A stretch of 64,000 nt of DNA. It comes from Chitinophaga pinensis (GTDB lineage Bacteria > Bacteroidota > Bacteroidia > NS11-12g > UBA955). Position numbers and translations under genes: made by a program. The notes below the pieces were generated by a model, which was not told where the DNA came from, searched no databases, and was given only the letters and a program-made list of their open reading frames with translations. Location: positions 186,001-250,000 of the forward strand of contig CAMBXL010000001.1 in the NCBI GenBank assembly GCA_945871905.1. Reading direction: 5' to 3'. Positions 1-64,000 of the stretch are shown here, in pieces; within the stretch, counting starts at the first letter, position 1, and every line of letters starts with the position of its first letter.

Positions 1-18
1 AGTGATGTAGTGTCAATA

Positions 19-50
19 TTTGTTAATTCAATGTTAAAAAATTTAATTTG
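19..50 (+). promoter_or_regulatory. Putative Bacteroidota promoter of the glycan-binding protein gene
   Basis: A TTTG -33 element (19-22) is followed after 20 bases by TTAATTTG (43-50), which matches 7 of 8 positions of the Bacteroidota -7 consensus TAnnTTTG. The start codon at 79 leaves a leader of about 20-25 bases. Assigned by pattern only. Confidence 0.5.
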
Positions 51-78
51 TTTTCGGTTTTAATTAAAAATAGATAAA

Positions 79-1956
79 ATGAAAAAAAATTACAAATTTA
101 AAATGTTTAAAGTCAGTTTGATGTATCAAATTGCTTTCTTAACACTGCTTTTTTCAAGCATTGGTTTACACGCTCAAAAAAATCCAATTGATTTTGAAAC
201 AGGCGGTAATGGCGCAACTTGGACGTGGACTGTCTTTGAAAACAGTTCAAACCCAGCTGTTGAAATTGTTACTAACCCGAATCAATCGGGGATTAATACA
301 TCTTCTAAAGTTATGAAATTTAAAGCTTTACAAGCTGGAAATCCTTGGGCAGGTTGTGAATCAAAGCATGGTTCAACAGATTTAGATACTTTTTCTTGGA
401 ATTCAAATAACCGTATCATTAAGATTATGGTATGGAAATCTGAAATTAGTGATGTAGCAATCAAAATTGCTTCAAGCACAAATTGGTCGGAGACAGAAGT
501 TAAAATTCCTAATACAAAAATTAATGAATGGGAAGAATTGACTTTTGATTTTACTAATAAAATTAATCCTCCTTCAGGAAATGGTGTTTTAGACCAAATT
601 ATTATTTTCCCTGATTTTCAAACAAGAACTAGCGATAATATCTGCTATATAGACAATATTACATTTAATGCAGGAACAGCATCTGAACCAACTACGGCTG
701 CCCCAACACCTACACAAGCATCTGCTGATGTAATTTCAATGTTTAGTAATGCTTATACTAACAAAACGGTTAATACATGGAGAACTGATTGGTCGGCAGC
801 AACTCTTTCTGATGTTAAAGTAGCAGGCAATGATACCAAAAAATACTCTTCATTGGATTATGTAGGAATTGAAACTGTTGGAGCAAATGTGATCGACATT
901 AAGGATATGCTATACTTCCATATTGATGTTTGGACTCCCAATGTTAATTCTATGAGTGTGAAAATTGTTGATTTTGGTGCTGATGGTAATTTTGGTGGAG
1001 GAGATGATAAAGAACATCAAGTTACTTTAACTCCTACAAAAAACGGTTGGAATAGTTTTGATGTGCCTATGTCTGATTTTACTGGATTAACTTCTAAACA
1101 ACATATTGCACAATTAATTTTTAGTTGTACTCCTGCCGGTCAAGGAACTTTATATTTGGATAATATTTTTTATCACAAATCGCCAATTATCGACCCTAAT
1201 ACTCCACAGGAGGCTGCTCCAACACCAGTATTTGTGGGAACGGATGTGATTTCATTGTTTAGTAATGCTTACACCAATAAAACGGTTAATACTTGGCGCA
1301 CAGATTGGTCTCAAGCAACTTTATCTGATTTGCAAATCAAAGGTAATGATACTAAGAAATATACTTCATTAAATTTTTCAGGAATTGAAACTGTTGGTGC
1401 AAACGTTATTGATGCTTCTAGCATGGATAGATTTTATTTCAATGCTTGGACGCCTAATTTAACTTCACTTAAAGTGAAATTAGTTGATTTTGGTGCTGAT
1501 GGCGCATTTGGTGGAAGTGATGATAAAGAACATGAACTTACATTGACTGCTCCAACCTTAAACAGTTGGAATACATACGATTTGCCTTTGTCTAGTTTTA
1601 CTGGATTGACAACCAAAGCACACATTGCTCAATTGATCTTAGTAGGAACTCCATCAAATGCTGGAACTGTATTTATTGACAACGTTTTGTATAGAAAAGA
1701 AGCACTTTCTGTGTCTAATACTACTTTAAATACTATCAATGTTTATCCAAACCCAGCGACAGAACAAGTTACTTTATCTTCAACTAATACAATTGCTTCA
1801 GTTGAATTATTCAATAGCCTAGGTCAAAAAGTTTTAAACTTAAATTCTGATTCAAATATCGTGACAATCGATATTGCTAATCTTAACAAAGGTATATATA
1901 CTATAAAAACAAACACCGACAATGGACAATCTGTTTCTAAACTGATTGTAGAGTAG
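79..1956 (+). CDS. T9SS-secreted surface glycan-binding protein with duplicated beta-sandwich modules
   Basis: This 625-residue protein starts with a signal peptide ending near the alanine-glutamine at about residue 33. A beta-sandwich, carbohydrate-binding-like region covers about residues 34-200. Two nearly identical modules of roughly 155 residues follow (about 215-370 and 387-540, spaced 172 codons apart), each with an 'SNAYTNKTVNTWRTDWS' block and ending in an 'LDNIFYHK'-like strand. Residues of about 550-625 form a type A T9SS sorting domain (YPNP motif, then 'GIYTIK'), so the protein should be secreted and anchored at the cell surface. A related module occurs at the end of the lipoprotein at 8357. 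No catalytic motif is visible. The glucanase genes nearby suggest that it binds beta-1,3-glucan; the ligand is inferred, the secretion route is well supported. Confidence 0.8.
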   Translation: MKKNYKFKMFKVSLMYQIAFLTLLFSSIGLHAQKNPIDFETGGNGATWTWTVFENSSNPAVEIVTNPNQSGINTSSKVMKFKALQAGNPWAGCESKHGSTDLDTFSWNSNNRIIKIMVWKSEISDVAIKIASSTNWSETEVKIPNTKINEWEELTFDFTNKINPPSGNGVLDQIIIFPDFQTRTSDNICYIDNITFNAGTASEPTTAAPTPTQASADVISMFSNAYTNKTVNTWRTDWSAATLSDVKVAGNDTKKYSSLDYVGIETVGANVIDIKDMLYFHIDVWTPNVNSMSVKIVDFGADGNFGGGDDKEHQVTLTPTKNGWNSFDVPMSDFTGLTSKQHIAQLIFSCTPAGQGTLYLDNIFYHKSPIIDPNTPQEAAPTPVFVGTDVISLFSNAYTNKTVNTWRTDWSQATLSDLQIKGNDTKKYTSLNFSGIETVGANVIDASSMDRFYFNAWTPNLTSLKVKLVDFGADGAFGGSDDKEHELTLTAPTLNSWNTYDLPLSSFTGLTTKAHIAQLILVGTPSNAGTVFIDNVLYRKEALSVSNTTLNTINVYPNPATEQVTLSSTNTIASVELFNSLGQKVLNLNSDSNIVTIDIANLNKGIYTIKTNTDNGQSVSKLIVE

Positions 1957-1975
1957 ACCTTTTTAAATTGTTGTT

Positions 1976-2017
1976 AAAGGCTGGATGTGGATTTAATTCG
2001 CATCCAGCCTTTTTTTA
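1976..2017 (+). terminator. Rho-independent terminator after the glycan-binding protein gene
   Basis: A perfect 12-bp stem (AAAGGCTGGATG, 1976-1987, pairing with 2001-2012) with a 13-base loop leads into a T-run. It lies 20 bases after the stop codon and separates this gene from the convergent regulator gene, so it may serve both strands. Confidence 0.85.
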
Positions 2018-2075
2018 TGCCCATTAATAAAGGGTTTATAGTCTTAACTTACTAATAGGAAACGAAATAAGTTTT

Positions 2076-5000
2076 TTATTCTTTGTTGTCGTTGCTTTGG
2101 AAATTGATCAAAAACTCAAATAAATCTTGGTGAGTCTCTAATTTTAATTTTTTCCTTAAACGGTACCTGCTTATTTCAACCCCTCTAACAGATATGCTAA
2201 ACAGTTGGGCCATTTCTTTGCTAGATAAATTCATTCTTAAATAAGCGCAAAGCTTTAATTCTTTGGAGTTTAAATCTGGATATGCCTTTTTTAAATTATT
2301 TAAAAAATCACTTTGAACGTTTTTTACATGATCTGTAAACTTATCCCATTCCTCATCTAGTTTCTCATCCGATTTTATTTGACGTAATATTTTTCTAATT
2401 TCACTCGCCTCCACTTGGTCTTTGTTCTGTAAAACTAAGTTGTTTAAATGACTCGTTAGCTTGCCTAAAAAAGCTTTTTTCTGAAGTAAATTCATCGCAG
2501 TACTTGCCAAGTCATCACTCTTGTGCTTTATCTCCGCTTGAAGATTGTTATTGGTCAATTGCATTATCGCTTTTTCATTCTTTTCAAGCTCAAGCTGATG
2601 TTTATAACTGATTTGACGTTGCTCTTCCTCAAATTTAAGTTTAGTCTCGTGCATCCTAATTTGAGCTTTTTTCTGTAATTTCTTCTTCTGTAGTTTAAGT
2701 AATATATAAAATACAGAAACTGTGATTAATAGATAAAGCAAATAAGCCCAAATGTTTCTATACCAAGGGGCTTTAATTTCAAAACTGTATGAGAATTGCT
2801 TAAACTCGTTGGATGGTCCATGTCTTGATTTTAAGTAAAAAGTGTACTTCCCTTCTTTGAGATTTGTATAGTCTTTTTCAGATGTTGAACTCCAATTGCT
2901 CCATTTTTTATCATGACCATCCAATAGGTAACTAAATTCAATGTGTGATTTGTGTCGTAAAAATGAGCTTGCAAATGAAATTCGGATTGAATTTGATTTG
3001 TAGGGGATTGATGTTTTTAAATCGCTGTTTTTGAGTAGATTGTTGAATCCTCCGTAAATAACAGAATCACCACTTCCAAGTGTTTTTACTGAACTAATGT
3101 AGCTTACATAAGGGAATATTTGCTTCGAATACTTGTTGTAATTGATGTAGTAAAAGCCAATGTCTGAACCTATAATAGTGTTTTCGGAATCGTAACAGTA
3201 AATATTTTCAAAACCACTTAACACATGATTGAATAGTTCAGGAATGTATTTTACAACAGGTTGTGTTCCTCTAAAGTCCACTATACCCAACATTTTGTCT
3301 TGAACAAACCAAATATTGCCATTTAAGTCTTCTTTTAAATACCTTATTGGTATATTGCCCAATATACTTTGGTAGTATTTAGAAGGAATGATCTTGTTGC
3401 TTATTGGGTCTATTTCATAAATGCCTTTAGTCGTAGCAATTACAATGTTGTTTTTTATTTTAAAAACATGATTGTCTAATTCTGAGGGTAACCCATCTTT
3501 TACTGAGTATTTTTTAGTGCTATTGTCTGTTATATTGATTTTGTATAAACCATGATAAGGATGTGATACCCAAATAGATTTATTTTCTACCTCCATAAAG
3601 CGGCTTGATTCAATGAAGTTTCTGATAGAACCATCGTTTTTGAGTTCCCCCTTCTCTTTGCTAAAAAGTTGAATGCCAAAATAATTTCCGCATGCTATTT
3701 TAGGAGGATTACTCCCAATTATTGGTTTGAAGTTCCAAAAGCCTAAAGATTTGAAAATAGGGCTTGCTTTGTCGTTGTCAACTTTCCAAAATCCATCATC
3801 TCTGCTCACAATTAATTGATTTTCATAAGTATTGACATTCCAAGTTAAGCCATTCATTATAATTTTAGGTTTCAATGAAAGTAAACCTAATTCGTTTTTT
3901 TGTCTAATATCTATTGATTGTAATCCCGTCGACAATGCAAAATATAAATCTCCATTTAAACTAATCGCGCCATGCCCACTGCCGTTGTTAAATGAGTTGG
4001 GGTTTATATGGTAAATGGAATTCCCCCAATCAATAAGTGCAATGCTGTTGTCCATGCCTATCCAAGTGCATCCATCAAAACCACTGTAAAGGCAACGGAT
4101 TGTATTGCTTACTAATCCTTGTTTGGAAGAAATATTTCCCAGAATGTTCCCTTTTTTGTCTATTTTGTAAAGTCCTGAATTATAGGAGCCTAATAAAAAA
4201 TGATTGCCATTAAGGACCTCAATTGTTGTAAAATGGTCTTCGCTTATCAAGGCATTTATTTTAAATGGAAGTATCTGATTTTGGGTTAATAAGAACAGCC
4301 CATTGCCGGCGGTACTCACCAAGCAAGTGTCTTTTCCAAAGGGTTTAATATCAGTGATTTGAAATCCGTTAGGCAATAAACTTTGATTAATCAGAGGTTC
4401 CCATCTGCCATTGTTGTAGAGCAGTATCCCGCTTTTCTTATCTTGAGTTATGAGTTTATTGTGGTGTTTTTTTAGCGAAGTCCATGTTGTTTTCGGTTTA
4501 AAATAAGAAATACTGTTGTTGGAATATCTAAAAATAAACTGAGGGGTCATGAAAAAAACGTCTTGGTCAATTATTTCGATATTCCACACATCGGCAAATG
4601 AGCTAACAGATGGAGGTAGCTGTATTTTTAAAGAAGTAAATATGAATTTCCCGGATTTGTCGGATTTAAAATAGCCAAATTCGTTTTGAGCACCCACATA
4701 TAATCGACCATCATTGCTCATGGCAATAGATCTTACAATTGTTTTGTTAGGCACTGGATGCAATTCCCATTTTAAGCCATTGTATATCATAAGACCTTCG
4801 TTATTGGCAATAAACAATCTGCCCATATTATCTCTCTCAATATCCCAGTTTTGTGTGCCAGCAGAATATTCGGATTTTTTGATAATAGAAACCTTTGCAT
4901 TGTAAAGTTCCCCTTGTCCAACACTATTGAAAATGAAAAGTAAAAGATACAAACCCAAAAGTAGCCCTTTTTGAGAGTTGCATTTTTCTTTGCTTTTGTT

Positions 5001-5093
5001 GCAGTATTGTATTGTTTTTCTTATGTTAATAATGCAAAAATAACCAAATTTTTCAGTTTGATGTAGTAAAGTAGTAGTTTTTGTTGGTTGCAA
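2076..5093 (-). CDS. Membrane-bound triple-Y sensor regulator with LuxR-type HTH; start uncertain
   Basis: The open frame encodes about 1005 residues. A hydrophobic signal segment ('LYLLLFIF') is followed by a long periplasmic beta-propeller region (about 60-690, Reg_prop-like two-component-regulator propeller repeats), a triple-tyrosine (Y_Y_Y) domain (about 714-775), one transmembrane helix (about 778-800), a charged coiled coil (800-880) and a C-terminal LuxR/GerE-type helix-turn-helix (about 941-998). No histidine-kinase or receiver domain is present, so it looks like a one-component regulator that senses outside and binds DNA inside. Its place beside the glucanase genes suggests that it controls them in response to glucan oligosaccharides (inference). 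The frame opens with a TTG at 5093 and has no ATG before the signal peptide; an ATG at 4983 is out of frame by one base. The true start, or a frameshift in the A5 run at 4968-4972, is unresolved. Confidence 0.8.
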   Translation of the reverse strand: MQPTKTTTLLHQTEKFGYFCIINIRKTIQYCNKSKEKCNSQKGLLLGLYLLLFIFNSVGQGELYNAKVSIIKKSEYSAGTQNWDIERDNMGRLFIANNEGLMIYNGLKWELHPVPNKTIVRSIAMSNDGRLYVGAQNEFGYFKSDKSGKFIFTSLKIQLPPSVSSFADVWNIEIIDQDVFFMTPQFIFRYSNNSISYFKPKTTWTSLKKHHNKLITQDKKSGILLYNNGRWEPLINQSLLPNGFQITDIKPFGKDTCLVSTAGNGLFLLTQNQILPFKINALISEDHFTTIEVLNGNHFLLGSYNSGLYKIDKKGNILGNISSKQGLVSNTIRCLYSGFDGCTWIGMDNSIALIDWGNSIYHINPNSFNNGSGHGAISLNGDLYFALSTGLQSIDIRQKNELGLLSLKPKIIMNGLTWNVNTYENQLIVSRDDGFWKVDNDKASPIFKSLGFWNFKPIIGSNPPKIACGNYFGIQLFSKEKGELKNDGSIRNFIESSRFMEVENKSIWVSHPYHGLYKINITDNSTKKYSVKDGLPSELDNHVFKIKNNIVIATTKGIYEIDPISNKIIPSKYYQSILGNIPIRYLKEDLNGNIWFVQDKMLGIVDFRGTQPVVKYIPELFNHVLSGFENIYCYDSENTIIGSDIGFYYINYNKYSKQIFPYVSYISSVKTLGSGDSVIYGGFNNLLKNSDLKTSIPYKSNSIRISFASSFLRHKSHIEFSYLLDGHDKKWSNWSSTSEKDYTNLKEGKYTFYLKSRHGPSNEFKQFSYSFEIKAPWYRNIWAYLLYLLITVSVFYILLKLQKKKLQKKAQIRMHETKLKFEEEQRQISYKHQLELEKNEKAIMQLTNNNLQAEIKHKSDDLASTAMNLLQKKAFLGKLTSHLNNLVLQNKDQVEASEIRKILRQIKSDEKLDEEWDKFTDHVKNVQSDFLNNLKKAYPDLNSKELKLCAYLRMNLSSKEMAQLFSISVRGVEISRYRLRKKLKLETHQDLFEFLINFQSNDNKE
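5035..5042 (-). promoter_or_regulatory. Putative -7 element for the triple-Y regulator
   Basis: On the minus strand the sequence reads TATTTTTG, a perfect TAnnTTTG. I see no clear -33 TTTG at the usual distance. It would put the transcription start close to 5029, downstream of the TTG at 5093, which argues against that codon as the start of translation. Confidence 0.35.
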
Positions 5094-5116
5094 TGTTATT
5101 CAAAAGATTATTTTTG
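5088..5116 (+). promoter_or_regulatory. Putative promoter of the glucan operon
   Basis: TATTTTTG at 5109-5116 matches TAnnTTTG exactly, with a TTG at 5088-5090 (18-base spacing) or 5084-5086 (22-base spacing) as a possible -33 element. It lies about 65 bases before the start codon of the glycosidase-barrel gene and would drive the 5.2-10.6 kb run of genes, possibly further. Confidence 0.45.
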
Positions 5117-5180
5117 TCAAATATTAGTTATTTATTTTATCAAAATAAAATAAACTCTGTTAGTTGTTAATAAAAAGTAT

Positions 5181-8100
5181 ATGCCCAATAAGAATATAGA
5201 AATGATTAAAAAAGTGCTAATCCAATTTTTTTTGTTATTAGCCCCAATGTTAGTATTTGCACAAAACGAAAAAGTTGAAGTAATTAAGTCGGAAAATGGA
5301 TTTAAACTTTCAGTCAATGGAAAAGACCTTTTCATAAATGGAATGAATTGGGATTATTCTCCAGTTGGGACTAATTACAATTACAGTTTGTGGAATCAGT
5401 CGGATGATTTGATTAAAGAAGCTTTGGACAATGAAATGTCCTATTTGAAAAATATGGGCGTTAATGCCATTCGACAATATTCAGGTGTTCCTGCCAAATG
5501 GGTGAAATACATTTATGAAAATTATGGAATTTACACCATGCTCAACCATTCTTTTGGTCGTTATGGTTTAAATATCAATGGAAATTGGGAAGCCAATACG
5601 GACTATTCTAATCCTGCCGTTAGAGAGGTTTTGCTGAAAGAAACCAAGGAAATGGTGTCACAATACAAAGAAACGCCAGGTATTTTGTTGTTTTTGTTAG
5701 GGAATGAAAACAATTATGGTCTTTTTTGGAGAGGTGCAGAAACAGAAAATATCCCATTTGCAGATAGAAAATCTACAAAAGATGCTTACTTTATGTATAA
5801 GCTTTTTAATGAAGCTGTTAAGGAATTAAAAACAATTGACAAAAATCATCCTATGGCCATTTGTAATGGTGATTTATTGTTTTCTGACATTATTGCAAAA
5901 GAGTGTACTGATGTCGATATTTTAGGAATAAATTGTTATAGAGGTCTTACTTTTACTGACCTGTATGAGCGCGTAAAAAATGAGTTAAATGTGCCTGTCA
6001 TTCTTACTGAGTTTGGTTCTGATGCTTACAATACTCGTTCAAATAGTGAAGACCAAGAGTTTCAAGCTCAAGTTCTATTAAGTAATTGGAAGGAAATATA
6101 TAACAATGCTGCTGGAATGGGAAAAAATAACAATAGTTTGGGTGGTTTTACTTTCCAGTTCAGTGATGGATGGTGGAAAACCGGTCAAACAATCAATTTG
6201 GATGAACACGATGTTACAGCTTCTTGGTCGAACGGTGGTTATGGTAACGATTATGTTCAAGGTGAAAATAATATGAATGAAGAATGGTTTGGCATTTGTG
6301 CAAAAGGCAAAACAAATGAACGTGGTTTGTATGAGTTATATCCAAGGGCTGCTTATTACGCACTCCAAAATATACACAAATTCAATCCTTATGTAGGGAA
6401 TTCTAATTCAATAAATACTTATTTTAATTCCATATCAATTGTGGAGGCTGCCTTAAAGGCAAGAGGAGACAAAGCCGTTTTAGAATCCAAAGACAAAGGG
6501 AAGTTGTATTTAAGTAATTTACAAGCCAATTTTAATACCTATCAAACGGGAGGAAGTTTAATAAAAACACCAACCACCTCCAATTCTTTAAATGCAAATA
6601 CATATCCCAATTTTCAAGGTTTTGACCACATACAATCTTTCAACGTTGGAATTACGGCAAGGCCTGCTCCTAATATGAAAGCGAACGTTCAGTTTAATGT
6701 GTTAGGAAATGTAGCTACCAATCCCATAGATGAAATATTCTATGAAAACAGAGGAAGGCCACTAACTATACAAACCCCTACTGGTCCTCAACAGATTAAC
6801 TCAAATAACAGGGTGCAATTGTATAAAGCAGATTACAGTTGGGATGCTAAGGATTTTAAACTAACCGGGTTTTATAGAACAGGTCATTACCATTGGGGAT
6901 ATGAAGGTGACTTTTTTGGATTATATCCTGAGGCCAATTATGGTCCTAACATTGATATATACAACGGCAATGCTCCTTTTGGTTTTGAAATAGAAGGCAA
7001 AAAAACTATTAAAGGGTTAAAGTTAGCTTTTGGTCCTGAATTATGGTGGGGAGCCAATCCAGCTTTCTTGTTAAAATACAGTCGAAAAATAGCAGGTTTA
7101 GATGTTACAGGTATTTTTCATGAGGATATTACTCAAAGAAATAATCTGCAAAGTTCATTTGCAGTTCCTGTGCCAAAAACCAGAAGATTAACTTTGGCTA
7201 TAGGTAAGAAAATGAATCATTTTACCTTCGATTTGGGCGGAATTTGGGGCGGACAGCCACTTAATGGAAGAACATTTCAAATGGTGTCTGAAAATGTAGT
7301 CTACGAAGATAAAATTCAAAGTACAGATAATTTTGGAGGTAAAGCAAAACTAACCTATTCCAAAGGGGCTATTCGTTGGTATGGTCTTGCATCATACATG
7401 GGTTTAGTGGCTAACGGAGGTATAGACCAAACCAAAACATTTACCGGTTGGGTTCTAAAGGATGTAGGAAGTGGAAATATGTACAATGCACTTACAGGTC
7501 TGACATACAATATTGGTAAAATTCAAATTGCACCCAATTTCTTATTTCAAAAACCATTAGTAGGTCCTATTGGCCCAACTTACATGGCACCCTCTCGCCC
7601 AAGAAATATTTTAGACGATCCTTTTTCAGTGAGAGGAAATAGAGAAACTGTAGGTGGTGAAATGTTGATTACGTATGATCCAACGCCTGCTACTTGGATG
7701 TATGAGTGGGATAATGACAGAATGGAAGATGCTAAATTTGCTTTTAGTTCAGGGTTTGTTTATAGGCATTTACCAACAGTTCAAGATGCCTCTATAGGTA
7801 TTTTAGGAAATGGTCGTACCACTTTTGTATTTCCGGGTTCTGCACCAGCGCAGGATCTTTGGGAACTAAACGCTAGAGTTGTTTCTAAAATTAATCCCGA
7901 ATTTGGAATTATTGGAAATCTGTATTTTGGAAATGGTCAAGCCAATGGAAACGATACCAGAACAATCAATAGATATGGCATGGATATTAGAACCATTTAT
8001 AAAAAAATGAAACTAATTACCATTGTTAAAATAGATGATTGGGGGCCTTTTGACTATCACCGAGATTTTAACCAAACGTTCCCGCTTCAACTGATAGCAG

Positions 8101-8324
8101 ATTGGTCAATAGAAGTTGGTAAACCTGATTGGTTCATGCTGCCAGGAACGAAACTTGGATTCAGAACAACTTACAGGACTTTAAATAAATACTCCAACCG
8201 ATATTCACCGATTACGACTTTAAATAATTTAGGTCAATTTGTCCCTGATCCTAATGCACTTGGTTTTCCTAATGGTAACGAATGGGAGCTAAGAACCTAC
8301 ATTCAAATCAATATTAATAATTAA
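5181..8324 (+). CDS. Clan GH-A glycoside hydrolase fused to a C-terminal outer-membrane beta-barrel
   Basis: This 1047-residue protein has a signal peptide; the start may be the ATG at 5202, which gives a more typical n-region. Residues of about 28-430 form a (beta/alpha)8 glycosidase domain of clan GH-A, resembling GH2-type TIM barrels or GH72/GH17-like glucanases. The likely acid/base is E176 in 'LGNENNYG' and the likely nucleophile is E277 in 'ILTEFGSD'. From about residue 480 to the end the sequence switches to alternating hydrophobic/polar strands rich in aromatic residues with Gly/Asn turns, ending in 'WELRTYIQIN'; this looks like an outer-membrane beta-barrel of some 550 residues. The combination suggests an enzyme tethered to its own pore at the outer membrane. 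The hydrolase part is fairly certain, the exact GH family is not, and the barrel is inferred from strand pattern. The gene leads a same-strand run of glucan genes. Confidence 0.75.
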   Translation: MPNKNIEMIKKVLIQFFLLLAPMLVFAQNEKVEVIKSENGFKLSVNGKDLFINGMNWDYSPVGTNYNYSLWNQSDDLIKEALDNEMSYLKNMGVNAIRQYSGVPAKWVKYIYENYGIYTMLNHSFGRYGLNINGNWEANTDYSNPAVREVLLKETKEMVSQYKETPGILLFLLGNENNYGLFWRGAETENIPFADRKSTKDAYFMYKLFNEAVKELKTIDKNHPMAICNGDLLFSDIIAKECTDVDILGINCYRGLTFTDLYERVKNELNVPVILTEFGSDAYNTRSNSEDQEFQAQVLLSNWKEIYNNAAGMGKNNNSLGGFTFQFSDGWWKTGQTINLDEHDVTASWSNGGYGNDYVQGENNMNEEWFGICAKGKTNERGLYELYPRAAYYALQNIHKFNPYVGNSNSINTYFNSISIVEAALKARGDKAVLESKDKGKLYLSNLQANFNTYQTGGSLIKTPTTSNSLNANTYPNFQGFDHIQSFNVGITARPAPNMKANVQFNVLGNVATNPIDEIFYENRGRPLTIQTPTGPQQINSNNRVQLYKADYSWDAKDFKLTGFYRTGHYHWGYEGDFFGLYPEANYGPNIDIYNGNAPFGFEIEGKKTIKGLKLAFGPELWWGANPAFLLKYSRKIAGLDVTGIFHEDITQRNNLQSSFAVPVPKTRRLTLAIGKKMNHFTFDLGGIWGGQPLNGRTFQMVSENVVYEDKIQSTDNFGGKAKLTYSKGAIRWYGLASYMGLVANGGIDQTKTFTGWVLKDVGSGNMYNALTGLTYNIGKIQIAPNFLFQKPLVGPIGPTYMAPSRPRNILDDPFSVRGNRETVGGEMLITYDPTPATWMYEWDNDRMEDAKFAFSSGFVYRHLPTVQDASIGILGNGRTTFVFPGSAPAQDLWELNARVVSKINPEFGIIGNLYFGNGQANGNDTRTINRYGMDIRTIYKKMKLITIVKIDDWGPFDYHRDFNQTFPLQLIADWSIEVGKPDWFMLPGTKLGFRTTYRTLNKYSNRYSPITTLNNLGQFVPDPNALGFPNGNEWELRTYIQININN

Positions 8325-8356
8325 TGAAATCACAACTCTTGCTAATATAAAATAAT

Positions 8357-9763
8357 ATGAAAATGATAAATAAGTTAAGTGTTCAAATAGGTTTTATCGC
8401 CCTATTTTTAATAGTTCAATTGGGGTGTAAACGCGAATTGTCAGAGGATGCTGTATTGCCTCAATTTAGCAACAATCCCTATGTTTTTACCGACAACTTT
8501 ATAGGGTTGGGTTCTGATTTTTATTTCCCATTTGCCGATGCTAAACCAGATGTTTTTTCGGTTGACTTAAAAGAGGGTTTCGAAAGCAATGCTTCTGTTA
8601 GAATAGATGTGCCCAATGAAACAGATCCCGGAGGAGCTTATGCAGGTGCAATTTTTAGGATAGATGGTGCTGGAAGAAATCTTAAGACTTATGATGCACT
8701 AACCTTTTATGTGAAAGCTTCTACAGGAACAAAATTAGGGGATGTCGGTTTTGGAATTGATTATTTTCAAGATAAAAACCAAGTGACTATCCAAAATGTA
8801 AACGTGGGTACCAATTGGTCTAAAGTTATTATTCCGATTCCCGACCCTTCTAAATTGGTAAATGAAAGAGGTGTTTTTTGGTTTGCGGCAGGGACTCAGG
8901 AAACAAATGGCGCTGGATATGTTCTATGGTTTGATGAAATTAAATTTGAAAAATTAGGCACTGTGGGTAAACCAACTTCTAGGATTTTAAATGGAGAAGT
9001 GAGCTCAATAAAGTCATTTGTGGGTGCGTCAATAACAGTTTCAGGTTTAAGTCATGTTTTTAATCTTACAAATGGTCAAGATGTTACAGTGATTTCTAAG
9101 CCCTCTTATTATAAATTTGCAAGTTCTAATTCCTCAGTGGCTACTGTTAATGATTCAGGAATTGTGAAAATATTAGCCACCGGAATTGCTGAAATAACAG
9201 CCAAGGTAAATGGGGTTTTAGCAAAAGGTAAATTGATAGTTGAGTCTAAAGGGAATTTGCCCGGCGCCCCAACACCGAACAGGCCAGCAATAGATGTTAA
9301 ATCTATTTTTAGTGATGCTTATGTCAATGCCACTGAGAGTAATTTTACGCCTGGTTTTGGCGGTTCTACCACAATTTTTGACCTATTGACAACAAGTAGC
9401 GGTAAGGTAGTGCAATACAGTAATAACAATTATACAGGAATAATTTTTGGAAATACAGTAGATGCTTCTGCGCTCGGTTTTTTACATATCGATGCTTATG
9501 TAGAGAATGCCTCATCGGTAATAGGAATTCAAATAAGAGACATAGGGGCAAACAAAACCATTGAAACCGATGTGTTTACAGGAAATCCAATAGGGGATGA
9601 CAAGGATAAAAGAATGAATTTGACTGGATTTGAAGCAGGTGTGTGGAAATCATTTGATATACCATTGAATGCAGGAATTATGAATCAAAAAAGTAATTTG
9701 GGTGCTATCATAATAACAGGAGGTCCCAATTTTATGTTAGACAATATCTATTTCTATAAATAA
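8357..9763 (+). CDS. Surface glycan-binding lipoprotein with BIG2-like domain
   Basis: The 468-residue product has a lipoprotein signal with cysteine 24 in 'VQLGC'. Residues of about 30-200 form a beta-sandwich region containing 'YVLWFDEIKFEK', typical of carbohydrate-binding folds. Residues of about 210-295 resemble a bacterial Ig-like group 2 domain ('SSVATVNDSGIVKI'). The C-terminal 155 residues are homologous to the duplicated modules of the T9SS protein at 79-1956 ('VKSIFSDAYVNATES', ending in 'LDNIYFYK'). It lies 32 bases after the glycosidase-barrel gene and 31 bases before the GH16 gene, so the three are probably cotranscribed. Its role is most likely that of a SusE/SusF-like glycan-binding protein that captures beta-glucan; the binding specificity is inferred from context. 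Confidence 0.75.
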   Translation: MKMINKLSVQIGFIALFLIVQLGCKRELSEDAVLPQFSNNPYVFTDNFIGLGSDFYFPFADAKPDVFSVDLKEGFESNASVRIDVPNETDPGGAYAGAIFRIDGAGRNLKTYDALTFYVKASTGTKLGDVGFGIDYFQDKNQVTIQNVNVGTNWSKVIIPIPDPSKLVNERGVFWFAAGTQETNGAGYVLWFDEIKFEKLGTVGKPTSRILNGEVSSIKSFVGASITVSGLSHVFNLTNGQDVTVISKPSYYKFASSNSSVATVNDSGIVKILATGIAEITAKVNGVLAKGKLIVESKGNLPGAPTPNRPAIDVKSIFSDAYVNATESNFTPGFGGSTTIFDLLTTSSGKVVQYSNNNYTGIIFGNTVDASALGFLHIDAYVENASSVIGIQIRDIGANKTIETDVFTGNPIGDDKDKRMNLTGFEAGVWKSFDIPLNAGIMNQKSNLGAIIITGGPNFMLDNIYFYK

Positions 9764-9794
9764 TACAATTTGTAGGGAATTTTTTAAATAAATA

Positions 9795-10610
9795 ATGAAT
9801 AAATCGAATAAATTAACACTTTTGGCAATTATAGCAATTTCTGTGGGAGGATGTAAGGTAGAACCTATTCAAAACTTACCTGATAGGAAGTATGAATTGG
9901 TTTGGAGTGATGAGTTTGAAGGGGATTCTGGCGTTAATCCTAATGCTTTAAAATGGACCTATGATATTGGCACAGGACAAAATGGGTGGGGAAATAATGA
10001 ACTTCAATCTTATACCAACAATCCCCAAAATGTATCTATAGATGGTACAGGTAATTTGGTTATTTCGGCTTTGAAAAGTAGTTCAGGAAACTACACCTCG
10101 GCAAGGATTAAAACAGAAGGTCTTTTTGCCCATCAGTTTGGAAGAATTGAAGCCCGTATTAAAACACCAACTGGTTCTGGAATATGGCCTGCATTTTGGA
10201 TGTTAGGAGCAGATTTTAAGGATGTTGGCTGGCCTCAGTGCGGAGAAATTGATATTATGGAACAAAAAGGCAAATTCTCTAACATCACTTATGGTTCAAT
10301 TCACGGTCCTGGATATGCTGGTGGTCAAGCCATTACTACGCCTTACGGACTGGAAGATAATAGGTTTGATGCCGATTTTAATGTTTATGCGGTTGAATGG
10401 GGCGAAAATTATATTGATTTTTTTGTCAATAATTTCCTTTACAAAAGAGTCACTCCCTCCGATGTTACAGGTGAGTGGGTGTTTAATAAACCTTTTTTTA
10501 TTATCCTGAATGTTGCGGTTGGTGGAAATTTTGTTGGTCCGCCCAATATCAATACCCCTTTCCCAAGTTCTATGTATATCGATTATGTTAAAGTTTACAA
10601 GGAAATATAG
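9795..10610 (+). CDS. GH16 endo-beta-1,3-glucanase (laminarinase) lipoprotein
   Basis: The 271-residue protein is a lipoprotein (cysteine 20 in 'SVGGC'). The rest is a single GH16 beta-jelly-roll domain. It carries the family active-site signature ExDxxE as 'GEIDIME': nucleophile E151, assisting D153 and acid/base E156. 'LVWSDEFEG' near the start and 'PFFIILNVAVGGN' near the end are typical of bacterial laminarinases, and the length matches a catalytic domain without extra binding modules. It would cut beta-1,3-glucan, or mixed-linkage glucan, at the cell surface into oligosaccharides for the other enzymes encoded here. It follows the glycan-binding lipoprotein by 31 bases. Confidence 0.92.
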   Translation: MNKSNKLTLLAIIAISVGGCKVEPIQNLPDRKYELVWSDEFEGDSGVNPNALKWTYDIGTGQNGWGNNELQSYTNNPQNVSIDGTGNLVISALKSSSGNYTSARIKTEGLFAHQFGRIEARIKTPTGSGIWPAFWMLGADFKDVGWPQCGEIDIMEQKGKFSNITYGSIHGPGYAGGQAITTPYGLEDNRFDADFNVYAVEWGENYIDFFVNNFLYKRVTPSDVTGEWVFNKPFFIILNVAVGGNFVGPPNINTPFPSSMYIDYVKVYKEI

Positions 10611-10749
10611 TTAACAAAAAGGATTTTAATAGAGGTTTGATTTACACACTTATTTGATTTTTAATTTATCGAAATTCAACATCACAACAAAAATAAAACG
10701 AATAGTTGGTTAGTCTTTTAACTAAAAATGAAGCAATAGTTACCATATA

Positions 10750-13700
10750 ATGTCAGGTCAAAAACAAAATAAAGAAGCTACTTTAGTAGAGATAAAAAGA
10801 TTGAAAATTGAAGGAGAAAACTTCTTTTGTATTTCTAATTATGATGAAATGCGGCCCTTTTTTATGAGTGTGGTAAGCGATTCGCACCATTGGATGTTTA
10901 TTTCAAGCAATGGTGGAATTTCTGCCGGTCGCAAGAATGCTGAATATGCTTTGTTTCCCTATTATACTGCGGATAAAATTACGGAATCCTATGATATAAC
11001 AGGCTCTAAATCCATTTTCAAAATTATTCAAAATGAAAAAATCCATGTTTGGGAACCTTTTTCTGAGAGGAATAATAGCTTGTTCAACGTTTCTAGGAAT
11101 CTGTATAAAAATGCCATTGGGAATAAAATTATTTTCGAAGAAATTAATCACACTTTTGAACTTACATTCAGGTATGAATGGAACTCAAGTGATCAATATG
11201 GTTTTGTTCGTAAATCTTCATTAGCAAACAATGGCAATCAAGCCTTAATAGTTGCTATATTAGATGGAATACAAAATATTATGCCTGACGGTGTCGGTGC
11301 TGATTTGCAAAACTCAACTAGTATTTTAGTAGATGCATACAAACGCAATGAACTTGATATTGAATCAGGTATGGGGATCTATGCACTCAGTGCAATAATC
11401 GTTGATAAGGCGGAACCAAGTGAAGCGCTCAAAGCAAATATTGCTTGGTCTATAGGCTTCGATAACCCCAAATACTTACTTTCTTCCCTCCAACTTAATG
11501 CGTTCAGAAGAGGGGAGGATCTAGTTCAAGAAGAGGATATTAAGGCAGAAAAAGGGGCTTACTTTATTAACCAAAAAATAACCTTAGCCACTGGTGAAAA
11601 GAAATCATGGTTAATCGTTGCTGATGTGAACCAAAGTCAAGCAAATGTAGTCGCATTGACGAATGAAATTATTTCAAAAAAGGAACTCAAAAAGCAAATT
11701 GAAAATGATATAGAATTAGGGTCTAAACGTTTGAAGGAACTGAATGCTTCTTCAGATGGCATTCAATTGTCTGATGATGTATACAGAGATACTCGACATT
11801 TTTCCAATACTCTTTTTAACATAATGAGAGGGGGGATTTTTGATTTTAATTATCAAATAGAAAAAAAAGACCTTGTCAATTATCTAGCAAATGCCAACAA
11901 AGAAGTTTATGAAACTCACAAGGATTTGTTGCAAAGTTTGGATAATGTTTTTAATGTTTTTCAATTGCAAGAAATATACAGTTCCATTAATGACAATAAC
12001 TTCAAACGACTTTGTGTAGAGTATTTGCCACTCAAGTTTAGCCGAAGACATGGAGATCCAAGCAGACCTTGGAATAAATTTTCTATCAATACTCGCAACG
12101 CGGATGACCATTCTAAGGTTTTGGATTACGAGGGGAATTGGAGAGATATTTTTCAGAATTGGGAAGCCTTATCCATCTCTTATCCTGCATTTACCAAAGG
12201 GATGATTCATAAGTTCTTGAACGCAACAACTTTCGAAGGCTATAATCCTTACAGGGTTACAAAGAGTGGATTTGATTGGGAGACTGTAGAGCCAGATAAT
12301 CCTTGGTCGTATATCGGTTATTGGGGAGATCATCAGATTATCTATTTACTCAAATTGTTGGAAATGAATGAGAAATACTATCCAGGTCAATTGAGTAGCC
12401 AATTCAGTGAAAACTTATTTGTTTATGCCAATGTCCCCTATAAAATTAAAAATTATCAGGAGATTTTAAGAAATGCGAAAGATACTATTGAATTTGACAA
12501 AGAGTTGGATGAGGAGATTAGAGAAAATCGTGATTTAATTGGTTCAGATGCAGCTTTGCTTTTTGCGCAAAATGATAAAATCTATAATGTCAATTTTATA
12601 GAAAAAATATTGGCCACAATTTTATCTAAACTTTCCAATTTTATTCCCGAAGGCGGTATTTGGATGAATACCCAAAGACCAGAATGGAACGATGCCAATA
12701 ATGCTTTGGTGGGAAATGGAGTTTCTATGGTAACATTATATTACCTCAGAAGGTTCCTTGAATTCTTCGAAAAACTAATTGAACAAACAACTGAAGAACG
12801 CATAGAATTGTCGAATGAGTTAATCATTTTCTTTAAAAAAATTCATGCCACATTCGAAGACAACTTAGCTTTGTTAAATTCAGGAATAAACGACAGTCAA
12901 CGTAAAGCAATTCTTGATAGCTTAGGACAAGCAGGTAGCGATTACCGTGAACATATTTATAAACATACTTTTTGGGGCGAAAAAAGAACTATTTCATACC
13001 GAAGACTTAAAAGTTTTGTTAAGGTAAGTCTTCAGTTTATTGAACATTCCATTAAGGCTAATAAGCGTGAGGATAACATGTATCACTCCTACAATTTAAT
13101 GACCCTGAAGAGCGAATACGAAATTTCAATCACCTATTTAAGTGAAATGCTTGAAGGTCAAGTAGCCGTTTTAAGCTCCGGTTATTTATCTCCTGAATGT
13201 GCCCTTAAATTATTGGATAGTATGAAAAATAGTGCCCTTTTTAGAGAAGATCAATACAGCTATTTGCTCTATCCCAATAAGCAACTACCAAAGTTTTTAG
13301 ATAAAAATAGAATTCCAAGTGAATTAGTTAAACAATCTCAGCTTCTTTCACTCATGCTTAATGACGGAAATAAATCAATTATAGAGCAAGATTTAAAAGG
13401 GGAATGTAGATTTAATGGGAATTTTAAGAATTCAAATGACTTGAGTAATGCTATTGATTTGTTAATTCATTCTACATATGCTTCATTTATTCAAAGTGAA
13501 AAGAAACTACTCTTAGAAATTTTCGAATCTGTATTTAATCACAAGTCATTTACTGGTCGCTCAGGCACTTTTTATGGATACGAAGGATTAGGTTCTATTT
13601 ATTGGCACATGGTTTCTAAGTTGCAATTAGCAGTCCAAGAAATGTGTATTCAAGCAATAGAAGTGCAAGAGAGTCCTGAACTTGTAGGGGGATTGTTGAA

Positions 13701-14202
13701 GCATTACTACGAAATTAATGAAGGTGTTGGCGTGCATAAATCGCCCTCCGTTTATGGGGCATTCCCAACCGACCCCTATTCGCATACTCCAAGTAATAAA
13801 GGGGCACAACAGCCCGGAATGACTGGTCAAGTAAAAGAAGATATTCTGAGTCGATTTGGGGAATTAGGCGTTTTAGTCTCTAAAGGGTGTTTGTGTTTTA
13901 ACCCTTGCTTGTTGCGAAAAAATGAATTTATAACTCAAAATCGACAATTTCATTACGTAACTGTTGACATGGAACACAAAACATTAATGCCTGAAATTGG
14001 GTCCTTGTGTTTTACGTTTTGCCAAATTCCTATTGTTTATAGATTGTCAAATGATAATTATCTTGAAATTGAAAAAAGAGATGGCACTGTTTTAAGGAAT
14101 AATTCATTGTGCTTAAATGAAGAAATAAGTAAGCAAATATTTAAAAGGACGGGTGCAGTTTCTAATATTACAGTATATATCAATGGGTCTATTCTGAAGT
14201 AA
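10750..14202 (+). CDS. Cytoplasmic beta-1,3-glucan phosphorylase-like protein (GH149/GH161/GH94 type)
   Basis: This 1150-residue protein has no signal peptide. The region around 'NWRDIFQNWEAL', 'YWGDHQIIY' and 'WMNTQRPEWNDANNALVG' is characteristic of the inverting glycoside phosphorylases related to cellobiose phosphorylase; by analogy with the GH94 'WNDGMN' motif, D648 is the probable general acid. The length is above that of GH94 enzymes (about 800) but fits GH149/GH161 beta-1,3-oligoglucan phosphorylases (about 1100). The reaction would be beta-1,3-oligoglucan plus phosphate to glucose-1-phosphate plus the shortened chain, saving one ATP per glucose. It lies between secreted glucanases and is followed after 4 bases by the GH17 gene, which supports a glucan substrate. 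The family choice within this group is inferred. A 139-base gap before it shows no clear promoter. Confidence 0.8.
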   Translation: MSGQKQNKEATLVEIKRLKIEGENFFCISNYDEMRPFFMSVVSDSHHWMFISSNGGISAGRKNAEYALFPYYTADKITESYDITGSKSIFKIIQNEKIHVWEPFSERNNSLFNVSRNLYKNAIGNKIIFEEINHTFELTFRYEWNSSDQYGFVRKSSLANNGNQALIVAILDGIQNIMPDGVGADLQNSTSILVDAYKRNELDIESGMGIYALSAIIVDKAEPSEALKANIAWSIGFDNPKYLLSSLQLNAFRRGEDLVQEEDIKAEKGAYFINQKITLATGEKKSWLIVADVNQSQANVVALTNEIISKKELKKQIENDIELGSKRLKELNASSDGIQLSDDVYRDTRHFSNTLFNIMRGGIFDFNYQIEKKDLVNYLANANKEVYETHKDLLQSLDNVFNVFQLQEIYSSINDNNFKRLCVEYLPLKFSRRHGDPSRPWNKFSINTRNADDHSKVLDYEGNWRDIFQNWEALSISYPAFTKGMIHKFLNATTFEGYNPYRVTKSGFDWETVEPDNPWSYIGYWGDHQIIYLLKLLEMNEKYYPGQLSSQFSENLFVYANVPYKIKNYQEILRNAKDTIEFDKELDEEIRENRDLIGSDAALLFAQNDKIYNVNFIEKILATILSKLSNFIPEGGIWMNTQRPEWNDANNALVGNGVSMVTLYYLRRFLEFFEKLIEQTTEERIELSNELIIFFKKIHATFEDNLALLNSGINDSQRKAILDSLGQAGSDYREHIYKHTFWGEKRTISYRRLKSFVKVSLQFIEHSIKANKREDNMYHSYNLMTLKSEYEISITYLSEMLEGQVAVLSSGYLSPECALKLLDSMKNSALFREDQYSYLLYPNKQLPKFLDKNRIPSELVKQSQLLSLMLNDGNKSIIEQDLKGECRFNGNFKNSNDLSNAIDLLIHSTYASFIQSEKKLLLEIFESVFNHKSFTGRSGTFYGYEGLGSIYWHMVSKLQLAVQEMCIQAIEVQESPELVGGLLKHYYEINEGVGVHKSPSVYGAFPTDPYSHTPSNKGAQQPGMTGQVKEDILSRFGELGVLVSKGCLCFNPCLLRKNEFITQNRQFHYVTVDMEHKTLMPEIGSLCFTFCQIPIVYRLSNDNYLEIEKRDGTVLRNNSLCLNEEISKQIFKRTGAVSNITVYINGSILK

Positions 14203-14206
14203 TAGG

Positions 14207-15487
14207 ATGTTTAAGTTCAGTCAATTATATCGTCTTTTGTGCATACTTTCGGTTGTTCTAATTGCCTGCAATAATCATAATTCAGTAAAAGGGAATAATG
14301 GGAATAACCCCCTTAGTAAAACTGCTATTCAAATTTTAGGAGATACGAATTACCAAGCAATTTGCTATGGTGGGTATAGAAAAAACACCCGAGATTCACA
14401 GCCTACTTTATCTCAAATAACAGAGGATATGCGGATTTTGAATGCAATGGGAATTAAATTGCTGCGAACCTATAACACCCATTACAAGGAAATAGAAACG
14501 ATATTGCAGGCTATCGCACAGTTGCGTTCGGAAAATTCGAATTTTGAAATGTATGTAATGCTAGGAGTTTGGATTGAATGTGAAAATGCATGGACAGAAA
14601 AAGAATCTAATCATGACAAGGAAAATGAGAAAGCTAATGCCGCAGAGATAAAAAAAGCGGTAGAATTGGCCAATCAATATCCTGACATAGTTAAAATGAT
14701 AGCGGTTGGAAATGAAGCAATGGTAAAGTGGGCAACTAATTACTATGTTCAACCTAGTGTGGTTTATAAATGGGTGAATTATCTTCAATTGTTGAAGCAA
14801 AAAAAACAGTTAGACAGGGATTTATGGATTACATCTTCAGATAATTTCGCATCATGGGGTGGTGGCGATTCTTCATATCATGTCGAAGATTTAAAAAAAC
14901 TTTATCAGGCCGTTGATTTCATTTCTATTCATACTTATCCAATGCATGACACCTATTATAATCCTAGTTTCTGGGGAACATTACCAAAAGAAAATCATTT
15001 GACAAAAGAAGTTCAAATAGACTCTTTGATGAAAAGAACATTGAATTATGCCAAAAGGCAATATCTTGGAGTTTATAAGTATATGAAATCCATTGGCGTA
15101 AATAAACCAATACATATAGGAGAAACGGGTTGGTCAACCAATTCTAATGATCTATATGGAAGCAATGGCACAATGGCATGTGATGAATATAAATCGGCTA
15201 AATATTATCAACTCATTCGTGAATGGACCAATAAAGAAAAAATGACTTGTTTCTATTTTGAAGCATTTGATGAAAATTGGAAAGATGCTAATAATACTGC
15301 CGGTTCCGAAAATCATTTTGGGTTGTTTACGGTCAATGGAAATGCCAAATATGCACTTTGGAATATGGTTGATAAAGGCATTTTTAAGGGTTTAACAAGA
15401 GATGGAAACTTAATTGAAAAAACATACAAAGGGAATAAAGAAGCATTGTTGGAAATAGTAGAACTTCCCGCCAAATTAAAACAATAA
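14207..15487 (+). CDS. GH17 beta-1,3-glucan hydrolase/transglycosylase lipoprotein
   Basis: This 426-residue lipoprotein (cysteine 21 in 'VVLIAC') has a GH17-type TIM barrel. 'GIKLLRTYNTHY' marks an early strand, 'AVGNEAMVKW' holds the acid/base E170 and 'IGETGWSTN' holds the nucleophile E306; 'YFEAFDENWK' is also typical of the family. GH17 enzymes cleave or elongate beta-1,3-glucan chains. The protein should sit on the outer membrane and trim laminarin fragments released by GH16. It begins 4 bases after the phosphorylase gene and ends 3 bases before the GH30 gene, so translation of the three is probably linked. Hydrolase and transglycosylase activity cannot be told apart from sequence alone. 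Confidence 0.88.
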   Translation: MFKFSQLYRLLCILSVVLIACNNHNSVKGNNGNNPLSKTAIQILGDTNYQAICYGGYRKNTRDSQPTLSQITEDMRILNAMGIKLLRTYNTHYKEIETILQAIAQLRSENSNFEMYVMLGVWIECENAWTEKESNHDKENEKANAAEIKKAVELANQYPDIVKMIAVGNEAMVKWATNYYVQPSVVYKWVNYLQLLKQKKQLDRDLWITSSDNFASWGGGDSSYHVEDLKKLYQAVDFISIHTYPMHDTYYNPSFWGTLPKENHLTKEVQIDSLMKRTLNYAKRQYLGVYKYMKSIGVNKPIHIGETGWSTNSNDLYGSNGTMACDEYKSAKYYQLIREWTNKEKMTCFYFEAFDENWKDANNTAGSENHFGLFTVNGNAKYALWNMVDKGIFKGLTRDGNLIEKTYKGNKEALLEIVELPAKLKQ

Positions 15488-15490
15488 TAA

Positions 15491-16999
15491 ATGAATATTT
15501 TGCCAAACATATCATTCTTTAACAAGTTTTTGCTTGTCATTGCTTGTATGGCTTTTGTTCAGTGCACAAATGAAAATATGAAAATTGAAGTTTATGAAAC
15601 CTCCAAAAGCGGAAATGCACTAACCCTGATTTCTGATTTTAAAACAGCTGAAAAAGTAGTAAATATGACAATTGACCCAGAGGTGACCTTCCAAACTATA
15701 GTTGGATTTGGTGGTTCATTTACCGAAGCCTCAGCCTCACTGCTCAACCAATTAAGTAAAGAAAAAAGAGAAGAAATATTACAAGCCTATTTTGGGGATA
15801 ATGGCGCTAAATATTCGTTAAGCAGAACACACATGGCATCCTGCGATTTTTCAAAGTCTAATTACACTTATGCCAAGCTTGAAAACGATTTAGATTTGAA
15901 AGGTTTTACAATTGAAGATGATGTTGATGATTTAATCCCAATGATATTGGAGGCTAAAAAAATATCGAAAGAAGGGTTTAAAATTATTGCTTCGCCATGG
16001 ACTGCACCACCTTGGATGAAAGACAATAATCACTATGTGGGTGGGAAATTATTGCCTCAGTATTACGATGTGTTTGCCTTGTATTTCTCTAAGTACTTGG
16101 AGGCTTATAAAGGGAAAGGAATTGATATTTGGGGGCTTACTGCCATTAATGAACCCCATGGGAATGGAAGTAATTGGGAAAGCACCCATTTTACGCCTAA
16201 AGAAATGACAGATTTTGTTGAAAATCATTTGGGTCCCAAGCTTGAAAAAGATGGTTGGGGCGATGTTAAGATTTTAGGTTATGACCAAAATAGAGCTGGA
16301 ATAAAAGAATGGGTGGATGAGATGTTCAGAAGTGATAAATCTTCGAAATATTTTGCAGGAACAGCTTTTCATTGGTATGAGAGTACTTATGAGGTTTTTC
16401 CAGAAGCCTTGTCTTATGCGCACCATAAAGCCCCCAATAAATTACTGATAGAAACCGAAGGTTGTGTGGATTCAGAAGTGCCCAAATGGCGCAATGATCA
16501 ATGGTATTGGGAAATGGAGGCAACGGATTGGGGTTGGGATTGGGCGAGTGAAAAAGACAAATACTTGCATCCTAAATATGCGCCTGTCAACAGGTATGCC
16601 ATAGATATTATAGGGTGTTTAAATAATTATGTGAATGGTTGGGTGGATTGGAATATGGTGTTAAACAAACAAGGTGGTCCCAATTGGTTCAAAAATTGGT
16701 GCGTAGCCCCCGTTATAGTTGATGCCGAAAAAGATGAAGTTTATTACACTCCCTTGTATTATGTAATGACACATTTTAGTAGATTTATGAGGCCGGGCGC
16801 TTTGAAAATTAAATGTGATATTGATCAAAAGTATCTTCATGCAACTGCTGTAAAAAATCCAGATGGAACTATTGCTGTTGCTGTGTTTAATCCAATCAAT
16901 GAAGCAGTTACTGTTAAATTAAAACTAAATAACCAATTCCAAACATGGACCATAAATCCCCATGCCATTCAAACAATACTTATAAATAATCATAAATAG
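15491..16999 (+). CDS. GH30 beta-glucosidase/beta-1,6-glucanase lipoprotein
   Basis: The 502-residue product has a lipoprotein signal (probable cysteine 25 in 'AFVQC') and a GH30 fold. Diagnostic blocks are 'GFGGSFTEASAS', 'ASPWTAPPWMK', the acid/base E221 in 'AINEPHG' and the nucleophile E323 in 'ETEGCVDS', which aligns with the 'SEACVG' block of human glucocerebrosidase. The C-terminal part is the beta-sandwich usual in GH30. In this locus the best fit is removal of beta-1,6-linked glucose branches from laminarin, complementing GH16 and GH17; a plain beta-glucosidase remains possible. It starts 3 bases after the GH17 gene, and the transporter gene follows after 21 bases. Confidence 0.88.
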   Translation: MNILPNISFFNKFLLVIACMAFVQCTNENMKIEVYETSKSGNALTLISDFKTAEKVVNMTIDPEVTFQTIVGFGGSFTEASASLLNQLSKEKREEILQAYFGDNGAKYSLSRTHMASCDFSKSNYTYAKLENDLDLKGFTIEDDVDDLIPMILEAKKISKEGFKIIASPWTAPPWMKDNNHYVGGKLLPQYYDVFALYFSKYLEAYKGKGIDIWGLTAINEPHGNGSNWESTHFTPKEMTDFVENHLGPKLEKDGWGDVKILGYDQNRAGIKEWVDEMFRSDKSSKYFAGTAFHWYESTYEVFPEALSYAHHKAPNKLLIETEGCVDSEVPKWRNDQWYWEMEATDWGWDWASEKDKYLHPKYAPVNRYAIDIIGCLNNYVNGWVDWNMVLNKQGGPNWFKNWCVAPVIVDAEKDEVYYTPLYYVMTHFSRFMRPGALKIKCDIDQKYLHATAVKNPDGTIAVAVFNPINEAVTVKLKLNNQFQTWTINPHAIQTILINNHK

Positions 17000-17020
17000 T
17001 CTTGTATTAAACCATTAATC

Positions 17021-18583
17021 ATGTCAGTTTTACCATCAAATAGCAGAGAAAAAGTCCCCTTTATTCAAAAAATTTCATTTGGGTCGGGTCACTTAGTCCT
17101 CAATTTATTGCCTGGGGCATTAGGTGTATTTAGCTTCTTTCTTTTTACAACCTTTGGTATGGATCCAGTTCTTGCAGGTTTGTTAGGGGGCTTGCCAAGG
17201 CTTTATGATGCATTAACCGATCCAATTATGGGTTTTATATCAGATAATACGAAGTCTAAATGGGGAAGAAGAAGGCCTTATATTTTTATTGGCGCTATCC
17301 TTAGTGGTATTTTCTATATTCTATTGTGGCAACTAAGTCCTGAAAATTCTCAAATGTATAACTTTTGGTATTTTTTAATTTTCTCAATTGTTTTTTTTAC
17401 AGGAAATACCATTTATGCAACCCCTCTTGTTGGTCTTGGTTATGAAATGACATCTGATTACAATGAAAGAACAAAATTAATGGCATTCTCCCAAACGATT
17501 GGTCAGTTTGCTTGGATGATAGTCCCTTGGTTTTGGGTGGTAATTGCGGATCCTAAAATATTTGCAACCCAAGCTGAAGGGGTAAGTCAATTGTCGTTTT
17601 ATGTAGGTGCCGCATGTATTTTTTTTGGTATATTGCCTGCATTTTTTTGCAAAGGGATAGACTCTCAAAGCATGGAAAATAGAAAGAAAATTAGTCTAAA
17701 AACAGTAGGGTCTAATATGAAAGACTTATTTGCCTCAATGAAGCAAGTCTCCAAAAACAAGCCATTTATGAAATTGTGTGGTGCTACTTTCTTAATATTT
17801 AATGGGTTTCAAATTGTAGCGGCATTTAGTGTGTTTATTATAGTGTTTTATATGTACAACGGGAGCTATGCAGCAGCAGGAACTTGGCCTGCATGGTTTT
17901 CAACTATTTCTGCTATCTTAACAGCTTTTTTGGTCATACCTATTATTACTTGGATGTCAAAAAAATGGGGTAAAAGAAATGCATTTATTATTTCTACAGC
18001 TATTTCAATTGTTGGTTATATTCTTAAATGGTTTGGGTTTAATACTACATTAAATTCGCAATTCAATCAAACAGGCTTGTCTCATAAAATGACCAATGCG
18101 GTAGGTTCATTTTTTGATTTGATAAATCCAATGCTTGCCGATTTAAATATGTCTTGGTTTTCTATTAATACCTCAAATGAAATGCCTTGGTTAATATTTT
18201 TACCCATCCCGTTTATTGCTTTTGGCTTGGGTGGATTGTTTACGTTAATGATGAGTATGACAGCAGATGTTTGTGATTTGGATGAACTTGAAAATGGTAT
18301 GCCAAGAAAAGAAGGAACCTTCGGTGCTATTTATTGGTGGATGGTTAAGTTAGGTCAAGCACTTGCTTTAGTTCTAAGCGGATTGGTATTGAAATTAATT
18401 GGTTTTGATGGTGGTGCAGCTTCACAATCCACTGAAACTATGTACTATTTAAGAATTGCAGATATTATTATTCCTTCGGTAACAGCAGCTATCGCAATAG
18501 TTATAATGTGGAAATACAATTTAGATGAAGAAAAGGCTAAAAAAATTAAAGAAGACTTAATTGCAAGGAGAGGGGAATTGTAA
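17021..18583 (+). CDS. MFS sugar:cation symporter (GPH family)
   Basis: This 520-residue protein has about 12 hydrophobic helices. The motif 'DALTDPIMGFISDNTKSKWG' followed by 'RRRPYI' is the signature of the glycoside-pentoside-hexuronide:cation symporter family. A second conserved stretch, 'ADVCDLDELENGMPRKEGTF', is also typical. It would carry glucose or short beta-gluco-oligosaccharides across the inner membrane, feeding the cytoplasmic phosphorylase. It is the last gene of the glucan run, 21 bases after the GH30 gene, and ends 34 bases from the convergent cytochrome/FG-GAP gene. No hairpin terminator is visible in that gap. Confidence 0.85.
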   Translation: MSVLPSNSREKVPFIQKISFGSGHLVLNLLPGALGVFSFFLFTTFGMDPVLAGLLGGLPRLYDALTDPIMGFISDNTKSKWGRRRPYIFIGAILSGIFYILLWQLSPENSQMYNFWYFLIFSIVFFTGNTIYATPLVGLGYEMTSDYNERTKLMAFSQTIGQFAWMIVPWFWVVIADPKIFATQAEGVSQLSFYVGAACIFFGILPAFFCKGIDSQSMENRKKISLKTVGSNMKDLFASMKQVSKNKPFMKLCGATFLIFNGFQIVAAFSVFIIVFYMYNGSYAAAGTWPAWFSTISAILTAFLVIPIITWMSKKWGKRNAFIISTAISIVGYILKWFGFNTTLNSQFNQTGLSHKMTNAVGSFFDLINPMLADLNMSWFSINTSNEMPWLIFLPIPFIAFGLGGLFTLMMSMTADVCDLDELENGMPRKEGTFGAIYWWMVKLGQALALVLSGLVLKLIGFDGGAASQSTETMYYLRIADIIIPSVTAAIAIVIMWKYNLDEEKAKKIKEDLIARRGEL

Positions 18584-18617
18584 ATGCATCTTCTCTAGTA
18601 TTATGTCTTTTAAGAGT

Positions 18618-20156
18618 TTACTTTAGTTTATTCTCCAAAATCAAAAAGGGAATACCCTCTTTTATCCACTGTTCTTCTATGCCTATTTTGGGCACAACCT
18701 CCATTACCAAAGAACCTAAGCCAATGTCTAAATCGCCATCTTGGTCAAAATCTGCACAATCCATTAATATCCATCTTCCTTTGTTAACCTCCGGAAAACT
18801 GTATCTTTTAAAGTTGCTGCTTTGTTGAAGGGTTTTGTCTAGGTTGTGGAAAAACACGAATCCCTGTTCTATTTGGTTTTGCCAATCAGGGAAAAAGGAA
18901 ATAGCGGCAATGTCTTGTTTGCCATCTTGGTCAAAGTCATGGATAAATGCGGAATAGGCCCCATTTAATGGTTGAAACAAGGTTTGTTTAAACTGGTTTT
19001 GTCCATTGTTCTCATACAAATAAATGCCGTGATAGGGTTTTAGAATGGGTAGAAAATCGGCATTATCTCCTGCGGTGTATACAATGTCAGGAATGCCATC
19101 CTTGTTAAAGTCCTGAATTCTCATGGAACTAGAACCATAGGAAGGTGGGAAACTAATGGCTCGCTCTCTCTTAAATCCCCCTTTGCCATTGTTGTAATAA
19201 ATATCAATGCCCTCATCTGCCTGAGCAAATAAGGCCACTATGTCTTTCAAGCCATCTTTATTTAGGTCGATAATTTGTACTTTGGTGCAACCTGGTTTGT
19301 CCCATAAAATTTGTTTTTCAAATTGTCCATTGCCTAAGTTTTTATGCCAAGCCAAACAGCCTGTGAATTTTCCAAATTCAGCAATTATAAAATCGGGCAA
19401 ACCATCGTTGTTGAGGTCTTCAATTTTGGTATCAACCGGTCTTCTAAGATTTTCGATGATGATTTTTGATCCGTCAATGCCTTTTTTAGGAAAGGATGCC
19501 AACATTCCTTTGGGATTGTCGGTGGGTGAAAAACTACCCATAAAAGTAACAAACAATTGCTCTTGGAATGTATTTACACAAACTGCCCCTTCTTCTACTT
19601 GTATATTTCTATTGATACTAAAATCGGGGTTCAATTCTATAAATTGTTGGGTGTGGGCATCCCCAAAATACAAGCCACCATTGGGGTTAAATTGAAATAA
19701 GGTGGTAGAAGGTGGCGAAAATTTATTGGGGGAAATTATGGTAGAAAAAAACGGATTGTCTTTCTGTATTTCTAGTGGTTCAACCCCGAGTTTGTCGGGC
19801 GCATTTTGAATGTAATATTGTTGAATAGTTTTCCAATTTTCTTCAGACAATAAAGGTTTTTCAGGGTAGATGTTTTTAAGTTTCAAGTGTTCATCCGCAG
19901 GGTTGTTTTCAAAAAGGCTCAAACGCTCTTCGGGTGTTTTGTAAAATCCCAAAAAATGTCCCATTTTGGGTAGTACATGGTTTTTCCAAGTGTTTTTGTC
20001 AAGTTGACTTGGGTCGGGCAATTGATGACATCCTTGGCAATATCTTTCTGCTAAAGCGTAACCTTCCTCATTGTTTTTGGGTGTTGTTGTATTGCACGAC
20101 CAAATGAGTAAGTGTAAAGTAATGAATAAGATAAAATAGAGTAAAAGTCTGAACAT
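18618..20156 (-). CDS. FG-GAP/VCBS repeat lipoprotein with N-terminal cytochrome c motif
   Basis: The start is taken as the ATG at 20156 (512 residues), since it gives a clean lipoprotein signal with cysteine 21 in 'LLIWSC'. A haem-c binding motif CxxCH (C40-H44, 'CQGCH') lies in a short cytochrome-like domain with a possible methionine ligand in 'PKMGHFLG'. The remaining residues carry at least five FG-GAP/VCBS calcium-binding blocks of the type 'DLNNDGLPD', 'DLNKDGLKD', 'DFNKDGIPD', 'DFDQDGKQD' and 'DFDQDGDLD', predicted to form a beta-propeller. It is probably exposed in the periplasm or at the surface and may bind a partner or a sugar while transferring electrons; the function is unknown. 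It follows the GT4 gene by about 90 bases and may belong to the same transcript. Confidence 0.8.
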   Translation of the reverse strand: MFRLLLYFILFITLHLLIWSCNTTTPKNNEEGYALAERYCQGCHQLPDPSQLDKNTWKNHVLPKMGHFLGFYKTPEERLSLFENNPADEHLKLKNIYPEKPLLSEENWKTIQQYYIQNAPDKLGVEPLEIQKDNPFFSTIISPNKFSPPSTTLFQFNPNGGLYFGDAHTQQFIELNPDFSINRNIQVEEGAVCVNTFQEQLFVTFMGSFSPTDNPKGMLASFPKKGIDGSKIIIENLRRPVDTKIEDLNNDGLPDFIIAEFGKFTGCLAWHKNLGNGQFEKQILWDKPGCTKVQIIDLNKDGLKDIVALFAQADEGIDIYYNNGKGGFKRERAISFPPSYGSSSMRIQDFNKDGIPDIVYTAGDNADFLPILKPYHGIYLYENNGQNQFKQTLFQPLNGAYSAFIHDFDQDGKQDIAAISFFPDWQNQIEQGFVFFHNLDKTLQQSSNFKRYSFPEVNKGRWILMDCADFDQDGDLDIGLGSLVMEVVPKIGIEEQWIKEGIPFLILENKLK

Positions 20157-20249
20157 AAATGACAATAAGAGTTTACGCAATTTTAATATTCGGACATCAA
20201 CATAAAGGTCATTTGATGTTAAGTTAAAGTAAAGCTTAAGGTGTTGTTT

Positions 20250-21374
20250 TTACTTCGATACCTCTATCAAAGCATTGCAAATGTTTTCCCATGAGAAAAC
20301 GGCTTTATGAGCTTCGGCATTTTTGGAGAAGGTTTCTTCTCTTTGCTGTTCGTAAAAGTCGATTAATGCAGCAGCAATGTCTTCTTCTTTTTTACTGGTA
20401 ACATAACCAACAACGCCATTAGGGACTGTTTCTGCTAAGCCTCCTACATCTGTTACCAACATCGGTTTGTTGAAGTGATAAGCAATTTGTGTTACCCCAC
20501 TTTGGGTTGCTGAATGGTAGGTTTGCACCACCATGTCAGAGGCGCAAAAATACTTGGATACTTCTGAGTTAGGGATAAATTCGTGATGCTTTACAATAGC
20601 CTCTTCTATGTTTAATGTTTTCATTAAATCAAAATATGGCTGACTGTCTTCGTAAAACTCTCCTGCAATAATTAACTTTACATTTTTATCTTTCAATCCG
20701 CTTTTGGCAAAGGATTTCAAAAGTAAATCGAGCCCTTTGTAGGCTCTTATAAACCCAAAAAATAACAAATAATGGAAATTGGGGTCAAGGTTTAAAGCTA
20801 ATTTTGCCTCTTTTTTATCAATCATTTCCCCAAAGTTATCGTACATAGGGTGTGGGATAAATTGCGATGGTTTCTCAGGGATTAATACTTTCAAATCGTT
20901 CAAAACAGACTGACTCATGGTGATGAATCCATCCATACTTTTTACGAAATAGTTGGTAAAAACAAGGTCGTAAAAATGTTTTTCGTGTGGGTGAATATTG
21001 TCAGCAATGGCAACAACTTTGCTTGTTTTGTTCGACTTTATAATTCGCGCGATAGTTCCCAAAACAGGCGCCATAAAAGGCATCCAATAACGGAAAACAA
21101 CCAAGTCGGGAGCTGATTTTTTGTATTTTAATCCTACATTAATCCAATTCAATGGATTGATGGAATTCATGGCGCTGTTTATCGTTGTATTTTCAGGAGC
21201 TTGGTCGCTGGAATACTGTGTTTTGCCTGGAAATAATACGGAAGGATATTGTAATTTGAAACTCAGAATTTCACACTCATGGCCTTGGTCTTTGAATGCT
21301 TTGCACAATCTTTCATTATAAGTGCTCAAACCGCCTCTGAGTGGCCATCCGGGACCAACTATTACAATTCTCAT
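20250..21374 (-). CDS. GT4-family glycosyltransferase
   Basis: This 374-residue protein is a GT-B-fold glycosyltransferase of family 4. 'GPGWPLRGGLSTYNERL' at the N-terminus is the usual acceptor-side glycine-rich loop, 'FFGFIRAYKGLDLLLKSF' is the start of the nucleotide-sugar-binding half, and 'VQTYHSATQSGVTQIAYHF' corresponds to the C-terminal donor-binding region. No signal peptide is present, so it acts at the cytoplasmic face, probably adding a sugar to a lipid-linked glycan. It starts 3 bases after the stop of the GT2 gene, so the two are probably translated together. Donor and acceptor cannot be determined. Confidence 0.85.
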   Translation of the reverse strand: MRIVIVGPGWPLRGGLSTYNERLCKAFKDQGHECEILSFKLQYPSVLFPGKTQYSSDQAPENTTINSAMNSINPLNWINVGLKYKKSAPDLVVFRYWMPFMAPVLGTIARIIKSNKTSKVVAIADNIHPHEKHFYDLVFTNYFVKSMDGFITMSQSVLNDLKVLIPEKPSQFIPHPMYDNFGEMIDKKEAKLALNLDPNFHYLLFFGFIRAYKGLDLLLKSFAKSGLKDKNVKLIIAGEFYEDSQPYFDLMKTLNIEEAIVKHHEFIPNSEVSKYFCASDMVVQTYHSATQSGVTQIAYHFNKPMLVTDVGGLAETVPNGVVGYVTSKKEEDIAAALIDFYEQQREETFSKNAEAHKAVFSWENICNALIEVSK

Positions 21375-21377
21375 GTC

Positions 21378-22334
21378 TTATAAATTGGTTTTTTCTGAGA
21401 TAGAATACTTGTTTCTGTCTCCGCTGTTTCTGCTTACTAATTCACCTAAAAAGCCAGCTAAAAATAACTGTGTCCCCAAAACCATAAACATTAATCCAAT
21501 GTAAAACAATGGAGAGCTTGTCACTAAGGCCGCTCTTTCATTGATGATAATATGAATCAGTTTGTTAACCAATAAATAAAAGGCTATTAAAAAACCAACT
21601 ATAAAACTCAATAAGCCATACAAACCAAAAAAGTGCATCGGTTTTTTACCGAATTTACCCATAAAGAAGATACTCAATAAGTCGAGCAAACCATTTACAA
21701 ATCGGTTCAACCCAAATTTAGTAGTGCCATATTTTCTGGCTCTGTGTTCTACTACTTTTTCGCCAATTTTTTCAAATCCTTCCGATTTGGCAATAACAGG
21801 AATATAACGGTGCATTTCACCATATACTTCTATGTTTTTAACCACCAAATGGCTGTATGCTTTCAATCCGCAGTTGAAGTCATTCAAATGGATGCCACTC
21901 ATTTTTCTGGTTGCCCAATTGAAAAGTTTGGTTGGAATCGTTTTGGTAATAGGGTCGTAACGCTTTTTTTTCCAACCAGATATGAGGTCATATCCTTCGT
22001 TTTTTATTAAGTTGTACAATTCAGGGATTTCATCGGGACTGTCTTGTAAATCGGCGTCCATCGTAATGATAACCTCGCCATCTGAGGCTTCAAAACCACT
22101 GTTTAATGCCGCAGATTTGCCGAAATTGCGTCTGAAACGGATGCCTTTTACTGCCTTGTTTTCACTGCTTAATTGTTGGATAATTTCCCAACTATTGTCA
22201 GTGCTTCCATCATCAATAAAAATGACTTCATAGGTCAATTGATGGTGGTCAACTACTTTCTTTATCCATTGATACAACTCAGGTAAAGACTCTGCTTCGT
22301 TGAGCAAAGGAATAATAATAGACAAATTAGTCAT
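21378..22334 (-). CDS. GT2 polyprenyl-phosphate glycosyltransferase (GtrB/DPM-like)
   Basis: The 318-residue product has an N-terminal GT-A domain ('IIPLLNEAESLPEL', 'IDDGSTDNSW', 'DADLQDSPDEIP' with the metal-binding acidic residues) and two C-terminal transmembrane helices ('FFGLYGLLSFIVGFLIAFYL' and 'LFYIGLMFMVLGTQLFLAG'). This is the layout of undecaprenyl-phosphate sugar transferases such as GtrB or the DPM1 group. It would load a sugar onto the lipid carrier for use on the periplasmic side, for instance by GT-C enzymes such as those at 41.8-44.4 kb (inference). Its start overlaps the end of the DUF4199 gene by 8 bases. Confidence 0.88.
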   Translation of the reverse strand: MTNLSIIIPLLNEAESLPELYQWIKKVVDHHQLTYEVIFIDDGSTDNSWEIIQQLSSENKAVKGIRFRRNFGKSAALNSGFEASDGEVIITMDADLQDSPDEIPELYNLIKNEGYDLISGWKKKRYDPITKTIPTKLFNWATRKMSGIHLNDFNCGLKAYSHLVVKNIEVYGEMHRYIPVIAKSEGFEKIGEKVVEHRARKYGTTKFGLNRFVNGLLDLLSIFFMGKFGKKPMHFFGLYGLLSFIVGFLIAFYLLVNKLIHIIINERAALVTSSPLFYIGLMFMVLGTQLFLAGFLGELVSRNSGDRNKYSISEKTNL

Positions 22335-22908
22335 GCTTGATTTCTTTTTTAAGGATGGCAGAAAGTATCAGGTTAATAATTGTTTGGATTATTACATTTG
22401 AGAAAAATCCAATAATAACAATGCTGTTTAGGGTCATGAATTTTTTGCTAATTTCTATAGTTTTAGCAATTTGTTCATCACTCATTTTTTGTTTTTTTAA
22501 GTCCGCTATTACTTTGTCCAACTGCTCAGACATTACAACGTCATAATCTATTACGAAGTTAAAATAAATAACAGTAAAAAGAGTAACAAAAACAGAAAGA
22601 ATGAGGGTGTATTTGAAACCTAAATTAAAGCTTTGTTTAAAACTCATCCATCCATCTAAAAATTGTGCTCTGTAGCTTTTAAGTAAAGATTGCATAATCA
22701 TAGTTGAAATTGCAATAGACAATAAGCCAATTAATAAACTAATGATTTTTCCGTTTTCTAATTCAGAGTCATTTACAAACTGATTGATTATCGTTACTAT
22801 AATATGTAAAAATAGTCCAATTAAGGCAAATTTAAAAGCATGGTTATATACTGCCTTTTTATTAGGGTGATTAGGTGTAGTTAAATCTACAATTGTTGTG
22901 TTGTCCAT
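22327..22908 (-). CDS. DUF4199 membrane protein
   Basis: This 193-residue protein has four predicted transmembrane helices (about residues 24-43, 55-72, 92-112 and 158-182), with a charged loop of about 40 residues between the last two. It fits the Bacteroidota-specific DUF4199 family, whose function is unknown. The gene overlaps both neighbours: its start codon shares bases with the stop of the dihydroorotase-like gene (TAATG arrangement) and its end overlaps the GT2 gene by 8 bases. Such tight coupling suggests a common envelope-related role, but nothing in the sequence names it. Confidence 0.75.
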   Translation of the reverse strand: MDNTTIVDLTTPNHPNKKAVYNHAFKFALIGLFLHIIVTIINQFVNDSELENGKIISLLIGLLSIAISTMIMQSLLKSYRAQFLDGWMSFKQSFNLGFKYTLILSVFVTLFTVIYFNFVIDYDVVMSEQLDKVIADLKKQKMSDEQIAKTIEISKKFMTLNSIVIIGFFSNVIIQTIINLILSAILKKEIKHD

Positions 22909-24194
22909 TATTGTTTGTTAAAGTATATTTGATTTTTAATGCAAGTCCCTTCTATAAAGTATGAAAGTGGCTTGTTTAAGTAGTAGCTGTTCCAAGACAA
23001 AGATTGATTGTTTTTGCGGTCAATGATGGTTTGCTTGTGCGGATTTATAATGACAAATGAAGCCTCTTGATTGACCTCTATACAAGGTAATTCAATGTTT
23101 AATAAGTTGCTAGGATTGTAGTTTAGCTTCTCAAAGAGTTGTTCATCACTCATTTGAGGGAAAAATCTGTTTCTGCCTTCTATCGCAATACCTAAAGCCA
23201 TTTGTAAGGTAATAGCACCAAAAGAAGCATATTCAAACTCAAGTGCTTTTTTCTCGATTTCCAATGGATAATGGTCGGTGCAAATTGCATTGATAGTACC
23301 GTCATAAAGGCCTTCCCATAATGCTCTAACATCATTAGCATGTCGGAGTGGTGGTGTCAGTTTTAAGTTGCTATCAAAGTCTGAAATGGCTTCATCGGTT
23401 AAGGCTAAATTCATAACCGCCACATCGCAAGTTACTTTTATTCCTTGTAGTTTGGCTTGACGGATTAGTTCAACGGAACGTTCGGTGGATATTTTCGAAA
23501 TATGAATACGGTGTTGGTGGTAGTCGGCAAGTTCTATTTCTCGCTGAACCATTAAATATTCAGCATGTTGAGGGATGCCTTTTAGTCCTAAACTTAATGC
23601 AATAGTACCTTCTGAAACATAAGCGCCTTTTGACAATTGTTTTGAAATACAAAAACTATAAATTAAACCGTTAAAGTTTTTGCTGTATAAAATAGCCTTA
23701 CTCATGGTTCCACTGTTTTCAATCGGATTATTGCTGTTTGAAAAGGCTATGGCACCACTTTTTTTCATGTCATACATCTCCGATAAATCATCCGATTGCA
23801 TGTTTTGGGTAATGGTGCCCAATGGTAAAAAACGAACAGGGAATTTGTTCACTTGGTTCATTACAAATTCAATGTCTGACTTGGTGTTTCTTGGAGGGTT
23901 CGAGTTGGGTAATAAACAAAGGTGCGAAAATCCACCTGCTAAAGCTGTTTTGTTTAAAGACTCAAATGTGTCGCGGTGTTCGAAGCCGGGTTCAGTGCTG
24001 TTGCATCTTAAATCAACAAAGGAAGAGGTGATAATACATTCCGAAAAATCATAAACTTTTTCAAATTGTTGTTCATCAATAGCCTGTCCGAAATCACTGA
24101 TTTTTCCATCAATGACAGCCAAGTCGCCCGTCTGTCCGTTGAAAGGAGAGTGTATGTCGGCAACTGTAATATTTTTAAGCAGATAGCTTTGCAT
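22908..24194 (-). CDS. Dihydroorotase homologue lacking metal ligands (pseudo-DHOase, PyrC-like)
   Basis: The 428-residue product has the full amidohydrolase fold of type I dihydroorotases ('LLPNSNPPRNTKSDIEF', 'HISKISTERSVELIR', 'CTDHYPLEIEKKALEFE'). The first metal motif, normally DxHxHxREPG, reads 'DLRCNSTEPG' here: the two histidines are replaced by R63 and N65 and the substrate arginine by T67. The usual 'SDDG' block is 'SNSNNP'. The later 'TDH' is kept. It is therefore probably catalytically inactive, like the non-catalytic PyrC' subunits that support aspartate transcarbamoylase in other bacteria, or it has a new role. The gene overlaps the BatA/VWA gene by 20 bases and the DUF4199 gene by 1. 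Confidence 0.8.
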   Translation of the reverse strand: MQSYLLKNITVADIHSPFNGQTGDLAVIDGKISDFGQAIDEQQFEKVYDFSECIITSSFVDLRCNSTEPGFEHRDTFESLNKTALAGGFSHLCLLPNSNPPRNTKSDIEFVMNQVNKFPVRFLPLGTITQNMQSDDLSEMYDMKKSGAIAFSNSNNPIENSGTMSKAILYSKNFNGLIYSFCISKQLSKGAYVSEGTIALSLGLKGIPQHAEYLMVQREIELADYHQHRIHISKISTERSVELIRQAKLQGIKVTCDVAVMNLALTDEAISDFDSNLKLTPPLRHANDVRALWEGLYDGTINAICTDHYPLEIEKKALEFEYASFGAITLQMALGIAIEGRNRFFPQMSDEQLFEKLNYNPSNLLNIELPCIEVNQEASFVIINPHKQTIIDRKNNQSLSWNSYYLNKPLSYFIEGTCIKNQIYFNKQ

Positions 24195-26205
24195 GTGGTT
24201 TAAAAAAACGAATCAAAAGTATTTCAATTAATAAAAATAACAAAACAAAAGTAATACACCATTTCCAAAGTTGTTGTCCCTTTTTAATATTTTTAAAATT
24301 GGAGTTGAATGATTCTACAGTTTGGTCGATATATTCTATGTTGTTGTCTTTGCAAAATGTTTCCATTTCATTGGATTCAATGGATCTGGTGTCGCTCTCA
24401 CTTCGGTCGTAATTAAAGGATAAATAAGCGCGAATACTGTCACTGTTTTTGTTATTTAATTGGTAATGTCCAGCTTGAGTTAGTTCGTATAAGTCGGTTA
24501 AATACAACTCATTGTCCTTGTTTAAAATCCCCGGAACAATTTGCTCTTTGGGATTTACCAATACTAAATCTTTGTCCGACTGATAGGGCAATCCTGTTGA
24601 AATAGGCTCCATTTGCCCAATTTGATGGTAAAGGCTCGATTTTAACTGATTTAATAGTACCATTTTTATCATCAAAGGCACAAACAATGCATGGTTTTGT
24701 AAATTTGAATAGGTTGCGTTCAGTGGAACCGAAAAAACAAATAAATGTCCTTTTTTTACAGGAATATCCTGAAGGAAAATGGAACCGTCTTCCAAAGAAG
24801 CTATGGTAATACCTTGTTGTATCTGCAATGGATATTTCTTTTGTGTGATGGGATAATCGGGCTGTTTGTTTTTTTTCTCAAAGATGTCTTTGATGATAGG
24901 ATGCAGCTCATCCAATTGTTTCATTTTTAAAGGGGTTTCTATTGCTTTTTCGCCAATGTTAACGCCATAAGTTGAAAGCATGTTTTTTAAACCACCATAA
25001 GGTTCTGAAACATGTGGGAAAATAACCACATTGCCCCCATTTTTAAGGTATTGGTCTAATTCGCTAAGCAAACCTGACATCATTTCTTTGGGCTCATTGA
25101 TGACAATAAGTGAACTGATTTTGAAATTGCTGTAGTTGATATTGCCAAAGGTGTTGTGCTGTATTTCAAAACCCGGATTGTCCTGAAAAATAGCATCAAC
25201 AAATGGGTTGATAAGTTCAGAAATACATACTATTTGATGCTGTTCTTTGATGTAAAAATTAAAAAACAGTTGGTCGTCAGTTGGAATTAAATCACCCCCA
25301 AGCTTTAGTTCGCAGGTATGTAAACCACTGTTTTCAAGCGTAAATTGAATGGTTGTTGTGCTTTTGTCAAACGATGAAATGTTAAAATTAGAAATTCCCT
25401 TTGGTTGCCCATTAATCAATAATTCTAAGTTTAAATCTTCATAATCATTGTCAGAATAATTGCTGATTTGGATGTTCAATAAAATAGTTTCATTTTTTTG
25501 AATAACTGGGGAGCTTAACCAGCAAGTGTCAATTGATAAATTGTCAACAATAGGCCCGTTTACTTTGATGAATTGACAAACAATACTGTTGTCCAAATGC
25601 CTTTCTGTAACATAATTTTTGCTTTTTTGGAAGTCGGAAATTACATAACTCCTTTTGTCGCCATTTTCTTGATTTAAAAGTCTATTTTGGAGTTTAAGTA
25701 AATCGCTCAGAGGAAAACTATGCGATTGTGGGCTTATTTTATCGAGCGCCTCTAAAGCATCTTCCTTGTTTACAAAGTGCAACAATGCAGGGTCTTGATT
25801 GCTTGTAATAAATTGTATTCTATCTAGTTTATTACTTTGCTCCACAATGATGCGTGCCCTGTTTTTTGCGGCTTCAAACATCAAACCCTCAGCACCAGTT
25901 TGATTCATGCTAAAGCTATTGTCAATAATAATACTGATAAAACTACCACTCTCGCTCACTTTGTTCTTGATAAGTATGGGTTGCGCAAAAGCAAATATTA
26001 AGAAAGTAAGTGCTAACAAACGTGCAGACAGTATCAAATAACGTCTCAGTTGACTCCCACTTTTAGTTTCAGAACTGACTTGTTTTAGAAATTTAAGATT
26101 GGTAAATAGTATTTTTTTGTAACGTCTAAAGTTAAACAAATGAATAATAATTGGAATAGCCAATAAAAACAATGCCCACAAAAATTGAGGATATAACCAC
26201 GTCAT
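24175..26205 (-). CDS. BatA-domain/VWA membrane protein
   Basis: This 676-residue protein begins with the 'aerotolerance' BatA N-terminal domain ('FLWALFLLAIPIIIHLFNF', then 'RRYLILSARLLAL'), giving two membrane helices. A von Willebrand factor A domain follows, with an intact MIDAS motif DxSxS at 'IIDNSFSMNQ'. A large central periplasmic region contains a possible glutamine-amidotransferase-like segment ('SELDQYLKNGGNVVIFPH'), and there is one last transmembrane helix near the C-terminus ('WCITFVLLFLLIEILLI'). Proteins of this type are common in Bacteroidota and are thought to act in envelope homeostasis; the precise role is unknown. It heads the minus-strand operon that runs down to about 20.2 kb. 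Confidence 0.85.
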   Translation of the reverse strand: MTWLYPQFLWALFLLAIPIIIHLFNFRRYKKILFTNLKFLKQVSSETKSGSQLRRYLILSARLLALTFLIFAFAQPILIKNKVSESGSFISIIIDNSFSMNQTGAEGLMFEAAKNRARIIVEQSNKLDRIQFITSNQDPALLHFVNKEDALEALDKISPQSHSFPLSDLLKLQNRLLNQENGDKRSYVISDFQKSKNYVTERHLDNSIVCQFIKVNGPIVDNLSIDTCWLSSPVIQKNETILLNIQISNYSDNDYEDLNLELLINGQPKGISNFNISSFDKSTTTIQFTLENSGLHTCELKLGGDLIPTDDQLFFNFYIKEQHQIVCISELINPFVDAIFQDNPGFEIQHNTFGNINYSNFKISSLIVINEPKEMMSGLLSELDQYLKNGGNVVIFPHVSEPYGGLKNMLSTYGVNIGEKAIETPLKMKQLDELHPIIKDIFEKKNKQPDYPITQKKYPLQIQQGITIASLEDGSIFLQDIPVKKGHLFVFSVPLNATYSNLQNHALFVPLMIKMVLLNQLKSSLYHQIGQMEPISTGLPYQSDKDLVLVNPKEQIVPGILNKDNELYLTDLYELTQAGHYQLNNKNSDSIRAYLSFNYDRSESDTRSIESNEMETFCKDNNIEYIDQTVESFNSNFKNIKKGQQLWKWCITFVLLFLLIEILLIRFFKPHAKLSA

Positions 26206-26215
26206 ACTATATGGG

Positions 26216-26223
26216 CAAACTTA
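26216..26223 (-). promoter_or_regulatory. Putative -7 element of the BatA operon
   Basis: On the minus strand the sequence reads TAAGTTTG, a perfect TAnnTTTG, ending only 10 bases before the ATG at 26205. The transcript would have a leader of about five bases. No clear -33 element was found. Confidence 0.4.
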
Positions 26224-26264
26224 CAAAAAAAAGTCTAGAAGTTTTTGTAAAATTTTAGCACTTT

Positions 26265-26298
26265 TTTGTCTGTTAAATGGATAAAAAACGTAAGTTTG
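26265..26298 (+). promoter_or_regulatory. Putative fumarase promoter
   Basis: TTTG (26265-26268) and TAAGTTTG (26291-26298, perfect TAnnTTTG) are separated by 22 bases. Transcription would begin near 26304, downstream of the ATG at 26277, which supports the ATG at 26325 as the true fumarase start. Confidence 0.5.
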
Positions 26299-26324
26299 TG
26301 GCCATAAAATTAGTTTATTTAGAT

Positions 26325-27740
26325 ATGTCAAATACAGATTTCAGAATTGAAAAAGACACAATGGGAGAGGTTAAAGTACCATCGCATGTGTATTGGGGAG
26401 CACAAACACAACGTTCGTTAGAAAATTTTAAAATTGGTAATCAAAAAATGCCAATTGAAATAATAAGAGCTTTTGCTATTTTGAAAAAAGCCGCAGCTAT
26501 TACTAATAATAAATTAGGGGTTTTGTCTCTTACTAAGTGTGATTTAATTTGCTCAGTTTGTGATGAGATATTAGAAGGTAAATTAGACGATCAGTTTCCT
26601 TTGGTAATATGGCAAACAGGAAGTGGAACTCAAAGTAATATGAACGTGAATGAGGTTATTGCCAACCGTGCACACGTTATCAATGGTGGTTCTTTGTTAG
26701 ATGAAAACAAAGTGTTGCATCCTAACGATGATGTAAATAAGTCGCAAAGTAGCAATGATACTTTCCCAACTGCCATGAGTATTGCTGCATACAAGCAAGT
26801 AATAGATTATACCATTCCGGGAATTCAATCCCTTAAAACGACCTTAAAACACAAGTCAAGAGACTTCAAAAATATCATTAAAATAGGAAGAACCCATTTT
26901 ATGGACGCAACGCCTGTAACTCTTGGTCAAGAATTTTCGGGCTATGTTCAACAATTGAAAAATGGTGTTGAAGCCATCAACAGAAGTTTGGTGCCTGCTA
27001 GTGAAATTGCACTGGGTGGAACAGCCGTTGGAACAGGAATTAATACTCCTAAAGGTTACTCAGAATTGGTGGCCAAAACGATTGCTGAATTGTCTGGATT
27101 GCCTATTGTTTCTGCGCCAAATAAATTTGAGGCTTTAGCAGCTCACGATGCAATGGTTGAATTGCATGGTTCCCTGAAAAGAGTGGCGGTAAGTTTAATG
27201 AAAATTGGAAATGACATCAGAATGTTAAGCAGTGGTCCAAGAAGTGGAATAGGTGAAATTTTAATTCCAGACAATGAGCCAGGAAGTAGTATCATGCCGG
27301 GCAAGGTAAATCCAACACAATGTGAAGCATTAACAATGGTGTGTGCTCAAGTAATGGGTAACGATGTTGCAGTTACAATAGGAGGTTCAAATGGCCATTT
27401 TGAATTGAATGTTTTCAAACCGCTTATAGCATCCAATGTATTACAATCGGCACGTTTATTAGGAGAAGCAGCTTTGAGTTTTGATGTAAATTGTGCCAGT
27501 GGTATAGAACCTAATTTGGCTGAAATTAAAAATAAGTTAGACAATTCATTGATGTTAGTTACCGCATTAAATACGCACATCGGGTATGAGAATGCTGCTA
27601 AAATTGCTAAAAAAGCACACAAAGAAAATACAACATTAAGACAAGCCGCTATCGACCTAGGATTGCTAACAAATGAACAGTTTGATGAATGGGTAAAGCC
27701 TGAAAATATGATTGGTAATCCAGATGAAGTAATTTCATAA
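26325..27740 (+). CDS. fumC: Class II fumarate hydratase
   Basis: The start at 26325 gives 471 residues, close to the usual 460-470 of FumC, and '[14 protein letters not shown]' then aligns with known N-termini; the in-frame ATG at 26277 would add 16 poorly conserved residues and lies upstream of the predicted transcription start. The fumarase/aspartase signature '[11 protein letters not shown]' is present, as are '[14 protein letters not shown]' and '[11 protein letters not shown]', typical of class II enzymes. The enzyme interconverts fumarate and malate in the TCA cycle without an Fe-S cluster. It is a single-gene transcript ended by a strong hairpin. Confidence 0.97.
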
Positions 27741-27766
27741 TTCTAAAAAAAAATATCAAAAAAAAT

Positions 27767-27797
27767 ATCCCGCTTTGAATAAAAGCGGGATTTTTTT
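27767..27797 (+). terminator. Rho-independent terminator after fumC
   Basis: A perfect 10-bp stem (ATCCCGCTTT, 27767-27776, with 27782-27791) has a 5-base loop and is followed by seven T. It is preceded by an A-rich stretch. The rest of the 207-base gap up to 27947 holds only the candidate promoter of the next gene. Confidence 0.9.
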
Positions 27798-27932
27798 ATT
27801 GATTTCACTTAAAAAACGTATTCATCTTTTAAAAAATAGAAAAAAGTTATTTTTTTAATACTATAAGAAATCATTTTTAAAATTTGCATTTATAAATCAA
27901 TTTTTTTTATCTGTTTACTTGAGTATTTTCAA

Positions 27933-27940
27933 TAAATTTG
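27933..27940 (+). promoter_or_regulatory. Putative -7 element of the carboxyltransferase gene
   Basis: TAAATTTG matches TAnnTTTG exactly and ends 7 bases before the ATG at 27948, so the mRNA would be nearly leaderless. I found no good TTTG at -33. Confidence 0.4.
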
Positions 27941-27947
27941 CAAGTAC

Positions 27948-29585
27948 ATGTCGAACGAACAAAATATTGAATTTAATATCAATGAGGATTTTAATAAGCA
28001 ACTGGTTTATCAATTAAAATCTAAGTTTACCAGAGTAAGTTTGGGGGGTGGTGAAAAAGCTGCAGCTAAACAAAAAGCTAAAAATAAACTTTTAGCCAGA
28101 GAGCGTATTGCCTATTTGCTTGATGAAAACAGTCCTTTTGTTGAAGTTGGTGCTTTTGCGGGTGATGGTATGTATGCTGAGTATGGTGGTTGCCCTAGTG
28201 GTGGTGTCGTTTGTGGAATAGGAACTGTAAGTGGCAAGCAGTGTATGGTTGTTGCCAATGATGCAACCGTTAAAGCAGGCGCTTGGTTTCCCATTACTGG
28301 TAAAAAAAATCTGAGAGCTCAAGAAATAGCCATGGAAAATCGTTTGCCTATCATCTATTTGGTGGACAGTGCAGGCGTGTTCTTGCCTATGCAAGATGAG
28401 ATTTTTCCCGACAAAGAACATTTTGGACGCATTTTTAGAAACAATGCCATTATGAGTAGTAAAGGGATTACTCAAATTGCTGCCGTTATGGGAAGTTGTG
28501 TGGCAGGGGGCGCTTATTTGCCTATTATGAGTGATGAAGCACTGATTGTGGATAAAACAGGCTCAATATTTTTGGCAGGTAGTTACTTGGTTAAGGCAGC
28601 AATAGGTGAGGACATTGACAATGAAACATTGGGAGGAAGTATTTCTCAATCCGAAATTTCAGGGGTTATAGATGACCGATTCCCTAATGATGAAGCTTGC
28701 CTTGATAGAATTAAATTTATAATGGATAAAATTGGGGCTTTTGAAAAAGCTGGTTTCGATAGAAAAGTACCTGCTAAGCCCCTCAAAGATATTAAAGATT
28801 TATATGGCATTTTATCCAAAGACAGAGCAAAGCCATATAATTCATTAGCGCTCATTGAAACTTTGGTCGACAATGGTGAGTTTGAACAGTATAAAGAAGG
28901 GTATGGTCAAACGATTCTGTGCGGCTATGCGCGAATAGAAGGTTGGGCTGTAGGTATTGTGGCCAATAACAGACAAATTACCAAAAGTAAAAAAGGGGAA
29001 ATGCAGTTTGGTGGTGTCATATACAACGACAGTGCAGATAAGGCTGCACGTTTTATAATGAACTGTAACCAAAAGAAAATACCGTTAGTGTTTCTTCAGG
29101 ATGTTACCGGTTTTATGGTGGGTAGCAGAAGCGAACATTCAGGAATTATAAAAGATGGGGCCAAAATGGTAAATGCCATGAGTAATAGTACGGTGCCAAA
29201 ATTTACAATTATTATTGGGAATAGCTATGGTGCGGGCAATTATGCCATGTGTGGTAAAGCTTATGACCCGCGTCTTATATATGCGTGGCCAAGTGCAAGA
29301 ATTGCGGTAATGGGTGGTGAACAAGCCGCCAAAGTATTGTTGCAAATAGAGAAAGCAAGTTTGGAAGCGAAAGGTGAAACCATTACACCTGAAGCTGAAA
29401 AAGCACTGTTAGATAAAATTATGGCAAGGTATGAGGAACAATTGTCTCCTTATTATGCAGCATCTCGTCTGTGGGTTGATGGTATAATCGATCCTATTGA
29501 AACAAGAACTGTTATAAGCCAAGGAATAGAAATGGCAAACCATGCCCCCGTTCAACCGTTTAATGTCGGGGTTATTCAAACCTAG
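27948..29585 (+). CDS. Acyl-CoA carboxylase carboxyltransferase (beta) subunit, methylcrotonyl-CoA type
   Basis: This 545-residue protein has the two crotonase-like carboxyltransferase halves. 'GGCPSGGVVCGIGTV' and 'DSAGVFLPMQDEIFPD' with 'HFGRIFRNNA' are typical of the methylcrotonyl-CoA carboxylase beta branch; 'GNSYGAGNYAMCGKAYDPR' and 'WPSARIAVMGGEQA' mark the acyl-CoA and biotin-binding second half. It transfers the carboxyl group from carboxybiotin to a branched acyl-CoA in leucine degradation, or to a related substrate. The biotin carboxylase/carrier alpha subunit is not encoded next to it, so it must come from elsewhere in the genome. The substrate is inferred from motif resemblance. 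Confidence 0.9.
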   Translation: MSNEQNIEFNINEDFNKQLVYQLKSKFTRVSLGGGEKAAAKQKAKNKLLARERIAYLLDENSPFVEVGAFAGDGMYAEYGGCPSGGVVCGIGTVSGKQCMVVANDATVKAGAWFPITGKKNLRAQEIAMENRLPIIYLVDSAGVFLPMQDEIFPDKEHFGRIFRNNAIMSSKGITQIAAVMGSCVAGGAYLPIMSDEALIVDKTGSIFLAGSYLVKAAIGEDIDNETLGGSISQSEISGVIDDRFPNDEACLDRIKFIMDKIGAFEKAGFDRKVPAKPLKDIKDLYGILSKDRAKPYNSLALIETLVDNGEFEQYKEGYGQTILCGYARIEGWAVGIVANNRQITKSKKGEMQFGGVIYNDSADKAARFIMNCNQKKIPLVFLQDVTGFMVGSRSEHSGIIKDGAKMVNAMSNSTVPKFTIIIGNSYGAGNYAMCGKAYDPRLIYAWPSARIAVMGGEQAAKVLLQIEKASLEAKGETITPEAEKALLDKIMARYEEQLSPYYAASRLWVDGIIDPIETRTVISQGIEMANHAPVQPFNVGVIQT

Positions 29586-29599
29586 AATGATAAATCCAT

Positions 29600-29627
29600 A
29601 AAAAAGCCTCACTTGTGAGGCTTTTTT
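29600..29627. terminator. Bidirectional terminator between convergent genes
   Basis: A perfect 13-bp inverted repeat (AAAAAAGCCTCAC with a 2-base loop) is flanked by A-run and T-run so that it works on both strands. It serves the carboxyltransferase gene (+) and the protease gene (-). Confidence 0.9.
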
Positions 29628-29654
29628 ATGGAAGTCGTACGTTATTTAATATTA

Positions 29655-31211
29655 TTACTTTACAGAAGCGGCTGCTTTTAACGCTGCGTCTGCATTAATA
29701 ATGCCTCCAGTTGTGCAAAGTTTTTTGTATTTTGTTTTTTTCTTTGACCCCGGAATGCTTACTTTTTGTGTAGGTTTTATGGATGAATTTTCAATAACTG
29801 CTTTTACTTGTGCCGCTGTTAAGTTAGGGTAGTACAAACGTATCAGTCCTGCCAAACCTGCAGTTACCGGACTTGCCATACTTGTGCCACTTAATGATTC
29901 ATATTTGTTGTTAGGAACTGTGCTGTATATTTCCACTCCAGGTGCAAATACATTCACTGTTTTGGATCCAAAGTTTGAAAATTCAGCAGGTTGTTGGTTT
30001 CTGTCACTTGCACCAACTTCTATCCAAGTGCTACATCTTTTGCCATCGGCATAAAAGGGGGTAGGGTAATTGGATTCTTTGTCTATGTTTTTAGAGTCGT
30101 TGCCTGCTGCATGTATCAATAAAACATCTTTACTCTCTGCATATTTTACAGCATCATCAACTATAGTTTTGTTAAATGAATAAGCTTTACCGAAACTCAT
30201 GTTAATCACCTTTGCACCATTGTCTACAGCGTAACGAATAGCATTTGCCACGTCTTTATCGCGCTCATCGCCATTTGGAACAACTCTAATAACCATAATT
30301 TGAACATCTGCTACAACGCCATTCATGCCTATACCGTTGTTTCTAATAGCACCTATAATGCCACCAACATGCGAACCATGCTCGCCATCCGGTCCTTTTA
30401 CTTCATTGTTGCCGTATGACTTGTTACTAGTATTGGTATAATCATCTCCAATAATATATCTTGGGTCATATTTTAAGTTTAAATGGTATTGATAAACTGA
30501 ATAAAAATAGTTGTGAGCATCTTCAAATTCTTTGAAAACTCTTGCAGGTGTAATGTTTTGTTTAGTAGAAGTGCCCAATACAATGTTTCTCCCAATTTTA
30601 GATTCGTTTTTTGTAGGTTCGAATTTTTCTATTTTTTCAATACTTACATCGGTAGTGCCTAACTCCATTTTTAAAGCATCTAAATAGGATTTGATGTTTT
30701 TGTAAGTGTTGTAATAAGATTCAGCTTCTGTGTATTTTTTAGTATGTATTTTTTCTAATTCTTTGAATCTAGCAAATTCTGCTTTTTCACTTTTGCTAAT
30801 GTCTTTTTTGGTTTTAGTGCCAAATTTTTTCTGGTAATCACGCAATAATCTAGTTAATTCTAAATTGTCGTATTCTACATCTTTTTCAGAACCGCCAATA
30901 AAATCCCAACCATTGATATCATCTACATAACCATTTAAGTCATCATCAACAGAGTTTCCGGGGATTTCTTTTTTGTTTACCCAAATATTGTTTTTCAAAT
31001 CGTCATGTTGAATATCGATACCATCGTCAATAACTGCAACTATTACAGTGCTTGAATTGGCAGGTTTAGGGTTGTTTTTAATGGCATTTTCTAGGTCAAT
31101 CCCCAAAGTGGTGTCTTGGGTCGAAAATTTTAAATGCCAATCTTTAGGATAGACCTGTGCGCTAAGTGAGGTGCCTACTATTAAGGCGATAATAATGAGA
31201 ATTCTTGTCAT
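29655..31211 (-). CDS. Subtilisin-like (S8) serine protease, exported
   Basis: This 518-residue protein has a signal peptide ending near 'SLSAQ'. The catalytic triad of peptidase family S8 is complete: Asp in 'VIDDGIDIQHDD', His in 'HGSHVGGIIGA' and Ser in 'SGTSMASPVTAG'. An insertion of roughly 170 residues rich in lysine and glutamate lies between the Asp and His blocks. There is no C-terminal T9SS domain, so the protein probably stays in the periplasm. The gene follows the SppA gene after 29 bases and the two may be cotranscribed; a shared role in turnover of exported proteins is possible but not shown. Confidence 0.93.
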   Translation of the reverse strand: MTRILIIIALIVGTSLSAQVYPKDWHLKFSTQDTTLGIDLENAIKNNPKPANSSTVIVAVIDDGIDIQHDDLKNNIWVNKKEIPGNSVDDDLNGYVDDINGWDFIGGSEKDVEYDNLELTRLLRDYQKKFGTKTKKDISKSEKAEFARFKELEKIHTKKYTEAESYYNTYKNIKSYLDALKMELGTTDVSIEKIEKFEPTKNESKIGRNIVLGTSTKQNITPARVFKEFEDAHNYFYSVYQYHLNLKYDPRYIIGDDYTNTSNKSYGNNEVKGPDGEHGSHVGGIIGAIRNNGIGMNGVVADVQIMVIRVVPNGDERDKDVANAIRYAVDNGAKVINMSFGKAYSFNKTIVDDAVKYAESKDVLLIHAAGNDSKNIDKESNYPTPFYADGKRCSTWIEVGASDRNQQPAEFSNFGSKTVNVFAPGVEIYSTVPNNKYESLSGTSMASPVTAGLAGLIRLYYPNLTAAQVKAVIENSSIKPTQKVSIPGSKKKTKYKKLCTTGGIINADAALKAAASVK

Positions 31212-31240
31212 GTTAATATAATTGTATATAAGGGGTAAAA

Positions 31241-33001
31241 TTAATGAATAAATAATTCATAAGGAAGTCGTGTTTGAAATCCTTGTGACTGTATGCCGCT
31301 TAATAAAGATTGGTAGTAATGGTGAAAAATACCCAAGTCTTGAGCTATTTTTTTGTTTATCAATTCATTGCCACCTTGATTGAACAATTGTGTAATAGGG
31401 TCTTCAATTTGAGGGAAACTTACCATTTTGTAGGTTTTTAAATTGGCCATTTTAGCAGCCATTTTAATAGCATCATTAATGCCTCCAATACGGTCAACCA
31501 AGCCTCTTTCCATGGCGTGTTGTGCTATCCAAACATGCCCTTGGGCGTATTTCTCAAGTTCAGCACTGTCTATGCCTCTGCCTTTTTCGACTATAGTCGT
31601 AAAGTCGTCGTAAATTCTGTTAACCATTTGTTGCAAATACATTCTTTCTCCGTCGCTCAATGGTTTGTCTACTCTGCCAAAATCTGAATATTGCCCCGTT
31701 TTGACACTCTCTATAGTCAGTCCAAGCTTTTCGTTGAATAGTTTTTGCATGTTAGGGAATAATCCAAATACGCCAATTGAACCTGTTAAGGAGTTGGAAC
31801 TTGCTAGTATTGTGTCTGCCAAACAGCTAATATAATAGCCACCACTTGCTGCCACATCACCCATGGAAACAATAATTGGTTTTTTGCCTTTACACAATGC
31901 TATTTCTCGCGTTATAATGTCACTTGCCAAAGCACTGCCGCCGGGAGAATTTACTCTTAATACGATGGCTTTTATGTCTTTGTCTTCACGGGCTTTAATA
32001 ATCACTTTGGCCAATGAGGTGCTGCCTATGGAATTGTTATTACCCTGACCATCTACAATTTCTCCTACCGCATACACCACTGCAATTTTGTCGCTCGATG
32101 TGTTTTTTTCTGACTCCCCACTGTTTAAGTATGAACTGGCTTTGATAACGTGTTTGTTTTTTGAGTCTTTGCTGCCTATCGCTTTTCTTATTTTATTGTG
32201 AACGTCATCCTGATAGGTTAAGCCATCAATTAAGCCAAAATTAAACGCGTCTTTGGGAGATTGAATAGTGAATTGGTCTATCGCCATTCTTAGTTGATGG
32301 GTGTCTACTTGTCTTGATTCTCCTATTTCAGCTATTAAGTTGTGATACAATTGATGGATGTAAAAAGAGATTTGTTCCCTGTTTTCTGGACTTAATTCTT
32401 CTCTAGTAAACGATTCAATAGCCCCTTTGTAAGCCCCAACTTTAACATATTGCATCTCTATTCCTAGTTTTTCAAAAGCACCTTTGTAAAACATCACATT
32501 TGCTGATAATCCATTTAACAGGATATTTCCTGTTTTTTCTATGAAAACCGAATCAGCGATTGAAGCTAAATAATAGTTTTTCTCATCGTAATAAGGTGCC
32601 ATTGCATAAATAAACTTCCCTTTTGATTTAAAATCTTTTAAAGCGTTTCTAACCTCAGAAAGGGTTGCATAACCACTGTTGTTTAAATTCGTTTTTAGGT
32701 AAATGCCTTTGATTTTTGGGTCGTTTTTAGCTCTGTTGATTATTTCCAAAAGATTGTCTAATCCTAAGAATGATTCGCCCATTTCGGGGTTTAGTAAACT
32801 TAAAAAAGCCTGACTGCCTCGTTCTTGAATTTCATAGTCTAAATTCAGTTCCAAGACAGAGTTTGATTTAACACTTACTTTGCCTTCTGTACCTGAATTG
32901 ATTAAACCTAAGAGCGTGAAAAACAAGAGAACTCCTATGAAAATAAAGGAGATAAATACCCCAAAAATAGTCGCTAATGTATATTTTAAAAAGGATTTCA
33001 T
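31241..33001 (-). CDS. sppA: Signal peptide peptidase SppA, 67K type
   Basis: The ATG at 33001 gives 586 residues with the N-terminus 'MKSFLKYTLATIFGVF', a typical membrane anchor; the frame extends upstream only with a GTG. It has two crotonase-like halves as in the E. coli 67-kDa SppA. The catalytic lysine is expected in 'VGAYKGAIESFTREELS' and the nucleophilic serine in 'VNSPGGSALASD'. It cleaves leftover signal peptides within the inner membrane as a tetramer. It probably shares a transcript with the subtilase gene downstream. Confidence 0.95.
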   Translation of the reverse strand: MKSFLKYTLATIFGVFISFIFIGVLLFFTLLGLINSGTEGKVSVKSNSVLELNLDYEIQERGSQAFLSLLNPEMGESFLGLDNLLEIINRAKNDPKIKGIYLKTNLNNSGYATLSEVRNALKDFKSKGKFIYAMAPYYDEKNYYLASIADSVFIEKTGNILLNGLSANVMFYKGAFEKLGIEMQYVKVGAYKGAIESFTREELSPENREQISFYIHQLYHNLIAEIGESRQVDTHQLRMAIDQFTIQSPKDAFNFGLIDGLTYQDDVHNKIRKAIGSKDSKNKHVIKASSYLNSGESEKNTSSDKIAVVYAVGEIVDGQGNNNSIGSTSLAKVIIKAREDKDIKAIVLRVNSPGGSALASDIITREIALCKGKKPIIVSMGDVAASGGYYISCLADTILASSNSLTGSIGVFGLFPNMQKLFNEKLGLTIESVKTGQYSDFGRVDKPLSDGERMYLQQMVNRIYDDFTTIVEKGRGIDSAELEKYAQGHVWIAQHAMERGLVDRIGGINDAIKMAAKMANLKTYKMVSFPQIEDPITQLFNQGGNELINKKIAQDLGIFHHYYQSLLSGIQSQGFQTRLPYELFIH

Positions 33002-33106
33002 TGATGTTATTCTTATAATTAATCTACAAAAATTCACTATCTAATCTACTAATTTCTTTTATTTCGATAAACATTCTATTTTAAGGATAAATTTAATTTA
33101 AATCTT

Positions 33107-33114
33107 TATTTTTG
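33107..33114 (+). promoter_or_regulatory. Putative -7 element of purB
   Basis: TATTTTTG is a perfect TAnnTTTG and ends 5 bases before the ATG at 33120. Transcription would start at or next to the first base of the start codon, suggesting a leaderless mRNA. Confidence 0.45.
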
Positions 33115-33119
33115 CTCCA

Positions 33120-34466
33120 ATGTTATTGAATGAATTGTCCGCAGTAAGTCCAATTGATGGCCGTTACAGATCTAAAATCCAAAATTTAGCGCCCTATTTC
33201 TCTGAATTTGGTCTTATAAAATACCGTGTTCAAGTTGAGGTGGAATATCTAATTTACCTAAATGCTTCTCCCATTTCGGCCTTTAAACCTTTGTTTAGCT
33301 CAACCCAAATTGATAGCCTCCGAAATATCTACTTGAATTTTACTGAGGAAAATGCGCTTGAAATTAAAAACATTGAAAAAACAACGAACCACGATGTGAA
33401 AGCAGTTGAATATTTTATTAAAAGTCAAATCGAATTATTAGGATTATCAGCTTTTAAAGAATGGGTACACTTTGGACTGACAAGTCAAGATATTAATAAT
33501 ACTGCAATCCCTCTAAGTTTAAAAGAGGCATTAGAAAATGAAATCCTTCCTCAATTAAACGCCGTTGTTAATACTTTAGAAAAACATGCTGACAGTTTTA
33601 AAGACATTCCGATGTTGGCAAAAACCCACGGTCAAGCAGCAAGTCCAACCAAACTTGGGAAAGAGTTGAATGTGTTTGTAGTGCGTTTGAAAGAGCAAAT
33701 AAAACAACTTAATGCAATCCCTTTTTCAGCTAAATTTGGTGGCGCCACAGGGAATTTTAATGCCCATTACATCGCTTTCCCTCAAACGGATTGGCATTCA
33801 TTTGGTCACTCTTTTGTAAACGAAGTGCTAGGATTACACAGAAGTTTCCCAACTACTCAAATTGAACATTATGACAATTTAGCGGCCTTGTTTGATGCTT
33901 TTAAAAGAATAGATACCATCTTAATTGACCTTTCAAGAGATGTGTGGCAATATATTTCAATGGATTACTTTAAGCAAAAATTAAAGGAAGGTGAAATTGG
34001 TAGTAGTGCCATGCCTCATAAAGTAAATCCTATCGATTTCGAAAATGCTGAAGGGAATTTAGGGATAGCAAATGCCATTTTTGAACACCTAGCAGCTAAG
34101 TTGCCTATTTCTCGTTTACAAAGGGATTTAACCGATTCTACAGTGCTTAGAAATGTTGGAGTTCCTTTTGCGCATTGTCTTATTGCTTTCAGTAGTTTGC
34201 AAAAAGGGTTGGATAAGTTAATCATTAATGAAAGTGCCATCCGTCAGGATTTGGATAACAATTGGGCTGTTGTTGCCGAAGCTATTCAAACCGTTCTTAG
34301 AAGTATCGCATACCCTAATCCATACGAAGCGCTTAAATCACTGACCAGAACTAATACGCATATAGGTGAAAAGGAGATTAAGGATTTTATTCAATCACTA
34401 GAAATTGATAAAGCCGTAAAAGAAAGGTTAAACCAAATAACTCCGCAAAATTTCACGGGTTTTTAA
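33120..34466 (+). CDS. purB: Adenylosuccinate lyase
   Basis: This 448-residue protein belongs to the E. coli-type branch of adenylosuccinate lyase: 'LNELSAVSPIDGRYRSK' at the N-terminus, 'TSQDINNTAIPLSLK' and the fumarase-superfamily signature 'GSSAMPHKVNPIDFENAEGN'. It acts twice in purine synthesis, releasing fumarate from SAICAR and from adenylosuccinate. Its stop codon abuts the stop of the convergent OmpA-family gene with no base between them. It is transcribed alone. Confidence 0.97.
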   Translation: MLLNELSAVSPIDGRYRSKIQNLAPYFSEFGLIKYRVQVEVEYLIYLNASPISAFKPLFSSTQIDSLRNIYLNFTEENALEIKNIEKTTNHDVKAVEYFIKSQIELLGLSAFKEWVHFGLTSQDINNTAIPLSLKEALENEILPQLNAVVNTLEKHADSFKDIPMLAKTHGQAASPTKLGKELNVFVVRLKEQIKQLNAIPFSAKFGGATGNFNAHYIAFPQTDWHSFGHSFVNEVLGLHRSFPTTQIEHYDNLAALFDAFKRIDTILIDLSRDVWQYISMDYFKQKLKEGEIGSSAMPHKVNPIDFENAEGNLGIANAIFEHLAAKLPISRLQRDLTDSTVLRNVGVPFAHCLIAFSSLQKGLDKLIINESAIRQDLDNNWAVVAEAIQTVLRSIAYPNPYEALKSLTRTNTHIGEKEIKDFIQSLEIDKAVKERLNQITPQNFTGF

Positions 34467-36401
34467 TTATTCAAAACTCGTAATCTTAAATACGGTTCTT
34501 CTGTTTTCTGAACGACCTGCAACGCTATTGTTATCGCTTATAGGTTTGCTGTCTCCGTAGCCAATAGCACTTAGTCTCGTTTGTTCTATTCCTTTTGCAA
34601 TTAAATAGTCTTTTACACTTTTTGCTCTGTTTTGAGACAAGGTCTTATTCTTTAATTTATCCCCTGTATTGTCAGTGTGACCGCCAATCTCAATTTTCAT
34701 GAATGGGAATTTTTTGAGCAATAAAACCAATTTGTCTAACTCTAATTTTGACTCGTCTTTAATCTCAAATTTATCCGTGTCAAAAAACACATTGGCCAAC
34801 TTAACTTCAATGTCTTTTGCAGGTTTTTTCAAAGGAACTTCAATATTGTATGGTTCTAAGTTTTTGGTCTCTTTTAATGAGAAATTATCTGTGTAAAACA
34901 AGTAATTGGTTTGGTCCACATTCAACATGTAGTTTTTGTTGTTTTTTAAGATTACCAAAAACTCTCCTGTGTTTTTATTGCTGATAATTGAATTAACAAG
35001 TAATCCCGTTTCTAAGTCAAATAATTCAACTTTTGCGCCAATTTTTTCTTTTGTAATAGCATCATAAACAATGCCTTTTACAAAATTGACAGGTTCCGGT
35101 TTCATGCCATCGTGTATCTCGAATTTATAAATATCTAATCCTCCTAATCCGCCCGGTCTATTTGAACTCATGTAGCCGTAACGACCCAAACGGTCAACAA
35201 TAAGTCCGATTTCTTCACCACCAGAGTTAATTGGATAACCAATGTTTTGAGCTTCGTTAAATCTTCCGTTTTCGTCTTTTTTACTCATGAATATGTCTTT
35301 ATTGCCCATACCTGGATGTCCGTCTGAACTGAAATATAAAGTTTGATTGTCAAATGCTATGTAAGGTGATTGTTCTTCTCCAGATGTATTGATACTGCTG
35401 CCCAAATTGATGGGTGGTTGAAATCTACCGTCTTTAAATGTTGAAGCATAAATGTCGCTTCCGCCGTATCCTCCGGCTCTGTTACTTGCAAAGTATATGG
35501 TCATTCCATCGGGACTAATACTAGGTTGCGATTCCCAATCGGGTGTGTTAATAGGGGCGTCTAAGTTGGTAGGTGTGCCCCATTTACCATCATTGTATTT
35601 GGCGTAATATAAGTCGCAACTCCCTTTTCCCATATCCATTCCCATAGGATCTTTTCTGTCACATGCCGTAAAAAAGATAAACTTACCATCTGCTGTTACA
35701 GAAATAGTTCCTTCATTGTTATAGGTATTAACTGGTGGTGGCAATGGCATGGATGACTGATAAGTGCTGTCGTTAATAGCTTTGGAAAGATAAAAGTCTT
35801 CATGAGGGATTTTTCCGCTTGTTACCAATCGGGTGTAGTAAAAATTTAAACCATCAATAGTGCTTCCTGGGAAATATTCGTTTTCATAACTGTTTACACT
35901 AGGCCCCATGTTGATAGGGTTAAAAGGAACTTTATTCTGAACTAATAATTCGCATTTTTTTAAATTGGCGATTTCTTTGTTGACCGCTGCAATTCTTCTT
36001 GGGTCTAGTTTTTTTGGACTTTTTAAGTATTTCTCGAACATTTCCTTTGATTCAGCATAGTTCATGTTGTTTTTATAAGCATGCCCCAATCGGAAATAAT
36101 GGTAATAATTTTCAGGTTCTATGTCTATTAACTTTTTGCAAGCATAAATAGATTGTAATTGATCCCCTTTTTTCATCTCAAATTCAGCCTTGTATTCCCA
36201 AGCAATAATATAAGTGCTGTCTTTTTTAAGGGCTTTGTTTATCACTTCTACTGCTTTTACATAATCTTCTTCTTTATACAATCTGTAAGCCTCTTCTGAT
36301 ATTTTGGCAGCAGGACTCTCTTTTTTTTCTTTTTGCGCCACCGCACATGCGCTTATGAAAAATAAAGTGATTAGGGTTAATGATAGTTTGATTTGATTCA
36401 T
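34467..36401 (-). CDS. PorE-like OmpA-family lipoprotein with TPR, PD40 propeller and CRD domains
   Basis: This 644-residue protein has a signal region with a possible lipobox ('FFISAC', cysteine 19). Domains in order: TPR-like helices (about 30-140), PD40/WD40-like propeller blades (about 190-440, with repeats such as 'ISPDGMTIYFASNRAGG' and 'GYMSSNRPGGLGG'), a carboxypeptidase regulatory-like domain (about 445-520) and an OmpA peptidoglycan-binding domain (about 530-640, 'IEIGGHTDNTGD'). This order is the one described for PorE, a T9SS envelope component that binds peptidoglycan. Bacteroidota have several paralogues with this layout, so orthology is uncertain. It is the only transcript between purB and the metallophosphoesterase gene. 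Confidence 0.75.
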   Translation of the reverse strand: MNQIKLSLTLITLFFISACAVAQKEKKESPAAKISEEAYRLYKEEDYVKAVEVINKALKKDSTYIIAWEYKAEFEMKKGDQLQSIYACKKLIDIEPENYYHYFRLGHAYKNNMNYAESKEMFEKYLKSPKKLDPRRIAAVNKEIANLKKCELLVQNKVPFNPINMGPSVNSYENEYFPGSTIDGLNFYYTRLVTSGKIPHEDFYLSKAINDSTYQSSMPLPPPVNTYNNEGTISVTADGKFIFFTACDRKDPMGMDMGKGSCDLYYAKYNDGKWGTPTNLDAPINTPDWESQPSISPDGMTIYFASNRAGGYGGSDIYASTFKDGRFQPPINLGSSINTSGEEQSPYIAFDNQTLYFSSDGHPGMGNKDIFMSKKDENGRFNEAQNIGYPINSGGEEIGLIVDRLGRYGYMSSNRPGGLGGLDIYKFEIHDGMKPEPVNFVKGIVYDAITKEKIGAKVELFDLETGLLVNSIISNKNTGEFLVILKNNKNYMLNVDQTNYLFYTDNFSLKETKNLEPYNIEVPLKKPAKDIEVKLANVFFDTDKFEIKDESKLELDKLVLLLKKFPFMKIEIGGHTDNTGDKLKNKTLSQNRAKSVKDYLIAKGIEQTRLSAIGYGDSKPISDNNSVAGRSENRRTVFKITSFE

Positions 36402-36433
36402 TGATTACTTTTTTAAACTTAATTTTTGTGTTT

Positions 36434-36958
36434 TTATTGTTCAGGCAAAATTCCTGCCGTTCTTTTTCCTAATTCTATTACAGCTACATTTTGTAGCTTG
36501 CCCTCATGGATTTCGAATTTTATCATGGTTCGCATAATGTGAAACCCATGCCTGCCTGCCGCTCCAGGATTAATGTGCAACAAGTTGTTAACCTTCGGAT
36601 CGCGCATTACTTTTAAGATGTGACTGTGTCCGCATATAAACAAATCAGGCGGATATTTAATGAGTTGAGCCTTTATTTTGGGGTTGTACTTGCCTGGATA
36701 GCCGCCAATATGAGTCATCCATACTTTGATGCCTTCGCATGTAAACTGCTGGTGTAAAGGATATATTGCTCGTAATTCGTGACCATCTACATTGCCCCAA
36801 ACACCTCTAATCGTTTTGCCGGTTTTCTCCATGATGTCACTTAAATCCTTGTTGGTCCAATCGCCTGCATGCCAAATTTCATCTGCTTGGTCAAAGTGTT
36901 TAATGATATCTGGCTCTATACATCCATGCGTGTCACTTAGTAATAATATCCTTTTCAC
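36434..36958 (-). CDS. YfcE/MJ0936-type metallophosphoesterase
   Basis: This small calcineurin-like phosphoesterase (174 residues from a GTG at 36958, 'MKRILLLSDTHG') shows all family metal motifs: 'SDTHG', 'HAGDW', 'GNVDG', 'THIGG', 'GHSHI' and 'NPGAAGRHG'. Members hydrolyse phosphodiesters with Mn or Ni ions; the natural substrate is generally unknown. The frame continues upstream to a TTG at 36967, but that would overlap the candidate -7 element, so the GTG is preferred. It is divergent from the rhomboid gene, with only 36 bases between the starts. Confidence 0.87.
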   Translation of the reverse strand: MKRILLLSDTHGCIEPDIIKHFDQADEIWHAGDWTNKDLSDIMEKTGKTIRGVWGNVDGHELRAIYPLHQQFTCEGIKVWMTHIGGYPGKYNPKIKAQLIKYPPDLFICGHSHILKVMRDPKVNNLLHINPGAAGRHGFHIMRTMIKFEIHEGKLQNVAVIELGKRTAGILPEQ

Positions 36959-36964
36959 TTCTCG

Positions 36965-36983
36965 CAAATTAATGCTTATTTTG
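36965..36983. promoter_or_regulatory. Back-to-back -7 elements of a divergent gene pair
   Basis: On the minus strand 36972-36965 reads TTAATTTG; on the plus strand 36976-36983 reads TTATTTTG. Each matches 7 of 8 positions of TAnnTTTG. They lie 6 and 11 bases from the start codons at 36958 and 36995, so each promoter's -33 region would fall inside the other gene. Confidence 0.35.
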
Positions 36984-36994
36984 CCACATAAAAA

Positions 36995-37585
36995 ATGATA
37001 ATTTTAATAATCTCAGTCACTGTATTAATCTCCTACCTCGCTTTTAATAATCCTGCTCTTTTCGAAAAATTAACGTTCTATCCCTATAAAATCAATCACA
37101 ATAAGGAATGGATAAGATGGGTAGGGCATGGGTTTATTCATGCCGATTATATGCACCTTATCGTAAATATGCTTACGCTTTACTTTTTTATGGATGCCTT
37201 GTCGGTTATTTTTGAACACATAGCTGGTTCATATTACATCGTTTATGGCGTGCTTTTTTACTTGTCGGCTATAGTGTGTAGTATCGTGTTTGCTTACTTT
37301 AAACACAAAGAGGATTGGAATTACAGAGCAGTAGGAGCCTCTGGTGCCGTTAGTGCTTTCTTGTTTAGTTTTATTGTTTTTGCACCCACTGAATCTATCT
37401 ATTTATACTTCGCTATCAAAATGCCGGCATGGTTGTTTGGTGTTTTGTATTTAGCGTATGAATACTACATGGGCAAAAAACAAAATGACTCCATTGGCCA
37501 TGATGCGCATTTTTTTGGAGCGGTTTATGGCGTTATTTTTACCATTATATCCTATCCCGATTTACTTTTTAGATGGTTTAACTAA
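36995..37585 (+). CDS. Rhomboid family intramembrane serine protease
   Basis: This 196-residue protein has about six transmembrane helices. The conserved rhomboid features are 'HGFIHADYMHLIVNM' (the loop-to-TM2 motif with HxxxN), the catalytic serine S116 in 'GASGAVSA' and the catalytic histidine H172 in 'HFFGAVYG'. It would cleave transmembrane substrates in the inner membrane. It has no extra cytoplasmic domain and is at the short end for bacterial rhomboids. Its last 4 bases overlap the end of the convergent msrA gene. Confidence 0.9.
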   Translation: MIILIISVTVLISYLAFNNPALFEKLTFYPYKINHNKEWIRWVGHGFIHADYMHLIVNMLTLYFFMDALSVIFEHIAGSYYIVYGVLFYLSAIVCSIVFAYFKHKEDWNYRAVGASGAVSAFLFSFIVFAPTESIYLYFAIKMPAWLFGVLYLAYEYYMGKKQNDSIGHDAHFFGAVYGVIFTIISYPDLLFRWFN

Positions 37586-38232
37586 TCTTTTAGTAAATGT
37601 GAAAATGATTTTCTAAGTTTGGAAACCTTAGGGTCAATTACTGCTGTGCAATAGCTGTTTCTCTCGCGGTTTAAATTGTAATAATTTTGGTGGTAATCTT
37701 CGGCTATGTAAAAAGTGCTCAATGGTTCTAATTGTGTTACTATAGGTTCCTCAAATACTTGGTCTGCTTCCAATTTTTTGATGTAGGCTTCTGCTATTGT
37801 TTTTTGAGTATCGTTGTGATAAAATATAGCAGAACGGTATTGTGTGCCTATGTCACCTCCCTGACGGTTCAATGTGCAAGGATTGTGTAATGTAAAAAAC
37901 ACAGTTAACAATGTTTGGTAATCAATAATAGTTGGATTGTAATAAATTTGAACAGCCTCGGCATGTCCAGTGTTGCCATTACAAACCGCTTCGTAACTTG
38001 GGTTCTCAACGTGTCCGCCAATGTATCCACTCATAGCGGTGTCAACGCCCTTAAGTCGAGCCATTGTGGTTTCTATACACCAAAAACAGCCGCCTGCAAG
38101 TGTCGCAATTTCTAATTCTTTGTTGTTTTTTATTTGTTCTGGTATCATGGTTTGTGTTGGTGTTTGTTGCTTGCATTGAACAAAAAATGAGGAAATCACA
38201 AGTAGCAATATGGAAACTTTTTTTGTATTCAA
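37582..38232 (-). CDS. msrA: Peptide-methionine (S)-S-oxide reductase, lipoprotein form
   Basis: The 216-residue product carries a lipoprotein signal with cysteine 20 in 'SFFVQC', placing it in the periplasm or on the outer membrane, unlike the cytoplasmic MsrA of many bacteria. The active-site block 'GGCFWCIE' holds the catalytic cysteine C49, and 'GYIGGHVENPSYEAVCNGNTGHAEAVQI' is the typical continuation. It reduces methionine-S-sulfoxide in oxidised envelope proteins. The start is a TTG at 38232; no ATG precedes the signal peptide in frame. The reductant partner is not encoded nearby. Confidence 0.93.
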   Translation of the reverse strand: MNTKKVSILLLVISSFFVQCKQQTPTQTMIPEQIKNNKELEIATLAGGCFWCIETTMARLKGVDTAMSGYIGGHVENPSYEAVCNGNTGHAEAVQIYYNPTIIDYQTLLTVFFTLHNPCTLNRQGGDIGTQYRSAIFYHNDTQKTIAEAYIKKLEADQVFEEPIVTQLEPLSTFYIAEDYHQNYYNLNRERNSYCTAVIDPKVSKLRKSFSHLLKD

Positions 38233-38249
38233 TGTGGTTATTTTTTCAG

Positions 38250-38257
38250 CAAATTTA
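38250..38257 (-). promoter_or_regulatory. Putative -7 element of msrA
   Basis: The minus strand reads TAAATTTG, a perfect TAnnTTTG, ending 17 bases before the TTG start at 38232. No convincing -33 element is seen. Confidence 0.35.
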
Positions 38258-38340
38258 TAGTTAATTTTGTCAATTGTTGACCTTATTAACTAAACAAATT
38301 TTTTAAAGATTGGTTTTTAGGGTTTCAATTTTAAATTATT

Positions 38341-39003
38341 ATGTCGTCACACCACATTGTTCGCGAAGGTCAAGAACCCGCTCTTATAATTGCAAATGGA
38401 TTGCCATGTTCTAATGAATTGCTTTCACAATTATTGGAATGGAGCCCGCACATTGTAGTGTTAGATGGAGCCCTCAATAAAGTGTTGGACTTGGGCGTTA
38501 AATTCGACGTTGTGCTTGGTGATTTCGACCATCAATCAATCCAAGAAGTTCAGTCTGTATTGCCACCTCATTCTCGTTTGATACATCTCCCCGACCAAAA
38601 TAAAACTGATCTTGAAAAAGGAATTGAATACTTAATGAAGGAAGGTTATTCCGCCGTAAATATTGTGTGGGCAACCGGAAAAAGAAGCGACCATTTTATT
38701 AATAATATTGCCATTTTAGCCCGCTATCAAAATGAGATTACAATGACCATGTTGGACGATTATTCTAAAATTTACCCTATTTTTTCTGGGTTTAAGAAGT
38801 TTTATGCAGCCAATTCTAACATCTCGCTAATTCCACTCAATAAAGTAGAAGGATTGGTCACTAGCAATTTAGTTTGGAATTGTAACAACCTAACGATTGA
38901 ATTTCCTCACCAAACCAGTAGTAGTAATAAAGTACTCAATGATGGAGTGGTTTCTGTGGAATATCATTCAGGCCTACTCCTAATGATGGAGTGTTTGGAT
39001 TAG
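38341..39003 (+). CDS. Thiamine pyrophosphokinase
   Basis: This 220-residue protein shows the two thiamine pyrophosphokinase motifs: 'VLDGALNKVLDLGVKFDVVLGDFD' region near residue 40-62 and 'LPDQNKTDLEKGIEYL' near 80-96. 'WATGKRSDHFINNIAIL' supplies the usual GGRxDH-like segment. It transfers pyrophosphate from ATP to thiamine to make the cofactor TPP. The C-terminal beta-sandwich ('NKVLNDGVVSVEYHSG') is intact. It lies 121 bases upstream of the cyanophycin synthetase gene; no functional link is apparent. Confidence 0.9.
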   Translation: MSSHHIVREGQEPALIIANGLPCSNELLSQLLEWSPHIVVLDGALNKVLDLGVKFDVVLGDFDHQSIQEVQSVLPPHSRLIHLPDQNKTDLEKGIEYLMKEGYSAVNIVWATGKRSDHFINNIAILARYQNEITMTMLDDYSKIYPIFSGFKKFYAANSNISLIPLNKVEGLVTSNLVWNCNNLTIEFPHQTSSSNKVLNDGVVSVEYHSGLLLMMECLD

Positions 39004-39124
39004 TTGATTGGTTATACCAATTATACTTATTGATACTTTTTTTCTTATAATTATCGCATTTTAATTCTTGTTTTTATCGAATTTCTTTGTTTTCTTGCAC
39101 AATGTATAAGCAGTATTCCAAACA

Positions 39125-41770
39125 ATGAAAATCATAGATATTAAAATAATGAATGGCCCCAATTATTGGAGCATAAGACGTCATAAGCTAATTGTAATGC
39201 GTCTTGACTTAGAGGAAATGGAAGAAATGCCCTCAAATTTAATAGATGGATTTTCGGAAAGATTAAAACTGATGTTTCCTACTATGTATGCTCACAGATG
39301 CAGTCCAGGTGTTCCAGGTGGTTTTTTTAAAAGGGTTGAAGATGGTACATGGATGGGGCATATCATTGAACATATAGCACTAGAAATTCAAACTTTAGCA
39401 GGTATGAATTGTGGTTTTGGAAGAACCAGACAAACCTCGGCACATGGGGTTTATAATGTGGTGTTTAATTATTGGGAAGCAAAAGCAGGTGTTTATGCCG
39501 CCAAAGTTGCTGTTAATATTTGTCAATCTCTGATAGACAATACCCCATACCAGCTCGATGAGGATATACAAAGATTAAGAGAACTAAGAGAGGAAGAAAG
39601 GTTAGGCCCAAGCACAGGAAGTGTTGTGGAAGAAGCCGTAAAAAGAAACATTCCTTTTATTAGATTAAATGGTCGTTCCCTTGTACAGTTAGGGTATGGA
39701 ATTAACCAAAGAAGAATTCAAGCCACTGTTGCAAGTACCACTAGTAGTATAGCGGTGGAAATAGCCTGTGACAAGGAGGATACTAAATTGCTTTTGGAAA
39801 ATGCTCAAATTTCTGTTCCCAAAGGTAAAATATGTACCAATGATGAAGAACTTGAATTGGCAGCCTCCAGGATAGGATATCCGTTGGTAACAAAACCAAT
39901 TAACGGAAACCACGGTAAAGGGATTACCACTAATATTACCAATTGGGATGATTTAAAAATTGGTTTTGAAGCAGCTAAACAGTACTCAAGAAATATTATT
40001 GTTGAAAAATACATTACTGGTTACGATTTTAGAATTTTAGTAATCAATTATAAGTTTGTAGCTGCTGCCAAAAGAACTCCTGCTTCTGTTACTGGTGACG
40101 GTAAACATACTATCCAAGAACTTATAGATACAGTGAACGCTGACCCAAGAAGAGGGTATGGACACGAAAAAGTTCTAACAGCCATAAGAGTGGATCGCTT
40201 TACGGAGCAAATTTTGGAAGAAAAAGGATATACTCTCGATACAGTTTTGGTAAAAGGGTATGAACTATTACTCAAACCAACCGCCAATATTAGTACCGGA
40301 GGAACCGCCGAAGATATTACCGACCATGTTCACCCAAGCAATGTTTTTATGTGTGAACGTATAGCCCGAATTATAGGGTTAGATATCTGTGGTATTGATA
40401 TAATGGCTCCCGATTTAAGTGTGCCGATTTCGGAAAATGGAGGTGCAATTTTGGAGGTAAATGCTGCCCCTGGTTTTAGAATGCACCTTGAACCAACGGA
40501 CGGTTTGCCAAGAAATGTAGCTGAGCCTGTTATTGATATGCTCTACCCTCCAGGAACTTCTGCCCGAATTCCTATTATCGCTATTTCAGGAACAAATGGC
40601 AAAACTACAACAACCCGTTTGATGGCACATGTGTGTAAACAAGCTGGGCATAAGGTTGGATTTACAACTACCGATGGGGTTTATATCCAAAATGAAATGA
40701 TGATGAAAGGCGATTGTACAGGTCCTATTTCTGCCGAATTTGTGTTGAAAGACCCTACAGTAGATTTTGCAGTTCTTGAGTGCGCTAGAGGAGGGATTCT
40801 TAAAGCTGGCTTAGGTTTTCACCACTGTGACATCGGTATCATCACAAATATCGCTGCCGACCACCTTGGCTTACAAGGAATAGATACCCTCGAGCAATTA
40901 GCGAAGGTAAAAGGCGTGGTTGCCGAAAGTGTGTTCCCCGATGGTTATACGATATTGAATGCCGACGATAATTTGGTGTATGAAATGCGTAAAAATATTG
41001 TTAGTAAATTAGCACTGTTTAGTATGGATGAAAGCAACCCAAGAATCATTGAACATTGTAAAAATGGAGGTTTTGCTGCAATCTATGAAAATGGATATAT
41101 TTCTATTTTTAAAGGAACTTGGAAAATAAGAGTTGAACGTGTCGTAAATATACCTGTGACATTTGGTGGTAAAGCCGACTTTAATATTGCCAATTGTTTG
41201 CCTGTGGTATTAGCCGCATTTTTAAGAAATTTTAAAATGGAAGACATCAAATCGGCACTTCAAACATTTATTCCATCTCCTGCACAAACACCCGGTAGAA
41301 TGAACCTGTTTACTTTCAATCATTTTTCGGTAATGGTGGATTATGCTCACAATGCCGCAGGTCTTAATGCTATCGGCGGTTTTTTAAGTAAAATAGATGC
41401 GAATAAGAAAATTGGTATTATAGCCGGTGTTGGTGACAGAAGAGACGAAGATACTATTTCTTTGGGCGAAACTGCTGCCAAAATATTTGATGAAATTGTC
41501 ATTAGGCAAGACCGTAACTTAAGAGGTAAAACAGATTCTGAAATCATTGAACTAATGGTAAAAGGAATTAAAAATGTTGACCCTGATAAAAAAGTGACCA
41601 TTATCCCGCTCGAAAAAGAAGCTATTTCTTTCGTTATTGAAAACGCCAAAAGAAATGACTATATCGTTATCTGTAGTGACGTAATACCTGATGCGCTCCA
41701 TCAAATTATGGAACTTAAAGCCCAAGAGGATGAAAAAAACAATGGAATTGTCTACCAATCTGAATCATGA
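39125..41770 (+). CDS. cphA: Cyanophycin synthetase (CphA1-type)
   Basis: The 881-residue length matches primer-dependent CphA1 enzymes (about 870-900), not the shorter CphA2. The N-terminal domain (about 1-160) contains 'GHIIEHIALEIQTLAG'; an ATP-grasp domain (about 210-475, 'KPINGNHGKGITTNI', 'EVNAAPGFRMH') adds aspartate to the backbone; a Mur-ligase domain follows with its P-loop at residues 489-495 ('GTNGKTT') and adds arginine to the side chain. The product is the nitrogen store cyanophycin. No cyanophycinase or isoaspartyl dipeptidase lies within this window. Its stop overlaps the start of the next gene by 4 bases (ATGA), so it is translationally coupled to two membrane glycosyltransferase-like genes. 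Confidence 0.95.
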   Translation: MKIIDIKIMNGPNYWSIRRHKLIVMRLDLEEMEEMPSNLIDGFSERLKLMFPTMYAHRCSPGVPGGFFKRVEDGTWMGHIIEHIALEIQTLAGMNCGFGRTRQTSAHGVYNVVFNYWEAKAGVYAAKVAVNICQSLIDNTPYQLDEDIQRLRELREEERLGPSTGSVVEEAVKRNIPFIRLNGRSLVQLGYGINQRRIQATVASTTSSIAVEIACDKEDTKLLLENAQISVPKGKICTNDEELELAASRIGYPLVTKPINGNHGKGITTNITNWDDLKIGFEAAKQYSRNIIVEKYITGYDFRILVINYKFVAAAKRTPASVTGDGKHTIQELIDTVNADPRRGYGHEKVLTAIRVDRFTEQILEEKGYTLDTVLVKGYELLLKPTANISTGGTAEDITDHVHPSNVFMCERIARIIGLDICGIDIMAPDLSVPISENGGAILEVNAAPGFRMHLEPTDGLPRNVAEPVIDMLYPPGTSARIPIIAISGTNGKTTTTRLMAHVCKQAGHKVGFTTTDGVYIQNEMMMKGDCTGPISAEFVLKDPTVDFAVLECARGGILKAGLGFHHCDIGIITNIAADHLGLQGIDTLEQLAKVKGVVAESVFPDGYTILNADDNLVYEMRKNIVSKLALFSMDESNPRIIEHCKNGGFAAIYENGYISIFKGTWKIRVERVVNIPVTFGGKADFNIANCLPVVLAAFLRNFKMEDIKSALQTFIPSPAQTPGRMNLFTFNHFSVMVDYAHNAAGLNAIGGFLSKIDANKKIGIIAGVGDRRDEDTISLGETAAKIFDEIVIRQDRNLRGKTDSEIIELMVKGIKNVDPDKKVTIIPLEKEAISFVIENAKRNDYIVICSDVIPDALHQIMELKAQEDEKNNGIVYQSES

Positions 41771-42996
41771 TTCAAGCGAAAGCGTACTGGAAAAATAATA
41801 ACTTCTTAATTGTTTTCGCTTTCTTTAGCTTCTTGTTTTTGGCTTCTTTGATAGATGACAAAGCAATGGGTTACGACGTTTCTCTGTTCGTGAAATGGGC
41901 GCAAGCAATAAAAATGAAAGGTATTTCACTGATTTATCAGCCCGAAAATACTGTTGATTATCTCCCCGGTTTTTTATATGTTCTTCAAATTTATACGTGG
42001 TTTGTAAACGATATTAATGCCATTCCTCAAACGATTCACTTTGTCAAATTAGTCCCTCTGTTTTTTGAAATACTTGCGGTTTTGTTAATGTGCAGTTTCT
42101 TTAAAACAAAAATTCAACAAACATTTTACTTCTGCCTAGGAGCACTTAATGTTGCCTACTTTTATAATACTATGGCATGGTTTCAAATTGACGGTTGGGT
42201 GGCTAGTATGATGTTTTTTTCTGTGTTTGCAGCCCTTAATAATCGTCTTTTTGGGTCCTTGGTTTTGTTTGTACTTGCCGTTAACATAAAATTTCAAGCT
42301 ATTATTGTTTTGCCCGTTCTTGGGTTGTATTGGTTAAGTCAAATAAAAACATTCAAACAACTACTGTCTGCAATCATGATTGTTGTGATTTCTGAACTGC
42401 TCATTTTATCTCCTTTTTTAGCAAATGGTTCTGCCTCGGTCGTTTTTCAAAATGTGTTTAATACTTATAATCTTTTCCCTTTTGTGAGTCTAAATGCCCG
42501 TAATTTTTGGATGCTTATTGTCGAAAATCCTAGGTTCTTGGATGATAGTAATCTATTGGGATTTTTACCCTACAAAACATGGGGATTGATTCTGTTTTCT
42601 GTAAGTAGTTTATTTGTCATTATCCCACTGGTAATGGTCTTGTTTAAACAAGGGATTAAAGATAAAGCCAAATCTCAAATGCTTGTTCTATCGAGTTTGT
42701 TGGCTTGTTTTTACTTTTTTTATTTTAATACTCAAATGCACGAAAGATACATTCATTATGCCTTCCCATTTGTGATGTATTATTCCTTTAGATATAAAAC
42801 ACTAGGCCTATACCTTGTATTCTCAATTGCTAGTTTTTTGAATCTTGAATCGTTATTGTTTAATCTTAATTATTGGGATGCCAATAGTATTTTGATGTCT
42901 CATCGCTTTATAACCATCTTGTTTACCATAGCGGTGGTGTTATTTAATATAAAATGGGTTCAATTGGTAAAATCTACACTTACTAATAAAACGTGA
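41767..42996 (+). CDS. Polytopic GT-C-like glycosyltransferase/mannosyltransferase family protein
   Basis: This 409-residue protein has about 10 transmembrane helices. The first loop carries 'DKAMGYDVSLFVKWAQAI', with an acidic residue where GT-C enzymes have their catalytic aspartate, and 'YLPGFLYVLQIYTW' fits the same class of lipid-linked-sugar transferases. It would use a polyprenyl-phosphate sugar on the periplasmic face. It overlaps cphA by 4 bases upstream and the GT39-like gene by 4 bases downstream. The family assignment is by general pattern only; substrate unknown. Confidence 0.65.
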   Translation: MIQAKAYWKNNNFLIVFAFFSFLFLASLIDDKAMGYDVSLFVKWAQAIKMKGISLIYQPENTVDYLPGFLYVLQIYTWFVNDINAIPQTIHFVKLVPLFFEILAVLLMCSFFKTKIQQTFYFCLGALNVAYFYNTMAWFQIDGWVASMMFFSVFAALNNRLFGSLVLFVLAVNIKFQAIIVLPVLGLYWLSQIKTFKQLLSAIMIVVISELLILSPFLANGSASVVFQNVFNTYNLFPFVSLNARNFWMLIVENPRFLDDSNLLGFLPYKTWGLILFSVSSLFVIIPLVMVLFKQGIKDKAKSQMLVLSSLLACFYFFYFNTQMHERYIHYAFPFVMYYSFRYKTLGLYLVFSIASFLNLESLLFNLNYWDANSILMSHRFITILFTIAVVLFNIKWVQLVKSTLTNKT

Positions 42997-44399
42997 AAAG
43001 GTTTTTAATAAATAAAGGTCCTCTACTCTTGTTGATAGTAACTATAGCTATTGTTACTTATTTACAATTTTACCGCTTGGGTCATCTGCCCATTATCCAA
43101 TGGGATGAGTCGAGGTTGGCGAACAATGCCGTGGAAATGTATTTGAATAAGTCTTATTTGATTACAACTTATGACCAAAAGCCTGACTTGTGGAATACTA
43201 AACCACCTTTCATGATTTGGCTTCAAGTTGCTTCAATCTCTGTATGGGGAATGAACGAGTTTGCGGTTCGATTCCCCTCCGCTTTGGCTGGTTTAATTGG
43301 TATTTTATTGATTGGGTTCTGGGTTTTTAAGTTGTCAAATTCATACATTTGGGCTTCTGTTTCTATGCTGTTGTTGGCTACAACTGGCGGATATATGCAG
43401 TTGCACGGAAGCATAACCGGCGACTATGATGCTCTTTTAACTTGTATGGTTCTACTGTCTGTTTATTTTTATTGTCAGTATTATTTTATGAATCAACAAA
43501 TGGCCTATTATGGATTTATCGTTTTATTGGCTTTGTCTGTCATGACCAAAAGTGCCGCAGGAATAATGGTCTTCCCTCTGTTTACATTAATGCCTCTTGC
43601 CAAAAGGCAGTTCCATATTTTGTTAAAACTGTTGCTTGCAATGCTTGTTGCACTCATACCCTTTTTGCTGTTTTGTTTTTTAAGGGAAATGGCAAATTCT
43701 GGCTTTATAAATCAAATGCTTTTTAATGATTTTGGAGGGCGCTATACCATTGCCATGGAGGGTCACAGACATGAATGGTATTATTATATTCAAAATTTAA
43801 TAAAAGAGCGTTACCATTATTTTGTGTTTTTACTTATTCCTGCTTTTGTTTATTTAGCGTTTAAACCTCACCCTGTAATGAGATTTTTAGCTCTGTTTCT
43901 GTCTGGATTTTTGCTCATAATAAGTTTGGCTACTACCAAAATTCATTGGTATGATATGCCCGTTTTGCCATTTATTACGCTTTTGATTGTTCTGTTTTTG
44001 ATTCAAATTCAGACTTTGATTAAGCAAGCTTTTGTCAAACAAAGTTTTGTTGTCCTCATTCTATTGGCAATCATACCCCTTGTTCGTGATAAGTATGAAT
44101 TTATTACACATTACAAGAATTTTCCTTTGTCGTTCGACCATTACGAGTTGAGCGAATACCTCAGAGATTATAAAGGGGAGGAGTCTTTGCATTATTTTTC
44201 GTTTGACTATGATCCGGAATATTTCTTTTATGCGCAAAGCATGTCAACGATTAAAAAAGGGGAACTAAAGGGGTTTGAAAAAGGTGATAAAGTTGTTTTT
44301 AAACAGCATTTTGAGAAAGAGTTTGAGCCACTTTATAACTACGAAATATTGGAAGTTTACAAAGGTGTAAAATGCGTTAGAGTCTTGTCTGTAAAGTAG
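42993..44399 (+). CDS. GT39/ArnT-like glycosyltransferase
   Basis: The 468-residue product starts with GTG (GTGA overlap with the gene before) and has about 11 transmembrane helices. The first periplasmic loop holds the catalytic-type motif 'WDESRLANNAVEMY' followed by 'NTKPPFMIWLQ', characteristic of the PMT/ArnT (GT39/GT83) superfamily that transfers sugars from polyprenyl-phosphate to proteins or lipid A. The C-terminal 90 residues form a small soluble domain. It is the third gene in the cphA unit; the acceptor cannot be read from sequence. The GT2 enzyme at 21.4-22.3 kb could provide its lipid-linked donor (speculative). Confidence 0.8.
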   Translation: MKRFLINKGPLLLLIVTIAIVTYLQFYRLGHLPIIQWDESRLANNAVEMYLNKSYLITTYDQKPDLWNTKPPFMIWLQVASISVWGMNEFAVRFPSALAGLIGILLIGFWVFKLSNSYIWASVSMLLLATTGGYMQLHGSITGDYDALLTCMVLLSVYFYCQYYFMNQQMAYYGFIVLLALSVMTKSAAGIMVFPLFTLMPLAKRQFHILLKLLLAMLVALIPFLLFCFLREMANSGFINQMLFNDFGGRYTIAMEGHRHEWYYYIQNLIKERYHYFVFLLIPAFVYLAFKPHPVMRFLALFLSGFLLIISLATTKIHWYDMPVLPFITLLIVLFLIQIQTLIKQAFVKQSFVVLILLAIIPLVRDKYEFITHYKNFPLSFDHYELSEYLRDYKGEESLHYFSFDYDPEYFFYAQSMSTIKKGELKGFEKGDKVVFKQHFEKEFEPLYNYEILEVYKGVKCVRVLSVK

Positions 44400-44478
44400 G
44401 GAATTCAAAAATATACTAAAGTTTGTTGTGAGTTCTTAATTACCAACTCTAGTGGATTTGACTCAAGCCTTCAGTTTG

Positions 44479-45567
44479 TTAAAAAGGGTTCTTATATTTA
44501 GGGTTGTTGATGAACTCTGTGTCTGTTAAGCTCTTCAAAAAGGCAATTAAATCTTCTTTTTCCTGCTGACTTAGGTTAAGTTGAGCATTGTGAGCCGAAA
44601 TATTAATATCCAAATTTGGTGAATCAAACTTGATGCCATCTGAATAAAAATCAATAACATCCTCAAGTGTTGCAAAACGTCCATCATGCATGTATGGTGC
44701 CGTTAATTCTACATTTCTTAACGAAGGTATCTTGAATTTGCCTTCATCAGTAGGTTTGCCTGTTATTCTTCCTAAGCCTTTGTCTGTAAACACACTGCTT
44801 AATCCATTATTCACCATTGAACCATTAAGACTTGTATTGCCAAAAAATGGGATGTTGCTGTGGCAATGAAAACAATCTGCACCACCATCTTCAACAGGTT
44901 TCATGAATAAGTTTAATCCCCTCAGTGCAGAGGCATCAATTACGTTGAGTGTGTCAGTGCGTCCAAACAGTTGGTCAATTTTTGAGTTAAAAGAAACGAT
45001 ACTTGCCAAAAATTGTTCAAGTGACTTGGTAATTTCGACCGGAGAAATTTCCGTAGTGTTAAAGACTTTTTTGAACAATGGAGAATATCTTTCTGATTTT
45101 TTAAGACGAATACTTAAATCATAAAAGTTCATGTCCATTTCATCGTGTGCCTGAATTGGAATTAATAATTGTTCTCTTAACGTAAGTGCTCTTCCATCCC
45201 AAAAAAATCTATTTTGCCACATTAAATTAAATAAAGGCATTGAGTTTCTTGGGCTTAATTGTCCCCTTATGCCTTTGCTAAAACGAGTACTTTGTGCAAA
45301 TGCCCTGTTTTGGAAATGACACGAATTACACGAAATAGTACTGTCTAATGATAACAGCGGGTCATAGAACAACATCCTTCCAAGTAAAACGCCCTCTTCT
45401 GTCATTGGATTGTTGCTCGGAAGTCGCAAAGGAGGGAAGCCAGCCTTAGTCTCTATGATGTAAGGAGTTAATGATGTTTCATCTAATACTATAGGGTCTT
45501 TTTGGCAGCTTTTGACTCCTATTGCCAATGCCAATAAAACAATACTTAAAATTATTTTTTTAACCAT
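44479..45567 (-). CDS. Di-haem cytochrome c peroxidase/MauG-family lipoprotein (MbnH-like)
   Basis: The start is the ATG at 45567 (362 residues), which overlaps the stop of the MbnP-like gene; the frame upstream adds only a GTG. It is a lipoprotein (cysteine 21 in 'GVKSC'). Two haem-c sites, 'CNSCH' (C80-H84) and 'CFHCH', define the di-haem peroxidase/MauG family; 'RNSMPLFNLMWQNRFFWDGR' and 'PSLRNVELTAPYMHDGRF' are also family-typical. Because an MbnP-like protein is encoded just upstream, the best model is an MbnH-like enzyme that oxidises a tryptophan of MbnP to kynurenine. A plain peroxidase remains possible. Confidence 0.85.
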   Translation of the reverse strand: MVKKIILSIVLLALAIGVKSCQKDPIVLDETSLTPYIIETKAGFPPLRLPSNNPMTEEGVLLGRMLFYDPLLSLDSTISCNSCHFQNRAFAQSTRFSKGIRGQLSPRNSMPLFNLMWQNRFFWDGRALTLREQLLIPIQAHDEMDMNFYDLSIRLKKSERYSPLFKKVFNTTEISPVEITKSLEQFLASIVSFNSKIDQLFGRTDTLNVIDASALRGLNLFMKPVEDGGADCFHCHSNIPFFGNTSLNGSMVNNGLSSVFTDKGLGRITGKPTDEGKFKIPSLRNVELTAPYMHDGRFATLEDVIDFYSDGIKFDSPNLDINISAHNAQLNLSQQEKEDLIAFLKSLTDTEFINNPKYKNPF

Positions 45568-46331
45568 CACTCAAATGTATTAAACTCGAAAATGCCAGAA
45601 TTGTTTTGAATAAATAAATCCATTATTGGGTCGTTGTTGCCAGAATGTGACATCTTCCCATTTGTTTTTAAGCTGTATTTAATCTGATTGTCAAAGTATT
45701 TGTGTGCTTGAATTTTAAATTTCATACTCGAATTTTTGGTAATAGTATAGTCAGTAACAAAAGCATGCGTTCTTGCATATTTTGGGGTAGCTATGTGAAA
45801 TGAAAATCCACCTGTTTTGCCATTGTTAAGGAAATATCCTTCCACAATATTGAAAATATATCCTCCTGCCCATCCCCAATGCATTTCTGTTAATGAAGGG
45901 CTCAAAGGATGGTCTAGTGGCCACTGCGCTGGATTGCCAAAGTTAACAGCCGAGTCTAGTCCTACAAAAAATCTAATAGCCTTGTATTGACCCTTAGGAA
46001 CATTTTTCAAAACCACACTGTTGCGCCCTTCTGCTATACTTAAATAAGCATATTGATCGCTCAACTTGGTTTCAATGTTATTTTGGTCAATTAATGTAAA
46101 ATTAGAAATAATGTACTTCAATTTATCAAATTGAATGGAATCATTCGATCCTGTAATGTATTGTTTGCCGAATTCTAAAGGAGTAGCATCAAAGTAGGCG
46201 TCAAAATTAATTGTAAGTTCTACTTTGTTGTCTTTGGGCAATTGAGGTGGTTCATCATCGTCGTTTTCACAACTGCTTAAAATGATGCTTAACATTAATG
46301 TTAAATAAAGGATTGGTTTTAAGGATTTCAT
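45567..46331 (-). CDS. MbnP family copper-binding lipoprotein
   Basis: This 254-residue lipoprotein (cysteine 21 in 'IILSSC') matches the MbnP family: 'VELTINFDAYFDATPLEFG', 'FDKLKYIISNFTLID', 'GLDSAVNFG' and the conserved block 'EMHWGWAGGYIF' (H151, W152, W154). In studied MbnP proteins a conserved tryptophan is converted to kynurenine by the partner MbnH, creating a copper site. The coding order MbnP then MauG/MbnH, with a TGATG stop-start overlap, is conserved here. No methanobactin genes are present. It lies 4 bases after the M1 peptidase gene, so the three probably form one operon. Confidence 0.85.
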   Translation of the reverse strand: MKSLKPILYLTLMLSIILSSCENDDDEPPQLPKDNKVELTINFDAYFDATPLEFGKQYITGSNDSIQFDKLKYIISNFTLIDQNNIETKLSDQYAYLSIAEGRNSVVLKNVPKGQYKAIRFFVGLDSAVNFGNPAQWPLDHPLSPSLTEMHWGWAGGYIFNIVEGYFLNNGKTGGFSFHIATPKYARTHAFVTDYTITKNSSMKFKIQAHKYFDNQIKYSLKTNGKMSHSGNNDPIMDLFIQNNSGIFEFNTFE

Positions 46332-46335
46332 AAGG

Positions 46336-48261
46336 TTATATTTTAACTATTTTTTTATTTACTATTCTATTGTCCGATGTTTTAATTCTAAGGATATAGG
46401 TTCCCTCAGCATAATTAGAAGCATCTATTTTTATTAAATCTGAATTCGTATTTGTATTCACGCTGGTAAGTTCGCTTTTTATTATTGATTTACCAATGAT
46501 ATCGGTCAGTTCCCATTCTGTTATTTGAACGTCGGAGTTAAAGAAAAATTCAGTTTTAAAAGGATTTGGGTATAATGTGAAATCCGACGATTGGTCAAGC
46601 GGAAACTTGAAGTTTGCTCTCCCCAATGTGGCAAAGAATGGGTCAAAGCTAACGGACTTAACTTTAAATGGTATTTGGTAACTTGCACGGAAGTTTGCCT
46701 CAATTACAGGAATTCTAAGTAAGCTGTCTTTGCCATTCCCTCGAACAAGTAAAGGGAGGTCAATATTAAATAAATCAACACTTGAATGACTTTGCATTTG
46801 TGAAATATCAATGTTTAATTGTTCGCCTTTTTGAACCCAAGTAATGTCGTAAAAAGGATATCCTTCGCCAAACACCCAATCATCAAAATAGTCTGTTAAA
46901 TCAGTGTTTGAGTTTTTTTCTAAATAGTATTTTAAATGACTTTGTCTCGAAAAATTATAACTCACTTGAGTATCATTGATGTATTCTTTTAAACTGTTGA
47001 AAAAAGCATCATCGCCTATTACCCAGCGCAATTGATGAAGTATCATAGCTCCTTTTTGGTAGGTTGTTCTGTACTCAAACAATCGGTTTACATTGGCAGT
47101 GTCGTAGGCATAAACAGAGCCATTCGGGAAACGCATAACGTCATCGCCGAATTTTTTTAAATTCTGATACCACTCTGTTTTACTTTCCAAAAATTCATAA
47201 CAAATCAAATTTAAATAGGTCGCAAAACCTTCATTAAGCCATAATTCTTTCCAACTGCCACAGGTTACTTTGTCGCCAAACCATTGGTGCGCCAACTCAT
47301 GTGCTATTAAATCATAATTGAAGTTAGACATAAAACTCATGGTTTGATGTTCCATGCCGCCGCCCCAAGTGAATTGAGCATGACCGTATAATTCTTTGTG
47401 AAATGGGTATGTGCCAAATAAACTGTCAAATAAACGCATCATCTTCACCGTTTCTAGTGTCTTGTTTTGATTGTCTATAAGATTGTTATGAGGAAATGCA
47501 TAATTGACTATGTCTAGATTTTGATTGATGGATGGCAAAAAAGCTGTTTGCGTGTATTTGTCGTACTTTGCCGCAGCAATGGCAACTAAATAAGTGGCAA
47601 CAGGATATCTGTGTTTGAACAAAAAGGTCTGTTTATTCCCAATTATTTTTTGTGAAATTAGTAGTCCGTTTGAAACAGCTATGTAAGGTGTGTCCACAGT
47701 TAATTCTATGTCTATAGAATCTATCTTATCTTTTAGGTTTTCAAAACATGGCCACCAATAATGAGCGCCATAAGGTTGTGACAATGTGGCTATGTTAGGC
47801 CCACTAACTGTAACACTTCTAAAGTAAGCCCTCGAACTCATGTTAGGAACTCCTTGGTAATGAATTTTAATGTAATCCTTCTGATTGGCGGACAATGTAA
47901 TACCCAAAGGGATAATTAATTGATGTGAATTGGTGTGAGAAAAAGTCATTTTCTTCCCCCTAAATAAAATGCTGTCAACCGTTAATTCTCTTCTTAAATC
48001 AAAGGTAAGACTGGAAATAGGTATAGGGCTGCTGAAATGGTGATTGGCAAAGGCTGAAATAATTCTGCCATTGTTCAAATTAGGTTGTATTGACAATTGT
48101 ACAAAATGAACGTCCAACGGTATTGTTTGATTCCGCTTTTGGTTTAATTTGAAATTAAAATAATGTTTCATTTCTTGTTTGGCAATACTTTCTAAATCAA
48201 GCTGTGAATAGCTTTTGTTAATAAGACAAACAAATAATAAAAACGTTGCAAAGTGTCGCAT
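46336..48261 (-). CDS. T9SS-secreted M1 family metallopeptidase
   Basis: The ATG at 48261 gives 641 residues with a normal signal peptide ('FATFLLFVCLINKSYSQ'); the longer frame to 48321 begins with TTG. The peptidase domain has the substrate-recognition motif 'WGGGMEHQTM' and the zinc motif 'HELAHQWFGD' with the third ligand in 'NEGFATY'. The last 75 residues are a type A T9SS sorting domain ('LYPNPFKTEF' to 'RIVNKKIVKI'), so the enzyme is exported to the cell surface. It is an aminopeptidase that would trim peptides outside the cell. It leads the probable operon with MbnP and the MauG-like gene. Confidence 0.92.
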   Translation of the reverse strand: MRHFATFLLFVCLINKSYSQLDLESIAKQEMKHYFNFKLNQKRNQTIPLDVHFVQLSIQPNLNNGRIISAFANHHFSSPIPISSLTFDLRRELTVDSILFRGKKMTFSHTNSHQLIIPLGITLSANQKDYIKIHYQGVPNMSSRAYFRSVTVSGPNIATLSQPYGAHYWWPCFENLKDKIDSIDIELTVDTPYIAVSNGLLISQKIIGNKQTFLFKHRYPVATYLVAIAAAKYDKYTQTAFLPSINQNLDIVNYAFPHNNLIDNQNKTLETVKMMRLFDSLFGTYPFHKELYGHAQFTWGGGMEHQTMSFMSNFNYDLIAHELAHQWFGDKVTCGSWKELWLNEGFATYLNLICYEFLESKTEWYQNLKKFGDDVMRFPNGSVYAYDTANVNRLFEYRTTYQKGAMILHQLRWVIGDDAFFNSLKEYINDTQVSYNFSRQSHLKYYLEKNSNTDLTDYFDDWVFGEGYPFYDITWVQKGEQLNIDISQMQSHSSVDLFNIDLPLLVRGNGKDSLLRIPVIEANFRASYQIPFKVKSVSFDPFFATLGRANFKFPLDQSSDFTLYPNPFKTEFFFNSDVQITEWELTDIIGKSIIKSELTSVNTNTNSDLIKIDASNYAEGTYILRIKTSDNRIVNKKIVKI

Positions 48262-48318
48262 GTATTTAATAATAACAAAAATAATATAAAAATATCGTTT
48301 TTTTGGTAACAAATGTTG

Positions 48319-48326
48319 CAACTTTG
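48319..48326 (+). promoter_or_regulatory. Putative -7 element of rlmI
   Basis: CAACTTTG matches 7 of 8 positions of TAnnTTTG and ends 7 bases before the ATG at 48334. A leaderless or near-leaderless mRNA would result. No -33 match found. Confidence 0.3.
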
Positions 48327-48333
48327 TGCTCTA

Positions 48334-49518
48334 ATGAGTCATTATCCTATAATACATTTAAAATCAGGTAAAGAAAAATCACTACAAAGGTCTCATCCTT
48401 GGGTTTTTAGTGGTGCTTTGCATGAGGATTTTAAGCAATTCCCTGAAGGTTCTATAGTTAGAGTTCTTGATAATAAAAACAATTATTTGGCAACCGGTTA
48501 TATACAATATGGAAGTATTGCAGTTAGGGTTTTAAGTTTTATTGATGAAATTATTGATGCTGATTTTTGGATTAAAACATTCCAAAATAGTTTCAACTTA
48601 AGAGAGTCTATTGGTTTAATTGATTCCAAAATAACCAATTGTTTCCGTTTAATCCATGGGGAAGGGGATGGAATTCCTGGTTTAATAGTCGATTTTTATA
48701 ATGGAGTTGCAGTTATTCAGTGCCATACTTCGGGCATTTACTATCAGTTGGACTTAATTCAAAATGCCATTCAAACACTTTTAGGTTCTAGAGTGGATGC
48801 TATTTTTAATAAAAGTAAAGAAACATTACATGGTGCTATTCCTGATATTGAGAATTCGTGCTTGTGGGGTTCTGCCGACAATAGAATTGTATTGGAAAAT
48901 AATATCAAATTTAAAGTGGATTGGACCACAGGTCAAAAAACAGGCTTCTTTCTCGACCAAAGAGATAACCGAACTTTATTGGGGAGCTATTCTAAAAATA
49001 AAAAAGTACTTAATACGTTTGCTTACACCGGAGGTTTTTCTGTGTATGCACTTATGAATGGCGCAAGTCATGTTGATTCTGTTGATGTGTCCAAGACCGC
49101 TATTGACCTCCTTAAACAAAATATGGATTTAAATGCACCTGAATCAAATAATCACCAAGCTGAAGCCAAAGATACTTTCGTGTTTTTTAAGGAACATGAA
49201 GATTTATACGATATCTTGGTTTTAGATCCTCCTGCGTTTGCCAAAAATATAGGTGCTCGTCACAATGCTCTAATGGGATACAAAAGGTTAAATATGGAAG
49301 GGATTAAGAAGGTAAAAAAAGGAGGATTTTTGTTTACGTTTAGTTGCTCTCAAGTTGTTGACAGTTTGCAGTTTAATCAAATAATAATGTCTGCGGCTAT
49401 TGAATCAAAAAGAAAAGTTAAGGTAATACACAGATTGACACAACCTGCCGACCATCCTGTTAATATTTTTCATCCAGAAGGGGAGTATTTAAAAGGATTA
49501 GTTTTATATATCGATTAA
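48334..49518 (+). CDS. rlmI: Class I SAM-dependent rRNA methyltransferase, RlmI-like
   Basis: The ATG at 48334 gives 394 residues, equal to the usual length of about 396; an upstream in-frame codon at 48313 (TTG) is less likely. An N-terminal PUA domain ('IHLKSGKEKSLQRSHPWVFSGALH') is followed by the catalytic domain with the SAM motif 'KVLNTFAYTGGFSVYA' and 'LVLDPPAFAK'. E. coli RlmI makes m5C at position 1962 of 23S rRNA; the catalytic cysteine is in 'FTFSCSQVV'. The next gene, also an RNA methyltransferase, starts 4 bases after the stop. Confidence 0.88.
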   Translation: MSHYPIIHLKSGKEKSLQRSHPWVFSGALHEDFKQFPEGSIVRVLDNKNNYLATGYIQYGSIAVRVLSFIDEIIDADFWIKTFQNSFNLRESIGLIDSKITNCFRLIHGEGDGIPGLIVDFYNGVAVIQCHTSGIYYQLDLIQNAIQTLLGSRVDAIFNKSKETLHGAIPDIENSCLWGSADNRIVLENNIKFKVDWTTGQKTGFFLDQRDNRTLLGSYSKNKKVLNTFAYTGGFSVYALMNGASHVDSVDVSKTAIDLLKQNMDLNAPESNNHQAEAKDTFVFFKEHEDLYDILVLDPPAFAKNIGARHNALMGYKRLNMEGIKKVKKGGFLFTFSCSQVVDSLQFNQIIMSAAIESKRKVKVIHRLTQPADHPVNIFHPEGEYLKGLVLYID

Positions 49519-49522
49519 GTAA

Positions 49523-50689
49523 ATGAGTACAGAAAAACAATTTAAAATGGTGGCAAAAACAATCTTCGGTTTCGAGGAATTGGCTATGCAAGAACTTAAA
49601 GAGCTAGGTGCCGCTAATATAGAAAAAGGATTAAGAGCTGTGACTTTCGAAGGCGATATGGGCTTTATGTACAAAGCTAATTTGTCTTGTAGAACGGTTA
49701 TTAAAATATTAAAACCAATTCTTGAATTCAGCGCTTTTACTGAAAAAAGTTTATACGATGGAATTAGGAAAATAGAATGGGATACCATTTTTAATCTAAA
49801 TCAAACTTTTGCTATTGATGCAACGGTTCATTCTGAATATTTTACGCATTCTTTGTTTGCCTCTCAAAAAATGAAGGACGCCATTGTTGACCAATTTCGC
49901 GATAAATACAATGAAAGACCAAGTGTAAATGTAAAAAATCCTGATATTCAGTTAAATATACATATTAAGGAGCATTTAGTAACTGTTTCGTTGGATAGCT
50001 CAGGAGAATCATTGAACAAAAGAGGATACAGAATGGAAACCAATGTGGCGCCAATAAATGAAGTGCTCGCCGCAGGTTTGGTTATTCTGTCTCAATGGGA
50101 TACCCATGTGCCTCTCCTCGATCCTATGTGTGGTAGTGGAACCATTTTGATAGAAGCGGCTATGATTGCCAATAATATTCCACCAAGTATTAACCGTAGT
50201 TTTTTTAACTTTATGAATTGGAACGACTTTGATAAACCTCTTTTTGAGAAGATTAAAGACAATTTAGCTCAAAAAATAAAACATAATCCTGTTAAAATAA
50301 TGGGTTATGACAAAGACCAATCTGTGTTAGAAAAGGCTGAGGCAACCATACAGAAAGCTGGACTTTCTAAATACATTGAACTGAAACAAATGAACTTTTT
50401 TCAATCAAATAAAACTGTTGAAGGGCCATTATTTATGATTTTTAATCCGCCGTATAATGAGCGTATTGATATTGAGACGGAAACATTTTATAAGTCAATT
50501 GGTGATACGTTTAAGAAAAACTACCCCGGAACAACTGCTTGGTTTGTAACCGCAAATTTGGAAGGATTGAAACATATAGGTTTGAAAGCAAGTCGAAGAA
50601 TAGTAGTAGCCAATGGGCAACTTGAAGGGCGATTTGCCAAATATGAAATTTATGAGGGAACAAAGAAGTTTGTTCGCACTGAAGAATAA
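49523..50689 (+). CDS. THUMP-domain RNA methyltransferase (RlmL N-terminal half-like)
   Basis: This 388-residue protein has an N-terminal THUMP RNA-binding domain (about 10-155) and a Rossmann methyltransferase domain with 'DPMCGSGTILIEAAMIA' and the N-methyltransferase motif 'NPPYNER'. It corresponds to the RlmL half (m2G2445 of 23S rRNA) of the E. coli RlmKL fusion; the RlmK half is absent here, and the preceding gene is an RlmI-like enzyme. The pair probably modifies 23S rRNA during ribosome assembly. The target nucleotide is inferred from homology. Confidence 0.88.
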   Translation: MSTEKQFKMVAKTIFGFEELAMQELKELGAANIEKGLRAVTFEGDMGFMYKANLSCRTVIKILKPILEFSAFTEKSLYDGIRKIEWDTIFNLNQTFAIDATVHSEYFTHSLFASQKMKDAIVDQFRDKYNERPSVNVKNPDIQLNIHIKEHLVTVSLDSSGESLNKRGYRMETNVAPINEVLAAGLVILSQWDTHVPLLDPMCGSGTILIEAAMIANNIPPSINRSFFNFMNWNDFDKPLFEKIKDNLAQKIKHNPVKIMGYDKDQSVLEKAEATIQKAGLSKYIELKQMNFFQSNKTVEGPLFMIFNPPYNERIDIETETFYKSIGDTFKKNYPGTTAWFVTANLEGLKHIGLKASRRIVVANGQLEGRFAKYEIYEGTKKFVRTEE

Positions 50690-50722
50690 TAAACTCTTTT
50701 TCAGGAGGTTTTAATATGGCTG

Positions 50723-51817
50723 TTACTTGCTAAAGGGATGCTCTATGCAGTATTTTTCGGACAAGGTAATCAAATCATTGGTTACATTCGAAATAATAGG
50801 GATTCCCTCGTTTTTACGAACTTTTTTGAATTCAATTTCAGGTTCTCCGTGTATGATGATTTCTTGTTCTGAGTTTTTTCTTTCAGCATTCTTAAATCTT
50901 AAAATCCACTGGTCCATTCTTTGCTTGAATTCAGTCTTGTCAATAAAGCCATCGACATCCATAGCTCCCAAAAAGTGACCAATCCCTTTGCCTGGTAAAT
51001 CGGGTAATACAGGTAAAAAAGAAACAAATGGAGGTACCCAAGGTCCAAAATTAGCGCCTGATAATACGCCACTTAATATATCAACAATAGCTCCAAGCCC
51101 ATAACCCTTGTGACTACCATGGTCTTTGTCGCTGCCAAGCGGAAGTAAATAACCGCCGCCCTTTAATGATTTGCTGTCATTGCTTGAATCGCCATTTTTG
51201 TCTTCAAGCCAACCCGTAGGTAATGCTTTCCCTTGTCTTTCCGCTATTTCTAATTTGCCATTTGCCGCAGCACTTGTCGCCATGTCTAGTACAAAAGCCG
51301 CTTGTTTGTCTGCTGGTATGGCATAGCATATTGGATTGGTTCCTAACATTCTCTCTTTGCTGTAAGTGGGAGCCACAAGTGGGCTAGCGTTTGTCATCGC
51401 CATACCAATAAAGTCGTGCGACAATGCTTTCATTGCGTGGTAAGCAGCTATCCCAAAATGATTGCTGTTGGATATTGCAGCATAAGAGGATCCGTATTTT
51501 TCGGTTCTGTCTATCACCATTTCCATAGCTTTCGGCGCTACAACCAATCCTAATGCACCATCGGCATTTATTGTGAAAATACTTTTTTTCTCACGTGTGA
51601 TAGTAAAGTTTGGCTTGGGGTTGATTCGGTTACTCTCAAAAAGTCTGATATAGCCACTAAGTCGAGCTACGCCATGTGAGTCGATACCTCGAAGATCAGC
51701 TTCTATGAGAACATCTGCTGCGGTTTGTGCATCTGATGTTGGACATCCAATAGCTTTAAAAATTGATTCTGTAAAAAGTCTTAAATCACTCTCTGTAACA
51801 GTTTGAAAAGTTAACAT
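50723..51817 (-). CDS. Ldh2/malate-type NAD(P)-dependent dehydrogenase
   Basis: The 364-residue protein belongs to the type 2 malate/L-lactate dehydrogenase family, distinct from the Rossmann LDH/MDH. Typical blocks are 'ADLRGIDSHGVARLSGYI', 'SNHFGIAAYHAMKAL', 'MLGTNPICYAIPA' and 'DKDHGSHKGYGLGAIVDILSG'. Members oxidise malate, lactate, ureidoglycolate or 2,3-diketogulonate; which one applies cannot be told. It starts 2 bases before the stop of the LutA-like gene on the same strand, so the two are likely coexpressed. Confidence 0.88.
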   Translation of the reverse strand: MLTFQTVTESDLRLFTESIFKAIGCPTSDAQTAADVLIEADLRGIDSHGVARLSGYIRLFESNRINPKPNFTITREKKSIFTINADGALGLVVAPKAMEMVIDRTEKYGSSYAAISNSNHFGIAAYHAMKALSHDFIGMAMTNASPLVAPTYSKERMLGTNPICYAIPADKQAAFVLDMATSAAANGKLEIAERQGKALPTGWLEDKNGDSSNDSKSLKGGGYLLPLGSDKDHGSHKGYGLGAIVDILSGVLSGANFGPWVPPFVSFLPVLPDLPGKGIGHFLGAMDVDGFIDKTEFKQRMDQWILRFKNAERKNSEQEIIIHGEPEIEFKKVRKNEGIPIISNVTNDLITLSEKYCIEHPFSK

Positions 51818-51818
51818 G

Positions 51819-52514
51819 TTATTTGGCTTGGTGTAAAAGGTCTATAATGTGAACACAATTAAGTGACAGTTGTTTTGATTTGCAATAATTCATGAAGTGA
51901 AAACGGCAAATGTCGTCTGCAAATACAACATTAGTGATGTTCAGTTCCATAATTTGATTGGCTAATTCCTCAGCTAGTTTAAATGAAAGTTCCTGATTGG
52001 AAACAGGTAAACATGCGCCTGCACCACAACAAGTTTTCTTTAATGTTGAAGTGTGCCATTCAACTTTGTTAAATAAGTTTAGCCATTTTTCTTGTTGTAA
52101 TATGTCGCCATAACAATCAAATATATAAAAATAAGCGCCTTCTATTTTATCAGTGTTGCTTGTTTTTAATTGCTCTATAAGATTGTTAAAGTCAATAACT
52201 TGTTTTGAAAAAGTAATGGCCTCATTGTGAGAAACAGTGTTGTTGAACAATTGAGTGTAATGCTTGTGATAGGTTTCAGAGCATCTTTTACCACAACTAA
52301 TCACTGTGTTGTTTTGAAGGTTTTTTAATTGAAATTCTCCTGTTTTTTTGGCGTTTTTTAAATCGCCTTTTTCAAAAAATGGAAGCCCACAGCAAGTGTC
52401 ATTCTCAATTATTTGGTATTGAGAATCAATGCTTTTGACTAATTGGATTAGTTTTTCTGAAGTTTCAGGAAAAAAAAACCTTGTAACACACGGTATCTGT
52501 ATCAATTTGGACAC
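51819..52514 (-). CDS. LutA/YkgE-like Fe-S binding (CCG domain) protein
   Basis: This 231-residue protein has two cysteine-rich CCG modules: 'IPCVTRFFFPETSE' with 'DTCCGLPFFEKGD' and 'SCGKRC' in the first half, 'IFDCYGD' with 'TCCGAGACLP' and 'DDICRFHF' in the second. This is the LutA type of the CCG superfamily, which contributes to lactate utilisation or heterodisulfide-type electron transfer. The second module lacks one cysteine of the usual CxxC pair. LutB and LutC are not adjacent; instead an Ldh2-type dehydrogenase follows. The probable start is the GTG at 52514; the TTG at 52505 is an alternative. Confidence 0.82.
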   Translation of the reverse strand: MSKLIQIPCVTRFFFPETSEKLIQLVKSIDSQYQIIENDTCCGLPFFEKGDLKNAKKTGEFQLKNLQNNTVISCGKRCSETYHKHYTQLFNNTVSHNEAITFSKQVIDFNNLIEQLKTSNTDKIEGAYFYIFDCYGDILQQEKWLNLFNKVEWHTSTLKKTCCGAGACLPVSNQELSFKLAEELANQIMELNITNVVFADDICRFHFMNYCKSKQLSLNCVHIIDLLHQAK

Positions 52515-52530
52515 AATGCAATATTAACAC

Positions 52531-52538
52531 CAAAATTA
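52531..52538 (-). promoter_or_regulatory. Putative -7 element of the LutA-like gene
   Basis: The minus strand reads TAATTTTG, a perfect TAnnTTTG, ending 16 bases before the GTG start at 52514. A -33 match is not evident. Confidence 0.35.
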
Positions 52539-52600
52539 ATGAGATGTTTATTTATTAAAATAACATTTTCAACAAGTTTTGAAAAACAGATGGATTCTAC

Positions 52601-52632
52601 TTGCCTAAAATTGGTAACTTTGCATAAGTTTG
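52601..52632 (+). promoter_or_regulatory. Putative promoter of the ECF sigma operon
   Basis: CTTG with its TTG at 52601-52603 and TAAGTTTG (52625-52632, perfect TAnnTTTG) are 21 bases apart. The leader to the ATG at 52725 would be about 85 bases. This is a housekeeping-type promoter, so expression need not depend on the encoded sigma factor. Confidence 0.5.
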
Positions 52633-52724
52633 TAAAAAAAATTAAAACCCTCATACCACGTTTTTGAAAAATTAGTGTCTTGTTAATAAAAACAAACCTA
52701 TTGTGGTACAAAATACAATACAAA

Positions 52725-53258
52725 ATGAATATAGAAGACCTTATACAAGGCTGTATAAAAGAGGACAGGGTTTGTCAAAGAGAACTTTATAAATTGTTTG
52801 CCGGTAAAATGATGGTAGTGTGTTTGAGATACGCAAAGGATAAAATGGAAGCAGAAGATATTTTGCAAGAAGGGTTTATTAAAATTTATGATAATATTTC
52901 TAAATTTAGAATGCAAGGATCTTTTGAAGGTTGGATAAGACGAATTATGGTGAATACAGCCATCAATAAAATTAGGGCTGGAAAAAGACACTTCGAAGAG
53001 TTGGATGATAGAATGATGAAGGTTTCTAATAGTCAAGATGTTTTGGATAATTTTTCTGCAAAAGATATCTTGAATTTGATTAGTGAAATGCCTGCCGGAT
53101 ACAAATATGTATTTAATATGTTCGCAATTGAAGGCTTTAGCCACAAAGAAATTGCAGATAGTTTAGGAATTGAAGAAGCGAGCTCACGAAGCCAATATGC
53201 GAAAGCAAAAAAATATTTACAACAAAAATTAATTGAATTACAAAAAGTTAAATTATGA
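52725..53258 (+). CDS. ECF-type RNA polymerase sigma factor
   Basis: The ATG at 52725 gives 177 residues beginning 'MNIEDLIQGCIKED', the usual start of Bacteroidota ECF factors; the frame runs further up to a TTG at 52680. Region 2 shows 'KDKMEAEDILQEGFIKIYDN' and 'FEGWIRRIMVNTAINKIR'; region 4 shows 'GYKYVFNMFAIEGFSHKEIA' with the helix-turn-helix. The stop overlaps the ATG of the next gene (ATGA), which encodes a probable anti-sigma factor. Its regulon is unknown; the three downstream genes encode T9SS-type surface proteins and are candidate targets. Confidence 0.93.
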   Translation: MNIEDLIQGCIKEDRVCQRELYKLFAGKMMVVCLRYAKDKMEAEDILQEGFIKIYDNISKFRMQGSFEGWIRRIMVNTAINKIRAGKRHFEELDDRMMKVSNSQDVLDNFSAKDILNLISEMPAGYKYVFNMFAIEGFSHKEIADSLGIEEASSRSQYAKAKKYLQQKLIELQKVKL

Positions 53259-54640
53259 AAAATGATTTATTTGAAAAGCAAATTTCAGAAAAGTTGGACC
53301 AATTTCAGGTTGCACCTAGTCGAGATTTGTTTAATGACATTATGAAAGCAAGAACACCGCAAGTTAAAAAAGCCTTTTGGTCAACTTGGCGTGTGCTTTC
53401 TGCTCTATTGATTACGGCTACAGTTTCTTTTAATGTATATAAATTATTGCCAACCCAAAATGATGAAATTGCATTCTCTGAAAAGTCGATTGTCTCCGAT
53501 AAAGAAAATCAAGAAAGCGCTCAGGAAAGTAAAGTCTCAAATTCAACTTCCGAACAAGGAGTTAAGAATGAGATGCTTGGTGCAATTCCTAAAAAGCAAA
53601 ATAGAAAAAGTGTAAACGCTACATTTAAGTCAAGCCCAAATGAAATTGCAAAAGGGGATATTGTTGAAAATAATAACGCAAACACATTGTTTAATGGTAA
53701 TGTTTTTGAAAGTTACTTTAATGCCAATTCCAAAAATCGCCCAACTATAGATTATGAAAAACATGATGGGAACAGTCACCTTTATGCGTTTGTAACAGAA
53801 AGCGAAAAAGACATTGACAAAGTGATGGTTAATCACATGAAAAACAAGTTGTTTGTTCCATTTGTCAACCATTTTCCAAAATTATCTTTAATTAAGGTGG
53901 AACAACAAAAGATTGAAAGTGTCAATAGAATGACTAAAAAACCTATTTATATTGATTTGTTTCAATTAAACTCCTTTTCAAAACCAGTTATCTCTAACAG
54001 CCAATTTCAACTTCAAAATATGGGTGCCTTGGCAACCAACTCAGCTTCGTTCGGTTGGGGCGTTAATGTAGAACTTCCTTTGAAGGGAAGATGGAATGTG
54101 TTTTCAGGCGTTCATAGTTTTAACTTAAATAATCAATACAAAGGACAAATTAAGTATAGTGAAAATGAAGAGAAAATTACGAAAACAACCAGATTTATCA
54201 ATGATCCTATTAAAGGTGTAATTACTGTTGAATCCTTTGATACCTCCCTTGTTTCTGTTTCTAAAAGTAAAAATATAGAGTTGCAAAATTCATATAAATT
54301 AATTCAAATTCCATTGGGAATGAGCTATAATTTTGGATACAAGTCATTCGAATTTTCATTAAATGCTTCAGCTATGCTAAATTGGTCTAGAGAACAAAGT
54401 TTTCAGTCCATTAATTGGCAAAATGACCAAGTCAATAAGACAGAATCTTCTAATATTTTGTTTGGCTTAGGTGTCAATGCCGGAATTAAGGTTTATTATC
54501 CTTTGTCAAATCATTTTAAAGTGTTTGTAATGCCTGGGATTCAGTCATACAGTATGAATGGGGTTAAATCTTCATACTCACACAACGAGTCATTATTGGC
54601 GAAACAACTGCAAGTTGGAATTAGATACAGCGTGTTTTAA
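53255..54640 (+). CDS. Putative envelope-spanning anti-sigma/outer-membrane beta-barrel protein
   Basis: This 461-residue protein has a short charged N-terminus (1-43, 'LFEKQISEKLDQFQVAPS'), one transmembrane helix (about 45-63), a low-complexity Ser/Asn/Lys linker (about 70-240) and a C-terminal region of about 210 residues that alternates hydrophobic and polar residues ('LIQIPLGMSYNFGYKSFEF', 'GVNAGIKVYYPLSNHFKVF') and ends in 'GIRYSVF'. A terminal phenylalanine after such strands is typical of outer-membrane barrels. The N-terminal layout and the position directly after the ECF sigma gene (4-base overlap) are typical of anti-sigma factors. The whole would span both membranes, passing a surface signal to the sigma factor. 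I know of no name for this gene; the functional call is inference. Confidence 0.65.
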   Translation: MKNDLFEKQISEKLDQFQVAPSRDLFNDIMKARTPQVKKAFWSTWRVLSALLITATVSFNVYKLLPTQNDEIAFSEKSIVSDKENQESAQESKVSNSTSEQGVKNEMLGAIPKKQNRKSVNATFKSSPNEIAKGDIVENNNANTLFNGNVFESYFNANSKNRPTIDYEKHDGNSHLYAFVTESEKDIDKVMVNHMKNKLFVPFVNHFPKLSLIKVEQQKIESVNRMTKKPIYIDLFQLNSFSKPVISNSQFQLQNMGALATNSASFGWGVNVELPLKGRWNVFSGVHSFNLNNQYKGQIKYSENEEKITKTTRFINDPIKGVITVESFDTSLVSVSKSKNIELQNSYKLIQIPLGMSYNFGYKSFEFSLNASAMLNWSREQSFQSINWQNDQVNKTESSNILFGLGVNAGIKVYYPLSNHFKVFVMPGIQSYSMNGVKSSYSHNESLLAKQLQVGIRYSVF

Positions 54641-56172
54641 TGCTTAAATACCTTTTCATATTGCTTTGTCCTGTGTTGAGCTTGTATTCTCAAGCTTCAA
54701 TGGGAGAGATGTCATTGAACAGGATGAAAGTATTCGCTAATTCTAACGGATTGTTATTTGATAGTATAGGTTTTCAAGGGTTGTTTAATAAAAACATTGG
54801 ATTTTCTAGCGGAGTAGGCGTGTGGATGTGCGCAACGGACAATAATGGTGATTTAAGGGTGGCTGCTCACCAATTGGGCGGATCTAATCATGAGTTTTGG
54901 GCAGGTCCATTGGCATTGAATGGAGGAAATGCAGCCAATTCAAATGATTGGAATTATACTTATTATATAACGTCGGAAGAAGTGAATAATCATCAAATAA
55001 ATTTTAATAAAAATGGGTATCAAATGCCCCAATCAATTAAAAATTGGCCTGGCTCAAAAGGAAGCCCTTTTGCACAAGTCTTAGCTCCGTTTGTTGATTA
55101 TCAAAATAATGATCAAATATATACGCCAATGGAAGGTGATTATCCGTATTTCCAAGGAGATAAATTGATTTATTCAATTTCGAATGATAAATATGCGAGT
55201 CACACTTATTCCAATACACAGCCATTAGGAGTTGAATTGCATACTTCTATTTATGGTTTTAATACACAAGATTCAGTTTTAGTAAATGCTATTTTGGTGA
55301 GGTATGTAGTTTACAATCGTTCGAATATCAATTATAATAATTTTAGGTTTTCAGTCGTTAATAGTTTTAAGATTGGGCAAGTTGAAAATGAATATTTGGG
55401 TACTGATGTAAAGAATAAAATATTATTTGCGTACAATGATTTTAGTGATGCAACGTTTGATGGTCGGCTTGTGTCTTTGAGTTGTATGGCACTTAATAAT
55501 ACTATAAATTCAACCATGTATTATAATAATAACAATGATATTATTAATGGAAGGCCTACGAATGCAAGTGACTTTAAAGCATTGATGAGTGGTAAGTGGA
55601 AAAATGGAAGTTCATTAAAGTATGGTGGAAATGGAGTTGATGGGAGTTCTAATGCCCATTTTGTTTATCCTTTTGATACCGATTCTGAAAATAACAACTT
55701 AATGTGGAGTGAACCTTTGGTGGGGAATTTACCGGGAAGAAGAATTGGTTTAATGAATTTTGATAGTTTGACTTTGAGTGCAGGAGGATTTGTTTATTTT
55801 GATTTGCTTTACAGTTTTGTTGATGAAAAATATAATAATATTAAACAAATAGAGGATAATTGTTTAAGAGTTAAGCAAGCTTTGATTGATAATAAAACAC
55901 TAGCAAACAAACCCAAATCAAGTAAAAATAGACTCAATAACATGGTTTATCCTAATCCGTTAAAAAGTGGTGGAAAATTGTATTTTGCAGAAGTGCTTGA
56001 AAATAATATTGTAATAGAGATATTTAATCACCAAGGGCAATTGGTTTATCAAAAAAATTTGGATAACACTGTTAAGTATATTACCTTACCTGACAGTTTT
56101 GTACATGGTGTCCATTTTTTAAGAATTAAAAAATTAAACACAATTGAGTGTTACAAAATAACAATAGAATAA
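54640..56172 (+). CDS. T9SS type A sorting-domain protein of unknown function
   Basis: The 510-residue protein starts with a short signal peptide ('YLFILLCPVLSLYSQ') and ends with a type A T9SS sorting domain (about 435-510, 'MVYPNPLKSGGKL' to 'CYKITIE'). The central part is beta-rich with many Asn, Gly and aromatic residues and the blocks 'FSSGVGVWMCATDNNGDLR' and 'PMEGDYPYFQGD'; I recognise no enzyme motif. Its start codon overlaps the stop of the anti-sigma/barrel gene by one base, so the two are translationally coupled, which makes it a likely partner or ligand of that surface system. Confidence 0.78.
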   Translation: MLKYLFILLCPVLSLYSQASMGEMSLNRMKVFANSNGLLFDSIGFQGLFNKNIGFSSGVGVWMCATDNNGDLRVAAHQLGGSNHEFWAGPLALNGGNAANSNDWNYTYYITSEEVNNHQINFNKNGYQMPQSIKNWPGSKGSPFAQVLAPFVDYQNNDQIYTPMEGDYPYFQGDKLIYSISNDKYASHTYSNTQPLGVELHTSIYGFNTQDSVLVNAILVRYVVYNRSNINYNNFRFSVVNSFKIGQVENEYLGTDVKNKILFAYNDFSDATFDGRLVSLSCMALNNTINSTMYYNNNNDIINGRPTNASDFKALMSGKWKNGSSLKYGGNGVDGSSNAHFVYPFDTDSENNNLMWSEPLVGNLPGRRIGLMNFDSLTLSAGGFVYFDLLYSFVDEKYNNIKQIEDNCLRVKQALIDNKTLANKPKSSKNRLNNMVYPNPLKSGGKLYFAEVLENNIVIEIFNHQGQLVYQKNLDNTVKYITLPDSFVHGVHFLRIKKLNTIECYKITIE

Positions 56173-56182
56173 AAAAATAGAT

Positions 56183-59100
56183 ATGAATAGATTATACAAA
56201 ATAGCATTATTGTTTACCGTCTTGTTGATTTTCAACAATGCAAAAGCCTCCCACATGATGGGCGGAGACATTACCTACGAATGCATTTCTAATGGGAAGT
56301 ATAAGTTTGTACTTAAGGTTTACCGCGATTGTCGTGGTATTCCTTTTAACAATCCTTCTATTAGTATGTATTGTGTAAGTGGAGGTAATATTAGTAATAA
56401 TACAAACGTAAGTTACACTCGGACTGCCATTAATGACATTACCCCAAATTGTACCTCAGGAACCGCGCCTTGTAATCCTGAAAATCAAACAGCTGGAGAG
56501 GGTATAGAGGAGCATATCTTTGAGGCAATTGTAGATTTTAATACAAGTCCGTTTAAAGCCTTAAAAGATGCAGGATGTTGCGAAATCAAAATCAAAGTGG
56601 AACAATGTTGCCGAAATGGGGCCATTACTACGATTTCTCCAGGTAACTTCTTTACAGATGCAATGATCAATATTTGTAATATTGATAAAACCAAAAAGAA
56701 ATGTAATACTTCTCCTCAATTGTCAATTCCACCGGTAGCTTACCTATGTTGTAACCAACCATTTACATACAACAATGGTGTGCGTGAGGTTATTGACGGA
56801 GATAGTTTGTCTTATGAACTTTCAACACCTTTGAGTGCTAATAATACCAATGAAAGTTACACAGGGAATTTTAATGCGCAAATCCCAATGACACCATATT
56901 GTCCCCCAAACCCTGGTGTTGTTAACTGTCGTCCATTGCCTAATGCGAAACCACCAAGAGGTTTTTATTTTGATAAAGAAACAGGTGATATCGTGTTTAC
57001 GCCTACAAAATGTGATGAGGTTGGTGTAATTGTAATACAAGTAAATGAGTGGAGAAAGGACTCAGCTACAAACAAATGGATACTAATCGGTTTTACCAGA
57101 CGTGACATGCAGCTTGTTGTAAAAACATGTCCTGACAATAATCCACCATACTTTACTGGTTCAAATAAATACAGTGTTTGCGAAGGGGATAGAATTTGTT
57201 TTAAAATACAATCTAAAGATGATCCATTTCTGCCAAACCAAACAAGACCTGATACAACCGTTTTAACATGGAACAATGGTATTCCAGGAGCATCCTTTAC
57301 AATATTAAATCCAACTGCTAGAGAAAAGCAAGCTGAATTCTGTTGGACAACTAAAATTGGAGATGCCCGACCAAATCCATACTCATTTACTGCTTCTGCA
57401 AAAGACGATGCTTGTCCAAAACCATCTTTAGCAAATAGAGGTTATAACGTTACTGTTTCTCCAAGAGCTGAAGACAAACGTAAATATACAATCCTCGACT
57501 GTGGTAAAGTTAAATTTACAGCCACTCCTAAAGACACGGTTAACTACAATCCTAAAAACTACAGATACAAATATACCGTTAGAGATTCCACAAACAGTGG
57601 TGTTCCTTTCTTTATGACCTTTAACAGAACTGACAGTTTTAAATTTAAACGTGGTGGAAAATATATCATAGAACATGAAATTAATAACCCGCCATTTAAT
57701 TGTCCTACTGTTTATTCGGACACTATTATTTTGCCTCCAGTACTTGATGTTGAATTGGCTTTTGGTAAAGATACTTTCTTATGTGCAGGTAATTCATTAA
57801 CAGTAGAACCAATTGTTGCTTATGGTTTTGCTCCCTATAAATACAGATGGGAAGTGCCGGTTGGTACACACAAGTCCGGCGACACGCTTAATAAAATTAC
57901 TGTAACGCCTACTCAAACAACCCGAATAGTATTAAGGTTAACAGATAGAAATAAATGTGTGGATGCTGATACCATGGTTATTAAATATATCAAAAATCCA
58001 ATCGTTGATATTGGTCCAGACAGAAGGATTTGTACTTATGATTTTGTGACATTAGATGCTCAAAATGCAGATTCATTGATGTATGAGTGGAATACTATGG
58101 AAGATACCAGACAAATTACAATCAATGTAGCAGGTAAGTATTCAGTAAAAGTGTTAGACAGTATTTATAAATGTTTTGATACTGATACAATGGAATTATT
58201 TGTAAACGATACTGTCATAGCTATTTCAGGTGGTGATAGAGAAATTTGTCATCAAGATACTTTAAAAGTTATGGCCAAACGAAGACCTTTAGGGTTTACT
58301 CGTCAAATAACTTGGAGAGATATTAATTCTGGAGCAACTGTAGCTAATGATAGTTCTTTCAGATTGAAAATTACAACTTTAGCAACTCGAAAATACGAAA
58401 TGTTCTTAAGAGTAAATCAAGGAGGTGTTCTTTGTGAAGATTATGATACATTTACTCTTACAGTAAACCCTCTCCCCTCATTTATTTTTACGCCATTACC
58501 GCCACATTGTTATCAAGATGGGGCCATCAATTTAACAACAAGGAAGGTCGCAGTTGCTAAGGCTGGATTTGATAATTCAATTAGAGAATCGGATATCAGG
58601 TATTTCCAACAACACCGAAATCCTAGTTGGGTTACAGGCGGACCTGTTGGACAAAATACATACGTGTGGGATTTCCCTAAGTTTATTAGCAATGACCAAG
58701 TGCCAAAAGCTGGTATTACTGATATTATATGTTATGAATACAGAGATGCTAAAGGCTGTTACAATAGAGAATGTAAAAACATTAAGTTAAATCCTAACCC
58801 AACTGTAGAATTAGACAAAGGTACTTTCTGTCAAAAAGCGGGTCCAATTGATTTAGGTAAACTAATACTTAGACCTATTCCTTCAGCAAAAGCAGGTGGT
58901 CCTGAAAGTTTCAGATGTTTAGATGTTCCATCTGGTTCTGGGGTTGACCCTGATGCTATTGTTTATTGGGATTATACTACAATTCCAGCAACACCATACA
59001 TAGATCCAGGTTTAGAAGGTGAAAATCAAAAAACTGGACAATATCAAATAGAATACTGTTTCCAAGATGCTATTTCTGGCTGTAAATCATGCGACTCTGT

Positions 59101-60832
59101 ATGGATTACTGTTGTAAGATTGCCAGAAATTGAATTTAGTGGAATCCCTAAACAGTGTATCAACTACCCATTACTAGCATTAGATAGTTTTGCTAAAGAC
59201 AGAAATACTGGTCAACGTTTTGATAAAGGTGAATGGTCTACTGTTGAATTTAGAAACTCTCGTGACATGGGTAATCCAATTATAGCAAACGTGATTAATA
59301 ATTCGGTTAAAACTAAAAAGATATTTGACCCAAGTTTAGGTGCAGGACAATACTTGCTAAAGTTAACTGATATTTCAAGCGGATGTCCTGTGGCAGACAG
59401 TGTTGAAGTAACTGTTAATGGTTTACCTATCCTTAGAATCAATATTCCTGATACCGTATGTTCAAGTAATGCTCCTTTTGAATTGTTCAACGAACAACCT
59501 TCAGGCCCAGTAGGAACTTGGTCGGGAATAGGAGTCGTAGGGCGTGATTTTAACCCCGGCATCAGTCCTAAAACCAAACAATATGAGGATCCTATCCGTT
59601 TGAAATACGAATACACCAATCCTTTAACAGGTTGTAGTGACTCTATTGCGAAAAACATAAGAATACAAAGCCAACCAGAGGTTACTGTAACAACGCCAAG
59701 TCCATATCAACAGTGCGAAGGTCAAGTGTTTAACTTAGTTGCAACAAAAGCGTGGGCACAAAACACTACTTGGTCAAGTAGCGGTGATGGTAATTTTTCT
59801 GACAATAGTACCTTAAGTACAATATACACCCATGGCTTACAAGACACCTCTTTGATAGGGTTCAATGGTCAAGTGGTATTAAATATCAATACGATTAAAG
59901 AAGGTGTATGTCCTCCTGCTAAAGATGATATTCAGTTGATTATAGAGCCATATCCTCAGTATTCAATGCCAGTGCATTTTGTAAAATGTGAAGCTGCCGA
60001 TATTGACTTTTCTACAACTGTATTCAAACCAGCTGGTTCTCCTAATTTGAGATACACCTGGTACTTCGGTAATGGTGATACTCTGAGAAAATCTACAAAT
60101 GGAAATCCACAAAAAAGATATGATACTGCTCAAAGAGGATGGTATGATGTTAACGTAATAGTTCATAATCAGTGGGGAGCAAGTGACGACCAAGCTTGTA
60201 GTATTCAAAAAGATTCTATTGACTATGTAAGAGTGTTGCCTCAACCAAAAGCAGCCTTTAGCAGTGACCCAGGATTCTTTACTACTGTGGCATTTCCTAA
60301 ATTTAAATTTAAAAATGAAACACAATACAGATGGGGTGCAGAGAATATGAGTTATCTGTGGTCGTTTGACTTATATGATATCGAAGATACTTCTACACAA
60401 ATCAACCCAATTAAAACTTACCCATCTGATACTACAGTTTATTGGGTTAATTTAATAGCAAGATACACTTACCCTGCAAGCGGAGATATTACAATAAGTG
60501 AAGATGTGGTTTGTGAAGATTCTATCGGTGCAATTAGAAAAATTGGTCCAGACGTAACAGTGTTTGTTCCAACAGCCTTTAGCCCTGAAAGAACAGGACC
60601 AAAAGTAAACAACGTTTTCAGACCAATTGTAAATGGCGAAAAATCTTACAGTATTATTTTGTTCAATAGATGGGGTGAAATCTTATGGGAAAGCAAAGAT
60701 AAATTTGAAAGTTGGAATGGTCAGTACAAAGACCAAGATGCCCAACAAGATGTTTATATTTGGCACATAAAGGTTACTGCCTACGATGGTGAAGAATATA
60801 AATACGAGGGAACTGTTACCTTGTTAAGATAA
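56183..60832 (+). CDS. Giant gliding-motility-associated C-terminal-domain surface protein
   Basis: The 1549-residue protein has a signal peptide (cleaved near 'NAKA') followed by an N-terminal domain beginning 'SHMMGGDITYECI' and 'YKFVLKVYRDCRG', with many cysteines (about 25-320). Then come several PKD/Ig-like beta-sandwich repeats with 'LRLTDRNKC', 'VDIGPDRRICTYD' and 'VLDSIYKCFDTDT'-type edges. The last 90 residues are the type B T9SS sorting tail ('VFVPTAFSPE', 'YSIILFNRWGEILWE', 'WNGQYKDQD', 'GTVTLLR'). The protein should be exported to the cell surface, perhaps as an adhesin. It is 10 bases downstream of the previous gene and probably in the same operon. A paralogue follows. Confidence 0.9.
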   Translation: MNRLYKIALLFTVLLIFNNAKASHMMGGDITYECISNGKYKFVLKVYRDCRGIPFNNPSISMYCVSGGNISNNTNVSYTRTAINDITPNCTSGTAPCNPENQTAGEGIEEHIFEAIVDFNTSPFKALKDAGCCEIKIKVEQCCRNGAITTISPGNFFTDAMINICNIDKTKKKCNTSPQLSIPPVAYLCCNQPFTYNNGVREVIDGDSLSYELSTPLSANNTNESYTGNFNAQIPMTPYCPPNPGVVNCRPLPNAKPPRGFYFDKETGDIVFTPTKCDEVGVIVIQVNEWRKDSATNKWILIGFTRRDMQLVVKTCPDNNPPYFTGSNKYSVCEGDRICFKIQSKDDPFLPNQTRPDTTVLTWNNGIPGASFTILNPTAREKQAEFCWTTKIGDARPNPYSFTASAKDDACPKPSLANRGYNVTVSPRAEDKRKYTILDCGKVKFTATPKDTVNYNPKNYRYKYTVRDSTNSGVPFFMTFNRTDSFKFKRGGKYIIEHEINNPPFNCPTVYSDTIILPPVLDVELAFGKDTFLCAGNSLTVEPIVAYGFAPYKYRWEVPVGTHKSGDTLNKITVTPTQTTRIVLRLTDRNKCVDADTMVIKYIKNPIVDIGPDRRICTYDFVTLDAQNADSLMYEWNTMEDTRQITINVAGKYSVKVLDSIYKCFDTDTMELFVNDTVIAISGGDREICHQDTLKVMAKRRPLGFTRQITWRDINSGATVANDSSFRLKITTLATRKYEMFLRVNQGGVLCEDYDTFTLTVNPLPSFIFTPLPPHCYQDGAINLTTRKVAVAKAGFDNSIRESDIRYFQQHRNPSWVTGGPVGQNTYVWDFPKFISNDQVPKAGITDIICYEYRDAKGCYNRECKNIKLNPNPTVELDKGTFCQKAGPIDLGKLILRPIPSAKAGGPESFRCLDVPSGSGVDPDAIVYWDYTTIPATPYIDPGLEGENQKTGQYQIEYCFQDAISGCKSCDSVWITVVRLPEIEFSGIPKQCINYPLLALDSFAKDRNTGQRFDKGEWSTVEFRNSRDMGNPIIANVINNSVKTKKIFDPSLGAGQYLLKLTDISSGCPVADSVEVTVNGLPILRINIPDTVCSSNAPFELFNEQPSGPVGTWSGIGVVGRDFNPGISPKTKQYEDPIRLKYEYTNPLTGCSDSIAKNIRIQSQPEVTVTTPSPYQQCEGQVFNLVATKAWAQNTTWSSSGDGNFSDNSTLSTIYTHGLQDTSLIGFNGQVVLNINTIKEGVCPPAKDDIQLIIEPYPQYSMPVHFVKCEAADIDFSTTVFKPAGSPNLRYTWYFGNGDTLRKSTNGNPQKRYDTAQRGWYDVNVIVHNQWGASDDQACSIQKDSIDYVRVLPQPKAAFSSDPGFFTTVAFPKFKFKNETQYRWGAENMSYLWSFDLYDIEDTSTQINPIKTYPSDTTVYWVNLIARYTYPASGDITISEDVVCEDSIGAIRKIGPDVTVFVPTAFSPERTGPKVNNVFRPIVNGEKSYSIILFNRWGEILWESKDKFESWNGQYKDQDAQQDVYIWHIKVTAYDGEEYKYEGTVTLLR

Positions 60833-60854
60833 TAATTGAAATGAAAATTAAGCT

Positions 60855-60888
60855 AAAAGTAGTTTTGAAATTAATCAAAACTACTTTT
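60855..60888 (+). terminator. Perfect 14-bp hairpin between the two giant surface-protein genes
   Basis: AAAAGTAGTTTTGA (60855-60868) pairs perfectly with 60875-60888 around a 6-base loop. It is followed by GG and five T, so it may be a terminator or partial attenuator. It lies 22 bases after the stop of the upstream gene. Confidence 0.65.
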
Positions 60889-60903
60889 GGTTTTTATAAG
60901 AAT

Positions 60904-63900
60904 ATGAAAAACAATAATCGAAATATCTTTTTTAAGAATCTTATAGGTTGTTTCATTTTTATTGTTTTTTCTCAATCACACTATCTAAAAGCATCACATA
61001 TTTTAGGTGCCGAGATTACATACAAACATGTTTTTGCATCAAAGTATAAGTTCTATTTAACCGTATACAGAGATTGTAATGAGTGTAAGTTTAATGGCAA
61101 TGGAGGAGGAAACTCTAATTTGAATTGCAGTGATATTTCGAGCTTAACAATTAGAGGTTCCGAAGGTACTAGTTATTCTCATTTAGATCTAGCATCGATT
61201 GAATTGGGAAGAAAAGAAGTTGTTGATATTACAAAAACATGCTCTACGGCTGTCTCTAAATGTGGGATTAACGCAACGGTAAACTATGGTTTCGAAAAAC
61301 AAGTATTTGAAGGTGATTTTGATTTTATTGATTTGCTTGGTCAAAACTACTGTAAGTTTGATGTCTCTATAGGGATTTCATCTAGAAATATTAAAGTAAA
61401 CCCAACAACCGCGGAGCAGAATTTTTATAATTATACAACGTTATCACTATGCAACAATAATAGCAATCAATCAACGGTTTTTCAAAATTCACCTCAGTTT
61501 CTTTATCCCACAAATCAGTCCCAGATTGTAAGTTTAGGGGTGTCTAATCCTGACAATGATTCTTTGGTTTTCTTTTTAAAGCCTGCCAAAGTGAATCGTT
61601 TGTCAAATGTAAGTTACAGTAGTGGAAGGAACTTCAATGAGCCATTTTCTTACTATTGTTTAAACATGTTCTCTTCTTGCGTCCCCAATGTGACTTCCTT
61701 GCCTTTTCAGGGCTTTTACATATCTAGCTTAACGGGTGATGTTTCGTTTACGCCTATTATTAATAACCAAGGCGGTGTAATAGTAGTAGAATGTGAGGAG
61801 TGGAAAAAGGATATTAATGGCATATATTTTTTGGCAGGTGTAGTCAGAAGAGATATTTATGCTGAAACAATCAATGCCAGCAACAATACACCAAGTATTG
61901 TTCTGTCAAATAACAACCTTTTAGTATGCCAAGGAGAATCGAAAAGTATAGAAATCCAAATTACAGATTTGCCTTTTAATTCCTCTGTTTTTGATAATAC
62001 TGAAATTGAACTGTTAGGGAATGAATCAAACGCAATTATTGAACCGTTACTAAGCCAATTGCCTGGTGTTAAAAGATTTAAATTAAATATTGTAGGAACT
62101 TCTTTAAATATTGGGGAACATAGATTGTTAATTAAAGTTAAAGACAATTATTGTCCTATCTATTCTGAATCGTCTCAAACGCTGTATTTAAATATCAAAT
62201 CTTTGCCGAATTTTGTAATAAATAAAAGTGTAAAAAATTGTGGTGACTTAACACTTCAACCACAGCAAAATAGTTCAAGTAACTATTTATGGACTTTAAA
62301 AAACATAAATGGACAAATTATAAAACAATCAAATTCACGAAAATTAAATCACCAACTTCAAAATGGAGGACAATACATTGCTGAAGTTTTAGTGCCATTG
62401 ACAAACACAAGCTGTGAAAAATTAGTGATTGATACATTTTTTGTGGAAGACCTTACGCCACCCCAACTCAACATGGGTCCAGATATTAAAGTATGTAAAA
62501 ATACACCATTTGAATTAATGCCCATTACAGAGGTTGAAAAGCCCGGTGGACAATGGTTTGTAAATAATACGCTTGTAAATGCTGTTCCATTTAAAGGAAA
62601 AACCAATGTTCCAATACAATTGGTGTTTAGATACAAGTTGACCAATGGATGTTATACAGATGATGTGGTAAAAATAGAGAACCATCCTTTTTTGAATTAT
62701 ACTTTAAGTGACGTTGACTTATGTTTGAATGAACTAAAAGAATTTAATAAAATTCAAATAGAACCACAAGGGTTAAGTGCTGTTAAAAAGTTTGAATTAA
62801 CCGAAGCTGAAGTAAATGTAAATCTTAATAATCCTGTTTTGAATCAATGGGAGTTTGGATTAATAGAAAATAAATCATCCTCTTTTAAACTGTTTTCTGT
62901 AATTGAAGACATAAACTCTTGTATTTACAATGATACCATTAATGTCGAAATAAAAGATACATTCAAAATTGATTTGGTTTTGCCTCCTACTATATGTATT
63001 AACCAATTGCCTTTTACTTTGCCTCAGCTAACTAATGGAAATTGGACATTATTGTCCAATAATACAAATTTGACAAATAAATTAAGACTAAGTGATATAG
63101 GTTCAAATAAAAATATCCTTTTGAAGATAATGGTCGAAAATAATACTTGCTACTCTCAAAAAAGTTTTGAGTTGAACATTATAGATACCGTACAAATAGA
63201 TTTTCAAGGTCCAGATAAGGTTAGATTATGTGAGAATTTTGAACAATTTAATTTAATAGCTAACCCTGCAAATGGAACATGGTATGGTACAGGCGTAGAT
63301 GGAAATGCATTTAAGTTGATTAAGGAAAATATCGACATTAAAGATAATGTAGTTTTTTACCGTTATAACGCAGCAAATGGATGTGTTTCTATTAAAGATT
63401 TTTCAATCGAAGTCAACAAATTGCCATATTTGAATATTTACCACCCACAAGACAGTGTTTGTTTTGGTGATATTATTCAGTTTCAAGCAGAAATTCACGA
63501 GAATTATTCAGGTTATTGGTTCACAAATGGTTATGGTAGATTTAATACACCTAATCAATTGTTTACCACTTATTACCCCTCTAAGCAAGATGTTCAACTA
63601 GGTTTAACAAGTTTCTTGTATACTATTCAAACAAATGGGATCTGTGGTAATGTTAGTAAGCAAGTTGAGGTATTTATCAAAGATGGTCCCGTAGGGTCTA
63701 TCGTTCTAGACTATCCTAAAGAGGTTTGTGAGCCCGCCAAATTCCAATTTAAATCTAATTTTAATGATATAAACTTACAAAAATGGTATATCAATGACAG
63801 TCTGATTGAAACTTATGATTATGAATTTCCATTCGAAACTACATTAAAAGCAGGAGAGTATTTTGTGAAAACAAAAGTAAAAGATGGGACTTGTTCAGCC

Positions 63901-64000
63901 ACAGGGATTTCAGAAAAGATTATTGTTTTACCTCAACCCAAAGTTGATTTTTATTCTAATCCTAATGGTAAAATGTCAAAAGAAATGCCAAGGTTATATG
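60904..64000 (+). CDS. Second giant cysteine-rich surface protein, incomplete at window end
   Basis: The frame is open from 60841 through the last base; the ATG at 60904 is preferred because it gives a standard signal peptide ('LIGCFIFIVFSQSHYLKA') and lies after the hairpin. At least 1032 residues are present. The mature N-terminus, 'SHILGAEITYKHV' with 'YKFYLTVYRDCNE', is homologous to that of the preceding protein. Ig/PKD-like modules follow, with 'LPKVNRL'-free cysteine blocks such as 'TNGCYTDDVVKI' and 'AANGCVSIKDF'. The frame ends in 'LPQPKVDFYSNPNG', a stretch that in this family often precedes the type B T9SS tail, so the tail probably lies just beyond the window. Role: exported surface adhesin-like protein (inferred). 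Confidence 0.85.
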   Translation, partial: MKNNNRNIFFKNLIGCFIFIVFSQSHYLKASHILGAEITYKHVFASKYKFYLTVYRDCNECKFNGNGGGNSNLNCSDISSLTIRGSEGTSYSHLDLASIELGRKEVVDITKTCSTAVSKCGINATVNYGFEKQVFEGDFDFIDLLGQNYCKFDVSIGISSRNIKVNPTTAEQNFYNYTTLSLCNNNSNQSTVFQNSPQFLYPTNQSQIVSLGVSNPDNDSLVFFLKPAKVNRLSNVSYSSGRNFNEPFSYYCLNMFSSCVPNVTSLPFQGFYISSLTGDVSFTPIINNQGGVIVVECEEWKKDINGIYFLAGVVRRDIYAETINASNNTPSIVLSNNNLLVCQGESKSIEIQITDLPFNSSVFDNTEIELLGNESNAIIEPLLSQLPGVKRFKLNIVGTSLNIGEHRLLIKVKDNYCPIYSESSQTLYLNIKSLPNFVINKSVKNCGDLTLQPQQNSSSNYLWTLKNINGQIIKQSNSRKLNHQLQNGGQYIAEVLVPLTNTSCEKLVIDTFFVEDLTPPQLNMGPDIKVCKNTPFELMPITEVEKPGGQWFVNNTLVNAVPFKGKTNVPIQLVFRYKLTNGCYTDDVVKIENHPFLNYTLSDVDLCLNELKEFNKIQIEPQGLSAVKKFELTEAEVNVNLNNPVLNQWEFGLIENKSSSFKLFSVIEDINSCIYNDTINVEIKDTFKIDLVLPPTICINQLPFTLPQLTNGNWTLLSNNTNLTNKLRLSDIGSNKNILLKIMVENNTCYSQKSFELNIIDTVQIDFQGPDKVRLCENFEQFNLIANPANGTWYGTGVDGNAFKLIKENIDIKDNVVFYRYNAANGCVSIKDFSIEVNKLPYLNIYHPQDSVCFGDIIQFQAEIHENYSGYWFTNGYGRFNTPNQLFTTYYPSKQDVQLGLTSFLYTIQTNGICGNVSKQVEVFIKDGPVGSIVLDYPKEVCEPAKFQFKSNFNDINLQKWYINDSLIETYDYEFPFETTLKAGEYFVKTKVKDGTCSATGISEKIIVLPQPKVDFYSNPNGKMSKEMPRLY

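Follow-up and report, generated by a model that had tools for sequence, protein, structure and literature searches.

The window analysed here is a stretch of 64,000 nucleotides from a Bacteroidota assembly (contig CAMBXL010000001.1, positions 186,001 to 250,000). At 5181–8324 of its forward strand lies a single intact frame of 1047 codons, read without interruption, that encodes a glycoside hydrolase (GH) joined to a predicted outer-membrane barrel. The true translation start may be M8 at 5202, seven codons after the listed start, because homologues begin MKK. A Sec signal peptide, SPI-like in sequence, occupies 5181–5261 (ending ...LAPMLVFA before a Q); homologues share its ...AQ cleavage region, and a lipobox is absent from 112 of 114 fused proteins. 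It is followed on the same strand by a clan GH-A catalytic TIM barrel (residues 29–405, 5265–6395), two linker helices leading from enzyme to barrel (residues 408–437, 6402–6491; assigned by DSSP from AlphaFold2 models and partly of low confidence) and a predicted outer-membrane beta-barrel of ~24 strands (residues 442–1046, 6504–8318). A preliminary description of this DNA had given the same layout, with the enzyme as the N-terminal third and a barrel of roughly 550 residues; the measured proportions are 39% and ~605 residues. A start/stop or frameshift artefact joining two genes, which that description had left as a way to be wrong, is ruled out by 83 full-length fused homologue frames.

The next gene after the fusion (8357–9763, forward) encodes a CBM-like lipoprotein (LGC-KRELS) predicted to be surface-exposed. 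Downstream of it, all on the forward strand, are a GH16 lipoprotein beta-glucanase (9795–10610; GGC-KVEPI; Pfam Glyco_hydro_16, 3.8e-20), predicted to be surface-exposed from its acidic +2 to +6 signal, a cytoplasmic GH149 1,3-beta-D-glucan phosphorylase of 1150 residues with no signal (10750–14202; NCBIfam equivalog NF058639, 1767 bits against a cutoff of 1150), a GH17 lipoprotein predicted to be periplasmic from its non-acidic tail (14207–15487; IAC-NNHNS; Pfam GH17, 1.7e-6), a lipoprotein-like GH30, by family of the beta-1,6-glucan debranching type (15491–16999; Pfam, 4.5e-75), and an inner-membrane sugar transporter of MFS/GPH type (17021–18583; Pfam MFS_2, 3.2e-60). A divergent Y_Y_Y/propeller sensor regulator with a LuxR-like HTH lies on the reverse strand (2076–5093), its start probably downstream of the listed TTG. 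At 79–1956 (forward) a T9SS-secreted protein (Por_Secre_tail) carries two similar CBM-like repeats; such a protein is a neighbour in many related loci, and it probably binds glucan after secretion as part of this system. The operon as a whole is a laminarin-type (beta-1,3-glucan) cluster, and its gene set agrees with published laminarin clusters (PMC5827456, PMC13188888, PMC6246565). Fusion loci elsewhere also have GH16 downstream and, in most, GH149, GH17, GH30 and MFS genes, while adjacency of the Y_Y_Y regulator is not constant.

The only Pfam match of the enzyme half is to the GH2 TIM-barrel model Glyco_hydro_2_C, just over threshold (25.9 bits, cut-off 21). This sole match and the lack of N-terminal jelly-roll/Ig-like domains argue against GH2 membership; in the AlphaFold2 model the mature protein begins directly at the TIM barrel. 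Fold searches with VIA-align gave GH158, GH5 and GH2 TIM barrels as best (Z ~26), Foldseek ranked GH158 endo-beta-1,3-glucanases first, and the best PDB sequence relative is a GH158 laminarinase, a weak match (E 1.6e-4; 3e-4 by profile). The TIM barrel shows the clan GH-A pattern of an acid/base after Asn on strand 4 and a nucleophile on strand 7, here E176 (5706–5708, forward) and E277 (6009–6011, forward), with N175–E176 and E277 unchanged in 83 of 83 aligned sequences. The fold match and the invariance of both glutamates bear out the clan and the catalytic residues originally proposed. In BuGH158 the catalytic N136, E137 and E220 are each required for activity (PMC7157763), and by the clan GH-A pattern N175, E176 and E277 probably correspond to them. 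We read the enzyme half as a predicted clan GH-A glucanase near GH158, its family not being settled.

For the barrel half, AlphaFold2 was run twice, on the whole protein (mean pLDDT 75.5) and on residues 406–1047 with a 105-sequence alignment (pLDDT 78.6, pTM 0.75). Both models, of medium confidence, agree on ~24 antiparallel strands at matching positions. Strand amphipathicity averages 3.58, compared with 2.16 ± 0.23 for 1000 within-strand shuffles, none of which exceeded 2.97. Short and long turns alternate throughout, with inner turns of 2–10 residues (one exception, of 20) and outer loops of 9–36, and the C-terminal strand is ELRTYIQININ. The prediction thereby shows the features of a porin-like barrel, namely an even number of antiparallel, amphipathic strands, short inner and long outer turns and an aromatic C-terminal strand. 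Outer loops rich in conserved aromatic and acidic residues lie at 6876–6977 (residues 566–599), 7035–7061 (619–627) and 8040–8078 (954–966) on the forward strand, with conservation of 0.94–0.96. The sole long inner turn, residues 833–852 (7677–7736), reads DPTPATWMYEWDNDRMEDAK; it is rich in Trp, Tyr and Asp, has a conservation of 0.87 and, facing the GH side in the models, might serve in docking or gating.

All matches listed by a structure search of the barrel were beta-barrel membrane proteins. The 24-strand ushers PapC and FimD align over residues 35–642 of 642 (Z 13–14, 350–365 aligned), and this full-length match to closed 24-strand barrels suggests that the barrel closes; AlgE, OccK-type channels, chitoporin and maltoporin match parts of it. 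Foldseek TM-scores against any one known barrel are low (~0.25–0.43), pointing to an outer-membrane barrel for which no close solved relative was found here. Profile searches of both halves, suggested at the outset, gave a family model for the enzyme, while the barrel has no Pfam, NCBIfam or meaningful PDB sequence relative. Its assignment, originally made from strand pattern, now has the backing of two predicted models, an amphipathicity above that of every shuffle and structural matches to membrane barrels. The two models and the structure search alike rule out beta-sandwich accessory domains, the other outcome that had been named as fatal to the idea. The protein matches neither a Pfam plug or TonB receptor nor NCBIfam SusC (TIGR04056), which sets it apart from SusC and other TonB-dependent transporters.

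Several observations bear on which side of the membrane the enzyme occupies. If the short turns face inward and the long loops outward, strand 1 is predicted to start (residue 442) on the inner side. The N-terminal domain of ushers is periplasmic, and the collinear usher match places the GH domain where that domain sits. In Bacteroidota, surface lipoproteins are marked by an acidic signal at positions +2 to +6 (PMC5080379). The mean number of acidic residues at these positions is 1.75 in the CBM partner, 1.84 in GH16, 2.0 in SusD and 2.67 in SGBP; it is low in GH17 (0.46) and in the detected relatives that consist of the GH half alone (0.75, n = 4). The automatic lipobox pattern missed several of these GH-only lipoproteins that are visible by eye, so their count is low, and tails read by eye (CNSST, CAKKS, CAQHK, CAQQK, CAPMK) likewise lack the acidic signal. 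A periplasmic location of the fused enzyme is thus well supported by strand parity, the usher match and the GH-only lipoprotein signals. Such a location implies import first and cutting afterwards, opposite to the cut-then-import order first envisaged; on the predicted topology, work at the surface would fall to GH16 and the CBM lipoprotein.

Both halves are kept in at least 80 relatives across the Bacteroidota, at 55–83% identity. Full-length relatives occur in Flavobacterium, Chryseobacterium, Cloacibacterium, Halpernia, Saprospiraceae, Chitinophagaceae, Bacteroidales MAGs and Kapaibacterium/Chlorobi MAGs. The barrel was found in ~9–10% of the phylum genomes sampled (34 of 395 by single-sequence search and 30 of 296 by profile search, the two samples overlapping), and neither search found a barrel-only relative in those genomes. 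Apart from full-length fusions, the searches returned only three other cases: G493 has a broken gene, G464 a gene split between contigs and G387 a stub. In the first of these (L251, G493:C53) stop codons break the fused gene and leave the GH and barrel parts in separate frames.

The survey of homologues proposed earlier therefore shows a widely kept fusion, but not an invariable one, as the GH half also occurs alone. Fifteen GH-only loci were collected, and in five of them SusC/SusD lies within the stretch available. Most GH-only proteins have a lipobox in place of the barrel. One homologous operon from the same order (sister locus L111, genome G063) encodes SusC, SusD, a surface-type lipoprotein, GH16, a GH-only lipoprotein, GH149, GH3, GH17, GH30 and MFS, and a barrel search of that genome found nothing. 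Three distant GH-only relatives (L206, L208 and L210; ~30% identity, frames of 335–354 residues) lie beside GH149/GH17/MFS genes, do not match a simple pattern for the usual GNEN motif and form a separate subfamily. A quick, midpoint-rooted tree of the GH domain requires at least five or six changes of the fusion label; the fused clade contains several GH-only sequences, while distant GH-only groups and one near group branch elsewhere. Direct evidence for loss of the barrel in place comes from L192 (G387:C314), where a 47-residue remnant of the barrel start (~3489–3626) lies directly downstream of a GH-only ORF.

The statement that a SusC/SusD pair is absent from the window, and with it a polysaccharide utilization locus as defined by that pair, was confirmed. 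The genome as a whole (2.5 Mb, 99.7% complete) likewise has no SusC above the curated cutoff and no SusD; six weaker TonB-receptor-like matches indicate that other TonB receptors are present. Among 48 genomes tested, SusD is absent genome-wide in ten that have the fusion, the present one included (G000, G685, G679, G648, G645, G464, G409, G333, G345 and G511), and many fusion genomes carry SusD elsewhere. Where at least 5 kb upstream and 3 kb downstream were available, 76 of 81 loci had no SusC/SusD near the fusion and five did. The expectation that fusion loci lack SusC/SusD thus holds as a rule but is not absolute, and the five exceptions lead us to reject a strict version. An exchange of the barrel with SusC/SusD is suggestive and not statistically proven: with progressively looser demands on the flanks, Fisher tests gave p values of 0.096, 0.022 and 0.002, and phylogenetically independent pairs, only five in number, give no support.

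The association with the CBM-like lipoprotein is tighter. It is the next same-strand gene in 108 of 108 fusion loci where both were found, is absent from the GH-only loci (0 of 15) and follows the fusion label in five of five independent pairs (p 0.0625). The barrel and this lipoprotein therefore form an obligate, SusC/SusD-like pairing, and the fusion is not the self-contained protein that was first suggested.

We consider it probable that the fusion imports laminarin-type beta-1,3-glucan fragments across the outer membrane and carries its own enzyme for them. At the surface, the CBM partner and GH16 lipoproteins would capture and endo-cleave the glucan, and the fragments would pass through the large ~24-strand barrel with its conserved aromatic/acidic outer loops. 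The GH158-like domain, which precedes the barrel in the chain and would lie in the periplasm, would cut fragments as they emerge, and cutting at the pore exit would render entry effectively one-way without SusC/SusD. GH17 and GH30 would complete degradation in the periplasm, after which the MFS carrier would import short oligomers for phosphorolysis by GH149 in the cytosol. Computation supports the fusion and its barrel, the make-up of the operon, the lack of SusD and of any SusC above cutoff, and the obligate CBM pairing; transport, its direction, the ratchet action of hydrolysis and the substrate range are what we infer. A counterpoint is the large size expected of an unplugged 24-strand pore. 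More tentatively, and with less than even confidence, we suggest that this represents a mode of SusC/SusD- and TonB-independent glycan import widespread in Bacteroidota, with periplasmic hydrolysis as the ratchet and the CBM lipoprotein as a SusD-like partner.

The barrel could instead be a mere membrane anchor for a periplasmic laminarinase, with fragments entering through other channels. The lipobox that the GH domain usually bears where the barrel is missing would make membrane tethering a shared need, and five loci do hold SusC/SusD as well. However, a barrel of 605 residues, outer loops conserved at 0.94–0.96 and an obligate surface CBM partner exceed what an anchor needs, and fusion genomes without SusD would still require a route for glucan, so that we regard a pure anchor as unlikely. 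Less probable again is a surface enzyme of the autotransporter (type Va) kind, in which the barrel serves for secretion and the GH domain passes through it to the cell exterior, as happens with the esterase EstA. EstA-type enzymes do share the N-terminal enzyme and C-terminal outer-membrane barrel, the helical linker (408–437) adds to the resemblance, and surface display would suit the cut-then-import order mentioned above. Yet EstA-type proteins have a 12-strand barrel and an exported passenger, whereas here no Pfam autotransporter domain is matched, ~24 strands rather than about 12 are predicted and the enzyme is predicted to be periplasmic; an inward position is indicated by turn parity and by the signals of GH-only lipoproteins, and the strong outer-loop conservation is unexpected for a pure secretion pore. 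That the barrel exports or senses rather than imports, for example as a sensor feeding the divergent regulator, is very improbable, for although some of the best structural matches are to the exporter AlgE and to pilus ushers, and a Y_Y_Y regulator adjoins, the operon is wholly catabolic, with a cytosolic phosphorylase and MFS uptake, and the regulator is not adjacent in every locus.

An importer carrying its own enzyme has a counterpart in FbGH17b of Formosa, which likewise unites a transporter and a glycoside hydrolase in one polypeptide of a Bacteroidota laminarin system (PMC6246565). FbGH17b was proposed to couple hydrolysis and uptake, and its authors knew of no other bacterial transporter–CAZyme fusion (PMC6246565). 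It consists of an inner-membrane MFS with a C-terminal GH17, whereas the present protein combines an outer-membrane barrel with an N-terminal GH158-like domain. Fused MFS–GH17 ORFs of ~780–800 residues also occur in five of the loci collected here (L083:17607–20009, L062:19032–21410, L109:19953–22358, L080:20505–22868 and L192:8617–10965); in four of these, each of the two membranes thus has its own transporter–hydrolase fusion, and L192 has lost the outer one.

The 1,3GUL of Bacteroides uniformis, one of the SusC/SusD laminarin PULs with GH158, resembles the present system in its substrate logic, with surface GH16, glycan-binding lipoproteins, an outer-membrane transporter and a GH158-type laminarinase, but it relies on a TonB-dependent SusC and its SusD, and BuGH158, a lipoprotein in its own right, is expected on the cell surface (PMC7157763). 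The barrel described here matches neither a plug nor SusC and is joined to its enzyme. PapC/FimD ushers and the AlgE, ChiP and LamB channels are alike in barrel architecture, but no sequence relation to them was found, usher domains are absent and the gene context differs. Closest in gene content are the SusCD-less GH149 CAZyme clusters (PMC5827456) and clusters of Muricauda (PMC13188888), with a LuxR-type regulator, GH2-like, GH16, GH149, GH17, GH30 and MFS genes. In the accessible portions of these reports the glycosidase half alone is named, if at all, and no barrel is mentioned; the 'GH2' gene of Muricauda may well be this fusion. The gene is surely in databases already, probably named 'GH2' or 'glycosidase'. 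A literature search, with most subscription journals outside its scope, found no earlier description of an outer-membrane barrel–glycoside hydrolase fusion.

Glycan uptake by Bacteroidota is understood almost wholly through SusC/SusD. Where the pair is missing, clusters go under the name 'CAZyme clusters' and no entry route is given; the conserved fusion with its binding lipoprotein is a candidate for that route. Recognition and annotation of such laminarin clusters would change, as the gene tends to carry the name of its glycosidase half only. The fusion also offers a single-polypeptide model for the coupling of hydrolysis to outer-membrane transport. Because laminarin is a major ocean carbon store, an overlooked importer would bear on carbon-cycling surveys that use SusC/SusD as a marker.

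Follow-up and report, generated by a model that had tools for sequence, protein, structure and literature searches.

In bacteria, signals from the cell surface usually reach the cytoplasm through relays of several proteins. The locus described here raises the question of whether a single polypeptide can connect the outer membrane with an ECF sigma factor, and what such a device would control. The gene concerned lies in a window of 64 kb, by which we mean the whole stretch of 64,000 nucleotides that was analyzed, and a preliminary description had read its product as an envelope-spanning anti-sigma factor. All features of the window given below lie on the plus strand.

Locus layout and predicted protein architecture

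The first gene of the locus (52725..53258) encodes an ECF sigma factor of 177 aa, which matched Sigma70_r2 (E 2.5e-15) and Sigma70_r4_2 (E 5.2e-12) in a Pfam scan and was also placed in a sigma tree (see below). The gene for the putative Dma-like transenvelope anti-sigma factor (461 aa, 53255..54640) starts with an ATG at 53255 and overlaps the sigma gene, whose stop ends at 53258, by the 4 bases first described. The next gene begins at 54640, giving a 1-base overlap, and encodes a T9SS type A surface protein of 510 aa (54640..56172). Its type A sorting domain scored 30.2 bits with TIGR04183 (cut-off 23) and 26.2 with Pfam PF18962, slightly below the cut-off of 27, which bears out the earlier assignment of the coupled gene as a T9SS surface protein. 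It is followed by a giant T9SS type B protein of 1549 aa (56183..60832; CHU_C PF13585, 33.1 bits, cut-off 27) and a second giant surface protein of 1211 aa (60841..64000; ORF on L083), which extends past the window end and resembles the first giant as judged by eye. The SprA translocon was found in the source genome with 2413 bits, indicating that the genome has a T9SS.

The 461-aa protein was modeled with AlphaFold2 from 15 sequences (the window and related loci). The mean pLDDT was 61.8, a low value due to the disordered part of the chain. Helices were predicted at residues 4-16 and 25-33, within a putative cytoplasmic sigma-holding segment (residues 1-39, 53255..53371) that contains eight lysine and arginine residues and is marked in the alignment by the conserved pattern FEKxI..KL...E..PS..L...I..KRA. 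A single inner-membrane helix follows (residues 40-64, 53372..53446), in agreement with the short N-terminus and one helix originally described. The linker had been given as 170 residues; a long disordered stretch was indeed predicted, with pLDDT mostly < 50, but it measures 162 residues (65-226, 53447..53932). The C-terminal part was modeled as a predicted outer-membrane barrel of eight long strands (residues 231-460, 53945..54634; block pLDDT 62-95), and the final residue is F461, as expected from the barrel-like C-terminus ending in phenylalanine noted before. In structure comparisons, residues 227-461 matched OmpA (9a2m; Z 17.2, 168 aligned, 2.8 Å), OmpW (2f1v; Z 17.0, 173 aligned, 3.0 Å) and NspA (Z 16.4, 154 residues, 2.9 Å). 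The model and the OmpA/OmpW-type matches together rule out a soluble C-terminal domain.

OMP_b-brl was the sole Pfam family reported for the protein at E up to 1. A FecR-type anti-sigma identity was dropped, the FecR domain being absent from the same scan. Two other matches were ascribed to chance: a RodZ-like NCBIfam match in the helix and linker (15.6 bits, cut-off 375) and a single weak PDB sequence match to a putative deacetylase (E 0.019).

Within the genus, the protein was matched in 16 of 17 genomes, with identities to the window protein of 26-33%, and an ECF gene lies directly upstream in all 15 genus loci that hold upstream DNA (L001-L015). With 16 of 17 genomes matching and 15 of 15 loci carrying the ECF gene, the pairing of the two genes is not due to chance. 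The same search gave weaker matches outside the genus, mainly over the barrel, and 30 loci among the matches listed were inspected. Conservation across the 15 genus sequences is highest at residues 1-35 and at residues 311-322, the tip of a barrel hairpin (majority frequency 0.71 each). The linker is variable (0.34 at residues 66-150) apart from an island at residues 151-178 (53705..53788), with the pattern YFN....RP.I....H.G.SHLY, where majority frequency rises to 0.65 compared with 0.34 and 0.39 in the linker on either side.

Kinship with the Dma family

This domain order has a published counterpart. The Dma family of Bacteroides thetaiotaomicron is described as having an N-terminal sigma-binding domain, a transmembrane helix, a long disordered tether and a C-terminal barrel, and as being encoded beside an ECF21 sigma (PMC13088901). 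According to the same account, Dma1-3 are envelope-spanning anti-sigma factors with a barrel, and the characterized members function as anti-sigma factors; the Dma2 mutant shows raised expression mainly of its own operon, in dependence on the cognate sigma, and an outer membrane vesicle phenotype is given for the Dma1 and Dma2 mutants only (PMC13088901). The novelty of kind implied by the preliminary description is thereby withdrawn. The window protein has the single helix after a short N-terminus, the long disordered tether, the C-terminal barrel and the ECF neighbor of the Dma proteins, and it is homologous to them.

Dma2-type operons were located through the DUF4943 gene, which PMC13088901 places beside dma2, and 20 Bacteroidaceae loci were then used. 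The window-family profile matched 18 of the 19 Dma-like ORFs that phmmer found in these loci; five of them belong to the dma2-type operon located through DUF4943 or were identified as near homologues. Profile-profile comparison gave probabilities of 99.5% with a Dma1-like set and 97.7% with a Dma2 set. In both cases the match covers the barrel, so that a common fold carries this homology to Bacteroidaceae Dma. In an 83-row tree, the window sigma grouped with the Bacteroidaceae Das-type sigmas at 91/92, below the tool's starred level, and five other ECF sigmas of the source genome fell apart from its group. The original reading of the protein is partly supported: the predicted structure argues for the envelope-spanning architecture, and the profiles and the sigma tree argue for the anti-sigma role by homology, while contact of residues 1-43 with the sigma and a signal coming from the surface would be further, putative parts of it.

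Related proteins were also seen in other settings. Several loci of family f2 (L020-L023, L026, L029) encode ~410-aa proteins that combine a hydrophobic stretch near the N-terminus with a related barrel, without an adjoining sigma gene; by eye, their neighbors are pyridoxamine oxidase-like and acetyl-CoA acetyltransferase-like genes. Elsewhere in the source genome (L081 2980-4482, G000:C4), an ECF gene is accompanied by a 138-aa one-helix protein and a 165-aa protein that is Spy/CpxP-like by eye.

The T9SS surface protein and the strand 3-4 hairpin

Gene order was examined class-wide in 295 genomes, and the best 29 loci besides the window's own were opened. The E-values of this search, as of the Bacteroidaceae and sorting-domain-sister ORF searches, were obtained on small sets of ORFs and do not hold for whole genomes. 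An ECF gene lies directly upstream of the Dma-like gene in 28 of the 29 loci; in the exception (L139) the locus end cuts the ORF. The two-gene order of the window recurs across the class. A T9SS surface-protein gene lies directly downstream in 18 loci, from families f1, f2, f24, f29, f35 and f40, and is absent from the other 11, so that the order ECF sigma, Dma-like protein and ~510-aa T9SS type A protein recurs in six families of the class. Viewed in reverse, a Dma-like gene is found upstream in 15 of the best 30 loci of the surface-protein family, a family that is much wider overall (matches in 261 of 295 genomes). The linked surface proteins cluster in their tree, which needs two label changes compared with 11 on average for shuffled labels; the three genes have thus probably been passed on as a unit for a long time. 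The longer f1 and f2 loci also carry giant proteins after the trio, like the window, their kinship to the window's giants being judged by eye. The T9SS-protein link turns out to be a distinctive and conserved feature of the window system, and what is new here is this variant, not the envelope-spanning anti-sigma kind itself.

The model of the surface protein has a mean pLDDT of 65.4. Over residues 18-423 it is similar to the N-terminal supersandwich domain found in several glycoside hydrolases and phosphorylases (for 9ju0, Z 17.9, 253 aligned, 3.2 Å). The catalytic domain of the supersandwich enzymes would seem to have no counterpart in a protein of 510 aa.

Strands 3 and 4 of the anti-sigma barrel are long (residues 280-317 and 321-362) and form a hairpin (residues 285-353, 54107..54313) with the tip FINDPI at 54194-54211. 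Because the chain enters the barrel on its periplasmic side, the strand 3-4 loop should lie outside the cell. Between G285 and P353, the hairpin measures 65-69 residues in all 33 cargo-linked proteins (15 of the genus including the window, and 18 class-wide), and all 33 carry a tip proline; the linked proteins are not independent samples, since they mostly descend together. Mean identity of the class-wide linked barrels is only 22%. Among these 18 proteins, hairpin length has an SD of 0.93 residues; the three remaining outer loops give 3.3, 1.4 and 0.7, and the linker gives 32. The equivalent loop is 17-32 residues long in 19 of 19 Bacteroidaceae Dma proteins. In the 11 unlinked class-wide proteins the hairpin spans 30-84 residues, and three of them, at 63, 64 and 68, come close to or fall within the linked range; hairpin length would thus mark T9SS linkage only partly. 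The tip proline separates the two groups better (33/33 linked vs 2/11 unlinked, these being L138 and L142).

The source genome encodes a second Dma-like protein of 487 aa, located after an ECF gene (L078 3005-5015, G000:C2), which has a 66-residue hairpin and lacks both the tip proline and a following T9SS surface-protein gene. Its sigma, together with four unlinked sigmas (L126, L130, L131, L140), branches among the linked sigmas in the sigma tree, and the tip proline is missing from the Dma-like partners of all five.

A sister architecture was found beside another ECF gene of the source genome, which overlaps by 4 bases the gene of a 297-aa anti-sigma-like protein (L076 3061-4499, G000:C2). 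This protein is similar in its N-terminal segment and also has a hydrophobic helix, but it ends in a CHU_C T9SS type B domain (PF13585, E 2.6e-12) with no barrel; it is followed by a giant of 1828 aa whose end is likewise of type B. With the 297-aa protein as query, an ECF gene was seen beside a short sorting-domain protein in 26 of the 30 loci returned, the remaining four being long cargo-like ORFs (L084-L112 and L193-L197 were inspected). The same trio of ECF gene, short type B protein and giant occurs at four loci of four other genera, one of which is already among the 26. The sigmas of the sister proteins belong to the same large group of the sigma tree as the window sigma. PorP-like barrels are reported to hold type B domains at the surface (PMC9143113). 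In the papers searched, we found no description of an anti-sigma factor that carries a sorting domain.

Candidate promoter, proposed mechanism and alternatives

A promoter-like motif, CCACG-N14-GTGTC, precedes the sigma gene at 52656..52679. It is the one match in the 64-kb window, where 0.04 would be expected from shuffles. In the genus alignment, CCACG-N14/15-GTGTC is aligned in 14 of 14 loci, one of which reads CAACG. The exact motif stands before the sigma gene in 14 of the 17 genus genomes; in the remaining three, the motif reads CAACG in one genome, the Dma-like protein is unmatched in another, and the third has a sigma gene starting at the contig end. Conservation of the motif at this position suggests autoregulation, in agreement with the effect of the Dma2 mutant on its own operon reported in PMC13088901, and suggests that CCACG-GTGTC may serve as the promoter of the sigma's own operon. 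A wider regulon is unsupported by the motif: the 17 genus genomes hold 26 matches compared with 23 in the reversed control, and the 12 beyond the sigma promoter do not exceed that control. Of these 12, four lie inside ORFs, three have no ORF close by and five stand just before secreted-looking ORFs. The last five are at L206, L214, L215, L217 and L223, and three of the ORFs resemble the giants of the operon by eye. The source genome has two motif matches, the second inside a gene. A scan for ordinary promoters gave 20 matches vs 19.7 in shuffles and thus no excess.

Taken together, we hold with good confidence that a transenvelope Dma-type anti-sigma factor controls its own T9SS surface-protein operon. 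In the mechanism we propose, the ~39 N-terminal residues would bind and inhibit the neighboring ECF sigma, holding it at the inner membrane; residues 40-64 would cross that membrane and the ~160 disordered residues the periplasm, while the 8-stranded barrel would fix the far end in the outer membrane, with the long hairpin protruding at the surface. The sigma may then be freed by some change in the barrel or hairpin, such as tip occupancy, lost insertion or cleavage of the tether, and a signal would pass in this way from the surface to the sigma factor. Once free, the sigma would use the putative CCACG-GTGTC promoter to transcribe its own operon, raising the output of sigma, anti-sigma, T9SS type A surface protein and the two giant surface proteins.

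What the outer end reports can be read in several ways. The anti-sigma factor could be a meter of its own surface protein, with the T9SS type A protein docking on the hairpin tip and tip occupancy deciding whether the sigma is held, so that T9SS export feeds back directly on transcription; the type B-ended sisters would then be a second version, whose outer end itself enters the secretion route and reports on it. We offer this idea tentatively and regard it as rather unlikely. It is also conceivable, although still short of probable, that the protein senses outer-membrane quality: the barrel would be a test substrate of the barrel-assembly machinery, and on failed assembly or failed T9SS traffic it would be degraded in the periplasm and the sigma released, the hairpin being structural and binding nothing. 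A disordered linker would suit readout by a protease or by tension better than a conformational relay, and the sister with a T9SS sorting domain as its outer end agrees with a sensor that monitors delivery to the outer membrane; however, such a sensor does not need the fixed hairpin length and the tip proline, which all 33 linked proteins keep although mean barrel identity is 22% class-wide.

Binding of a polysaccharide by the barrel or the surface protein, which would make the operon a glycan-responsive surface system, seems unlikely. Dma2 has been proposed to sense an unknown glycan (PMC13088901) and the surface-protein model resembles the supersandwich of 9ju0, but no carbohydrate-active neighbor was recognized in the operon, the mean pLDDT of that model is 65 and a shared fold shows no function. 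That the protein is no anti-sigma factor at all, only a membrane tether or structural barrel protein sharing an operon with the sigma, is highly improbable: some more distant f2 relatives keep helix and barrel away from any adjoining sigma gene, yet 28 of 29 class-wide loci and 15 of 15 genus loci have the ECF gene immediately upstream, and members of the family with assigned roles are anti-sigma factors in PMC13088901.

Control of the operon by its own transenvelope anti-sigma factor would extend the Dma type from gut Bacteroides to T9SS-bearing Bacteroidota. Dma proteins seem to bridge surface and cytoplasm in one chain; here, the one-chain device goes together with one T9SS surface protein in six families, and the fixed-length hairpin with its conserved tip allows a candidate signal to be named.

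In FecI/FecR/FecA-type signaling, the state of the surface is reported to an ECF sigma by a barrel protein of the outer membrane together with an anti-sigma factor of the inner membrane. The window system is alike in that both functions serve an ECF sigma. It differs in that they are combined in one chain, which has an 8-stranded barrel and gave no FecR match in the Pfam scan, whereas the Fec type uses two proteins with a TonB-dependent receptor. With the Dma family it shares the domain order, the adjacent ECF sigma, a homologous barrel and a related sigma; unlike that family, it has a T9SS surface protein as neighbor instead of DUF4943 or NigD genes and a hairpin of 65-69 residues with a tip proline instead of a loop of 17-32, and its organism has a T9SS. 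In the PorA-PorXY-SigP pathway of Porphyromonas gingivalis, an ECF sigma lies downstream of a surface protein with a T9SS sorting domain, and there may be feedback on the T9SS (PMC7712824). A surface protein of this class is thus connected with an ECF sigma in both systems, but in the pathway as presented in PMC7712824 a two-component system carries the signal and no transenvelope anti-sigma factor takes part, whereas at the present locus one chain would span the envelope.
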